Assembly (NCBI RefSeq): GCF_947623445.1 | Contig: NC_135245.1 | Span: 19,599,501 to 19,663,500 of the forward strand | Direction of reading: 5' to 3' | From: Clavelina lepadiformis | Taxonomy: Eukaryota; Chordata; Ascidiacea; Aplousobranchia; Clavelinidae | Length of the DNA stretch: 64,000 bases | Shown: positions 1 to 64,000 of the stretch, piece after piece | Numbering within the stretch: position 1 is the first letter of the stretch | Layout of the letters: each line of letters opens with the position of its first letter | Made by a program: the position numbers and the translations under genes | The notes under the pieces: generated by a model | Database searches by the model: none | What the model was told of the DNA's origin: nothing | The model's input: only the letters and a program-made list of their open reading frames with translations

Positions 1-465
1 TCCCACTTGAGAATCTGGAAACCACAGAACTGCAAGCGTTGAAAAGAGCGAAAAAAGAAGCAAACGAGAAATCCCATTGAAGAATTGTCCGACCATCACT
101 AAGGCATAACTTGTTCTCGCGGCCACAGCAATAACAATGAATAGCGTATTCAGGAGAATGGACAACGCATGTATAATTGCAGTCAAACGAAGGGCTATGT
201 ATCTCTTGTAGGTCAACCAAGCCATGATAGGAGCGGTGGAAAGCATGCCTGCATACGCCCCGGTAACGACCCAATCTGCTTCTGCGTAGCTGATGTTGAA
301 ATAATAAACATAAATGTCGTTTACAATGCCAAAGCTCATTTCCATGAAAAACGACTGAGCAGCCGTGGTTGTCAGAAGAAAAAGTATCAACCATCGTTTT
401 GCAGACAAAGCTGTTTCAATCCTGGTTTCACTTTCTTGACTTGCTTGAGTTATAGTCGCGGTCAT
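1..465 (-). CDS. MFS transporter, SLC49/FLVCR-like, N-terminal part (partial)
   Basis: An open frame starts at an ATG at 463-465 and runs leftwards without a stop to base 1, giving 155 residues; the rest of the gene lies outside the window. After a short polar N-terminus comes KRWLILFLLTTT and a run of hydrophobic helices. In order these carry 'NDIYVYYFNISYAEADW', a GQFFNGISR stretch and 'LAVLWFPDSQ'. The KRW start, the DW before helix 2, the GQ in helix 4 and the WFP after helix 5 are the pattern of the SLC49 branch of the major facilitator superfamily (FLVCR heme/choline carriers and DIRC2). It would be a plasma- or organelle-membrane transporter. The substrate cannot be told from this half. 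No intron is needed in the visible part. Confidence 0.78.
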   Translation of the reverse strand, partial: MTATITQASQESETRIETALSAKRWLILFLLTTTAAQSFFMEMSFGIVNDIYVYYFNISYAEADWVVTGAYAGMLSTAPIMAWLTYKRYIALRLTAIIHALSILLNTLFIVIAVAARTSYALVMVGQFFNGISRLLLFSLFSTLAVLWFPDSQVG

Positions 466-2308
466 GTCCAGTTAAACTTTAGCAATTAACAAACTTATAA
501 TAGCTATAGACGTGTTTTAATTAAAGAAAAAAGCACTGAAAATATACCTAAAACTAAATAACTTAGTCCTGTCAAAATTGTTCTCTTTTTGAGCTTCCGT
601 CATGAATTAAACCGAGTTATAATACTAAAGCTTATGCAGATGCCATTTCAGTGATAAGCGGAAATCCAAAGATTTTAGATGATGTCTTTTGAAAGCAACG
701 ATTGACGATGAAGCCAGTCTGGAGGAAACAATTCAAAGGAAAGTTTGTTTCGGATGAACAGAGAATATAATAAACAAGCATAACACGCTTTCTGCCTTGA
801 TGTGCTGCACAGAGCTTTGAAGTATGCGTTTGTACAATGACGTGTACAATGTGCGTTTGTACAGAAGGACAATTGGAATGTTATATTTTATGTATATATT
901 AATTACATTATATACAGTTTATATATATATATATTCATAAATTCTGCTAGTAGTTAAATTTGGTAATTGATTTAAGTTAGGTTTAGTTTATCATATGGTT
1001 GACAATTCTGAAGTTAATTGATCCGAACTAGTGTGACTTAACCAATCATCCAAACAAACACCAACAACTAATAGTTATATTTGCCTCCGGTGATTTTGTG
1101 GTTTAGTTCTGACTAATAATGTAGAATGTAGATCGTATACGTCAGCACACAAATTTGTCGTCACCATACGTATGCAGCTGACGCTAAAACAGTTTTGCAG
1201 GACGTGAAGACTAGAGTCACCATATTTGATAATGCGCAATCTATGACAAATTTACCTCAGTTGCATTGACTAACTTTAGAATATTACCAAAGCGCATTGC
1301 CGCCATTGCTTTTTGTGAAGGGTAAACACCAAACAATATAAAAACAGCAAAGAAATGTTGCATTGCAATACAGAAAAAAGTTAGAAAGAGTTGGAAAAAA
1401 GGCGGCAACCTAGAAAAACTTTGACTAATATACAATTTAAAAAAATTCCAGACTTTTAAGCATATTTTAGCATTTCTTGCTGACGCAGATTTTAACGCTA
1501 AATTGCCTGACATGTCAGGGGAAATCCTGACGTATGGCAACCCTAAGTGTAGACGCAAAAGCGTAGAGAGTAACAATGGTTACTTGCTAAAACGAGGATA
1601 AGTTTGGGACGGTGTGATTGAGATTCGTGTATAAACGCGACACTTGATTATATTGAAGAAAGAAGTTGTTACTTGCTTGAGAATCTAACGAAAACATTCG
1701 AGCCTACAATAATAATCTTGGGCATACACGAGTTTCGGCGTCGTTGCTTATTGGGTGTAAATTTGCACAATTAAGTCTCCAAAGTTGAAAAGTGTTGTAG
1801 AGAGAGAGCGAAATACGTCACTAAAAGAACGAGATAGAGTAAAATGCTTTTAGCAACCACGAACTAACTGACTGTTGTAACTTTAAACCAGTGGAAACTT
1901 TAACAATGCTTATCATGCATAGTGAACAGCGTAGCATGTCTGGCACGTACTTAGGGAAAGCAAATCATGCTGGAAAGTCGTGAGCGTGCTGCTGACAACG
2001 GAAACATGCAATTAGTAGCTTGCCAGTGACGTAACAAACGGCGAGTGGTGTTAGCCCTAAATCTGTCTTCTTTGAAACTTGTGTCATTGTTTTGAAAGTT
2101 CTGGTGTTGTCGAAGAAGGCTCTTGTTAAATGTCCTTCGAGAACATCGTTAGGTCTTTGCAGTCATACAGACTATCGTTTTGTGCTGGTTTTGCACGTGA
2201 TATTATGTACCAGGTATGTGCTAGCTATACCATTCGCTTGTCACTAACTAGTTTTTCAGTGCGATTAAGCAATAAAGACTTACTTAGGCAAAAAACGAGT
2301 GCATAGGA
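466..2308. other. intergenic, 1.8 kb between transporter and claudin-like gene
   Basis: No convincing coding exon is seen. The stretch is AT-rich and holds a TA-rich run near 890-945 and a probable hAT-type non-autonomous element at 1212-1546. The genes on either side are divergently transcribed, so both promoters should lie here. Confidence 0.5.
1212..1546. mobile_element. probable hAT-like non-autonomous DNA transposon
   Basis: The left end reads TAGAGTCACCATA and the reverse complement of the right end reads TTAGGGTTGCCATACG, giving imperfect terminal inverted repeats. The flanks GTGAAGAC (1204-1211) and GTGTAGAC (1547-1554) match at seven of eight positions, as expected for an old 8-bp target duplication. 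The 335-bp body has no transposase frame. The match is imperfect, so this is a moderate call. Confidence 0.4.
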
Positions 2309-3990
2309 ATGGAGAAAATGAATAGATCTGCTGTAATATGGGCTGCTGGTAACCTGTCTCTTGCGGTTGGCTTGGTCTTGGTGGCGTGCGCCATGGCTGT
2401 GCCACACTGGGTTGAAGGCGTCATGCGCGATCACTTGAATGGAAATTTGATGGCGGTTGACACGGTAAGATTTTCATCTGATTTCGCAAATGTTGTGTCT
2501 TAAGTGGAGGCGGAAAGTACCGATACTTGTACCGTCGGTACTTTTAGAAAAAAGTATCGAATTACTTTTTTCGAGAAATATAAGTCGGTATCGGTACCGT
2601 CGGTACTTCTAAAATGATTGCTTATGATTGATTATTCTAAAATGGTTTTGGAATAATTTTTTCAAAATTTCAAAACTTCATATTTATTAACACTTAATGC
2701 CAAGTTTAGCGTTTTTTATTCTTTTTTATCTAAAAAGGTCCAATAAAGTCGCAAAGAGTAAGTTTACATATTTTTTGACCTGAAGTAACCTTTATCGGGG
2801 TTATAATACAGTATTGGTAAAAATTGCAACTGCAACAGGATTCGCTATCGAATACCGGCAAAGTAGGCCTACCCAACTACTTTTTTGAAATAGTACCGGT
2901 ACCGCCGGTACATTGTTTTTCCAAGTACTGGTACGATTACAGACGTTACTTTGGATGTACCAATTTCCCACCTCTGCTCTTAAGGCTTATGCATTTCTAA
3001 TTTCCTCATGCGTGCTTGCCCCCAATGTCACTTTTGTTGGTGCACTACTGGTTTATTTGTTTACAGCAAGTAACTGGATCATTATTTAGCTTATACACAA
3101 CGGCTGCTGACTAAATGCAATTAAAGTTTTAGTATCATAAGCAATAAATTTATTTAATTTTGATCCACAACTTTCACAGTACCATGGACTATGGAAGAAC
3201 TGTACGGTAAGTTTTAACAGGGAACTAACTTGCCAACCATTTCCCTTTATATTTTCAATGGTTGATCAAAACCCAGAGACAGCACACATTGGTAAGTTGA
3301 GTGACAACTAAGCACGTACAGATATTAAGCAAAGCAGGTGATTCAATCAGGCTGTCTTTGCAGTTAAAACACGGCTTTTGTTGACGTTTGCATTGCTCTT
3401 TGCTGTTGCCGCCATTGTTGGTCAAGGAGCTGGCCACTTGCGCCACCAGATGGTAAGTTGAATTTCTTATCGACTGCTTTATGGCTGCATATGACTGAAC
3501 ATCAAAATCTTTCAGAAGGAAGGTATGCTAGCTTCGGCAATTAGCTGCTTATTTGCTGCACTGTTTGTGTTCGTCGCGTCGGGAATTTACGTTAAGTATG
3601 TGCAAGACGCAAACCGTAAGTCGACAGAAAGCTTCCACGACGAAACATTCAATCCTATTCCGCAAAACGCAAAGTTAGTCGGTTGACTTCTTAGATAACG
3701 TTTTGCTTTTCAACAAGAACTTAAAGCTTATCTTTGAGTTTGTTAAAATCTTTGCTAGATCACTGCCTTAGCTTTAGTTTAACACTTTATTGCGTCACAG
3801 GCGGAAACTACTTTTTTTGAAAACGTTCTCCCTTGTGTTATTCAGGACTGGGAGTTGCCTTAACATGGGCTTGGTTGGGGGAATCTTCTTCTGTATGTCC
3901 TCGGTATTTGCACTACTCCATGTGTACTTGCCTAAAAACCCAATGTACAAAATGCTTCAACAAGATTTAGGCGTACCGGTGTCCATCTGA
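2309..3990 (+). CDS. claudin-superfamily four-transmembrane protein, diverged
   Basis: Six exons are proposed: 2309-2464, 3180-3206, 3279-3291, 3364-3452, 3516-3673 and 3846-3990. They give an in-frame product of 195 residues. Exon 1 holds the first membrane helix followed by 'AVPHW', the conserved Trp of the first extracellular loop. A 27-base exon encodes HGLWKNC, the claudin GLW-x2-C signature. Helices 2 and 3 follow (RLLLTFALLFAVAAIVG; ISCLFAALFVFVASGIY), then a short second loop, and the last exon has helix 4 (GLVGGIFFCMSSVFALLHVY). Length and topology fit the PMP22/claudin fold. The second loop-1 cysteine was not found, the 13-base exon rests on phase alone, and the C-terminus (PVSI) is not the usual claudin YV. 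The exon 5 donor is GTTAGT. The family call is fairly safe; subfamily and partners are not. Confidence 0.65.
2505..2976. mobile_element. hAT-like non-autonomous element in intron 1 of the claudin-like gene
   Basis: The left end (GGAGGCGGAAAGTACC) and the reverse complement of the right end (AGAGGTGGGAAATTGGTAC) form imperfect inverted termini of the hAT 'AGAGGTGGG' type. The flanks GTCTTAAG and CTCTTAAG (2497-2504 and 2977-2984) match at seven of eight bases, as in an 8-bp target duplication. The interior repeats GGTACC/GGTACTT-like words and has no open frame. It enlarges the first intron by about 470 bp. Confidence 0.55.
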
Positions 3991-4796
3991 ATACCGGTGA
4001 CTTCATTAGCATTGATATGAACGAAATTGCATATTCTGAACGGTCATGAACGACTACAGGCAGTAACGATGCGACGACGGTAGAAAACAGCCAGGACTAT
4101 GCAAAGCGGTTGGGGAATCGGAAAACTGTCCGCAGGGTACGGCAAGACATTCATTGCAGAAAGTAGATTCATTTTGTCATCATCATCAGCAGTCTGACAA
4201 CACGACAATTGTTATAGAGCAAACGATACCAGTTCACGAAGTTACTCCAGTCACATACCAGGCTATACGAGTACATATGTAGAGCCTAGTATGCCAACTT
4301 TTTTTTCTAAAACTTATTTTTTTGCGATTAAAACCGATAGAGGCCTAGTTTCTTTTTAAACGCAAGTAAAATGACGGTTTTTCATGCACAGTGCGGTACA
4401 GCTACTACGCGATGTAAAGTTTAGTTTATTCAAAGTTTTGTACAAGTTTTACAAATATAAATGTGACTGGTAGTATAGTACGTATTCTTGGGACGGAAAA
4501 GTTATATTTTCATAAGCTAACAAGAACCTAAGTGTTCAGCGAACGAAAGGTCATTAAAATATTTTGTGTTTTATAGAGCAGACCCCAAGTCATGGAAAGA
4601 AAAACTGTACAAGTAATCGTACTAAAAACATTGTTTTTGCAAAGATTTTAGCGCTCTCAATGTGTGATGATCGAGCTTGCTGAACTCGGCTGTCATTCGT
4701 TAAAAACGCTAAAGATTGTGATGCGTAACATAGTTTTTGCGCGCAAGGTGTTGCAAGTGAGCAGTAGTTTTACTAATCTACGGTCGGGTTCCTCCT
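3991..4796. other. intergenic between convergent claudin-family genes
   Basis: This is shared 3' flank of the two tail-to-tail genes. Overlapping short frames on both strands near 4660-4940 are shadows of the last claudin exon. No other element is recognised. Confidence 0.5.
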
Positions 4797-6148
4797 TTAA
4801 ACGTATTCTTGACTGTTTCCTGCATTTTTGGTTGGTGGTCTGTAAGCGTAACGAGGATGGGCGTCTTCGTAGGAATCTCCACCACCGCAGCCGGTACAGA
4901 GAGCCAGGATCCCGGCTAAAATAAGACATGCTCCTCCGGCCCAACCAAGAAATAACGCTTCCCCGAAAATGTATCTAGACGTTAAAAAAGAATCCAATCA
5001 TTTTTGGAACGAACGCTCTCAAAAATGCTTCTATACCAAGTTTAAAAGCCAAACCAAAACGAGTTTTAGGTCATTGCATTCTAGAAATTTTCGAACCAAC
5101 TCTGTTTCAAACCAACTTTAAAAGAAGTAAGAACCACAAAACACGCAGCACCAACACAACAATGTGTGTGTTTCAGAAGTCACTGCAAACTAGATTGATC
5201 AATTTAAACCACCAGTTCTTTCTCACCTAGTCTGGGTGATTTGGCTTACGAACAGCTGCTGGGTGGCGATCTCGTGTTGGATGCGGACATCGTTTCCGTA
5301 CCAAGATACAGAGGCGAGGATCAGAAGTCCGCTGAGGAAACCCATGGCTCCGGCAATTAGACGGATTCGCTTCTGTAAGGGAAATATCAGGAGTAAGAGC
5401 ACATTTGAAAGGAAATGATAAACACAGGCAATGATAGACGCTGTTGGGCTCAAAAAGGATTTATTTTGTGACGATAGGATTGATGAAGACCTAGCGACAC
5501 TCCAGACGCACCTTTGTTCCTTTGCTGTCTGTTCCACAGGGAATAGAGTCCATTCCCACGCACATGGCACCAATGCTGAAGACTGCTAACACCATGGAGG
5601 TGATGCTGAAACCACGGGCTGCAAAGAAACCAAAATGGTTATTCAGAAAAAAACACAGCAGGTGCAATTGAGTTCGAAAGCGCACAACAAAAGTAAAAAG
5701 GAAGGAATTGCGTCATGATTCGTACCAACTTGCAGCTGGGTTGGCAGACCGAGAAAGAATCTGTTGAAATCGTCACAATCCCAGTTTCCAGTCTGGAAGG
5801 TCTGACATTTAATCCAAAGCCCTTCATGCTATAATTGAAAAGCGTTCGATCAGGAATTGTCGGAAATTGGAAATATTACAGTGTTTATAAACTTTTAAAA
5901 TTGAATCTACATCGCAACATAAAGACTAATGATGCCAAATAAGTAAACATTCTTCCAACTAGAATCCAAAACACTTTACTATGAAGTCCTGACTTCCGGA
6001 AAAAACATCCACTTACTCTCACGATACTGTCCCGGATGGTGTCTTCAGGATCATTCTTCTTCCAAAAAGGAATCGCCACGCATACCAACGTCAGCACGGT
6101 GCCTATCACCATGACGATAAGACTCGCAATTTCGCCTCCGGAGCCCAT
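4797..6148 (-). CDS. claudin
   Basis: Five exons join in frame to 221 residues: 6017-6148, 5726-5828, 5512-5618, 5227-5372 and 4797-4974, all with GT-AG borders. Exon 1 holds helix 1 ending 'AIPFW'. Exon 2 opens with HEGLWIKC followed by GNWDC, so the full W-GLW-C-C claudin signature of the first extracellular loop is present. Helix 2 (GFSITSMVLAVFSIGAMCVG), helix 3 (LIAGAMGFLSGLLILASVSW) and helix 4 (ALFLGWAGGACLILAGILAL) follow, separated by the short second loop. The cytoplasmic tail ends QEYV, the C-terminal YV by which claudins bind the PDZ domains of ZO scaffold proteins. The product should form tight-junction strands between epithelial cells. Length is typical of the family. Which vertebrate claudin it is closest to cannot be judged here. 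Confidence 0.88.
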
Positions 6149-9100
6149 TTTTTTTTAAAAGAAAACTTATTTGAACAATCAAGATTAAAAACGGTAAAAT
6201 ACAACCTGAAACATTAAAGTGGATTATAGAGACGACTAGTTGGCCACACACGTCTTTAATATGACGCTGACAAACGAAGCATTCCGCGTTTCTAAACAAC
6301 ATAGTGATACTAGCAGTTCCTAGGGAGTAAACTGAAGGGTAGCACGTCACTCAATAAATTTTATTATGAAACCTCAATTTATGATGGGAGGACTGCTGGA
6401 AAAAAAACGGCGGCTCATCATAATGCGGACATTGAACCAGTCGACTGGAACTGAAAGATTCCCTTTTGCGTGGCTAAGCCTAATAATCGGATCAACAAAC
6501 TACGTTGCAAACAACAGGCAGTGACACGTAATGATTCATGTTTTTGTAATTGCACCAAATCATGAGAACGGGCGTTGTTTACTAACCAGTTTTCGAGCGT
6601 ACATGTTGACGAATTTGGCCACGAAACAGATTTATTCAAACCATATCAGTAGATTATATTAATCATCACATTCCAGCAGCGACTTTTGCTTTTAAATGTA
6701 TGCGCTCTCACTCAGCAAGGCTCACTAACGTCGAAAGCAAAAGAAATAACAGCAGATGTGGCAATAAGAGTCGCTTATAAAAGCATACTCCCACAAATTG
6801 CTCTCGAATTCGCACATTTAAAAACAACTTCGTGAAAAGGCGCAAAATTTGACATGACGTCATAACTTTAAAATAACAACAGCTTAATTAACTTGTGGAG
6901 GTAAATTTAACGCCATCTAATGGTTACAATTTGAAGTTTTAGCATCATTGGAAAATTTTTAGTCGGCAAAAATACTAAAATATGACTGACTGACACAGCA
7001 TTGCAAATAAAATCGATTTTTTCCTGGAAAATCTCTGAAAATAACTGGCTAGAGAACTAACACAGATGCGTTCTGGGCGTATCTATGCAAAAAAGCAGCT
7101 TATTGAGAACCACAAACTCATTTATAAAGTAGTTCACTGTTTATACGTGGAGGCAAACTTAATAATTTATGACGCAACCGATCGCATGCTGCTATATTCT
7201 ATAAACCGTCGTTGAAAATTTATAAACAACATTGTGAACGGAAAATATTTTTTAAAATTAATAATACGAAATCGAAACAAAACCTTTCAAAAATACTTCT
7301 GTATAGGAAGCAGTCAACAAGAAATCAAATAGCACTAAATATACGCGAACTGCGACTCAAATTCAGTAAACCGCACTAGTCAATGAACGAAAAGAAAAAA
7401 ATCCGATCCTCCAATTTAAATTAATTCCTCTTGTGCTGTTAAAAGGCTTGACCTAAAAATTGAGCGCCATTGTCTTGATTAAATAAGAAAATCGAAATAA
7501 GACGATAACGAGAAACTTAACTTCGCGATTTCCCACCATTTAATGACATTTAAAAATGATTGAATTCAAACGATAAGTTGCTCGTTGCCCGGAGGCGTTT
7601 ACAGCTTCATGACGTAATCGATTAAAGGCCGACAATTTAGACTGGGTTCCTCATTCGTTCATTTAATAACGTTAAGATTTCGCCATTGACATAATTACTT
7701 TTAATTGTCTGTAAAGTGGAGCAAGCCACGTTAAAACTTTAACAACTACTCTGCTGCATTCTTTCAAGAATGAATCGATCACGAAATATCTTGGTCATAT
7801 ATGGACTATTATAATATCCAGCTGAGTAGCCTACACTACAGACTAATGTATAACGAGAAAGAGCAGTATAAATTATTAAGATATATCAGCATCTCCACAG
7901 ACATTTACCAAGAACTACAGTATAACCATTATTAGCCTTCATCAATCTGTTGACAACCGCGTTAAATTACATCACAAAAAACTTCTTTCTTGTATACGCT
8001 TAGCTTTCTGTTCGAACTATGTCACCTTTTGCATATGTCATCCACGTAGAAAGTAGGTAGGAAGGCAACATTAGACAAATTGCTTCAAAAAACCACGGTT
8101 AAAATAGCATCAGTTTTTCTTTAAACCAGTCCTACACAATCCTAGGCTCCTGGACGCGAATAGGCTTTGTGTCAGATGCTAATTCGCCGCTCAATAAAAT
8201 TAATTCCGTTTTATCTCTAACTTTGGACTCGAGTCATTAAAATGGATTACCTCGCTAATAAGACGGCTGTCGAGCCTTGTTCATGGCAAGTCCACGAACT
8301 GAATGGTTTAGATCAGAACATCCTGCCACTACTAAATAAGCAAAAACCGACGATGTACTCTCGACTGCTCGGCGTGTTGTCTTTGTCCGTTGCTTACCAG
8401 CGGGTGCTATTGTTGGCCTTCGACGAAGCAAACGATTTTAAGAAGCGGGTTGGCGCTCTGTCAAAACGAAATGGCGTAAAAGCGCATTAATTTAAAACGA
8501 TTTTGCCCGCTTTTTGACGCCCCGGGCAAAAACCGCTCGCGGATAGGCTTGGTAACTGTGTAGACTGGAGATAGGGCTTCACTAGTATTGCGGTTTTGTT
8601 TTCACGTTGTTCGACCATCAGTTAATTATGTCCTTCTAAGAAAACGGATTTTTATCTCACTTTTGACTTCAAACAAACTTCAATATTCTTATGCAGCCAC
8701 ATTTTGCCACAATGACGTCATGTAACAGCATTCTTTATACAGATCCAACAAACTAACAACATATGTTTCTCAACTGGTTCACAAGTCCTATAGATCCAAC
8801 TGCGCGACGTGAGTCGAATTAGAGCAGATTTTACGACGCTGCCCCCTTCCAATGAGATCCATAAGATCAATGTTTAGGAGGAAATTTCTCTTACAGCTTT
8901 GCCCACAACTGGGTCAGAAATAACTGGAAAGTTGTTTAAGAAAACAAAGAAAAACTTACAGATTGAAGACAAGTTAAACCATACTTCTGAGCTCGAAAAT
9001 TTGTTATTGCGCCGCACAAAAATTTAAAACTTTATGCTTCCCTCCCATTAAGATGCAAGAAAGTTATCGATGAGGTGACGTCATAAAACTTTAAATATTT

Positions 9101-10682
9101 CATGATCAACGTTGTCAGGCGATCACGCTTCCAAATATGGTAATATCTTCTAAGATTGGGAGAAAGTCCGGTATGGAAAAGAGAAATGCTAAGACATCAT
9201 CCTACGCTTGCCACTTTACTTTACGTCACAATCACATGATTATTACCTCATCATTAAATCACCTTGAAGAATCATAAATAAATAAGAAAAAGGAAGTTTC
9301 TGTACAATAACGAAGATGAACTATGATGTAATGTAAAAGAAAAAGCAATTCTTGGTCATTGCCCTGAAGACAAAAGCTGGTCACGTGTTTACGTAGCATC
9401 AAGGTATCGCTAACCATATAACTACATGTAACTATATTAAATTACAAACGCATACTCATTGCAATTATACCTACTCGCCAAATACAAGCTATTTTGAAGA
9501 CTTCATTTTCGGTGAACCAGTTCTATACAATTAGAAATTGAGAAACAGGTGATTATTTTCAAACATACCATGATTATATGCTGTAGGCCTTATACTGCCT
9601 GATAGAAACAAGACTGCAAAGTAGTGTTAATGATAAGATTTAAACAACGTGTGACAACGTCTCAAAGTCACACCCATAAACTATATATACTGTTAACCAA
9701 GACAGTCGATACGTTGTTGGTTATACAAGCTCGGTGGTTTATCCTCAGCCAATTCATCTCTGTTATTCAGATACAAATGTCTTATATTAACAATTTATCT
9801 AACCACCACATACAACATAATGAAATTGAGATTAAGGTTTTTAAATGCGGTTGTTAATTAGAAAAGTTAAACAACCAAATTAAATCAAACATCGACAGTC
9901 GCAATAATCAAAGGCCAGGGTATGTAGCAATTTGATCGATTTGAAACGAACTTGGAAACAATTGTGTAATTCTTTCAAACCCTGTGGCGAAATTTTGGTC
10001 AATTGTCAACCAATGATCGAAGTGTAAGTGTTTCAAGGAATTTATGTTCGCTCACGAATTGAGCTTATTCCCACGAGAATACGACAAATAGAGAATTATT
10101 CCTTGAGTCGATTGGTCAACAAAAATGTGCTTGGGATTCACGGTTTCACGCCGCCGGCTTCAATTTCACGTGGTACGCATGCTGGGAAGAAAAATAGCGC
10201 GTGACCTCCGGCGGACATATTGCATCTTAAAAGTTTTTTTTTTTATCGAGAATTACATTCTCAGACAAGACGAAAACATTACTCCATGTTAATCAACCCT
10301 ATTTTCAGGATAAATATGGTTTTCATATGCAGTGCAATGTAAAATTACTCGATATGACCGATAGGCAAATTGTTTTAAAGCATTTACCGTATCAGACTAA
10401 CACACAATTCCAGCGAACCGCACACAGAATGCAATTATATTTTTTAAAGCGATCGTCAGACTTTCTACAAGTCCTAACTGAAGCGTCGCAGTGCAAACGG
10501 CATCATACACGCTAGAGACATATTGACAGACCCGACTCTACAAAAGAATGTATAACTGCCGACATATTGAGCGCTGTAAAGTTCTATCCGCACAGCACCA
10601 AACGACATCAAAGGCAAATGAACTTCGACGTCAAAACACGTGGACCAGTAAATGCCTGCTCAAGGCTGTAAAACTCGTCCTG
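6149..10682. other. long gene-poor stretch
   Basis: About 4.5 kb of AT-rich sequence with only short frames. One isolated 82-codon frame at 8242-8490 is listed separately with low confidence. No domain, RNA gene or clear transposon end was recognised. Confidence 0.4.
8242..8490 (+). CDS. possible small protein, unrecognised
   Basis: A single 82-codon frame opens with MDYLANKTAVEPCSW and ends with a basic tail (KKRVGALSKRNGVKAH). Codon choice is more mixed than in the surrounding AT-rich DNA, which is the only hint that it is coding. No family is recognised, and no partner exon with matching splice sites was found. It may be a chance frame. Confidence 0.2.
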   Translation: MDYLANKTAVEPCSWQVHELNGLDQNILPLLNKQKPTMYSRLLGVLSLSVAYQRVLLLAFDEANDFKKRVGALSKRNGVKAH

Positions 10683-11036
10683 TCAAATCCTCACAAAGAC
10701 TTCGTTTCTTCCAAATACTGGAGTGTTGTCTTCTGTCACAGCTTTTACGTCATCGCTAGTCCACTGGTTCAACTGCACTGACTCAAAAAAAGGCCCTGGC
10801 GTGGGAGCTTGTGTGGTTCTCTTTGGAACGAAGCACTCGCGGCAGAAGTGGGTCGAGGGTTCCTTTGTTGCAATAACCGGCTTCATGCTGCGAGCATTTT
10901 GCGACGGCGGTCGATTGAATAATAGACCAGAAAACGCGACATTGTTTTTCTTTGGTGACGTCATCTGCCTGGTGGACTGAAAATACTCCATTTTATAGCG
11001 AATATGCTTCCAAGGAAATTGCGTAATCGAATACAT
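10683..11036 (-). CDS. hypothetical protein, basic and proline-rich, about 117 residues
   Basis: A single open frame on the minus strand starts at ATG 11036; internal Met codons at residues 16 and 25 are alternative starts. The product is basic and proline-rich: 'MTSPKKNNVAFSGLLFNRP' and 'KRTTQAPTPGPFFESVQ', with one CREC pair. It ends with an acidic to neutral stretch. Codon third positions are mixed, as in the proven genes nearby, so it looks coding. No signal peptide, membrane helix or known domain is seen. The small, soluble, Pro/Arg-rich composition recalls ciliary microtubule-associated small proteins, but that is only an impression. A frame of 85 codons on the opposite strand is taken as its shadow. 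Confidence 0.4.
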   Translation of the reverse strand: MYSITQFPWKHIRYKMEYFQSTRQMTSPKKNNVAFSGLLFNRPPSQNARSMKPVIATKEPSTHFCRECFVPKRTTQAPTPGPFFESVQLNQWTSDDVKAVTEDNTPVFGRNEVFVRI

Positions 11037-12557
11037 TAAAGATTAGGCACTTTGGAAAAAGCACTCAAATATGTTTCTGTTTGTGCGCGGCGCCCCGTAG
11101 TTGCAGTTAAAGCGAATTGAAGTTGTTTTCACTATTTAATGGACCAGGGAGGCACGGCGCCAAGTTATTTTTAAGCACGCAAGATATTGACAATAACTTA
11201 TACTCTATAAGTTACAGTAAATTTAATTTGAAATATTTGTCGAAAATAGGCCAGAAACTTGTAAATACAAATGTTCTATAAATGTTAGTTAAAACAATAT
11301 TTACAGTTCTCTAGAATCTACCAAATCTAGGTTTTTGAGAGAACATGATCGCGAACGTGACATTGTTGATGTGAAATGCGTCTTCCAGCCTCACCGCTTA
11401 TGATGAATTTCCACTGCAAAGTTATACATTTTTGAATATCGATTTTTGACATCTGGTGTCATCTACATCTATCTACATATATATCATCTATACGTGACGA
11501 GCTATGTGCGTCATATGCAACTTGCGTGGACCGCGTACACTTCAACGAGGGCTATGGTTTTGTGTGTAAAGTGCAGTTTGTGTAGTTTTGTGCGTCAAGT
11601 ACGTTACATGCCTTACGAGCACTACGTGCGGGCAATAGGGATGTCGAGTAAAGACCTTTCTCAGTCTGACGGTAAAAATTCCAAAACCTTGCTACGTTTC
11701 ATAGCACTTGAACTTACATGTTCGTATGTTCAGCATTTTATAGTTTAGCTGCTTGGCAGAAAACAATCAGTCATCGAAAATGCACATTTAGTTTAATGTT
11801 AAACTACGGTTATAGCAGATTAAATGGTAAAGCTTGAAGCGCACAAATTTACGGATTAATACTGAAGCCAGGGCACATGAGTGGGTTCCACGACATATGG
11901 CCGCGGGAAAGTGGCCGCGAACAAACTCACCGGGGTCAACTGAACGTGACGTAAATTGACCGCAGACAAACTGACTGTGACATAAACTGGCCGGCGATCA
12001 AATTAACCGTCGATAAATTGGCCGGCGATCAAATTAACCGACGACAAATTGGCCGTCAAAAGGTCAAAATTCTAATTCACTATCTAGTCACTTCTGTTTA
12101 TTTCAATAAACGTTTCAATGAGTATTGAAATAAAAAACAATTTTGTTAAAAACAAAGGAAATAGTTACAAACAAATATTTACTTTACATATCATATACTA
12201 CCGAGTTTAAAATTTTGACCTTTTGACGGCCAATTTGTCGCCGGTTAATTTGATCGCCGGCCAATTTATCGACGGTTAATTTGATCGCCGGCCAGTTTAT
12301 GTCACAGTCAGTTTGTCTGCGGTCAATTTACGTCACGTTCAGTTGACCCCGGTGAGTTTGTTCGCGGCCACTTTCCCGCGGCCATATGTCGTGCTCCCAC
12401 ATGAGTGTGTGGTGAAGTTGCAGAAAATTATAAGTTGTAAGCACTCGATTTTTGCAAAAATTAAAATTCTGAGAAGCCGCCATTAATTGATAAACACTAT
12501 CTTCTATTGGAATTGAACCGTAAGATAAATTCATCCAGAAGTCGTCCAAAGAGCATT
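11037..12557. other. intergenic, holding a foldback element
   Basis: Apart from the 515-bp foldback transposon at 11884-12398 nothing is recognised. A 100-codon plus-strand frame at 11446-11748 starts in a run of simple ATCTAC-like repeats and shows no protein-like features. Confidence 0.5.
11884..12398. mobile_element. foldback MITE, 515 bp, copy 1 (Mutator-like 9-bp target duplication)
   Basis: The two arms, 11884-12071 and 12211-12398, are inverted repeats of 188 bp that start GGTTCCACGACATATGG on the left and GGGAGCACGACATATGG on the right strand. The loop is about 139 bp and AT-rich. Inside each arm the word GGCCGGCGATCAAATTAACC is repeated twice. The 9-bp direct repeat ACATGAGTG flanks the element at 11875-11883 and 12399-12407. 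There is no transposase frame. A 9-bp duplication with long terminal repeats fits the Mutator superfamily best, though the assignment is an inference. It lies just beyond the 3' end of the neighbouring LU-sushi-vWA gene. Confidence 0.88.
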
Positions 12558-15500
12558 TTAGTCCTCATTTAGCCCAACTAAATCACACGGGTCTCTGCAG
12601 ATCTGTTCCGTGATTTCAATCGCAAAAGCATCGTTCAAACTGCTAAAGCCTCCATCTACGAAAAAGTAACGATCTCCTGCTCCTGCGATGCTCAGAAGAT
12701 CGTCTTCGATGTTAAAATCGACTCGAGCGCCTTCCGGCCGGATACCGATGGCGTAGGTCTGTGAAAAGCAAAGGTATCATGATCTTGAAAGTTTACTGTA
12801 AGTTCAAGTAACCTTAAACACTTTCCACGATCACTTGAAAAAGACGATATTTGGAATTTACAACAGTCGTGATATTTGTTATATTCGGGATTCGAACGAA
12901 GATTTACGATTTTAGATAAAAGGATTCTGTAAACAACCGTTTTGGAAATCTTTGTCAAAAGTTGAACAAAATTTCTTTTCGATTCCTATTTAGATCCAAT
13001 ATCCATAAAAAACCAACAAAACGGCTTAAACTTTTAGCTTTGCAAACAAGCGCTTCAATTTCTACTCTCACCGCCTATCTTAAATCTCAGGGACCGCGGA
13101 AATGAAGAGAAAAATGCGACCGATGTCGCGTGATTTCATACGTACCAGAGCCCCCTCATCTCGGAGGAGTTGCGACGGGATGGCTACGTCATCCTGGGAT
13201 CTCCCGTCAGTGAGAACAACCACGAGATCGCGGGCAGAGGGGCGATGGCCATGACCTTCGGCTAGGATGACCTCCCTCGTGAAGTTGATCGCTTGCCCGG
13301 TTCTGGTTCCTATGAAGTTATTGTGACGTCATTATGACATTGATTATCTGCCCTTGTTCATCATGGTTATCGTCTTACAACATTTCTTATCGATCTGCTA
13401 ATCATACAAATACTTGGTATAATGTTGTTATTAGATCTATTTCATATCTCTAGATACCTGATCCATCGTATGGCAAGTTTCTGATCGCGTTAAAAAGTTC
13501 AGTTTGGTTGTAATCATTATCAAGGTCAATTTCATTTACTGTGTCCACTTCTCTGTTGTATCGGATTACGGCAACCTCCAAGCTATCGTGGCCCAACGTA
13601 AACTTCCTGCGAGAACAAAAATGTTGTGTTTTAATTGCAATTAACTGACACCTAGTGAACGAAAATTTAGGAATAATATTGAACTTATAGTTAATAATAA
13701 TGGAATAATAGAATAATAATTCCAGTTAATAGCTGTTGATAGTTAATGATACTGTATAATAATGTTCAACTAGTTAATAAAAGTTAATTTCGTGAGTCGT
13801 GTTAAAAGCGATCCTGACCTTGGTAGCTATTACACCCAGTTAATAGATTGCAGGCTTGCTGGCAACAACCTTAATTACATGTGCGTGTGACGTAACAAAG
13901 ATGACGAAGACGTAAAATAAGAGGCCGACTCACGATATAAGAAGCTCCGTGAAGGCGAGCATCGTTCGCCATCCGTCTTCACCAACGGACGAGGAGGAAT
14001 CGAGGACAATCACCATGTCAACCACAACTTGCTCCGGGCAAGGTTCTAGGAAAAAGCATTTTAGCTGATGTCGGAGATCCTATGCATTCATCTCACAAAA
14101 GCTTTGACTATGTTAGCTCCAGATTCAGTTGAACCAATGGGTTTAAACAGTTATCCATAAATTAGCACTTTAGCGGTGCCCTTATTATAAGACGCTGGTA
14201 TCAACTGAACCCAAATTGAGGCCAGTTTTATGGTCAACGATGACGGAAACTTTTTTAATATGGGCGGGTCCAGTTAATGTATAACTTGGTAACCAAATTT
14301 CTTGACTTGAGTTTTGCTGTGGATCTGCCAATTTTGAACACGTATGGTTTTTAAAAATTGAATGAGCTAGCCCGACCTCTATCCTCCGATCTATACTTAG
14401 GGTTAAATGTTGGCATTGTACTTGCGCAACAGGGCGTGTCCTTGTCCCATCGTCCGTCGTTGAGACAAACATTGCTCACGACATCTGGCGGATAGATTTC
14501 GGACGGACTTTCGCAAGTGAACGTGCAACTGGACTCGAATAAGTTTCCGTTCGAACATGAAATATTGCCGTTTGTGTTGGCGCCTTGATCCGGGCAAGAT
14601 ATCCCTGATTATAAATAGTTGAATATCCATAAATTTGTGGTTGACATTAAACTACACAACTTATTTTGTGCAAACCAACACAACAAAGTCAGTTTCTAAC
14701 ATCCATGGCTATCCTAAAACGCTTGATTCACATCCTAGCAGTACAGGCAGGTCATGATTTATGAGTAAACTTACGGTTACATGAGGTTTCTCGTGGTCCG
14801 GTGGGAGTGTTAGTGCTCCAATCAGCGGCTTCAAAACCGTTTGGCTGGCAAGTTGAAGTTCTCGCTCCGTTCAAAGTGAAGCCGGGATCGCACGAAAATC
14901 TGAACATTGTGATGTAATGATATTAACAACCGCAAACGCTTCCATCATTCTTAACTTGCGTCTGTAACGTTTCAAAGGTTGTTCATAGTCTTGTACAGTA
15001 AAATCTTTTTAACTTCTACCGCCAAGCACGTCATTATTTACGTGCAAACGCTGTTAAGAATGTTGCGTCTGCTGCACGAGATCGCCCCGTTGCGGAGAGA
15101 AATATGCGGCGGGTTGCACAGCGCTTGGGCACAGCGAGGCGCTAGACTGCTCCAGGTCCCGTCATCGTCTATATAATTGAAAGTAAAATTCTCTAAAATT
15201 TTACCGAAACAACTTAGACCTGAACTAGCTGGCCATGACTTGCTTGAGCCAGACCAATGGTTCCCTAAGTGGGGTCGGGAAAGCAATTTGAAAGTTTTGC
15301 GAAGGTTTCCCCAATAGTTGGTACCGGCATAAAAGGTCCTCTTTTAAACTGATACATTAAATTTTATTGACTTGAAATTTAAACAAGAGTCAAATTTACT
15401 TGGTAATGGCACGATTAAAAATATTTTAGCTTGCAGCTAATTCGTTTTGGATTACACAGGCGTATGCAAATCATGAAATATAATTCCAGGGTCGGTAGCG

Positions 15501-16956
15501 CAAACTTTTTGAAAGCTTTGGGGACCACCGAGCTGTAGACAGACACAAGCAAGCGGATAATTTGAAACTTTTCACCAACTTACTACAAGTGGATGTGACT
15601 GAACCGACCAGATTGTAACCATCGGGACATGAGAAGGAGCACGCACTTCCAACTCTGTTGCGGTTCGAACAATCAACCGATCCCGGATTCGGTGGGCGAT
15701 GACGTGGCCGGCATGCCCTAACTGTGACGTAACAGAAGACCAATTCACGAAAAAAGTTGTTTGTGGTTCAGGTCAGTTGATCAGTCGGATTTTTAAATCG
15801 ATTTATCAATTAGCTATAAAATGTCGAAACAATGCAAACGCGGCGAAGACAACCAGTTATTTGTTTAATTCTTTCAACGATGGCTACAAAAAATTCAACT
15901 CATAGATTTTAAATAACGTCCCAGAAATGTAGGCCACACAATCCCACAAATTTTCGTTAACGCCCCACCTGGCTGTCTGCCAAAGCACTGATGTGGTCCA
16001 ATGTTACACGCGTCAGACTGACAGCAACAACGACACACCATATTAGGAAAGTTGCTGTTGCATTGTGTTGGCCGCCAGGCTGGCCTGTTGTTCTAAAAAT
16101 CGTGACGCAGGTTTAGTTTCAGTGGAATAGGTTCGACCGATATAATCTAAGGTACGTTTGTCGAACATTCTGTGACAGAAGTGTCGCTTATTACAAATTG
16201 TTTATTACGTTTTAACAAAACAAACAATTGTCAGAATCTAAGTCACTGAGCATCTCATGCGAGATGCGCGTCCTTTTACCTGGACTTGATTGTTATCGCA
16301 AGCCAGTGGTTGTTTGCAATGTTTGAAAATTATTCTTTCTGGTCCAAGGTTAATTTTTCGTTCTTCGATTGCGCAAGCAAGCTAAATGTAGAAACAACAT
16401 CGACATTTTGATCTATGCCCTTTAATTTTCTTTTACTATAAAGTTTGGTTCTTTTACTAAGTTGTTTTCATCAAAAGTAAATGTAAAATAAATGTGAAGA
16501 ATTACACAATTTTAAACACGGTGTCCTCAGTTTGTACTTAAACTTACATAACTTAATGGAACTTTATGTCTGCCGTGAAAATAAGCGTTAAAAACATGGG
16601 ACACTTTACCTCGTTAGGCATGCATTCCTTCATCACTCCTCTGGTATCGCATTCTTGGTGAGATCGCGCATTTTCACAAGTCATACAACGAAGACCTAAT
16701 ACAACGAAATATATCAATCACGAATAGACAAAGAATCCAGTGTTATGCATCTATAATCTATATAAGTATATAAGTTAGTATAATTATGATACTAATACCA
16801 CTATGCAGCTTTTTCATGTACGTTTATAATCATATGACAGTGACGAAAATAATTCATGAGTGACATTTTTACTGTATTTTCTAAAATTGAACAAAGCGTC
16901 TTACCATTTACATTTGTGATTAAAATAGTAGTGAATATTACGTTGACAAAAATCAT
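12558..16956 (-). CDS. secreted LU - 3x sushi - vWA protein (paralogue A)
   Basis: Twelve exons join in frame to 520 residues: 16905-16956, 16610-16695, 16280-16381, 15969-16092, 15584-15721, 15042-15168, 14775-14899, 14422-14604, 13934-14045, 13458-13606, 13146-13309 and 12558-12758. Exon 1 is a signal peptide (MIFVNVIFTTILITNVN). Exons 2-4 make a Ly6/uPAR three-finger domain: LRCMTC at the start and CRCCCQSDACN at the end, the CC-x2-D-x-CN hallmark. Exons 5-8 hold three sushi/CCP units (for example DDGTWSSLAPRC and NDGRWDKDTPCC). Exons 9-12 form a von Willebrand A domain with an intact metal site: VIVLDSSSSVG (DxSxS), an INFTRE segment and VVLTDG. The stop follows the vWA directly, so there is no protease domain as in complement factor B. 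It is probably an extracellular adhesion or recognition protein; the ligand is unknown. Every exon phase agrees. Confidence 0.85.
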
Positions 16957-19424
16957 GTCAAACCTTTTGCGAATCTATGAAAATAAATCAGAAATATTAA
17001 TTAATTAAATGAGACGTGTTTACGGTAAAGAATTCTCATTAATAAATTAATTTCAACCAACAAAGTATTAAAAAATAAATGTATTTTTTCACCGAACAGT
17101 TTTAAGACTCCTCCTAACAACTACAAATTTAACGCTTGATTCAACCCAAATCTTCCAATGTTACTATATGAAGCAATATTATCAAGGTATACCGACGTTT
17201 TATAACCCAATACTTAAGTGGGGCAATTACTTTTTTCTCCTCTTTTTTTGGGACTGCGAGGTGCAGTAAAACCGGTTTTGCTGAACTACCGCGGTGATTT
17301 ACAAGATTCTTTCTTTCGGAAATAAAACTTCACTGGTTCAACATTAAGATTTATTTCTTTGATAAAACTTTCCTCGCTTTTCTACATTTGAAAAATTCAC
17401 TTTTCTTGACAGCTAATTGTACGCACTTGCTTCTATACACAACATGCAGTCTTGTTGTAGTTATAAGCACTACCAAGAATTCGTTGGTTGATCGAGATCT
17501 TTTCCGATCTTTTCTTGCGTTTCTTCTTCACCTCAGAGTGCATCAGAGGTTTTTTCTGAAAGGAAACAGCAAGAATCGTTCTGGGCAAATGTCGAATTGA
17601 TCTTGAACATAACATACAACTTATAGCAATCTCATTGTAATTATTCTCAATTCTGCATGGTCTGATTTTCAGAGGACGTTTTGAAAAAGAATACTTGCAG
17701 TAAAAATGAAAATAAAATACAATATATATTATATAAGGTGGCACTCTTCAGGTTAACTTTAATTTTAGTTCTTCTACACGAGCTTTCGCAAGCATGAGGT
17801 TGTCTCTTCAGGTGTAGTAAGAAAGAGTGCATAGCAAAAATACCTGGGCATGTTTTCTAAAAATATATCGGCTTTATTTTAAAATGTTTTTAAAACCCTT
17901 TGTTTCATGTAAAGAATTATATTGATTATTAGCAAGTATAATGTCGGCAACGATTTTTAAAAAGGAAAAAAAATGTGAATTATTAGGTTGTTAGAATACT
18001 TGATGCTTACGTAAAAATTATTTTCGGTCTTATTTGTGACAATATCCCAAAAATGTGGCAAAAACGACGCCAACCTTAGTTGAGATTCAGTGTTTTCTGA
18101 GATGCGATACTTGATTTTTCTTGATATCTATATCCAAAGAAATAAAAGAGTAAAGTTCACTTACAAGAGAGTTTGGTGGTGTTATTGCTCTTATCAAACG
18201 ATGTTCTGGTAATGTTAACCAATTTGTAACTTATATACTTTACGATTAATGAACGTTTTGTCCTTGTAAGTTTTTTTGTATCTACTTTCTTTACGGAATA
18301 ATGTTACTAATTTCAATTTTTCGCCAACCAATCATTGGGTTGAGTTTCGTTTTCAAGTCGAGGAAGAGGCTGTTGTCTAAAAGTTCTAAAAGAAAACTTA
18401 CTCTAGATGGGAAATGATGGCACTTTTCCATCTCAGATTCCTTCATCGCTACACCATTTGCGAAACATGAGCATACAGTAATATTTTTCTAGCTAAGTTC
18501 ATCCGGTCAAGTTCTTCAATGACGATCAAGCTTTTCGTCACCCTTCCTGACTCTTAGAGAACACCGAAATTCATTTTATCGATTATATGACAGATAAAGC
18601 AGTTCAATATGTACACCGTGTTGCCTGATATATTTTCTTCCAGGTTGGTTTAACAAAACTATACCTGCATAAACTATAACATATATATACATATATACCT
18701 GCAGTGTGTATTGCGCTAATGTTTCGTTTCATCTGTCTTTCAGTTATGGTTAGTTATTCCTATAGGAATACCTTTCAACGCCATAATAACTCTAATTCCA
18801 CAATAAGAATAAGAATCCTACAGTGACTAAAATATGGAATTTATTTTCAGATTTTTAAATGTCAATACTCAAGCTCAAAATTGTCTGAAAACTCTGAAAT
18901 TATGGACAATTTTCCATTTTTAAATCTGCCACCTCTCATGTGTTAGGATTATTCACATCATCGAACTTTCCTTTAACTTTCGCTCTCAGACACAAAACGT
19001 TTGTTAGAATCTAAATTCAGAATTTTGAGACGTGTTCTCGAAGCCTCACAAGAGCGCAATGATATGAATACAAAGGCGTAATTGGCCGCTGGGTTTCCAG
19101 CTAAGCACAGACACACAACATTGATGTAACACACTTATTCAACCAAAACATTTAGGACATTTTTCGCAAAGAACGCTATAGTCAGTTTTCTAGTTCGGGG
19201 CGAGTCGAAATGGCTTCATTGCAGAACATTGCTTCGATAATAGCAACAAGCGCGAAAATAATGTTGTGCGTTGTTGTGTTACGTATTGACTAAGATGTTT
19301 CGGGCCTAAGGAAAAACAACTAAGTTTCTATAATCACTATCAGTTTATTATCACCCAAAGTAGTGCATTAGTTTGCACAATCCACATACACATATGACCA
19401 TCGTTACAAGTTCAAAGTTCTTAT
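16957..19424. other. intergenic between the two LU-sushi-vWA genes
   Basis: 2.5 kb of AT-rich DNA. It must hold the promoter of the downstream paralogue (start at 16956) and the 3' end of the upstream one. Short frames near 17390-17830 lie on both strands in low-complexity sequence and have no protein-like features. Confidence 0.5.
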
Positions 19425-22400
19425 TTATAAATGGGGGGTAAGACCGCATGGATCACTGCAGATCTCTCTCGTGATTTCCTCCGCAAAATCGGCGTTCAAA
19501 CGGCTGAATCCGTCTTCTACTACAAAGAAGTGGTCCTCGGACCCGGCAATATTGAGAAGATCGTTCCTGATATCAAAGTTGTCAGGAGCCTGGTCGGGCC
19601 GGATTCCAATGGCGTAAGTCTGCAAAGTGATGCAACAATTCAATTGAAACGTATCGACGTCATCTAATGCAATGGCGATTATTCGTTTTAACGATTCAAC
19701 CAAAGAACAACTAAACCCCGGAGTGATTCAACCCAATGACTATTCAAACCATGGATATTGGTTGGGTCGTTCTGGGTTTAATTGTCCGTGGGTTGAACCG
19801 ACGTTTTATGTACACACGTATAAACAACGACTTGTAACTGGAATATTCCTAATTAATAATGTATTCTCATGTTTGCATGATGTCCATGGGCATGTGCCGA
19901 CAACATGCAGTGGGAGAGTTAACTATATAAATGCTTTACCATAACTCCACGTTCACGAAGAAGTCTGGAGGGGACAGCGACATCGTCCTGTGACCTTCCG
20001 TCTGTAAGAACGACCACTAAGTCGTGCGCGAACTCTCTATGTCCATGACCATTTTCCAGAATGAACTCGCGCGTAAAGTTTATCGCGTTACCGGTCCTCG
20101 TCCCTGTCCAGAAACTTCTGTTGCTTCAATCGCATTTTCGCTACCTTGTGATGTCTGACTTATGTACTTTGAACGCTCATAATGCTACAAGCGGTTTGTT
20201 GCATGATAACTGCTTACGTCATAAAACACTGTCATGCTTTTACACTTCTCAACGATCGTGACTTACCGGATCCGTCGTAAGGTAAGCTCGAGATGGCAGC
20301 AAAGAGCTCGTCTCGGTTGAAACCATTATCTAGCGGGATGATGTTATCCGTGTCCACTTCCGCGTTATAACGGACAACAGCGACTTCGACAGAATTATTT
20401 CCCAGAGTGTAAAGTCTGGTAGCGATAAATTTATGGTGAAATATTCTATCGACAGAATAATTCCGTTGCCGAAACAAAATCACAAATAATAAAATATTGT
20501 CATCGCCAAAAGGAATTAAACAACAGCATAGTGAGGTAACAATAGAAGAGATGGACGAATTCATTTTACTGACGTGGTTAGGCTCAACAAAAAATAACAT
20601 CCCTAAGAGGAAGTAAGGCTCTTAGCAAGCCTTGACGTGAACTTACTAAAGTAAAAATACCGGTATATAAGTCTTAACATATCACTCATCACCTTATAGC
20701 TGCAACTTATGATCCCTAAGGTGAGACTTAACGTGACCTTATATAGTACCGGCAATAATATTGTATAGTAGAATAGGTCTTAAACGTAACTAACTAACTC
20801 GTAACATGACTTTCAACCAAAGACAAGCAAGAAGCAAAACTCACGATAAAAGGCTTCTGGTAAAAGAAAGCAAAGTTTGCCATCCCGCCTCACCGACAGA
20901 AGAAGAAGAGTCAAGAATGATGACCAGGTCTACAACCACCAGTGACGGACACGGATCTAGTGACGTCATTGCCAAACAAATGTCAATCGTATACTTGCTT
21001 GTATGATATAGGTTGCATATAGACCAAAAATTATATGTTCTAGAGTCTAGACTACCGTGATATAGCATAGAATGGTTATCTACATATGCTTGTGCTAAGC
21101 GAGCTTTGTTGTTCGAGAGTGATAGGAAACAGACTACACCGCTATATATTAACATGCAGCCAGCTGATGAAACGCACATGGACCAGTATATAGGAAAAAC
21201 TTAGTTATTTACAACATAAATTGTTAACGTTCGTTTCTTACTTACAACATAAGAAAGCTGTCAACATATAAAGGAACTCATATTTCTATGTCATCCTGCA
21301 GTTTTAACATTCGCAAAAAATGGAACATATCTGACTTTAAAATGTATCGTAATCCGTATACAAACCGAGTGAGATAGTTCTAATTTGATTTCTGTGTAAG
21401 TGCGCACAATGGATTTATTTGTTGTTCTCTTAAATATGTTCCAATTGGTGTCAGTGCCTGATACAGTATTTTCTTGAAACGCAGAACGAACTAACACCAT
21501 ATTATTTTGCTCCTAAGTTCTACTTTTAATTCTACCCAAGGGCAAAAAAGTTATTTATTTGATGTCTTTTTACTTGCACAACACGGCGCCGGTTTGCTCC
21601 AGCTTCCGTCTTCCAAACACACGCTACTAGAGGAGTCTGGAGGATAAATCTGGGCAGGAGCCTGGCACTGGAAGTCGCACTTTGATCTAAAACGGTTTCC
21701 ATCGCTGCAGGTTGTGATACCGCCACGTACGACTTCTTGATTGCCGCAAGAGATCGCTGCTGAGCATAAAATGACGTCAATCTGACGCTAATTTTCTAAG
21801 TTATATAAGAAAGATATTTAAAGGCAGCAATCAGTAAGAAAAAATAAAGAAAAATCACGCAAACATTCACGTCCGCATGTGGGAGCTGGTGAGCTCCATA
21901 ATAAGATTCCATAATTTCTGTACGTTTTCTCGTCTTTTGTAGCAATAAAAATAAAAGGAGGCAAAAATCAGTTCCTCTTTTTAAAGAAAAAAGAACTCAA
22001 AGAGTTAACGTAGCCAGTTATGGTCAGGTAACCACTCACAAAGCCATAATTAGAAGTATTATAATGACCACGATTAAACAAAAAGCAAAAAAAAAACTTT
22101 ACCAGCTTTCCCAAAACATCTTTCGTGTCCAATGTTACATTCGTCCTCAAAACAGCAGCATCTGCAGACTGAGTTTGGAAACTTGTCGTTGCACTGTATG
22201 GGCCACCAAGCAGGGCGATCATTCTTTAAAAGAAAATTAACAAAATGTTGGCTTTAAAAATTGTTATGACACCTAAAAAATTTATGCAAGTTTGAATAAT
22301 TTGTGATGGATTAAGTTTTACACACCAGAGTTTTCCTTTATTTTAGCATGAATATGATTATTCACTCAGAAAGTAAGTTGTTACAAAAAGTTTGCCGGAC

Positions 22401-23894
22401 GTTTGCAGATTGCGTGCATTCAAACACCATTTTACCTGTATGTAGTTGTTGTTACACGCCAGTGGCTGCTTGCAGTGTTTAAATATCAAACGACCGGGAC
22501 CGTAATTGACCTTTCTCTCTTCAATAGCGCATGAAAGCTGCAGTCATAATATTTCGCTAAGATGCTCGCAGCATGCATTTTGGCACGCAAGAGCACATGT
22601 ATTTATAGGCCTACTTTGATCTGCTATACGCTGTGTAGATGTACGGTGGTAAGGGATGAGCCGCGAGGAAGATTATTCTGGTTCGTGCGAACCCGAATAT
22701 CATGAAGGTCGACACGAACGAATCCCGAATCTATTCGTATTAGAACCAAACAATAAAATTTCCTCCAAAAGCTGTCAATTTTTTCTTCTAAAATGACGTA
22801 ATCGATAAACAAATCGCTTTGTTTTGAAAAATAGTGCTTAAAAAACGATTGAAAAAGCAAAATCGTTAGGAACACGACCTTCATTGTAAGTACTATTGAC
22901 TCTAGTTTAGCTTTGTCAGGAAACTAGATCCTCATTTTTAACAAAAGTTAGCAAATTTATAAGTAATTTTGTATTCGGGTTCGTCATTGTTGGTATTCGT
23001 GTTCGCCCAAATCTTCCATAAAGGCGATATTCGGCGAATCTATTCGGGTTCGGGTTCAGGTTCGTATAGGCCCATCCCTATACGGTACCATGGAATACTA
23101 ATTGACTGCGATTATTACTTCATTTTCAAGGCATTCTCTCATTACTCCTTGGCTGTCGCAATCTTCGTGCGATCGCGCATTTTCACAAGTCATGCAGCGA
23201 AGACCTGGCAAAGTTAAAAAACGGTAAATGCATGAAAGTATACAGCAAACGGTTCCACGACATATGGCCGCGGGAAAGTGGCCGCGAACAAACTCACCGG
23301 GGTCAACTGAACGTGACGTAAATTGACCGCAGACAAACTGACTGTGACATAAACTGGCCGGCGATCAAATTAACCGTCGATAAATTGGCCGGCGATCAAA
23401 TTAACCGACGACAAATTGGCCGTCAAAAGGTCAAAATTCTAATTCACTATCTAGTCACTTCTGTTTATTTCAATAAACGTTTCAATGTGTATTGAAATAA
23501 AAAACAATTTTGTTAAAAACAAAGGAAATAGTTACAAACAAATATTTACTTTACATATCATATACTACCGAGTTTAAAATTTTGACCTTTTGACGGCCAA
23601 TTTGTCGTCGGTTAATTTGATCGCCGGCCAATTTATCGACGGTTAATTTGATCGCCGGCCAGTTTATGTCACAGTCAGTTTGTCTGCGGTCAATTTACGT
23701 CACGTTCAGTTGACCCCGGTGAGTTTGTTCGCGGCCACTTTCCCGCGGCCATATGTCGTGCTCCCACAGCAAACTATGCCGTCTAAAACCTTATGGGTAA
23801 CGAAGTTAGAAATAAAGTTTGTTTTGATAATTGTAAGAGAAGCATTACCTTGGGCAGTAGCAATTAATGACAACATCAATAAAACGGTATTCAT
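19425..23894 (-). CDS. secreted LU - 1x sushi - vWA protein (paralogue B)
   Basis: Nine exons join in frame to 386 residues: 23849-23894, 23119-23204, 22436-22537, 22103-22223, 21574-21759, 20845-20956, 20267-20415, 19940-20103 and 19425-19619. Exon 1 is a signal peptide (MNTVLLMLSLIATAQ). Exons 2-4 encode the Ly6/uPAR domain (LRCMTCENARSHEDC ... CRCCCFEDECN). Exon 5 is a single sushi unit ending LEDGSWSKPAPCC. Exons 6-9 are the vWA domain with VIILDSSSSVG, NFTREF and VVLTDGRSQDD, so the metal-binding site is complete. Exons 2, 3, 6, 7 and 8 have exactly the lengths of their counterparts in paralogue A (86, 102, 112, 149 and 164 bases) and all phases match, so the two are tandem duplicates. 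B lacks two sushi units that A has. Intron 1 carries a foldback element and the next intron a hAT-like element. Confidence 0.85.
22650..23080. mobile_element. hAT-like non-autonomous element in intron 2 of paralogue B
   Basis: The left end TAAGGGATGAGCC and the reverse complement of the right end TAGGGATGGGCC form imperfect inverted termini of the hAT 'AGGGATGGGC' type. The flanks TACGGTGG (22642-22649) and TACGGTAC (23081-23088) agree at six of eight bases. Sub-terminal words rich in GGTTCG and CGAAT repeat on both arms. No transposase frame is present. The element lies between the first and second LU-domain exons. Confidence 0.5.
23251..23765. mobile_element. foldback MITE, 515 bp, copy 2
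   Basis: It has the same length and structure as the copy at 11884-12398, and only two base differences were noticed by eye over 515 bp. The arms are 23251-23438 and 23578-23765. The target duplication is a different 9-mer, ACAGCAAAC, at 23242-23250 and 23766-23774, so the two copies are independent insertions and not part of the gene duplication. It lies in the first intron of paralogue B, between the signal-peptide exon and the LU domain. Confidence 0.9.
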
Positions 23895-24991
23895 GCTTTA
23901 TACTAAAGGCAGACAAAAATTATTCTGAAACACCAACCTAGAAAAGGATATTGCGATAATAATAACTATACCATCGTTTAACTAACCTAAACAATTAAGC
24001 CAACGACTAATAAGAATGAAGGTTAACACAGTAAAAACCAACTAACTATAGACATTACAAGTTGCCCAACCTGACCAACAAATTGAGTTAATTCTTGAGC
24101 AAACGTTGCTTTCTGCTCAGTTTTATAAGAAACTTCAAAAAAAGTTCACACCATTCTAAAAAAAATTTTGTCATTGTGTCATAAAATTATTTAACGCCGA
24201 CCCACAATGACCTTCAGAGTACAAGTTTATAATGAAGATTATGGCCTTGTGTTTTAAGGTGGCCTTTTGGCCATGACCGAACTTTGATAAAGGTTGATTG
24301 ATTTAAGGTTGCACGTGCTTTTATACTGCAAGTTTGAGTTTAGACGTTCACACCTTTAACGACCCATAATCAAGGTTGTAGGTTTCAATGACTTAATTGT
24401 TTTGTTGCTGTTATACGATATAAATTTTTAGTTTTGACAAATTTTACAAGCACATTTTTACAACTTTATTTACAATGACGTATAGATTTAGATTCTATAG
24501 ATACCATACAAAACAATTTTCTTAAATTACCTCTAAATCTACGCTTTTTCAAAAGTGTCATCTTATTAGTGAAAGGAGGAAAAGTGTGCTCCGTTACTAC
24601 AAATTTGTGCAGCTCGGTTATAAAGTGTTTCATTCTCAGCTAAAATCTGACGTCTCACACAATGCCATTTTTCTCTGTAGGCCATAACGTTACCCTTATC
24701 ATCAAACGTATATCACAATGAAGATCACTTTTGCCGAATATTTTAGGCCGGTAATGGTCAAAATTCTGAAAACTTTGAAAGACTTAACAGTCATCCAAGT
24801 CTGCCGAATTTGATTCCATAATAAATAAAACATCAGAAGCAAGACCGGGTCATTTAAGCTACTACTCTTTACTTCGCGAAAACATAGTTGGCCTATTAAA
24901 TTAAACCAATTCAACATTAATCCATTATCAATTAAATCAAGTTATTCCCGCTACAATCAACCCATAAGCAAATAAAAAAAAGTTTGGCGGT

Positions 24992-25062
24992 CCTCCAATT
25001 CGAGCCGGCGGCCAGGTCAGCGTCGAATCGCCTGGTTACCGAGCCAGCAACGACATAATAGA
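24992..25062 (-). repeat. tRNA-derived SINE head (probable)
   Basis: Read on the minus strand there is an A-box-like GGCTCGGTAACCAGG followed about 30 bases later by a B-box-like GGCTCGAATTGG, the spacing of an internal Pol III promoter in tRNA-derived SINEs. The cloverleaf is not intact, so this is not a functional tRNA. A related head is seen at 40930-40995. Confidence 0.35.
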
Positions 25063-25282
25063 AAGTACTCAAGTACCTATGCTGAGTAATTGGTACTTGC
25101 CACATGGCATTGTACTCGAAAGTTTTTTTAAAATAACCTAAAAGTACCTGTGCCACTTATTTAATACAAGAAATTGGTATCGTGTAACTACTCGTATTAA
25201 AAAATATGTTTCAGATCTAGTTGTTTACAATAACACAGACGTTGTTACAATTTTTGTTAACTTCCTTGTGCAAACTACCCTA

Positions 25283-25396
25283 TCGGTTTTGTCACTTTTT
25301 CCCGTTCATTGGCGCGTGTTAGTAACAACTGGATTGACTTTTTATCCCCACCGCAGTTTTGACGAAAAATAAATTACTGGTTGAATGATTGATACA
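25283..25396 (+). repeat. interspersed repeat, copy 1
   Basis: Shares most of about 110 bases with 40779-40890, including 'TTGGCGCGTGTTAGTAACAA' and CCCCACCGC followed by TTTTGACGA. Neither copy lies in a coding exon. The family is not recognised. Confidence 0.6.
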
Positions 25397-27664
25397 AAGG
25401 CTTAAGAAAGTATGCTGAACAAGGTGCTATGATACCTTGCATGAACAGGAAAATATATATTCTTTGCGTTCTCACGTTACGCAACTGTTGCATTCAGCTT
25501 GTTAAGGGTGAGTCAGCTATAATGAAGGACGATAGACCCGTCATGAGTTCATTTTCGTCATATGCTAATGCAGGTTAAACCCCTTTTTAACCAGAATATT
25601 CTATCGTTGTATAAGTAAAGCGTTTTTTTGCTTCTAACTTCGAAGCTTGTGTTGTGCGAGGTTTGTGGAAACCCTATTTTTGTGTGTTATGGCGTGCTTT
25701 ATCAGTTTTATAGGCTATAAGGCTGGTGCCCGTGATGGAAAGTTTGGCACTTGTACGTCCGAGGTTCATCAATTGGTATGATATATAATAAAAAACATTA
25801 CACTACATTAAGAATATTAGGTTGCTTGAGCACCAAATTATGATATACAAACAAAGAATTAAAACTTCTGTGCATCGCCACCACGACGAAAAACGTCTGA
25901 ATGTGTCTTTGGAAGCACAATCCAGGCTATCTCTTGAAAAATTGCCATTTTTTTCCGGTCGGGTGTAGGCTTGACATGATGTGCGCACTTTAGGTTTGTA
26001 TATTGGTAGACCTTGTTGACTGGGACAGTCTGACAGAAATTCCGTGCACTCAATTCTGCAATTTTTAACTCATAAAGAGATTGAATCAGTCAATTTTTTT
26101 TATTTGTGCACTTTATGTGCGTCTGGCCATTTTTCTGCACCCGCACTTGTTATTTTTAGTTGTTTTATAGTTTGGTGCAAGCAAAATTTTGCTGAAAACG
26201 GCTATATTCTGCAGGCCGGTAAGCTAGCCTATGTCATCTGGATTTTTCCTATCTGACTGTAGAGAGGGTCAATTCTTCAGATCATAAAGTAGTAAACTTT
26301 TGTTAGTCAAAGGCCGCATTTCAGTTACTGGGAATTTTCCTTAGGCCTAGTTCATTTCTAAGCAAAGTTTGTGAAAACTTGTATTAAAATTTTTTCGAAA
26401 TGACCATCTCACTGGCGTTTGTTTACCAAATTTACTGAATGGCAATATATTGACTGACAGATACTCACTTATGGATTTATCCTCTTGTTTTTGACTTCTA
26501 TATAGTTGCTTACTAATAACATTTTTACTTGGGGATTTTACGTTGTTACGAAATAACCTAGGTACATGTGATTGTTATGCATAAGATATATAATTATAAG
26601 AACAACTGGTAGAACCCTGAGTTAGGTATATGGGGTTCCATGACAGTTGCAATATTAATTATGGGTTTTGCTACAGAACAGATTTGGAAAGGACTGTGCG
26701 AAACTGACCTTTGATCTTTAACCTTTGATGGTTTTCAGGACCTACTTACAGTGAAATAGTTGCTTGCTTTTTCTTTTGTTCCTTTTGTTTAAGGTAACTT
26801 GGTTCAAAATTGTTTTTTGATCACAATACAGTAGAACTTGCCGCATATATATTGCTTCGTTCTGGCTAAGATCCTATTGTTCATGTATTATCAAGTTTGG
26901 CTGATTGTGATTGGAATAATTTATCTTAAAGTTAATCAAACCTCTAAAAATTGTGACATTGCAAACTTTTAATCTGCTACAACTACACTAAACTTGTTTG
27001 CCAAGTTGTATATGATTATTGCTGATTTAACATAACTCCATCGTGCGTCACAACGTGTGTTTATAGACACACTATTTTGTCACTTTACACTGCTTTTATC
27101 AGTCCAAACAAAAATCACTTTCGTTTAAGACAATATTGCATTTGAGAGTTTAAATGAACACTACATTGTTGTACAAGAAATTAAAAGTGCTTTTTTGCAT
27201 TACTCAAATCCCAAATATTGAGCTTTTGCAGAAAAAGGGTTTTTAAGTATGTGTAGGCCAGTGTATATCAATCTGTTGTTTGCCAAAGCCACCTTAACTT
27301 GGTGACTTTGGCAAATTCTACTGTAATTTATTAGGCTACCTTCTTAGCTTGGTATGCTGTTGAAATAATTATCCTCGGAAAGAGGAAAGATTTTGATTGC
27401 ATTTGTTTACCAAGAATGCCTTTATGCATTGTTCAATAGATTTATGTCAAAACTGCTTTGCATAATTTTGAGTGGGACAATGAGAATTTGCTGCATGCAA
27501 ATAATTTTATCCTTGTTCCAATAATTCCAACTAAACATGATAAATAACAGCTGATGGGAGTTCCAAGTTAGTTACAACCTGATGTTGTAATTTTAATGCA
27601 TTTCAGCGCCTTAGTGCTTATGTTTTATGCTAAATAAGAAAATTTGTCATTACGCTGGTTTGTG

Positions 27665-30600
27665 ATGGAAGATGAACAAGTCAGTTATTTCAAGTTACGT
27701 GAGAAGGAATTAGGATTCCGACCGCAAAATGAAGTTGTTTATAACAGCATCCTCCCCTATTCTGATCACATAGATGAAGAATCAAAATATGCCCTCACGG
27801 CCATCAAAAGAAACCTTACAAAAGCTGTCTTGCTAAGGGATTTAAGGCCAGGAGTTGCATACTGGACAAGCCAACTAATTAGATATATTAGACTGTACGG
27901 GTTAAAATTTTCAAAGTCTGATCATGTCCATTTTATCAAGTTATTTTATGAACTAGTTACGTCACCTGGATTGGAAGGTGTTTTGGTTGAGCAGATATGT
28001 GGGGCCATGGGGAAACTTCTCAAAAAACGCCATCTACTCAGCAGAAAAGATTTACTGCTGGATTGGGTCCCACTTTACAAGCTATCAGAACAATTGATTT
28101 ACTCCAAAATGGAACCGATGGGCCTCGAATGGATTCCTCCAACTGTCGGCAGCAAAATAAATGGATTGATTCGAAACTGTCGCTCGTATTTTCCACCCGC
28201 GTCCACTCAGGCTATGCTGGATGAGTGGAGACCACTGCTTTGTCCGTTTGATGTAATAATGAGTAAAGCTTGCAAGTATTTGGATCTTTTTGTACCCACA
28301 CTTGTCTTCAGCAGAGAGGAAAGTGAATCATCATGGCGTTTGTGGATTAACGAAATCCTTGCTTTGTGGAAATCTGCCCAAAACGGTCCCACTTGGGAAA
28401 AGAACTTAGTCCATCTTTTGGCTCGCTTTGCACACAACAACATTGGCTACTTTGATTGGGAACCGTTTGTGAGCCAACTATGCACTCGGTTATTGAGGTC
28501 AATGCAACTCCCAGTTGGAAAGCTACAGCACACATCATCATTAACCCACCAATTACCGATAGAGACTGCTAGCCTGTGGTTGATTTCGATGATGGGTAGA
28601 CAATGCAGCAAGATTGTATTGCAGCATCTTAGACACTTCTTTGATGCAACAGGGACCTACTTTCATCCTTCCAACACTGGTAAGTGGTGTGGCAGCTTGC
28701 TGAACTTCTTGCAAAACATTGCGGCCAAATTTGCTGCGAGGGTACATCGGGAACGTTACAAGACTCAGAGATGGGAACCGAAGGTACCAGAGTCACATTT
28801 GTTACAAGACAGTGACATTGAAGAATTTGTTTTAATTTTAAAGCCCGTTGCACTTATGACCCTTTATAGTAAAATAGGTCCCACAATGGCTAGTAAAGTT
28901 TTACTGATTTTGTCGAATTTAAGACCCGATCTAATCCTGCCTGAACTCGTGGATAAAACTTATATTGCCTTGGGAACTCTGACGGAACCACACCAAGTGC
29001 GTTCTTGTCTTTCGGCGTTATCTTGTAGCATTTCACCAGGAATAAGGGAGTTTCCAGAGGTTCGTAAACACATCATCCCACTGCTCTTCCAGTGTCTTCC
29101 TGCACTTGATCCTAATGATCTGACAAAGTCGTTGCTTGCGTTCCAATTTATCAGCACCGCCCTTTCCATGATCCCGGTGGTAAATTGCAGCCGCGCGGTG
29201 CAACTCCGAACTGATCTTAACGAAGAAGAGCTTGAACTGTGCAACATGACTGATCAGTTTGAAGACTTTGCCAGTCAGTACATGGAGCGTTTATTTGTTC
29301 TACTCGAAGGTCTTAGCCAGGGTATTGAATCTCATAGCGTCGAATCTTCAGATGATCGTGATGTAAGAATCACTCAGTCTGAAGGAATATCCGGAATGAT
29401 TCTTGTGACCTCGACAGCAATTTTGCTTCAACAGTCATCGACTGATATCTACAGATTATGTTTGGACAAAGTTTTTCGTTTTGCCACGACTAATCTTCTG
29501 GCTGGCTTCGTTGCCATGTCAACCACTGCAACGTTGTGTGCCGCAACAGTGAAGATCAATCCAGCAGAGGGTTATGCAAAGTTTGTGCCCTACTTATGTA
29601 ATGAGATATTAGAATATTTTGCTGAAACTCCAGAAGCCAAAACAGAAGAAAAATTGGACAAAAAGCTTCTATGGGACTTGAAAATCTTGTCTGAAATCTG
29701 CCACAATGGAACCGAACATCTTCTTCAGTATAAGGACCTTCTGTACGATGTTGCCAGCCATGGCATTGAGATGACTGCAAAGGATGGTTACCAGACAGCG
29801 ATTAAAATCATTAAATACTGCATCAGAGGCTGGACCATTTTCTTCTGCAGTGACAGAAGAAGCCTCTCTTACAGCATAGACCAAGACCCAGCTGAATACC
29901 TTGCCATAAGGGACTGGGGGAAGATTTCAAACCCCCGAGATTTAGACATGAAATGGCACATTCCATCGGAGAAAGAACTGAATGCAGCTTTTGAGTGCTT
30001 TGATCGTTTCTTTATTCCTGCATTGCAAGAGTTATCTGATTTCAACGCTGACAAGTGTGACTTAACCAAAGAAGAATTGCGTAAAATTCTGTACTTAGTG
30101 AAAGAAGTTCTTATGGTTGCCTCTGTCTTGCTCCCAGAAGATGATTCAGGTTCGGTTTGTCTTGAACGGGACTCAGTTGTTAGCCTAAGAAGTTGGCCCG
30201 TGCTCACAACAGAGCTGTTACCATTTTATAACTCATGTATTCTCAAAAGCGGCCATAGCAACATTCGGAAAAGAGTGTTCGAAATTACCCATGGCACACT
30301 GCAAAAACTTTTGTCCTGTCGCGAGGACGATGTTAAATCAGTCTGCTTCATCGTGGATATCTACAGTCAGTGTTCGCTGATGCATGAACAGCAGAAAGCA
30401 GAGTTTGATCAGCACTGGAAAGTTTTTACGACCTACAAAAATGCCATGAAAAATCCTCTAAGACAGAAAAAGCAACGGGAGAGATTATCTTTGATTGACA
30501 GGGCTGTATTACAGCATCAGATGAGGGTCCTGGCAATAGAACGGTCAAACTACACCAGTTTACATCATGGTGTTATGTTGGATCTGATTCAGCTATCGAC

Positions 30601-33600
30601 ATCACATTACATGAAAGTGAGAGGAAACGCCCAGGCTTTATTTTTTCACGGACTCACGTTAGTCCCATCTTCAGCTTACAGGCAATATCTTCCATTGATT
30701 CTAAAACATCTTGACAAGGCCAACACTGTTAGCCATCAGGAGTTAAAAGGTGCCCTGTATCTTCTTATCGGAAAGCCGAAAAGCAGGTCATTTCTTGGTT
30801 TTTATCACCGGTGGGATGCCATTGCAAAGGTCTGGCCTGCACTTATTGCCGTACCACACTCTGAAAAGCCGTCCATTGCTAAACTGTACGACAAATTAGC
30901 TTTAAAAATTCAAGCCTATTTCAACAGCATTGCTATAGAATCTGTTGTATCCAGCGAGTCTGTGCAAGCTGCGGTAGATTTCATTCAATCAAATGATGTT
31001 CCTGAAGCAGCAGACATAGATATCAAAAATGTCATTGAAGAAGGTGAAAAGCACTCGAGGTGTGTCGGCGCAAAGAATAAAGGCTTGTACGAATCCCTGG
31101 TAAACTCTCTTATTGACTTATATGAAACGGGAAACCTCACATGGAAGTACGTTGAGCTAGTGTTGGGAATGCTTTCACTGCTTCTACGACACGACATTCA
31201 AATACCACGACTTACCAAACTCTTCCTATCCCTACTGACTGACGATGTTATCTCTGTGAGAACTTTGGCACTTGCATGCGTCGGATCAATTATGAAGCAG
31301 CAGAAAAGAAAACACGCCGTGGAGATGTTGTCCCTCGAAGACATCACGGGCCACAATGATACCACCAGAGCTCAACCTCATCCAGGTGATCGGGTTGACA
31401 ACAGCTGGCATCAGTATAACAGCAAGGATCTGCCAACCAACCAAAAGAAGTTCGACAACACAAAGTTTGTTGATAAAACGCACTGGGGTTACTATGCGTG
31501 GCCTAAATTGATAAAGACCTATGCTCATTATGAGAAGCAACCGAAACTTGACCGGGAAAGGGATGAACTGAACGAAGGGGAAGTTGCCGTTTATGATTTT
31601 TTCACCAATTCCAGCTCTGTGGAAAAATTGATCAACTTTTTGTGCTTGGAAAATGTGAAAGGAAAGGACAAGTTCGATGACAAGAGAATGGATATGTTCA
31701 GAGGTTTATTTCGAAATTATGGCGATACATTCGTTCCGTTATTTAAGCCAAACATTTTAAGGTTGGTTGAAGAAAAGCAAGAGAGTCACCAGCGATGTGC
31801 CGCCGAAATTATTACAGGGATTGCAATGGGTTCGAAGCATTGGCCTTTTGAAAAAGTTAACAACATGTGGGATTGGATGATACCAACTCTGAAGAAAGCC
31901 GTTGCCAATATTAGCACCGAGACGACAAAAGATTGGGACAAAACATTCACTCAAATTGTCCAGAATCGCGATCCACGCCGGATTTATTGGGTTTTGGATT
32001 TTCTTGCCAACGAGCCTGCAACTTTGAGCAACACTGTCCTAGTCGAATCGAGCAAGTTGTTCATCTTCCAGGGCGGTATCCATCAGCAGGAGTGGAGAGT
32101 GCCAGAAATTTTGCAAAAGATGTTGAACCACGTCGAACCACTTTTAGGTCACCAGTACAAGAGTATTCGCAATCGTATCGGGAGTGTTCTTGCGAGTATT
32201 TTTCTCTACGACGTAGAAATTCTTGGCAAGTCTCAGAAATGTCAACGCACGCCGTCAGCAGCTGAATTTGTTAAGCGCGTGCTGCCAAGGTTGGAAATTC
32301 TTTTATCGGAAGACACTCCCCCGTTAAGTAATGCTTCTTCAGAGACATCTGTTGGTTCAATTTCTGAGGCTGCAGATCAAGAAGAACTCGTAGAGGATTA
32401 TAGCATGCCATTGGGGATACCAGTAGCAGGCGGTGCTAATATATCAGGAGTGGAAACTTTACCTCCTGAAATCATCCATCAAATTCAGGAAGGATTAAAG
32501 AAGTTGCTCCCACCTGGCTCACCGATGCCTGATCTGATGAGAGCAAGAGAGTTACAAGATCACCTTCCTGTTAACTTGGTACAGGGTTCGATGATTCAGA
32601 AGGCAAGGAAATCCGGTCTTCTCCGTCCAACAGTGGATGAATCAGCACAGGTTAGCCCTAGTTTGATGATGTAATAATGTATCAATTTAACATATATAGA
32701 GCAAGTGGAAGCTTTCAATTAATTGTGATTTGTTAAATTTAAGGGAATTTAGAAAACCTAATAATTTCTAACCATTTCATAGACGGGAAGTGATACGGAG
32801 CGCAACGAAACAATCCGAATCTACAAGACAGTAATGAAGTGGATAGTGAGCGCGCAACGCAGCACGATGCAACCATTTCGTTCGTGTTTCTTGCAGCTGC
32901 TTCCTTTGATATGCAAGTTGTATCCAGTGGATAAGCAAGGCTCAGATGAAGAGCTGCACCGGGACACGCGCCTCTGCCTATCCTGTCTGGCGCAAAGCAT
33001 CGTGCAAGATGACGACATCTCAAAAGTTGTTGACACTATTCGTGATATAGTTGACATCAACTCCTGGCACGCTCGCCATACCATCCTCTCATATATACAA
33101 GTCTTTGTTTACAGCAACCTGTTCTCAGTCGGGCAAAATAAATCGATAATGTTGGAGTTGCGAGAAATCATCATAAGTCTCCTTCAAGATGATCAGTATG
33201 AGGTGTCTCGCATGGCTAGCATCACACTCAGCGGATTGATCCAGTGTGGAGCAATAGATTTGGACGATGAACTTCTCCAGCTCGGATACGACATGTGCAG
33301 CACCAAATTGAAGAGAAAGAAAAAAACAGGCGCAAATGATGTAGAGGACGTAAATTTTCAGAAGAGATTGCTGAAACGACACGCCGGAGTTTTAATTTTG
33401 AGCGCCTGCGTTCTCTCTTCACCCTATTCAGTACCTGACTGGATGCCCAGGGTAGTGATGAGATTGTCGGATCATCTCCACGACATCCAGCCAATACAGG
33501 GAACAATCAAGAGAACTTTGTCCGACTTTCGTCGAACTCACCATGATAACTGGCATGAAGATAAATTGAAATTCTCCAGCGATGAATTGGCCGTTCTCAC

Positions 33601-33634
33601 GGACTTGTTGGTTTCGCCAAGCTATTACGCATGA
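27665..33634 (+). CDS. PSME4: proteasome activator complex subunit 4 (PA200)
   Basis: Two coding exons, 27665-32650 and 32783-33634, join in phase to about 1,945 residues; human PSME4 is about 1,840. The start is the first ATG in the frame (MEDEQVSYF). PA200 is a HEAT-repeat solenoid that caps the 20S proteasome in the nucleus and promotes ATP-independent degradation, including of acetylated histones. Near-conserved blocks occur throughout: FSKSDHVHFIKLFYELV, EEWRPL-type 'DEWRPLLCPFDVIM', RRHLHRERYK-type 'RVHRERYKTQRWEPKVP', 'VDKTHWGYYAWPK', 'SKHWPFEKV', 'QEWRVPEIL', and 'RRTHHDNWHEDK' near the end. The C-terminus SYYA carries the Hb-Y-X-type motif that docks into the 20S ring and opens the gate. 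An extra acidic and proline-rich stretch of roughly 100 residues lies just before the single intron (about 32320-32650) and is absent from the human protein as I remember it. The gene is convergent with POLR1E. Confidence 0.97.
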
Positions 33635-34589
33635 ATTTAGGATCGCGTTATTCATGAAGGACTGTGTTTTTATTTAATGTTTTTTTGTATCATCATCCTG
33701 AGCGCAATTGTCTCTGCAGTTGATGTTTGAACTTTGCTATTTTAACTTTGGAATCTGCACAACAACAAATCTAAATTTTCTGAATTAAGCAATTTTTCAT
33801 AGAACCAAATCTCTTCGCTCAGTTATACAACAGCTATGTATTTGTTAGATGGAAAAGCAGTTTTGTGTATTTGATTACTGTCATATCTTCCTATTGTCTT
33901 AAATCTTAGTATTATTGGTGACGCTTCTTTCAAAACAATAAATTTTCTTTAAATGCATTACTTAGTTTTAATGGCAATTTAAATGACTGTTCGGCCAACA
34001 ACACATTTGCACCTGAAGTTGTGGGAATTCTTTTTTTGTCAATATTTTAGTGGATTTATACCAGTCTATCACACCTTGCTGTAAACATAAGTCTGGTCTT
34101 GGTGATCAGTTTTTGTCATATTTATTGTTAGGCATATTATTCAATACATATATAGTCATACAATACATCGCGGGTCTCTAGTTAAATTGATCGATTGTGT
34201 TTTTCTAATTTTTTTCGCGTACGTTCACCGTCAAATTCCGATGGATATCATAATGGAAGGAATTGTTTAATTGACTTTTATCATTATTGGCAGTTAAAAC
34301 TGATGAGCTTTTCATGTGCCGTTTTGTCGGATTTATTTTGCTGATGATTTTTATGGATTCTAGGAGGAATAAACACCCGCTACTCTGTTTAATTTTATGA
34401 TTTTTAACGCTACGTGCATGACGCATAATATAAATGATATTTCACGCAGCCTATCACCAGTGTGCTAACTTTATTCAGCAATCGAATAGAAATCAAAAAT
34501 GCAAGGAAAGGACTTTAGCAGAGTCAGTGCGACAATAAATTAAAACAAAGCGTGCCAGAATAGCACAAAAATCTAAGATAAATTTGTCT
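33635..34589. other. intergenic between convergent PSME4 and POLR1E
   Basis: Holds the two 3' untranslated regions. Nothing else is recognised. Confidence 0.5.
33937..33942 (+). terminator. candidate polyadenylation signal of PSME4
   Basis: AATAAA lies about 300 bases after the PSME4 stop, in AT-rich sequence. This is the usual hexamer; the cleavage site is not visible. Confidence 0.4.
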
Positions 34590-35807
34590 TTACTTACGAC
34601 CTCTCGGCCCTCGTTCAGTTTTTGGAAATTGTAGTGGGAGTGACAACACAGCACTTTCTTTCCTGATCCCTCCGCTTGTGTGGACTTTAATGGAGCCACC
34701 TAGTGCTCGAACATGGAGTGACAACTTTTTACTTGAAATCGCAAAAGCTTCCTTAAACAATTCTGCGTCAGTAGCAAACGAATCAATGTTCCACGCTACG
34801 ACCAGGGCCACAGCAAGCACTTTGTCTTTCATTCTTTGTGGCATTTTCCTCTCTCTCCCATGACCACCCAAAAAGAATTCACTGAGCAACCAGTTTTTCA
34901 CAGGTTCTGCCATATCGCTGAACAAGTCACGACTACGTCTGAATTCGCTGCTTTTTAGTTTAAAAGTTTTAATAAGATATGCCATTAATTGCAAGCAGCA
35001 TGCGTACTCTGTGTGAACATCCGGACTTTGCACAATGGCAAGAGGAGGATTTCTGGCATGTTCAGTGATCAATCGCCATGACAACGCTCCACCTTTACTT
35101 TGCCACTGTTTGATAGTTTGTAGAGTTGGTCGGATAAATTGTTCAGCTTCAGGAATAAGGGCCTTGCTCACCTCCTCGGGAACAATTTTTCCAAGAGGGT
35201 AAATGTCCTCAATGACATTGGCATCTTTGTTGCAAGGAATTATGGTCTGGGCGTCAGACGGGTCTTCTTCAGGCGACATGAAACCAGATGTCTCCATCAA
35301 TGCTTCAACTGAAGTCTGGACAGCCTCTGTGCTATCCGCAACTTTGTTCCTCAGTCTTGTAACCATCGCTCGTTTTCGTTTGTGACTTCCGAAAACCTCC
35401 GTCAAATCATCCTGTTTTTCAGAAAATGAGCGCTCATCTTGCTCACTTTGCTTCTTAGTTTTTTCTTTTTCTTCATCGTCCCTCTCAACATCTGCAACCA
35501 TAATTGGTCTCAACTTGAAATGATCAGCTTCAAACAGTTGGGCAATGCCGGTCCGTTTGTCCACTTCAGCGATTACATATTTATGAGCATAAGGATATTC
35601 TTCGCAAGTTTCATAATTGTTTCCAACATATTTCAAATGAAGTCCATCTGCCAGTAAAATTTTTCTCTTTTTAAGCTTCAGGTTGTTCGTCTGTTTGTGT
35701 TGAAACAACTCACAGCTTAATGTGGTCCCATTTTGAAGACAACCGTTGGAAAACTCTGCTATGAGTCGTTTACGTGAGTTTGGGTTGTGTTTAAGTACAA
35801 GAGACAT
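34590..35807 (-). CDS. POLR1E: RNA polymerase I subunit A49/PAF53
   Basis: One uninterrupted frame of 405 residues. The N-terminal half holds the conserved YVGNNYETCEEYPYAHKYVI and 'RTGIAQLFEADHFKLRP', the dimerisation module of the A49/PAF53 family that pairs with A34.5/PAF49. A charged linker follows (EKEKTKKQSEQDERSFSEK, then KRKRAMVTRLRNKVAD). The C-terminal half, about residues 190-400, contains 'DIYPLGKIVPEEV' and then the predicted tandem winged-helix region, including KDKVLAVALVVAWNIDSF. Length equals that of the family (about 400-420). The protein sits on Pol I in the nucleolus and helps initiation and elongation on rDNA. The gene has no introns in its coding part and is convergent with PSME4. 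A longer plus-strand frame inside it is a shadow. Confidence 0.92.
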   Translation of the reverse strand: MSLVLKHNPNSRKRLIAEFSNGCLQNGTTLSCELFQHKQTNNLKLKKRKILLADGLHLKYVGNNYETCEEYPYAHKYVIAEVDKRTGIAQLFEADHFKLRPIMVADVERDDEEKEKTKKQSEQDERSFSEKQDDLTEVFGSHKRKRAMVTRLRNKVADSTEAVQTSVEALMETSGFMSPEEDPSDAQTIIPCNKDANVIEDIYPLGKIVPEEVSKALIPEAEQFIRPTLQTIKQWQSKGGALSWRLITEHARNPPLAIVQSPDVHTEYACCLQLMAYLIKTFKLKSSEFRRSRDLFSDMAEPVKNWLLSEFFLGGHGRERKMPQRMKDKVLAVALVVAWNIDSFATDAELFKEAFAISSKKLSLHVRALGGSIKVHTSGGIRKESAVLSLPLQFPKTERGPRGRK

Positions 35808-37831
35808 TGCCAGACAGGTATCAGATTTTACAGTTTATGTAAAAATACGTGCTGACGTGTCTCTTATCCACTTAGGCTATAGCGTTGGTAAACAAGAAAG
35901 TTTAAATACATTTTAAGATTCAAAATATAACATTTCTATTTAACAACGTCGGTTAAAGAAACAAAACCGGGAAACTTGCCTAAAACGAAATTCGTCCAAT
36001 TACACACCATTTTACAATAACTATTAGGATATGAATAAGTAGAGCTACTGAGCTACCCTAATAACCTATGTACTGTAGTCCTAACCTATCTCTTTCTCTT
36101 GCAATCAATAGTCGAAATAAGTCCATGCTGAAAAGACTTAAACAGTGTTGCCAATTTAACATTTCAGAAAGAGTTATTTTTCTTGCAAAATTGATTTTTG
36201 GTCTAAACCAGTGATTCTCAACCGTGGCTCTCAACTGTACATTTTGCGGTTCTTACTAACTTCGTGAAAAATTAATCAGTTGTACCAGAATTGCAACAAA
36301 GGAAGTAAAAGAAATCAAGAATTAGCGAATTGTCTCAGCAAAGATCCCGTGTATGAAGTATCAATGTTACCAGGTTACTACTGTTCTTCTGTGTAAAATC
36401 ATTTTGAGGTTTGTGACGTCATAATATATTTAGTCCTGATCGTTAGCTGTAGCAATAAATGGCGATGACTATGGCAGCTCCTTACAAACCTTAGGTTTGA
36501 AATTTGGCTCTGGCACTAAAAAGGTTAAGAATCACTGGTCTAAACTCTAAAGTGTGCATTTTAAGAACTTGGTCACCCGAAGATAAAAAGGACGAAGTAC
36601 TTTGAATAAACTAAAATCGCTGGGAAATAAAAAATATTTCTAAATCTATTGCCACAACTAAAACTCCAAATGTTATAATTCCGGTAGCGCGGATGCAATT
36701 TTACATTCTCAGCATGTTGCTTACATAGCATTAATATTGTTTTAGATAAATTTTGTCAAAATATTTTAGAGTAAGAGTTGGACTGCGAGCTAGATAAAAA
36801 AAACCTTGCTCATAAGTAACGTAAAAAAGAGTGTAATTGGCAAAACTAATTTTTTGTCAACCCGGATGGTGGATGATTGACAGATACACCATAGCTAGGG
36901 ATTGGAACGCAAGGCACATTTTTCTCTGCATCCTTGGTATCATGCAGATACCTAGCACCTCGTTCAACACACTTTCGTAAACCTCGGTATAGTCTGCAAA
37001 CGGCAGTTGATAAAATTGCTAAAAAATTTGTTCCATAATTTTCAGTGCTTACCGTTTTTTTCATTACGTCACGCGTTGTGCATCGTCGTATATAAGATTA
37101 GAATTTTAAGTATGGGTTAATTTTTCTTGCTAAAAATGGGCTGTAGCCTATGTATCCGCTTCAATACCGTTATTAAAACATGGAATTTTCTTACCCAAAT
37201 TCTATTCCACATGAAGGTACATCCGAACATCAAAGTGGCAAAAAAGTTGTGTGGTGCTATAGTCTGGTCGAAGTTTAAGATGTCTAGTTGCAGTTAAACA
37301 CATCCACTTTGGCCAAAAAAATCGTGTTTTGTCTATTTTTCACAAATCATACTTCATAACAGTTTCTTTACCCACACCAAGTTTTGCCTGTGCCAAGAAA
37401 CATGTTCTATGGCAATAACAACTTTATTTTCCTGAAAACATTGCAATCAACGAATCTTAAATTTTACATAAGTTAAAGGGTATAACAGGAAAAGGACATA
37501 ATAAACATAGGACTAAAAGTATAACATAAAATCCCACAACGCACCACTCCATACAGGAAACAGATTTTTCCCTTACAAGCAAATATCTTTCAAATCATTT
37601 AATTTTTATAGAACTTTAGCATTGAAACACATCACATTTAAGAACGGTCATTTATGCATGGAAATTTACCTTGACGACCTTATTACTATTTTTCTTGTAA
37701 ATTCTTATCATGGATTTGAAAGCTGGTCTGAAAACACTTATGGTGTTAAAGCAAAATATAGGAGAAAGTTGACTGCAACAAAAATAATACTGGCAAAAAA
37801 ATTAAACTATAATTATACACAGTTTTCAAGT
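35808..37831. other. intergenic between POLR1E and the SENP-like gene
   Basis: Contains one clear hAT non-autonomous element (36209-36538). Otherwise AT-rich with no supported exon. It should include the promoter of POLR1E near 35810-36100. Confidence 0.5.
36209..36538. mobile_element. hAT non-autonomous transposon (330 bp)
   Basis: The left terminus CAGTGATTCTCAACC and the reverse complement of the right terminus CAGTGATTCTTAACC form the classic hAT-type inverted repeats (CAGYGRTTCTCAACC). An exact 8-bp target duplication, GTCTAAAC, flanks it at 36201-36208 and 36539-36546. The interior has no transposase frame. It must have been mobilised by an autonomous hAT element elsewhere in the genome. 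Confidence 0.85.
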
Positions 37832-40018
37832 TTATCTTTTAATCTTATTGTCGATGAGTTCTTGTCGAAGCCATTCGCGGAATTCTGTTACATTGGAAGG
37901 AAAAATTAATAAAGTCAAATTGTACAAAATTTTTCTTGCAAACATGCACACGTATACCCCACAGTCATATGCATTCTGCTGTTGAGGAAGGTTCTGGAAC
38001 ACAGAGAAGAAGAAACAAATGTACTTGAATGTATCGAACTAACAGAAAGAATTCACATTTTACAAACCGGTGAAGTTGAAATTGTCCATGAAAATTTTGC
38101 CTTAGTGATTTCATTGTATTCTTTTTCAACTGCGGTGAGTATCATCTGTTCAAAATATTCAAGCCAAATAAAAATTACGAGTTTATGAGTTAGGTGAAAG
38201 TTATTGAATTAAACCTAATGCTGGTAACTCACATGTAAAATCAAGTTTGAACATAATACCGAGAAAAAAACTATAACATGTAACAAGTTTAATTGTATGG
38301 TTGATTTCATCAAGAAATTATGAACTACCGTTATGAACGGTGGTAAAAAGATAGAAGTTTTAAAGTTAACTGAAGATTTAACAAACACATAATCTTTCAC
38401 AAGCTTGCTTAGACACATGTGCAAAAATATTTCTGAACCTAAGCTATGATGTGCTAAAGCCGACACCAACAAAATATCACACTCACTGCAACGCATTCTT
38501 CTTCATCAGTGGTCATAGGCATTGAGTTATAAACCTCAATTGTATGACGATTTGGTCGAGCACAGAGAAGACTCCAATGTGAAGCGATACATATCGGTAT
38601 GAGAACAAACGACTGCTTTTCCCAGTTTTGTGGCAAGGTTACTTTGTAATTTTTACGTAGTTCCTCGTAAAAAAAGCTGCTCACATAACAGGTGCTTGGC
38701 TTCTCCTTTACAAGCAGCTTCAAATACTCATTGATTATGACATCATTAAGCCATTCACCTGGACTTAGAGTCTGTAAATCAATGTATCGAATTCCAGGTC
38801 TCACTTCCTTTAAATCATGTTGAGAAGATCGTAACTTAGCTTTGGCGGTCTGAAGACATTGGGAAATTTCTTTAAGTCTGCAAAACGATGTTAGAAAACA
38901 TGCACCGGTATGTTAAGAAATGACCTGTTAAACCTCAAATTGTATCAAAAAAGTGGAAAAATTCCTGAGCTGTTGTCAAATGAGCAATGCAATACCTTGG
39001 AGTAAAATCCTGATGATATAAGTTGTTCATTCGCCGAGCAACTTGCAGTGCAGTGAGGTTTTCCAAAGGGTAATTCTCGTCCATCATAAAGTTGTTGACA
39101 ATATCTGTGATGAAATCAAAACTAAATATTTAAAGGAGTATTCATCAACTCCGACCAGTTCCATTGAAGTACAATCGAAATCTGCTATAAAACTCTTGGC
39201 TACAATTTGTACTACATGTATTTCTAATATCACAAGAAAATACTGGACGTTAATATAATTTATATGTATCAAGTACTTATCACTACTACGTAAGACAACG
39301 TAAAATACAACAAGTTCTTACTTTTAACAACTCGCTTAATATCCCAAAAAGTAAAGGTTACATTTTGGTCGACTTTGGACACAACTATTAAGTCGTCATC
39401 GTCATTATTCGTAGTTTTCTGGCTTTTAGGGCTCAGTTCTTGACGTAAAAAACGAAAAGCTTTCATAAAAGAAGACTCAGATTTATGCGATGATATTGTT
39501 TCTCCCTGAATGGAATCATGTGCTGATCCAGCACTGGTGTTTGGTCTATCACGGTCGCCTTCTACGGAATAGGCTAAAGTTTTGGGCTGATTGCCTAATT
39601 GGTTAGTGGATGTACCATTTTCTGTTGATTTAATGCAATTAGATGTATCTGTCGGTTGATTGTTATATTCAGGTGTGCAACTCATTTTACAAGAATCATT
39701 TGAACTGGGCTCTAAACAGACTAAGTTTGATGTTCCACCATTTGTACTAGTAGCGCTTTGCACACCACTTTTGATGGGTGAGATGTTGCCAAATCGTTTG
39801 TGTCGATTTTTCCTAGATTTCACTTTCAACCCGCCTTCTATTCCATCAGCAAAATGAGAGAGATCGGGTTGGGTGCTAGATTGTGCATGCAGTGATCTCC
39901 TTCCGTGGATATTGGACTGGGGAAGTTGTTTGCCTTTCAAATTAGGAGAGTATTTTTTGCATAACTTATTACCAGAGTTCATTATTAACTCATTGCTAAG
40001 TTCAAATGAGCCTATCAT
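37832..40018 (-). CDS. SENP/Ulp1-type SUMO protease (C48)
   Basis: Five exons join in frame to 478 residues: 39322-40018, 38996-39104, 38487-38877, 38068-38145 and 37832-37993. Residues 1-230 are polar, Ser/Asn-rich and basic, without a domain, as in the regulatory N-terminus of SENPs. The C48 fold follows: 'LQTLSPGEWLNDVIINEYL', YVSSFFYEEL, 'FVLIPICIASHWSLLCARP' with the catalytic His of HW, and in the last exon 'LPQQNAYDCGVYVCMF' with the oxyanion Gln and the catalytic Cys of QxxxDCG. The third triad residue, Asp in YYDSM of SENP1, reads Asn here (EVYNSMP). The enzyme class matures SUMO and removes it from nuclear proteins. The Asn may weaken catalysis or be tolerated. SENP1/2-like is the best guess at subfamily. 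Confidence 0.88.
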
Positions 40019-40778
40019 GATATCTTAGCTGCAGAAGCAGAACACATGGAAAAAGTTAACAAGGATCTCACTTAAGAGATTGAAATGATTAACAGTATAT
40101 AGTTAACATATAAATATAGTTAATTTAGTTATACTGTATATACAGTTGATACATACATTAACCAAACTAAACATTACAGCTTGCATTACTATAATAACTT
40201 TAACCCCAATGGTGCTACACCTAAACAAATCTGAACAATCTTCATGGTCACTCTATGCATATAATTTCACTATCTGATTATTTGCAGCCATCGTATCTAT
40301 AACTGCAGTTTCAGCATAAGTAATTATAAAAAAACCTTCGGTTTCAGTGATTTTTAGTGCAGTATTTTCAAGTATAACTATCGATGCTACAGTTCCAAAA
40401 CTCCAATACTGTGCTAAACTGAAAATTATAAATTGGTATTCAAAAACTAGCATTTCTTTGTTTATTTATTATAAATTGGCGAAAGGACAAAACATTTTAG
40501 CGTGCACGTTGATGAATTGATTGCGTGCAGGTGCCATACTTTCCACTAGACACCAGGAACCGAGTTCTTGTCCATGAAGGGTGGGTTTCTTTTCCCACCC
40601 ACTGATATACAGCACTGAAGCAATTTTTATTCATTAGTTGCTTCAACACACCACCTGCTCGTTTGCTTAACTTTCGTTTTTCAACTTATGTTTTATAGAT
40701 TTAACTAATTATAGGTTTAGTGGTCGTGCTAGTTGTTACCAGCAAATATTAACGTTATTTGTCTTGCGCACGTTTTAA

Positions 40779-41000
40779 GCCTTTTCGACTTTGTCACTTT
40801 TTCTTGTTCATTGGCGCGTGTTAGTAACAACTGGCTTGATTTTTCGTCCCCACCGCGCTTTTGACGAGAAATAAAATGATTGTGATTGATTGAAATATTT
40901 ATGACAATCGGAACTTGCACAAAGGCTATAGACTAGCTCGGTAACCGGGGCTCAAGCGATGAAGAATCATCGCCGGGTTTAAGTCGTGCAAAAACCATCC
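40779..41000 (+). repeat. interspersed repeat copy 2 with tRNA-like SINE head
   Basis: The first 110 bases match the repeat at 25283-25396. It continues into an A-box-like TAGCTCGGTAACCGGGG and, about 35 bases on, a B-box-like GGGTTTAAGTCGTGC. The second half (AATCATCGCCGGGTTTAAGT) recurs near 52815-52842. Together this suggests a tRNA-derived SINE family whose name is unknown to me. Confidence 0.5.
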
Positions 41001-41125
41001 TCCGAAGTTGAACATTATAATACAATAGGCCTACCATAAAAAGCAGTAATATAATACCGTAGCGTATAGCCCACCAGCTTTAAGCTTAGGCCTACCTGAA
41101 TTTTCTTCTAGGACAACAATAACTT

Positions 41126-41662
41126 ACGGAATGAGGAAACTGAGAAACGCGCATAGACATAAACATTGTTCATATTATATTTCCGATGTCTATGGGTACG
41201 CGAATCGAATTTAAGGAAAGTGAGGTACTACAGAATATATTTTCATAATTTCTAGCGATTGAAGTCGCAAATATACTTGGTATTATTTAGCTTCGCCTGC
41301 TAACTATTAAAATAGTTTTATCGCAATGCATTTGAAACCATGTATAATATTCAGAAAAATATTTTTCAGAGCAGTGATTTATTTATTGTAGTTTTTACGG
41401 AATGAGGAAACTGAAGAACGTGACATTAATTTACGAAAGGTGAGAAATTACAGAATATTTTTCTTAAATATTTGTAGTTATTAAAAAAGCAAATATACTT
41501 GGTATTCGCGTGTCAAGTGTCAACTTTATGAAAAGTTTTTTTGTCGCAATGTATTTGAAACAATCTGCAGTAGAGGTCAGAAAAGATCTTTGTCAGTAAA
41601 ATGATTTCTATAGCAGTTTATAAACCTACATGAATATAGCAACTTTTAAAGAAATTCCAAGA
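41126..41662 (+). repeat. degenerate tandem duplication, two units of about 265 bp
   Basis: Unit 1 (about 41126-41392) and unit 2 (about 41397-41662) share ACGGAATGAGGAAACTGA, CAAATATACTTGGTATT and a 'TCGCAATGxATTTGAAAC' word in the same order and spacing. Divergence is high, so the duplication is old. No function is seen. Confidence 0.55.
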
Positions 41663-43396
41663 CGACTTCTATGTTTTGCTGTGCGTTTTATGAAACACTT
41701 TGTGCACGTACGCTGTAATTATGTTTTTCCGAAATATCTCGAATGTCCTACAACTTTATGACAAACAATATATCGATTGTTATTCATGCCAAAGCCTCCA
41801 TTGACCCTCCAAATATATGAAACGTCTTTTGTCGAAAATAGAATGAACAAATAATTGCGAGTTTTAAAAATTAAAATTACGTTGTCGTTTATAAGCCATA
41901 AATAAACAAAGTGCATTAAAGCCATCATTTCGCACATAATATTTATTACCACTACATATATGTGGCGAACACATCGCATTGCTGCAGTTGGTGAAAGTTA
42001 ATAACTTGTTATTTTCTGCCGGTGGTCAGTAAGCCTTGGTCACACGAGGTGTCGCCCGAGCGAAGTCGCAGGTTTGATTATACGCTGAAGTGCTCACAAG
42101 CGATTACTATTCAAGTCAAATGGTAACTTACAAAACAGAAATTGTTGGCACCCCAAGTCACCAAACGTTCGTAAACTGGCACACTGCATTCGAAAGGTTA
42201 CGGCGTACTATTCTACATCGTAATAGAATATACGGCGTGTAGTGATGTCAATTAACACTTAGTGAACCGGTGTGAAAGGTCTTTTACGGTCAACTTTGGC
42301 CTGTATAGAGTAACGAATTTGATTTCATAATGTTATAGCATACAGCTATACAATGTAACAGCATGTGCAGTATAAATCTTTGCATTGTGTTTTGCTACTT
42401 TTACGGTTATTAAAACAGCTGGTAATATTAAATAATATGTATTACATTCCGATACCGTATAGGTTAGGCAAAGGACTGTCATGGCCAAACAGAACCAAAC
42501 AAAAAAATTTCTTCCCAAACCCAGATTACTAGCTTCATAAACCAACGAACTTATCGAAATGGGTAATCTTACACGGCTGGCTTCTCCACTGAAGCTTGGT
42601 GAATGTGATGTAGTAAGAGATGCTTTCTGTACTGTTTGCGTATTGTATAAAACCGTTAGCTGACCGTTAGCTTTAAACACTGATAAATGATTTAGATCAC
42701 GGCAAGCCAGAGTGGTGTCCAGTATTTACCTGAACTTTTTTAAGAAAGTAATTATTTCTTCTAAATCAAAGGAAATATGAGAAAAATCATAACTGTACGT
42801 AACTGAAACCGTCAAAGGTGAGATGTGATTCATAGTCATAACAGAAAGTTGAAGAGATAGTGTTTAGTTGAACATGACTGTAGTTAGTCTAAATCAAGTT
42901 CTATCTCAAACCCAAGCGAGAAATAGGTCACTTTACTCGATCTGGTTCATACAAATAGGCTACAGTTAAAATTGGATACATTTTAACTGCATTAAACTTC
43001 TAATTAATCTCAAAGATAATAACTGCTTCACTGACGTATCGAAACGTTTAGGAAACTCTGATACGCAGTAAAGCCTGTAGCCTATAACATGCGTTGGTTG
43101 ACAAAGCTTGCAATATAAAGGGATGTAGTCAGATAAATTTTAATGAAAGCTTCTTTCACAATGACTTCCAACGTCCTAGTTTGTACATAGTTGCTAGAAG
43201 GAGGCGAATTAACGAGACAATCATCATACCACTCCATGTCATCTGCAAAGCCCTTAAAATGTAACCGGGACTAAAATCACGAAAACCACAAGAGGAAGGA
43301 AAAGCGCAATTGCCTCGACCTATTAAAATCATCAGCTATTTTTGAGCGTATGATATGATCATATGTTTATTTTTATTGCAGAAGAAAATTCACAAA

Positions 43397-44817
43397 ATGT
43401 TTAAATTCATTTTTCAAGGCCCTGTTTCGAGGCCTAAATACCAAGCCAAGAAGCGCCTGAGTTTGCATTTTGTTACTACTTTTATTTTTCTCACGTTCTT
43501 TTTCACATGGGTGCTTTTGTTTATGCTGATAACAACAGAGAGTACAAGAGAAGAAAATAAGAACAACAAATCAAAGGGGATGAAACCGACGTAAGTTAAC
43601 TCAGTGTTAGCCGACTTGTTTCGCAAAATATAGGTGACTAAGGATAACAGGAAGATTTCTTTGTTCACAGCCTGAAAACAATGGCAGAGTCCACTACCCA
43701 AGAAAATAAGTGGAAGCAAATGACCATTGACAACGACAACAACACAAAGTTTGTTAAGGAGCCTGAGCTTTGGCATCAGATGGATAGCGGAGAAAAATCT
43801 TGCAACTTCAACGACGGTGAAGAAAAATTAAGCTTTTAGCTGTGTTAACCTTAGGTTAACTTCAGCCATTTAAATAACAGCGAACTTGCATTAAACGTAC
43901 AAAGCAGCCTATTCCAAACGAAGAGGGCGTGAATTTTTAAAAACTTAATCTTTTTGCAGACTCAATTTGGACGATGGTAACTTTTGTTAAGTCTACAGCA
44001 ACTAATTTCGATCATCGCAACTTACTGCGCAGCACCTGGGCATCGTTGAGAAAGATCGAGAATCGTTCATTGTTCACTGTCTTTGTCATCGGCAAAACCG
44101 ACAGCGACGTCCAGGCTCTAATAGACGAGGAACACGAGACTTACCACGATATTCTGCAGACTACAGAGCCTAAGAACTACAAGTAAGTTGAGCGCATGTC
44201 CTGCTGCATTAATTTACGATGAGGTTTACTTGATGGTTGCGTTTTACAGAAACATCGGTTTAAAAACATTAGCCGGAATGAAATGGGCGGCAGAAAACCT
44301 TCCAATCAGCTACTACTACTCCACATCAGATGACGACATGTGGATTGATATGCTTAAAGTGAAAGAACTGATTGATCAATACAGGGGGGTTGTAGTGGAG
44401 AAAGACTGGCCGGAATTTCCCATCATTTGCACTTATAAATGGTGGAGAGGTTCTGCAGAACCACTCAGAAATCAATGGGATAAAAATAGTGTGTCCAAAG
44501 AACAATATCCTTGGCCTTATTGGCCTGCGTTCTGCTTCGGTGGCATGTACACCACCAGCGTTAACGTTATCAAACAACTTTGGGAGCTATCCACAAAATC
44601 TCTGCCGTTTTATAATGTTGATGACGTATGGATCACGGGGCTATTACGTCAGAAGCTACAAATGCCAAACGAGATGGTGATTCGACCAGACCAGCATGCC
44701 GCCAAACACTATAGAGAGTTTAAAAAGACTAACGCCAAAAAAGTTTTAAAGAAATTTACTCAACAATGGCGCAGTTTTTTGAAAACAATTGAAAACAAAA
44801 ACGTATGTTGGTGGTAG
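43397..44817 (+). CDS. GT31 beta-1,3-glycosyltransferase (galactosyltransferase-type)
   Basis: Four exons, 43397-43590, 43671-43816, 43960-44182 and 44250-44817, join to 376 residues. The start follows an acceptor-like TTGCAG by 15 bases, so there is a 5'-UTR intron or spliced-leader site. Residues 20-45 are a signal anchor (TFIFLTFFFTWVLLFMLI), so this is a type II Golgi protein, then a stem with EEN/KQM-rich polar sequence. The catalytic domain has the GT31 order: 'FDHRNLLRSTW', 'YHDILQTTEP', LKTLAGMKW, then YYYSTSDDDMWID with the DDD metal/UDP motif, 'YPWPYWPAFCFGGMYTTS', and VDDVWITGLL, the counterpart of the EDV motif. The C-terminus is CWW. It should transfer Gal or GlcNAc from the UDP-sugar in beta-1,3 linkage; donor and acceptor are not decided by sequence. 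A paralogue lies at the right edge of the window on the other strand. Confidence 0.88.
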
Positions 44818-46236
44818 AAAGACTTATTTGCACAGCACCTTGCAAAAATCTTCAAGTCCTATTTTAGACAACTTAAATTCTTTTAACTATGCGTCTTTAT
44901 GCTGTAATAGATGTTTAGCTTTCATTTTATTCATCGCGACATCATTGTGCTGTGCATAAATTATTAAGATGTTTGTGCATTATGACTAAATTCATTTTTA
45001 ATATTATACCTCATCAATTGCATCGAAGTGTTTTAAACTAATGTTTGCAACGTATTTGGTACAATTACAAGTGTTGTTTTAGTTTTAGTTTATGCCTTTT
45101 TTAGGATAAAGGTGGCAGGCTACTAAGTTCGCGTTCAGTCTAAGCTACGAGCGTCTGCTGGAGCAGGGAGTAGTTGTCAATTTATTACGCAAGATTACTC
45201 AAGTCAGTAATACCACTGCTTATAAGATGTCTATTGAGTTGCAAACACAATGACTAGCGTAGAAAGCTCATTTGCTTCTCTCTTTGTCTCTTATTCTGGT
45301 CGCTGGTAGAAGTGCGAGCTTATAAAACGTGAAGCGATGGGAGTGAAAATGATCGACAAGAAAAACGGAGCACTTCAAAACATGTGCAGCGAAGTAAACA
45401 ATGTGTTGGCAATGGGACTCGAGAGTAACATGTAATTGAAGCTGACGTGTAGATAAATACAACCAGTAAAAAGTTAATGTGGCAAAATAATATTTCGCAC
45501 CATTGTTTGTTTGTTTTTCGTGTGTTTTCCCACGCTTTTATTTTTGTTAGTTAATTATCAGTTAGCTTTTATTCTGTTTGTTATCACCATGATTTTTCTT
45601 GTCCACTGCTTTATTTTATGTTGTTTTCTTTGGCGCCTCAAGTGTTTCGATGTGGTCGAACGCGGAATCATTACGTGTCCTTTTTCGGTTGGTGTCCCGC
45701 ATTGGCTTCAGGAGGGAGTGGTTGCCTTCCTAAAAAACGTGGACTTCGATTCTTCGAAGCAGTCTAGATACGAGCGTTCAGGACAAGGACTTGTCGTTTT
45801 TGTTGGTCTCTCGGATCTGCTCTGGTTGTTTTTATTATATTTTATCAACTTAATTTGAATGTGTGTCCTTGACGCTAAGCCTCGAAGGGAGAAGAATTTT
45901 TTTTATCTCTTCTGAAAATACAATCGAGCTTCATTGAAAAACGTTCGTTGGCTTTGAGTGGGCCGTGAAAGCGGTAGAAAACGTACCTGGCAAAAGAAAA
46001 TCTGTAACATTAAGAAGCGGGCATTTGCAATAAAGATTTCTTATCAGCACAGGTACTGGAAACAATCTGGTGATGTACTAAAAAGAGTGTTCACACGAAG
46101 TTATTCAGAGTTAGTTTCCAAATATTAAACGACAGTTGAAGTGTTATCAAAAAACAAGTTCATAAACTTCAATCAGTAACTAGAAAACACTACTCCAAGA
46201 AATGATGTAATGGTATTAAAAATGCCTGCCAGGCCG
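44818..46236. other. intergenic between GT31 gene and Gypsy fossil
   Basis: No supported gene. A hydrophobic 115-codon frame at 45511-45858 begins in a repeat also found at 57783-57848 and is not taken as coding. Confidence 0.45.
45481..45546 (+). repeat. dispersed 65-bp repeat, copy 1
   Basis: ATAATATTTCGCACxATTGT plus the following TTGTTTGTTTTTCGTG and CCCACGCTTTT match 57783-57848 at nearly every position. The family is unknown; it may be part of a longer transposon. Confidence 0.6.
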
Positions 46237-49200
46237 CTACAACACTAGTTCCCGCTGGGATAATGGAAGTTTCCTTGACTTGAGTATTAGCGTCAATGTT
46301 TTCCAGATGATACCGTTGTATCTCTCAACTTGGGAATTTCCAGTGGGGTGATATGGGGTTGATGAACTTGTTGCAATTCCCAAGTTTCGAAGGTGAGTGC
46401 GAAGTTCGTGTGATATAAGAGAGGGTCCACGGTCAGAGTGATTGTAACTGGGTAATCCAGTGAGGGTAAACAGTTGATTCAGGCCCTGAATCACTGTTGT
46501 CGAGTTCATATTTGGACACGGCACAGCGAACGGAAATCGTGAGTACTCGTCGATTATGGTTAAGATATACTTGTTCTTAGAGGATGAAGGTATCGGTCCT
46601 TTGAAGTCGATGCTAATTCGTTCCATTGGCTTTGTAGCTTTTATTAACGTCGTCTGGGGAGGTCTGTAAAATCGTGGTTTATTTTCAGCGCATATCTTAC
46701 AGTTCGAACATATCTTCCGTATTTCGTCGGTTGAAAAGGGTAAGTTCTTCATGCGAATAAAGTGAAACATTCTGGTGACTCCAGGATGGCCCAGGTTATT
46801 ATGGATGTCTTTTAGTTGACTTGTTTGATTGATAGAGGCGCTAGTTGATCTTGAGAGACAGTCTGCGACCGGGTTCATTTTGCCAGGACGGTAGCGAATT
46901 GAGTAATTAAGAGAGGCAAGTTTCAAACGCCAAGTTTGGATTTTATTGTTTTTGATTTTCGTGCGACGACGATTGTCATGCATGTAATCTACAGATCGTT
47001 GGTCAGTTACTAGTTCGAATCTTTGGCGTTGTAAAAGATTTTTCCATGTCCGAGTAGCTTCGATGATTGCAGTCGCTTCTTTTTCTATAGCTGGATACTT
47101 CAATTCACTTCCGCGCAACATACGTGACGTGAAAGCGACCTTTGTTAGAGATGCTGATACAGCAACATCTGAAGCGTCGCACTCGACAACAAATGGCGTA
47201 GTCTCATCAATGGATTCTAACCAGGTGGTGGCCAGTTCCTTTATAAGCTGGTGAAACGCTTGCTCGGCATCTTCACTGAGGGGAAAGGACTGGACTGACG
47301 TTAGTAGTTTCACTTTGTCGGAAAACCGAGTCGAATAATAAGACAGGAAGTCAAGAAGGCGTTGTAGAGCCTTCTTGTTCTGTGGGAGAGGATATTCTTG
47401 AAGTGGCTGTAGTTGGTCAGGATCTGGTTTGATTGTTTTGTGTTGGACTTGGTAACCAAGAACGTTGATTTGAGAAACCGATTTGACAGTCTTGCTTTCA
47501 TTGAATGTTAAGTTTCGGCGTTTGAATACGCTAAGCAGTTTTTGGACATTATCGTCATGTTCTTAATTGTTGTGTCCTGCCGCAGACCGTGACATCATCT
47601 TGGTATGCGAAAACGTCGTTCCGATTTTCTTAGTCAAAGATACGGTCAATTGCTCTCTGGAAGTTGATCCCTCCGTTTGTGACGCCATACGGAATTCTTT
47701 TGTATTGCCATAACTTGGGGTCAGTTTCGAACGCTGTGTAGACACGGTCGGTTTCTAATATCGGGAACTGATGATATGAGGATTTCAAGTCTAATCTTGA
47801 GTACTTTGCAACTTTATCTATCAGGTCATCTATTCTTGGAAATGGATATGCATCTACGTTTGTGAGTAGTCCACACACATTCGTGTGTTTCCTTCAGTGC
47901 GAACAACTACTATCTGTGCGCGCTACGGAGACCGACTGGGTTCAATTACATGAACATCTTGCATTTTTTTGATTTCTTCTCAAATCAATTGTTCATCAGG
48001 TTTGATATGTCGTCGTGATTTGACTGCAATGGGTTTGCAAAATTTTGGTAAATGTGGAAATAAGGTTGAATAGTGGCCGCTGGTAAGGCACAGACTATAG
48101 GTTTGGATAAGGTAAAGTCTTCCTCACTACCACCGTATTTGATTATGAGCCGATTATGCCGTTTTTAGAATGCTTGGCCAAAGATCACGTCGCTGCATAA
48201 GTTGTCCACGACACCTAGTTGACCATGACGAAAACGATCAACGACTATGTCGGTTGCGCAGGAACCTAACATGTTACATCTTAATTAAGCTGCCTTGTGC
48301 CATAGATACTTCTTGACGTGTTGAGGTTATTGGAAGATTTCATTGATTTTGCGGTGACGGCATTTAATGTAGTTATCGGGAGTCCAGAGTCAACCAGTGC
48401 GCATAGGTTTTGATCACGTATTGATATCATTAGCGTCGCTTCAAGTAGGTTGTGCGGATAAATGGCGCACAAGGTCGGTGTAGCTTTTGTACCGACGGTT
48501 TTCGAAGGATGTTTACTTTTACATACCGTATTTTCTTGAATAGAAACCGCGGCTACTATTTTTTATTTTTGAACGTTTTCTGCGGCTTCTATTCGAAGGC
48601 GGCTTCTATTTTTATTACATGAAGTACCGGTAGTGTTGATTAGGTGACAATAAAATTCTGCGCTCTCTTTTGACAAAAAGGTTTTATTCTTTTACTATCC
48701 GATCAGTACTGTAATGTGACAACTGCTGTTTTTCGCATGTGCAAGCTCTCAATGACAGCCTTTATATTACACTGTAGCGATTTCAGCATTGTCTTCTGCT
48801 GCTTCTATATGCGAGGGGGCTTATATTGTTTATTTTTAATCAAATCGTGTGGTTTCTATTCGAGGGCGGCTTCTATTCAAGGGCGGTTTCTATTCAAGAA
48901 AATACGGTACCTTCAGGAAATGTCCAATTTTCCCACATCTGTTGCACGTTCGTTCTTGCTGGACAAGATTTCCTCTCATGGAAATCATAACCGCAGAAAT
49001 AGCACCATTTCTTAAAAGAATCTGCGATGCACGTCGTTGTCTCGCTAAGCTGCTTTCCTTGATCCTTTCTTTCATTTCTGAGATGAAGACTTTGCGTGTT
49101 TGCGGAGGCCGATGAGCATGTTTGAGCATGTTGTGCTGTATGCAGAGGCATTCTTGATCGCCATGTCTAATGCGTTAGCTTGGTCTAATGCTGATTCGAG

Positions 49201-49687
49201 AGAAAGGGTCGTATTTTCTAGAAGTCTTTGACGGATCGAGGGAGATAAGAGACCGTTAATAAATGCATTTCTACAGAGTTCTTTGCGATATCGTTTCCGC
49301 AGTAACATCTTTGCACTGGCAGTTTTTGCTGAGTATTTGTAACGTTTGCATAAACTGCGTTGGGGACTCGCTTGGTTGCTGCTTTGTAGTTGCCAATAAG
49401 TGGCGAGCAAAGATTTCGTTCGGTTTCTTGACAAGTAAATTCTGCAAGATTTCAACAGCAGAGTCGAATGTATTGAAATCTTCTATGAATTAAAATATCT
49501 CCGCGGAAACAAAATTCGTCAATAGTTGCAATTTGTTGATAGGAGGAGCTGTAGGACTTTGTTGTCGTGAAAGTTCAGCTAGGAAGTTATCAAACGTTCT
49601 TTTCCAATGCTTCCATAGTTTGCTGGCTGTTTCGCAGTTGATGTCAACTTCTAGCTTGGCAGGTTTCAGCGTACTTGTTTTAGACAT
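46237..49687 (-). mobile_element. Ty3/Gypsy-type retrotransposon fossil, broken
   Basis: On the minus strand the parts come in the usual order. There is a gag-like region with a CCHC zinc knuckle (about 48900-49690), a protease-like DSG region (about 48280-48480), reverse transcriptase (about 47560-47900), RNase H (about 46900-47310) and an integrase core of the Gypsy type (about 46240-46860). The order RT, RNase H, integrase marks the family as Ty3/Gypsy. The coding part is broken in at least four places and no matching pair of LTRs was found on either side. It also carries a later insertion of a 382-bp TIR element (48526-48907). Reading frames are still long in places, so it is of moderate rather than great age. 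It looks inactive. Confidence 0.85.
48526..48907. mobile_element. TIR element with TA target duplication, nested in the Gypsy fossil
   Basis: The left end CCGTATTTTCTTGAATAGAA and the right end are inverted repeats of about 25 bp. A TA dinucleotide flanks both ends (48524-48525 and 48908-48909), which fits the Tc1/mariner target preference. The words GGCGGCTTCTATT and CTATTCGA recur inside both arms. No transposase frame is present. It is younger than the retroelement it sits in. Confidence 0.75.
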
Positions 49688-50472
49688 GTTATTTAGCCTA
49701 TAAATTACGTTTAATAAATTGTACTAAATGATGCCGTTATACTTAGCTTTATTAAACGTAAAATCATTCATCTGAAATAATAGAATAAGGATAAGCAAAG
49801 CAACACAACCTCACAGCTCAAAAGATGTTTGTTTGTCACAATGCAAACCGTGAAATTGTCGTGGTTTACAACGAAGAAAAACACACTTGCCCGTAGCAGA
49901 AACAAAACACAAGAAATAATGAAGATAAAACGAGGCGAATTAACAAACGAATTTTCAATACAAGTGCGTTCACCGATAATCAATGAATATGAAAAAGTGT
50001 TAAAGCGTGAAGGCTTAAAATAGAAATCTGTTAAACACAGTGAGGCTATGACGTCGGAAGGTAACAACGCAGTAAACCATTCTTACCAGCAGATATCAGC
50101 GATTTAATTGTACCGGTGTTGCTATCTGCTGTAGACTTTGTCAACAGTATATCGGCAAACCTGGATTTTAGAATTTGATTTACAATCACAGAATTGGTTT
50201 CAACTGTTTCTAGACATAAAAGTTAAGATATTTTTGTGAATTGAAGGTTTAGTTTAGTGGTGTCGTGGTGAAGATATAGCAGAAGCGTATATCCACTGCA
50301 CTAAGCTATGTTACAACTATCAATTAGAAATTTTGTTTTCAATAACATCTTTCATTTGTACAGGTACAGAATATAAACCACAGGTAAAATAACACCTTGA
50401 ACTACGTTCGTGTGTTCATTATTTGAGTAACTTTCCAACTTTTACGAAAATTAAAAGATCTGCATTTCAATA
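49688..50472. other. flank between Gypsy fossil and Fringe gene
   Basis: No gene is seen. It is upstream of the fossil's gag-like part, but no LTR or primer-binding site could be shown. It also contains the promoter side of the Fringe-like gene. Confidence 0.4.
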
Positions 50473-53230
50473 ATGATCACCAAACATACGCAAGCTCTGT
50501 TTGCTGTACTAAGTTTTACAGGCTTGGTCGCCTTTTGCCTTATCGCCGGAAAGGGCCTATTTCCAACCAAGTTCAAGTATTCAGATCTTTGGATACCTTC
50601 AGGTGTTAGATATTTTCAAAACGAAACCACTTCAAACGCAAACGGCCAAGCCGTGGTAAGTACAAAACCATGGCAGCACAAAATCAATACAACTAGTGCA
50701 AGAGCCCCTCTGTCTTTTGAAGACGTCTTAATCACGATCAAAACAACAAAGAAAAATCATGAAGGAAGGATTAATTTGCTTCTGGACACATGGTTAAAAG
50801 CTGCCTTACCCCAGGTATCGAGTTTTGAATTATTCAATAAGGTTACTCAACCGGGTTATGATAAGGTTATTCTGGGCCATGTTTTCTTACTTCTAAGGGA
50901 ACCCTATCTCTTGCCACAGACGGGCACGCAGCCAAAAATTATTGTATAATTTTCTTTTCACTATGAATTGCAGGTTTATTTGGTCACAGATGAACTCGAT
51001 AGCCTCACCAGTGATAAAACAAGTAAGTCTGTGACATAGGACACAATTTAAATATAGGTAGCCTATAGACTATAGAGCGTTGCCTTTGTTGATTGTAAGT
51101 TGCATTAGATCTGACAAACTAATCGTCTTTCAAGGAGAATTAATGTCGGGTGTTATTTAAAACATGGAAAATCCAGTGCAAATGTATTTAATGGTACAAT
51201 ATCATCTTCCATGGTGTATATGTAGAACATAAAAACAAATCAAGTTGTTTTTTGTGGTGCAGATGGACACCTGGTAGCCACAAAATGTGGAAACACATAT
51301 TTCAGGTAAAAGCTTCTTTAAAAATCTGATACTCTGCGCCTATAAATGAGAATGTTGTCTTCTGTAACTTATAAGCATGTTAGTCATACCTCACGAAAGC
51401 CAGTTCGATCCAGTACTGGTACCCTGGTTTCTCATTCGATTATATTTCTAATATCGATAAATATCTATATCCGAGATTGATAAAATGAATATAAATAACT
51501 CAATGGGATTTAACAATTTCCCCATGTAAACAAGTAACTGAATTAGAAACGACGTAACTGGTAACCAAGTACATGTTAATTCGGGGTGAGGGCAAATATC
51601 AAGTGTGTTTTCTTCCAGGCTGTTTCCTTCGTGATACTTTAAATGGTTTAACGTTTTTCGAAAAGCGATAGTCAGTTGGACAGCACATACAGTGCGGCAT
51701 AGATATAAATCTACGTAGTTTAGGTTAATCATTAACAGCAAGATTGTTATTTGACTAGCAAAAAAAACTGTGTTTGTTTATTATAAGTTCACTTTGATCG
51801 TTTTCAAACTAAGTACAGCGCAAGATAGAAAAGATGTTGCTATACTCTGATCTATAATTGCAATTTCCATCCGATACGCTGAAATAATTTTCTACTTTTA
51901 GAGATCATCTTTGTTGTAAAACTGGAACTGAATTTGATGTTTTCCTCGAAAAACGCGAAAAGTAAATTTAAAAGTAAACTTTTTGGAATAAAATTAATTA
52001 AAATAAAATTTCTTAAAGTTTTTGTTTTCGTTTTACGTCACCCATTGCTTCACTTGTCCAGATGGTGGTGTCATTTCGACGACGACAATTACGTCAACAC
52101 AGAGAGACTTGTGGCTTTGTTGGACAACTTTAACTATAGCGAGAGTTTCTACATCGGCAAGAGAAGCAGATATCCTAAAGATTATATGACAGTAGGGAGA
52201 TTGATTGTATAGTGAGTAGTGTATTGTACATAGAAATACTTGAGAAATGCTTGAGTAGCCTACTGCTCATGAACAAAGCAGCTGTATTACCAAACAATGC
52301 TTATAGCTTGAACATGGAATATTATTGTTTTGTTAGTACAAAGGGCATCCGTATGTGTTTGGAACTGGAGGTGCCGGGTACTGTGTAACTCGTGTTTTGG
52401 CTCAATTAATGGCACCGAGTGTCAGGTAAATTTGCATTGTTTCTGACTTCTCTGCACATGCCAAAAACTTAATTGTTAGATGTTTGTGGATAGCCAGTAT
52501 GAACTTGAAACTATAGGTCAAGAACACAGAGGTTTCGGCTTCTGTGATTGCCATTTGTTATGGCTCGCCGGCTAGCTCTCACACTTTGACTGACTTGAGC
52601 AAGTTCGAGATCAAGTAGACCTACCGCTGTAACGCCCTTGAGTTAGACGTTATAAAGACACTTATAAAGAGCTGTTTTGTGGTCCTGGTGAAGAGTCCAA
52701 AAGTCGGGCAGTAGGTCACGATACACAAAATAAAAAGAAACAAATAAAAATGTATGTATCTGTCGGGACCTGCGCAGAAGCTGGCTTGATAGAACCCATA
52801 CCCGAGCGAACAGGAATCATCGCCGAGTTTAAGTCGTGCAAAAGACCTTTATCAGTCCGAGGAAAATGATTGTGGTGCTTCACCGTGCAATAACAAGATC
52901 GAGGAAGCCTCGGTGTGGACCCAGCAGTTGGGTTAGGCTAATATAGTTAGTTAGCTTTCTTAAAGCGATAGCAGAAATAGATGATTTGATTGATGGGCAA
53001 TGAAAACATATTGACATTTGTACTGTTTCAAAAGTCAGGGAGGTCTTGTTAAAGCTTGCCAAGAGTCAAACGCAGCTGACGACTGCGCCATCGGATACGT
53101 CGTGAACTACTTGCTCAAAGTTCCACTCACAGAGTCACAATTGATGCATAGCAGTCCTAATTATGTGCCCGAGCAATCGGAAATATATAAACAAGACTTA
53201 CCTAAACAGGTTCGGTTCAATTCGCCTTAA
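50473..53230 (+). CDS. Fringe-type O-fucosylpeptide beta-1,3-N-acetylglucosaminyltransferase
   Basis: Seven exons, 50473-50814, 50974-51022, 51263-51305, 51902-51961, 52062-52206, 52337-52425 and 53035-53230, join to 307 residues. Residues 8-27 are a signal anchor (ALFAVLSFTGLVAFCLIAG). The catalytic domain follows human Fringe block by block: 'DVLITIKTTKKNHEGRINLL', LVTDELDSLT, CCKTGTEFDVFLEK, WWCHFDDDNYVN with the DDD metal motif, ESFYIGKRS, FGTGGAGYCVTR, and 'ADDCAIGYVVNYLLKVPL' with the conserved acidic pair. Fringe extends O-fucose on Notch EGF repeats with GlcNAc in the Golgi and so tunes ligand choice. The exon 5 donor is uncertain: GTATAG at 52207 and GTAGGG at 52192 both keep phase. 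The protein is somewhat shorter than vertebrate Fringes, mainly in the stem. It lies between a GT31 gene and three fucosyltransferase genes. Confidence 0.9.
52640..52930 (+). repeat. SINE-like repeat in the last intron of the Fringe gene
   Basis: ATCATCGCCGAGTTTAAGTC and flanking bases match the repeat half at 40955-40990. It also contains the words CCGAGC and GTCCGAGG. The ends are not defined. Confidence 0.4.
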
Positions 53231-55895
53231 TAAGGTTTTATTGCCTTTATGTGTAGCTGTGTATTAGAATTCTTGACATGCCTATGCCGCTGCCTCTTCA
53301 TCAATAAGTTAGAAAGTTCCTTATTTTTGGTATTTTTGAAAGTACATTTATGATAAAAATCATTTTTATTATCTTAAGGCTCGTTAATGTAACGTTGTTT
53401 TGTAATTTAAAGTGCCTTTGAATTTATTTGTTCGTCTACAATGACAGGTCAGTTTTCACTACGGTATAAACCTGGGACTTTACAAGAACGAAACCTTCAA
53501 ACCTCTCTTCAACAAAACAGAAGATCCAACCGGGTTTTATTCCCTGCACTGTATTCTTCATCCTGAAGATGAGATTTGCTCCAAGGATAACGCATCCTAG
53601 CCAAGAGCAGCGCCGGAGTACAGTAGTTTCACTATTTGCCCCATTAAGTTTAGCCCAGTGTCGTGATTCTGCCGATTGCCTTTGCGCTGGCACTACCCGG
53701 TGAACGATGTTGAAACACAGTGTCAAAAATTTAACATATTTGCTTGTGGCACGGGATTATTTTTATGCACCCATTTTAGAGTCATCACATTATACACTGT
53801 TTTTACGCACCACTCTTATAGGTTGATTTAGTATTTTAGTCAAAGTGTGGGCCAACTTCTGTTTTTATTCGCATTGTGTCATTTTTATGCATGCTCGTCA
53901 GGTTTTATGTTTGCTCACGTGCTGCCTTATTTTACTTGTTTATATGTACGCATATTTTTAGTCGATCTCTTGTGACGTCTCACATCGCTCCCTCTAGGGC
54001 CTAATTAGTATTCAGCGTCCCGCGTATTCTCTCATTGCGTGGAATTTGTTTTGGTGTGGTGTTGCGCTCGGCTGGGAAGTGCTGGGCGAGTGTTGATTTC
54101 AGTTACGTTTGGGTTTTATAGAAGAAAGATGGGTGCTTTTATCGAAGAAAATGCTATCAAAAGTTATTAAAGCAAAAAAAGCTAATTGACTAGCTGTCAA
54201 GCGGGAAGTTTCCTGGCTGAGAAAAAGTTTGGTTACACTTGAATGCTGCAGTTTTTTACTTGCATTGCAACCAATTATACCCTAATTGGTGATCAGGCTG
54301 AAATAACTTAAGCCTCAAAACTTTGTCTTGAAAATCTCGTTATATCTCACTCTTATTGAATCGTCCATCCGCATGTGCAGTAAATGTATGTTGCCTTCCA
54401 CAGCTCATTTGACCAGCTTTCATCTTGTATCTCGCTTTTGTTCAACAAGTTTATTATAAGTTACCTTTAAGGGGTCATACATCAATATTTTGTTAAACCA
54501 TTTTAATTTATTGCTAACTTTTTAACTGACTTTTTTTACTATTGCATTTGTGTTTGAAAACTGTTTCATGTTGTAGAAATAATGACTGCTGAGAACTTGA
54601 GAAACATTATAATTATAAAACAAAAATTTAGATTTGGCAGTGCCCCTTCGTCAACACTTTGTGCATCTGGTAACCAATTTCTTACTAAAAGAAGCAATTT
54701 GTCGAATTAGAAATACATTTATAGTCATTAGACATTGAACGCAGATAAGGCGGTGCCTTATCAAACACCGGTGGAGTTATCTAATCAAAATAAGGTACTA
54801 GCAGGACACAGCGGCCAAGGATATTGAACATAGTTAACGTTGCTGAACGTTAGGGCGGTTAGGGTTCAGTATAATGTAAAAGTTTTGGTCATTACTAAAC
54901 CTGCGATGTGTTTATTGGATAGACGGGTCCTTAATTAATGCTCTGGTGGATTTGAATTCGGTGCAGGTAGACACGAAACTTGTGACCCAACGCAACTATT
55001 CTTTTTCACAGTACAAGACGTTGTTGTAAAAATTCACCATAGACATCTCAGACTTGATAAGATATGAAAAAAATTAAAATTAAAATATCATATGACTTTA
55101 AAGTCTCGTCTTAGTAGATAACAATGTATGGGACAAGCAACACTTTTTTGGTAAATAAAACTGTATTATCACATTGTTCTGAAAAGGACCCGTTTTTATT
55201 TGCGAAAAGACGTTTGTAGCTGTAACATACATGTGGAAAATAAAGCCGTTGGTTTTGTTTCTTCGTGTTTAAGAGGAGATAGAATAACACGATAAAAGAA
55301 TGATACAATAGTAATCTTTTAAAAGAAGATTTCTATCTTAATTAAACAAGCGGCGAAGTCCCATTGAATCCTTCATAGGATCAAGTATCAAACTTTTCGA
55401 TAAAGAGCTGTTATTTTAACACTGCTGAGTACAATTTGCTTCGCACTAAGTCTACAGCCAGCGCCGTCCTAAAGTTACAAAGTAAGAAATAAGTTACAGA
55501 CTTGCGAAACGACAGATTAATTTTTATTCCAAACCATTATTACTGCGAGTAACGTAAAGAAAGTCATGATTTTTTCAGAAATGCAATAAACAAGCAAAAT
55601 TAGAAACACCGTACAATGGGGAATAGAAAGCTAAAATTAGTCGAATTAAAACTTAATATGTAATCAAAGAAAATGTAGCAAGAAAGATTTGAGCAAGTGA
55701 AATCAAAAAGCGAATTTGACAAAGTTATAGGCTACAGTCTTAAATATTTATATCAATAGATATCTACAGAAGTATTTCTGTATTTCAACAGTTACTATCT
55801 ACTTAGTATGATTTATATGGTTCTCTTATAAATAGGCCAACTGCGTATATGCTCAGAAAACGGTTACAAGGCGAAAATTTAGTTTTAATTTTAAA
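53231..55895. other. intergenic between Fringe and the fucosyltransferase cluster
   Basis: 2.7 kb, AT-rich, with a short perfect palindrome ATAAGGCGGTGCCTTAT near 54746-54762. A 96-codon minus-strand frame at 53436-53726 shows no domain. Nothing else is recognised. Confidence 0.45.
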
Positions 55896-57646
55896 ATGAG
55901 ACTGCATAGGATGATGAAGCGATTCACAAAAAGGACGAAGTTTGTGCTAATCATCATCTGCAGCGTCATTATAACTTTACTTTATGTCAAAGAAAGAGAC
56001 AATCTCTCGCAAGCCACTCAAGTCAAGCCACTGTCGCAAGCAAGCCACAAAGTGAAGCCACTGTCGCAAGCAAGCCACAAAGTGAAGCCACTGTCTCGGT
56101 TACGTGACAGGTAAGTCAAAGCTGAATTATTATTTTTAACTTCGTTCGTTTTAAATTTTGTTAGATTTGGAATCGAAATAAAGTAGGTTTTAATTCAAAA
56201 ATTGAATATTGAAACTTAATTCAAAAAAATAAACAAAGCGGATAGTAGTAGGTTTTGTTTTATTGTAGATTAAAATAGGTCAGTTTATAAACAACTACAC
56301 TTTCCAGAGGTCCCAAAAATGTTATTCACATTTATTGGAAAAACATAGTGAGATTTGATTTCATTTGTATTTTATAAACAATTCTTAATTACACTTTTGA
56401 TGCTACGTATAACCGCTTTCCAGCAACCGGAAGTTCATACTTTTCTGGGACCATCCATGGTCTGTGCCAACTGAGGAATTTTCAATTGAAGGCTATGTCA
56501 TGGATGGCTGCTCAGAAACATACGACCGCAGTAAGCTTCCTGAAGCTGGCGCTGTTGTATTCCACTACTCAAACCTGGACGAAGAAACCATGCCTTGGAA
56601 ACATTATAGGTGATTTTTGAAAAAGCCAAACACAGATCAGTCAAAAGTAAAAAGTGGGTCAACTTTCGAGAATTTGTTTTAAATGATGCAGCGCTTGTTG
56701 CGTCACAGGGATCCGGAGCAAATATTTGTCTTCTTCTCTCATGAAAGTCCATCCTACATCATCCATTATGAGCATCTACAGGCAATGACTAAATTCGACA
56801 ATCACTTCATCAACTGGACCATGACTTACCGGACAGATTCGGACGTGTTTGCTCCTTATGAGCAGTCCAAGATCATCAACAAAATTATTAAAAAAGGAAA
56901 GAAATGGGTCGATAGGAATCTCGCTAAGAAAAAGAAAGTTGCGGTGAGTAATTTAAACTTTTCAAAAAGTTTCAAAAGTTTGCCTTCTTCAATGAGCATC
57001 CCTTATTTTAGTTTATAATATTCGACTTACAGTTGCTTCCAATCGTTTTGTTTCTTTGCAGTTATGGGTTGTTAGCAACTGTGGTTTGCTGCCCGGTAGT
57101 AAAATACGGATGAATTATTCCAATGCTTTGGTTGAAGCTGGTCTGCCTGTCGATCGCTTTGGAGGATGCTTCAACAACAAAGATGATTTTAAAAAGCTTT
57201 CTGCCGATGATTTCGAAGCCTATAAATTTTACCTGTCATTTGAAAACGCCCAACACTGCAAGGATTACATGACTGAAAAATTTTGGCTGAATGCTATTGC
57301 TTATGGAAGAGTTCCAGTGGTGTGGGGACCATCAAAGGAGGATGTCGAAAAACTTGCTCCTACCGGTTCCTTCATACACACCGACGACTTCAGGACTCCA
57401 GAAGATCTTGCAAAATATCTGCTCTACCTGGACTCGAACGACACAGCTTACAGGGAATATTTTGAATGGGTTGAAAACCCAGATGAGAAGACTTTGGAAC
57501 TTGCAAAAGCTTACGACCTGACTAATTTAAATAGACTTTGCAAGATGATGCTTTCTAATGACGGGAAGAAATCTTATCATTCTGTGACTAAATTTTATTA
57601 CGACGAAAAACAGGATTGTGTTTCAACCAGAGAAACCGTAAGGTGA
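55896..57646 (+). CDS. GT10 alpha-1,3-fucosyltransferase, copy F1
   Basis: Four exons, 55896-56110, 56424-56609, 56709-56943 and 57062-57646, join to 406 residues. Exon 1 encodes a basic N-terminus and a signal anchor (FVLIIICSVIITLLYV), then a stem made of a 10-residue unit VKPLSQASHK repeated. Exon 2 starts the GT10 domain: FILFWDHPWSVP, then 'YDRSKLPEAGAVVFHYSNL'. Exon 3 holds 'FDNHFINWTMTYRTDSDVFA', and exon 4 holds 'YKFYLSFENAQHCKDYMTEK', the fucosyltransferase hallmark that binds GDP-fucose, followed by WGPSKEDVEKLAPTGSFIH. Length and type II topology are typical. It should transfer fucose from GDP-Fuc in alpha-1,3 linkage onto GlcNAc-type acceptors in the Golgi. It is the first of three tandem copies on the plus strand. 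Confidence 0.93.
56022..56098 (+). repeat. 30-bp tandem repeat in the stem of F1
   Basis: Two full units of 30 bases starting at 56022 and 56052 and a partial third at 56082, each encoding VKPLSQASHK. The first two differ at about one base, so the expansion is recent. Stem length of type II enzymes is usually free to vary. Confidence 0.85.
56217..56423 (+). repeat. duplicated intron block, F1 copy
   Basis: About 200 bases of F1 intron 1 are nearly identical to 57874-58079, just upstream of exon 2 of copy F2. They share GCGGATAGTAGTAGGTTTTG and CAGAGGTCCCAAAAATG. The block marks the 5' breakpoint of the tandem duplication that made F2. Confidence 0.85.
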
Positions 57647-57782
57647 CGCCATAGGTTTCTTTGGTCATTGTATGAACTTTTAAGGCGCGCACTGAATATG
57701 TCAGTTTTTTATTTTTAACTAAATGAAAATGCCCTTTGAGTCCCGTACTTTTATAACATACCGCAGTTTGTGCCAGAGCGAG

Positions 57783-57848
57783 TGTGGCGAAATAATATTT
57801 CGCACTATTGTTTGTTTGTTTTTCGTGCATCTTCCCACGCTTTTGTTT
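57783..57848 (+). repeat. dispersed 65-bp repeat, copy 2
   Basis: Matches 45481-45546. It starts exactly where the similarity between the 3' flanks of F1 and F3 stops (after CCAGAGCGAG), so it sits at a rearrangement or insertion junction between F1 and F2. Confidence 0.6.
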
Positions 57849-57873
57849 TCAAAAGTTTTGTTTTCGCTTTTTC

Positions 57874-58079
57874 AATTCAAAAAAATAAACAAAGCGGATA
57901 GTAGTAGGTTTTGTTTTATTGTAGATTAAAATAGGTCAGTTTATAAACAACTACACTTTCCAGAGGTCCCAAAAATGTTATTCACATTTATTGGAAAAAC
58001 ATAGTGAGATTTGATTTCATTTGTATGATATAAACAATTCTTAATTACACTTTTGATGCTATGTATAACCGCGTTCCAG
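57874..58079 (+). repeat. duplicated intron block, F2 copy
   Basis: Near-identical copy of F1 intron 1 (56217-56423), ending at the acceptor of F2 exon 2. It shows that F2 was copied from within the intron, without F1 exon 1. Confidence 0.85.
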
Positions 58080-59384
58080 CAACCGGAAATACATTCTTTT
58101 CTGGGACCATCCATGGTCTGTGCCAACTGAGGGGTTTTCTGAAGGCGACATCGGAGGTTGCACGGCCACATACAACCGCAGTAAGCTTCCTAAAGCTGGC
58201 GCTGTTGTGTTCCACTACTCAAACCTGGACAAAGAAACTATGCCCTGGAAATATTATAGGTATGTAAATGCCCTTTTGAATGATAAAAAGCTGAACGCAG
58301 CAAAAGCTTTATATTTTTGCTTGTGCTACAAAATTTTCATGTCTTGTATATTTTTCAAAGAGATCCGGAGCAAATTTTCGTCTTTTTTTCTCATGAAAGT
58401 CCATCCTACGTCATTAATGTAGAACATAGACAAACTTTGAAAAAGTTTGAAAATCATTTCATCAACTGGACCATGACTTACCGGACAGATTCCGACGTGT
58501 TTGCGCCTTACGGGCAGTCCCAATTTGTTCAAAAGATTTTGAAAGAAGGGAAGAAATGGGTTGATAGACATCTGGAAAAGAAAAAGAAAGTTGCGGTAAT
58601 TTTGTTGTGCGGTTGAGATACAAATCTCATACTAAATTCGCTAAACATTTGATGATGTTGAACATGTTTTTCTTTACAGTTATGGGTTGTTAGTAATTGT
58701 GACGCCGTTCGGGGTTCCAAGATGCGAATGAAGTATTCCGACGCCTTGGTTGAAGCAGGTCTGCCTGTGGATCGCTTTGGAAAATGCTTCAACAACAAAA
58801 ACGATTTCAATGAACTCTCTGCTGATGACCTGGATGCCTACAAATTTTACCTGTCATTTGAAAACGCCCAATACTGCAAGGATTACATGACCGAGAAATT
58901 TTGGCACAATGCCATTGCTTGTGGAAGAGTTCCAGTGGTGTGGGGACCATCAAAGGAGGATGTCGAGAAACTTGCTCCTACCGGTTCCTTCATACACACC
59001 GACGACTTCAAGACTCCAGCAGATCTTGCAAAGTATCTACTCTACCTAGACTCGAACGACACAGCCTACAAGGAATATTTTAAATGGGTTCTTGAGCCTG
59101 ATAAAAAGACTTTAGTACTTGGAGATGTTTTGGAGCAAACTGGTCCAAAGCGTCTTTGCAAGATGATGCTTTCTAATAACTACAAGAAGTCTTATCATTC
59201 AGTGAGTAAATTTTATTACGATGAAGGCAATGCATGCACCTCTTGTAATTCCAATCATGTTTCGTTTCCACATTTTTATTTCTGTATTACACTCGTCTTA
59301 TTCCTTGTTTTAATGGTTTTCTTAAGCACCGTTTTTAAATCGAAATTTTTTTTCGGCAACCCTGGATTTTGGCACCGCGAGTAG
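58080..59384 (+). CDS. GT10 alpha-1,3-fucosyltransferase, copy F2, no clear anchor exon
   Basis: Three exons, 58080-58259, 58361-58595 and 58680-59384, carry a complete GT10 domain: KYILFWDHPWSVP, 'NHFINWTMTYRTDSDVFAPY', YKFYLSFENAQYCKDYMTEK and WGPSKEDVEKLAPTGSFIH. All phases match F1. No own first exon with a signal anchor is clear. Two possibilities are open. It may use F1 exon 1 by long-range splicing, since the acceptor phase is identical. Or it may use a new exon, 57723-57907, which is in phase and hydrophobic (TIVCLFFVHLPTLLF) but has a weak GTTTTG donor. Unlike F1 and F3, whose proteins end CVSTRETVR, F2 runs on past DEGNACTSCNSN into a hydrophobic tail (ITLVLFLVLMVFLSTVF). The tail may act as a C-terminal membrane anchor. 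The domain call is safe; the start is not. Confidence 0.8.
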
Positions 59385-60622
59385 GCTATATACCTGTTAC
59401 AGAATAGTTTAACAACTCAAGTGGAAAAGTATGGCACGATGTTCGAACTTTTTAGATACATTTGAAATTTTTCCAAGTTTTGTGAATACTGTAATTAAAA
59501 TGAATTTCAAGAAATTGCCACAATTGCTTAGTTTGGGTTGTTATTACGTAACTTATTACATTAATCCGACGTCGAGAGTCGGGCATCCGCTGCCATCGTG
59601 GCTCACTTGTACTGGATAATACAATGTCACAGTCAGCCTACACGCCTGACCCATGCTGGTCATCGTGTCTGTCGCATTGAGAATCAGCGTCGGAAATGGA
59701 AGTACGAAACTTCAATCCTTTCCTACAATTAATAGATATTTTACCTAAAGGTTTTCTGCGTGCTGTGTTAATAACAGTGAAGTGTCTTGATTCTAGTAGT
59801 CGGACATGCTTACTGTGGCAAAACAAATATATCTTGGAGCAAATGAGGCAGAGCATTTATCAGGTGAGCAAGAGAAAGGGTATCTCCTTTCTGGTGACGC
59901 CTAGCTGGTAGCTACGTCAAGCCAGCTGGTATCCAAGCCACGCCAAGTCAAGCAACAAGATGATTGCTATGATGGGTAGATACAGAATACAGAATATATG
60001 ACTAATACAGAATATGAATCAAAGCTAGTAACATAGAATAAGAACCAACCGTTCCATTCAAGTAAAACGTAGCCTACGTAGTATAGCGTAACATGAAACC
60101 ATTTATCTCGGTCTCAACAGTACGAGTAACCTGAGAATGGGCGATCCATTTTGTATTCGTTTGGAGAACCGTAAGACCGTATCATTCGCTAAAACACCAG
60201 CATGCGACTAAAACGGTTGAGTTTGAAATAAAAATGCTAAGCCAAGCGTCAGCCTTCATCGGAATAGACATATAGCTGTACAAGGTTCATTCGCAGCAAG
60301 CAGTAGTCGTTGTAAGCTAACGTATTCGCTGTTGTCATCGCATATACCTAGCTAGATGAATATTACATAGATAGTGTGTTTTTTGCAGTTGCGAAAAACG
60401 TTTCGTGAAACAACGACTATCAAACACGTGGTTATTTTAGGCACAGGTAGCCTACGCCGTAGGTAGCCTGTATGTAAAATTACAATAAAGTTTTCGGGCT
60501 GTTACTTTAAAAACCAAGAGCAAAGTTAGTGTTTGAAAAATCTTTGTGTAAATTACAGCTGAACACTTTGTGTACGTTTTACAAACAATCAAATTTGAAT
60601 GGATTGACAACATTTTAAAATT
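59385..60622. other. intergenic between F2 and F3
   Basis: No supported exon. The frames at 59431-59619 and 59696-59911 have no recognised domain. The promoter of F3 should lie near its right end. Confidence 0.45.
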
Positions 60623-62388
60623 ATGCAATTGTTTACAAAACGGAAGGCTGTCTTCGCGGTTTGCATCGTCACCATTATTACGACATTATTTTACATCTAT
60701 CAGACTGAATTCCGGGAGAAAACAACGATATCAAAGTTTATGTAAGTCGGTTTTTTGTTCAAGAAATCTCATATTTGATTAATTAGAAAGGGTTTGATCA
60801 AGCTTTACTGTAGCTAATAGTATCCAGATCAAAACTTCTACAAGTTTAAACCAGTATCTAACAAAAATGACTGTGAAGTAAGTTTGTCGATTTGGGCGGG
60901 AAAAGGTTACAACGTCATGAAAAACAACAAGCGACTGCTTGATTACGTACAGAGGTGGTCTTTTTGTTTCAAAACCTCATGACTAATCTTAGTGGTGTTT
61001 GTGCATTTCACAGATCTCTGAAGCAAACATGGATTAGAAATCACTCAGTGGCGCATACTCGTAAAGTGACTCGGGAAAGAGGAGGGTCTCCAAAGTAAAA
61101 TGAACTGAAACAAAATTTCTTACACAAATTTATGTCGAGCGAGCGTTAACTTTCATGGCAAAATTTTAGCAACAGGACTTGCATACTGTTCTGGGATCAT
61201 CCATGGTCTGTGCCAACTGAGGGGTTATCTGAAGGCGACATCGGAGGTTGCAAGGCCACATACAACCGCAGTAAGCTTCCTAAAGCTGGCGCTGTTGTGT
61301 TCCACTACTCAAACCTGGACAAAGAAACTATGCCCTGGAAATATTATAGGTATGTAAAAGCCCTTTTGAATGATAAAAAGCTGAACGCAGCAAAAGCTTT
61401 ATATTACTGCTTGTGCTACAAAATTTTCATGCCTTGTATATTTTTCAAAGAGATCCGGAGCAAATCTTCGTCTTCTTCTCTCATGAAAGTCCATCCTACG
61501 TCATCCATGGGGAGCACCGACACGCAATGACTAAATTCGACAATCACTTCATCAACTGGACCATGACTTACCGGACAGATTCGGACGTGTTTGCACCTTA
61601 TGAACAGTCCAAGATCGTCAACGAAATTATTAAAGAAGGAAAGAAATGGGTTGATAGGAATCTTGCTAAGAAAAAGAAAGTTGCAGTGAGTAATTACAAC
61701 TTTTTAAAAAGATTCAAAAGTCTACCTTCTTCAATGGGCATCCCTTATTTTGGTTTATAATATTCGACTAACAGTTGCTTTCAATCGTTTTATTTCTTTA
61801 CAGTTATGGGTAGTTAGCAACTGCGGTTTGCTGCGCGGTAGCAAAATGCGGTTGAAATATTCCAATGCTTTGGTTGAAGCTGGTCTGCCTGTCGATCGCT
61901 TTGGAGGATGCTTCAACAACAAAGATAATTTTAAAAAGCTTTCTGCCGATGATTTGGAAGCCTACAAATTTTACCTGTCATTTGAAAACGCCCAATACTG
62001 CAAGGATTACATGACCGAGAAGTTTTGGCTCAATGCCATTGCTTATGGAAGAGTTCCAGTAGTGTGGGGACCATCAAAGGAGGATGTCGAAAAACTTGCT
62101 CCTACCGGCTCCTTCATACACACGGACGACTTCAAGACTCCAGCAGATCTTGCAAAGTATCTACTCTACCTAGACTCGAACAACACAACCTACAGGGAGT
62201 ATTTTGAATGGGTTGAACACCCAGATGAGAAGACTTTGGAACTTGCAAAAACTTACGACCTGACTGGCTTTAATCGTCTTTGCAAGATGATGCTTTCTAA
62301 TGACGAGAAGAAATCTTATCAATCTGTGACTAAATTTTATTACGACGAAAAACAGGATTGTGTTTCAACCAGAGAAACCGTAAGGTGA
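60623..62388 (+). CDS. GT10 alpha-1,3-fucosyltransferase, copy F3
   Basis: Five exons, 60623-60741, 61014-61094, 61170-61349, 61451-61685 and 61804-62388, join to 399 residues. Exon 1 gives a type II anchor (AVFAVCIVTIITTLFYIY) after a short basic start (MQLFTKRK). The second exon encodes a basic stem (TWIRNHSVAHTRKVTRERG) that F1 does not have. The GT10 domain follows with CILFWDHPWSVP, 'FDNHFINWTMTYRTDSDVFA', YKFYLSFENAQYCKDYMTEK and WGPSKEDVEKLAPTGSFIH, ending CVSTRETVR as in F1. The exon 3-4 region and its intron are closest to F2, while the last exon and the 3' flank up to about 62525 are closest to F1. It is a Golgi fucosyltransferase like F1. Confidence 0.93.
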
Positions 62389-63002
62389 CGCCATAGGTTT
62401 CTTTGGTCATTGTATGAACTTTTAAGGCGCGCACTGAATATGTCGGTTTTTTATTTCTAACTAAATGAAAATGCCCTTTGAGTCCCGTACTTTTATCACA
62501 TACCGCAGTTTGTGCCAGAGCGAGCAAACAACGTTTACTTTGTGTATGGCGTTTAAAAACCTTACCGACATGGGATAGTGACTAATGCATTCAAATTTGT
62601 AGATTGTAAATTTAATACATTTATACTGATCTATCTGTTGAGAGTTTAACGTCCAAGTAGGAAACGAGAAAGTTTTTTCAATGGATAATGAACATCTTTT
62701 TATTCGTTTAATTAATTGCAACAGTTTAGTATAGGAAAAACTAGTTCATCTTTAACTAAGTAACCTTTGAAGCCCATGGCATGTAAGATATTAAGCAAAC
62801 TATGAACGCTAAATCAAAAGTTCTTTAACATCTTTTTCTGAGAAACGCAAAGATGAGAATGAAAGTAGACACGCAGTCACTGAAAACGTGTGAGTGAACA
62901 ATTTTCAAATACTTTCCTTCAGGTTTTTGAAAAAAAAATTGCCAGATTTCAACCAGAAGCTTATCATGTTTTGTCAGGGATTTGTGACTCAACGCAAATA
63001 AA

Positions 63003-63053
63003 CTAAGCACGCAAGCACGCACATACGCACATACGCACCCACGCACGCACGTA
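63003..63053 (+). repeat. ACGC-type microsatellite
   Basis: An imperfect run of GCAC/ACGC units (GCACGCAAGCACGCACATAC and on), a simple repeat with no other meaning seen. Confidence 0.75.
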
Positions 63054-63213
63054 AAACAGATAAAAAGTTGCGTCAGATTTCCTTCAGGAATGGAAGAAAT
63101 GCAAAAGGAACATTTTACTACAGCTCCAAGTTGTAATAACCATAGATGAGTTTGGTATTTCGGGTTAATGGAATCCAATAAGTGATAAGTAAGATTTAAT
63201 TCTCATGGAACGA

Positions 63214-63257
63214 GCAAAGCCCTATAAAGCCCCATAAAGCACCTATAAAGCACTAGC
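63214..63257 (+). repeat. short tandem repeat, unit about 10-12 bp
   Basis: Four imperfect copies of a (CC/AC)TATAAAGC-type unit in a row: CCCTATAAAGC, CCCATAAAGC, ACCTATAAAGC. Confidence 0.65.
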
Positions 63258-63346
63258 ACCGACATAAACTTCTATTGTGCATTTGTTACAGCGTGTTTTT
63301 CCGTTCGATAAAATTCACTACTTAATTGAACTCTTCTATTCGGCAG

Positions 63347-64000
63347 TCAACGGTAATGCTTTGCGGCGTGCTCCTTCGGCCGAATCAGCATCTCATCTGG
63401 CATTTCAAGTTGATCACGTAACAATCCTGTAATCCAAACGTCGTTGGCATTGTAAAGTAGAGGCCGAGATATCGTGGATAGCTCCCAAAGTTGTTTGATG
63501 ACGCTGACGCTGGTGGTGTACATGCCACCGAAGCAGAACGCAGGCCAATATGGCCAAGGATATTGTTCTTTGGAAACATGATTTTTGAAGTTTTTGTCCC
63601 GATTCGGTTCATTAAATCCAGTGCCAAACATACAGATGATGGGAAATTCCGGCCACTCTTTCTCCACTACAACTCCCTTGTATTGATCAATCAGTTCTTT
63701 CACATAAAGCATATCAATCCACATGTCGTCATCTAAAGTGGAGTAGTAGTAGTTGGATGGAAGGTTTTCTGAAGCCCATTTCATTCCAGCTAATGTTTTC
63801 AATCCATTAATTCTGAAAAAATACTTTCATCTTAATTAGCATTCAGTCTACAACAGAATGCAGTCTGTGATAGCAGCAATCCTAAAAAAACCTGGCAGAC
63901 AAGACTGCAAAACTCACTGATAATCTTCTGGAGTGCTCATTTGAAGAATATCATGATGCAGTCGTATTTCCTCTTGGATTGTGTCCTGCAGCGTATCGTT
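63347..64000 (-). CDS. GT31 beta-1,3-glycosyltransferase, second copy (partial)
   Basis: Two exons are visible, 63918-64000 (running off the right edge) and 63347-63812. The order of motifs matches the gene at 43397-44817: LHHDILQMSTPEDY, then 'GLKTLAGMKWASENLP', YYYSTLDDDMWID with the DDD motif, 'YPWPYWPAFCFGGMYTTS' and NDVWITGLLRDQLEMP. The intron falls at the same place and phase as in the paralogue. The frame stops right after AAKHYR, whereas the paralogue goes on for about 34 more residues. Either the C-terminus is naturally short or a further exon is spliced in. It is convergent with F3. The membrane anchor and first part lie beyond the window. Confidence 0.85.

Follow-up and report, generated by a model that had tools for sequence, protein, structure and literature searches.

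A probable multigene family of secreted LU–sushi–vWA mosaic proteins in the ascidian Clavelina lepadiformis

Two tandem genes predicted to encode LU–sushi–vWA proteins

We analysed a 64,000-nt stretch of chromosome 6 (contig C6) of Clavelina lepadiformis, referred to here as the window. Hand splicing of the exons listed in a preliminary description gave two tandem neighbours, gene A and gene B, both on the minus strand. Gene A (16956–12558) has 12 exons and a predicted product of 520 aa, and gene B (23894–19425) has nine exons and a predicted product of 386 aa. The exons joined cleanly: all 19 introns (11 in gene A and eight in gene B) have GT–AG borders, their phases agree, and neither spliced frame meets a stop before the terminal one. 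As gene models, the two tandem vWA genes noticed earlier were therefore confirmed as real. The predicted protein of gene A consists of a signal peptide, an LU domain, three sushi modules and a vWA domain, followed by the stop; that of gene B has the same order with one sushi module. Splicing, Pfam, an LU profile and homology all agreed with this order, which the preliminary description had proposed for both genes.

In gene A, exon 1 (16905..16956, minus strand, as are all exons below) carries the start codon and signal peptide, as judged by hand splicing. Exons 2–4 (15969..16695; 16695-16610, 16381-16280 and 16092-15969) encode the LU domain, assigned by splicing, family alignment and profile. 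The three sushi modules are encoded by exons 5–8 (14422..15721; 15721-15584, 15168-15042, 14899-14775 and 14604-14422), assigned by splicing and by Pfam matches in two stretches; the last module is of the terminal type of the family and ends in PCC. Exons 9–12 (12558..14045; 14045-13934, 13606-13458, 13309-13146 and 12758-12558) encode the vWA domain with its DxSxS...T...D motif, and then the stop, according to splicing, Pfam and motif.

In gene B, exon 1 (23849..23894), also found by hand splicing, carries the start codon and signal peptide, and exons 2–4 (22103..23204; 23204-23119, 22537-22436 and 22223-22103) encode the LU domain on the same three kinds of evidence as in gene A. Exon 5 (21574..21759) encodes the single, terminal-type sushi module, identified by splicing and homology with no Pfam match. 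Splicing, Pfam and motif assigned exons 6–9 (19425..20956; 20956-20845, 20415-20267, 20103-19940 and 19619-19425) to the vWA domain and the stop. Both genes share one exon plan, in which the LU domain occupies three exons (entry phases 1, 0 and 0; exit phase 1), the terminal sushi module one exon (phases 1–1) and the vWA domain four exons (entry phases 1, 2, 1 and 0).

A 505-base foldback element, with 187-base arms that are 99% complementary and a 131-base spacer, occurs twice. One copy (11889-12393) starts 164 bases past the gene A stop codon. The other (23256-23760) falls within the first intron of gene B, and thus accounts for most of the 644 bases of that intron.

The N-terminal domain probably belongs to the LU three-finger type

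LU domains are marked by an LxCxxC start and a CC-x4-CN-type end. Pfam searches at E≤1 left this domain unmatched in the single proteins of genes A and B, and we therefore tested it with a family profile. Sixteen hand-assembled family members were used for the profile, with partial and near-duplicate sequences left out. When the profile was searched against the PDB at E≤10, all seven rows were LU or three-finger chains, four of them at E≤0.01. The best match was LYPD1 (E 2.7e-7, profile positions 1–90 of 99); LYPD6B and LYPD6 matched at E 0.0034 to 0.01, and three further rows had E values of 0.18 to 1.4. Pfam analysis of the 16 members at E≤10 found Toxin_TOLIP in 16 (best E 2e-5), UPAR_LY6_2 in 10 (0.0011) and UPAR_LY6 in three (0.0051). 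The LU domain of gene B alone scored 9.8 bits, under the curated Pfam cut-off of 21.2. The LU start, the LU end and similarity to LU profiles were all found in the family alignment and profile.

These results indicated that the predicted N-terminal domain of genes A and B is of the LU three-finger type, as the preliminary description had read it in calling the front domain Ly6/uPAR-type. A phmmer search with a single LU sequence had hit T-cell receptors (twenty rows, E 0.04 to 1.6) as well as LYPD6B (E 4.2); the family profile settled the assignment as LU. The domain searches suggested in that description were productive for vWA in both proteins and for sushi in gene A, and gave no Pfam match for LU or for the sushi module of gene B.

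LYPD1 and LYPD6 are single-domain LU proteins and are usually membrane-anchored. They are the nearest solved relatives of the Clavelina LU domain, which differs from them in its extra cysteines and in an invariant core (CK, NN..QN, AW and QCN) seen throughout the family alignment.

The vWA domain resembles those of collagen VI and PTMP1

Pfam matched the vWA domain with E 2.4e-35 in gene A and 1.4e-33 in gene B. The metal-site (MIDAS) motif of vWA domains comprises DxSxS, T and D, and all these residues are intact in both predicted proteins, in agreement with the earlier observation. We aligned the vWA domains of 10 of the 12 family models, with two near-duplicates left out and locus L050 not included; DxSxS was kept in 9 of the 10, and T and D in all 10. 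At locus L045 (C1:24610000-24619999) Phe replaces the second Ser of DxSxS, and the vWA domain of L050 (C7:19092600-19095400) lacks DxSxS and the later Asp. Because the metal sites of these two loci are damaged, metal binding is not universal in the family.

When a profile of the same 10 members was searched against the PDB, the top ranks went to collagen VI alpha-3, PTMP1, collagen VI alpha-1 and alpha-2, and integrin alpha-1. The best 60 of the 167 matches included no chain of factor B or of C2. Within those best 60, the A domains of collagen VI, PTMP1 (a mussel byssus protein) and integrin alpha-1 are thus the closest to the Clavelina vWA domain. Collagen VI has a triple helix, and to our knowledge none of these three proteins has LU or sushi domains.

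Pfam found Sushi in gene A with E 6.2e-16 in two stretches, within a run of three modules. No Pfam match was obtained at E≤1 for the single sushi module of gene B, which was assigned because it is homologous to the exon that encodes the terminal sushi in gene A and at other loci. The sushi run of gene A matched chains of CR1, CR2, factor H, DAF and factor B; such matches are expected of any sushi domain.

The proteins had been called factor-B-like. This holds for the order of sushi followed by vWA with an intact metal site, which factor B and C2 share. Kinship was rejected as unsupported, on the vWA ranking among the best 60 of 167 matches and on the lack of a protease: the serine-protease motifs GDSGG, TAAHC and SAAHC were absent from all six frames of the window, and the stop comes 6–8 residues past the last vWA cysteine, which bears out the earlier statement that the protease is missing. 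Factor B and C2 end in a serine protease and have no LU domain, whereas the predicted Clavelina proteins are the opposite on both counts; they also differ in their collagen VI-like vWA domain and variable number of sushi modules. The C2/BF proteins screened in one study (PMC11312191) are described there as CCP(1-7)-VWA-trypsin, and a title cited in PMC5465252 attributes an unusual domain combination to ascidian factor B. The Clavelina proteins are a warning not to take every sushi–vWA protein for a factor B relative.

The predicted proteins are likely secreted

The stop codon lies eight residues past the last vWA cysteine in gene A and six in gene B, and inspection by eye found no C-terminal hydrophobic segment in the modelled genes (A, B and other family loci). 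Phase-1 signal-peptide-like exons were found upstream of LU at 7 of 15 family loci, compared with 30 of 400 control windows, under thresholds chosen with genes A and B in view; with these two genes not counted, the figure was 5 of 13. At 8 of the 15 loci no candidate exon was detected upstream of LU. Since a predicted signal peptide stands in front and the stop follows soon after vWA, the proteins of genes A and B are likely secreted, as had been suggested.

LU and vWA exons recur in the same order across the genome

We searched 209.06 Mb of the Clavelina lepadiformis genome in 95 contigs; the published assembly is given as 210.1 Mb in 102 scaffolds (PMC10884593). A search of this genome for GH6, a domain type resembled by part of tunicate cellulose synthase, gave no match at E≤0.001; it was uninformative, since all 14 controls were equally without a match. 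The gene B LU domain returned 30 exon rows; 88 rows were obtained with a second LU query and 110 with vWA. Of the 88 rows, 59 with E≤1e-3 were grouped into 30 LU loci, and the other 29 were dropped. A vWA row lay within 16 kb downstream on the same strand at 22 of the 30 loci and on the other strand at none; 8 of the 30 had no vWA row within that distance downstream. Random points had a downstream same-strand vWA row in 0.19% of cases (200,000 draws, not matched for tandem clustering). Tandem clustering forms part of this co-location signal, because 10 of the 30 LU loci also have a same-strand vWA row upstream, belonging to tandem neighbours. The vWA groups (54) outnumber the LU loci.

We then examined 22 genomic regions, two of them short and the other 20 of 10 kb each. 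In 11 of the 22, an LU exon is followed downstream by a vWA exon on the same strand; some further family genes span the borders of these regions. The phases of genes A and B are kept in most modelled exons of the other loci, with some ambiguous exon boundaries there. The recurrence of this exon order at many sites, mostly in the same phases, excludes a chance origin of the LU–sushi–vWA order. On this genomic evidence, genes A and B very probably belong to a multigene family that encodes secreted LU–sushi–vWA mosaics in Clavelina lepadiformis (probability about 0.93).

The number of sushi modules differs between members. Gene A has three; gene B and loci L031, L039 and L050 have one; L046 on chromosome 1 has at least 20; and at L047 on chromosome 7, where exon boundaries are ambiguous, none was detected between LU and vWA. 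Counts made with a regular expression are lower bounds (gene A was counted as two and has three). As modelled, the sushi stalk is of zero to at least 20 modules and usually ends in a distinctive Cys-Cys sushi.

LU and vWA duplicate together and look constrained

Pairwise distances of LU and vWA were correlated over nine genes (r 0.71, p 0.0007). This correlation suggests that the two domains duplicate as a unit, as adjacent separate genes could also do. Identities between family members were 0.47–0.88 for LU and 0.27–0.99, mostly 0.3–0.5, for vWA, and LU thus appears to be the more constrained end.

Two recent tandem duplications were seen: L040/L041 (C1:6.48-6.49 Mb; DNA 97.2% and 98.6% identical) and L035/L036 (C6:2.24-2.26 Mb; 96.3% and 92.5%). 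In the chromosome-1 pair, synonymous and nonsynonymous changes numbered 1 and 1 in LU and 4 and 1 in vWA; in the chromosome-6 pair they numbered 7 and 0 in LU and 5 and 2 in vWA. The dN/dS values were 0 to 0.24 across these four comparisons. LU and vWA of the recent duplicates look constrained, on few changes, and these pairs gave no sign of diversifying selection in what is, with so few changes, a weak test. Between genes A and B, dN was 0.20 for LU, 0.46 for the terminal sushi and 0.24 for vWA; dN/dS is not given for this pair because synonymous sites were saturated.

Possible functions and alternative readings

Collagen VI-, integrin- and vWF-type A domains bind their ligands through a metal ion. 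The vWA domain of the Clavelina proteins would bind a ligand in the same way, the well conserved LU domain would dock on a shared partner, and the sushi stalk would act as a spacer that sets the reach. Each protein would then be a soluble, two-ended bridge in the tunic matrix or haemolymph that serves adhesion or matrix assembly, or coats particles and cells. We give about an even chance to this reading, the most likely one, in which the secreted proteins act in matrix or haemolymph by metal-dependent bridging or adhesion. A role in matrix adhesion fits because the vWA domain is of the collagen VI/PTMP1 type, and one in immune recognition fits because of the sushi modules and published ascidian leads on vWA and sushi proteins.

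Those leads also bear on a second, possible but less probable reading, in which the proteins are immune or complement-side factors secreted by haemocytes or papillae. The sushi modules would bind a C3-like protein or microbes and vWA would act metal-dependently as in factor B, without catalysis, making the protein a regulator, decoy or opsonin. The matches of the gene A sushi run to complement chains and the multigene, partly tandem family point this way, though such matches would arise with any sushi domain. Ciona vwa1c is reported from the larval papillae, Boltenia vwa1 from metamorphosis (PMC4109947), and vWA tags from a Botryllus rejection library (PMC2527998). More generally, vWA or sushi proteins are recorded in ascidian papillae, haemocytes and rejection reactions (PMC4109947, PMC12212465, PMC2527998, PMC10962819), none of them demonstrated in those texts to belong to the LU–sushi–vWA family. 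Against this reading stand the absence of factor B chains from the best 60 of 167 vWA matches, the absence of all three protease motifs from the window and the constrained rather than diversifying look of the recent duplicates, which have few changes.

It is improbable that the proteins serve fertilisation or self-recognition as gamete or egg-coat factors. The ascidian egg-coat protein CiVC57 does contain a vWF domain, along with EGF repeats and a ZP domain (PMC9265791); however, the same source reports that the sushi protein vCRL1 does not act in fertilisation self/nonself recognition, the accessible literature on ascidian fertilisation yielded no LU-plus-vWA protein, and rapid evolution was not evident in the duplicate pairs compared.

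Least probable of all is an exon-joining artefact, with an independent LU gene standing upstream of a sushi–vWA gene. The models derive from sequence alone, 8 of the 30 LU loci lack the downstream vWA row, and co-divergence is compatible with such an artefact, because neighbours duplicated together also co-diverge. On the other side, order and strand agree at 22 of the 30 loci, the phases match (LU exits and sushi enters in phase 1), and the spliced frame of each gene stays open from LU into sushi, so that LU and vWA are unlikely to belong to different transcripts.

The bridging reading can be extended, more doubtfully than the immune one, to a tunicate recognition repertoire of at least 22 loci. 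A conserved LU end would dock, a metal-dependent vWA end would bind, and a gene-specific stalk of zero to at least 20 sushi modules would join them, as a non-enzymatic alternative to complement proteins of the factor B type.

Comparison with described proteins

SVEP1 is a secreted mosaic with vWA and many sushi modules; its vWA domain is N-terminal, it also has EGF and pentraxin modules, and it is not known to carry an LU domain. Genes A and B differ from it in giving no Pfam match to EGF or pentraxin, the sole exception being a sub-threshold cEGF in gene A (E 0.22). Three tunicate proteins show partial likeness, and none has an LU domain mentioned in the text available: vCRL1 is a sushi protein (PMC9265791), Ciona KH.L141.36 has at least four sushi modules and is transmembrane (PMC10962819), and Oikopleura oikosin 35 is a vWA protein (PMC3390340). 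The preliminary description knew of no family with the order LU–sushi–vWA. This still holds within the accessible text of the open-access literature on the topic, where we found no description of a protein combining the three.

The modules are already known, and what appears to be new is the mosaic: a recurrent secreted type, apparently not yet described, in an ascidian. Ascidians belong to the sister group of vertebrates. The family illustrates clearly how a mosaic made by exon shuffling has then expanded, its stalk length varying with the number of sushi exons. Its members provide defined candidates for a role in settlement, tunic adhesion or haemocyte recognition.

Other LU loci and neighbouring genes

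At C3:20733781-20802203 (plus strand) there are six weak LU rows (E about 0.003), spaced 12.6-15.9 kb apart and with no adjoining vWA row; they are possibly a separate tandem LU family.

Within the window, the neighbours of genes A and B are genes for the proteasome activator PSME4 (27638-32671, plus strand), an RNA polymerase I A49-like factor (34593-35834, minus) and a Ulp1-type protease (38457-38912, minus). At 46240-47562 (minus), the frame of a retroelement carries RNase H and integrase domains. Galactosyltransferase or GT10 fucosyltransferase frames were identified by Pfam at 44125-44814 and 56996-57643 (plus), and by eye at 58662-59381 and 61708-62385 (plus) and 63350-63826 (minus). Among these glycosyltransferase frames (44125-63826), three similar fucosyltransferase frames stand in tandem.
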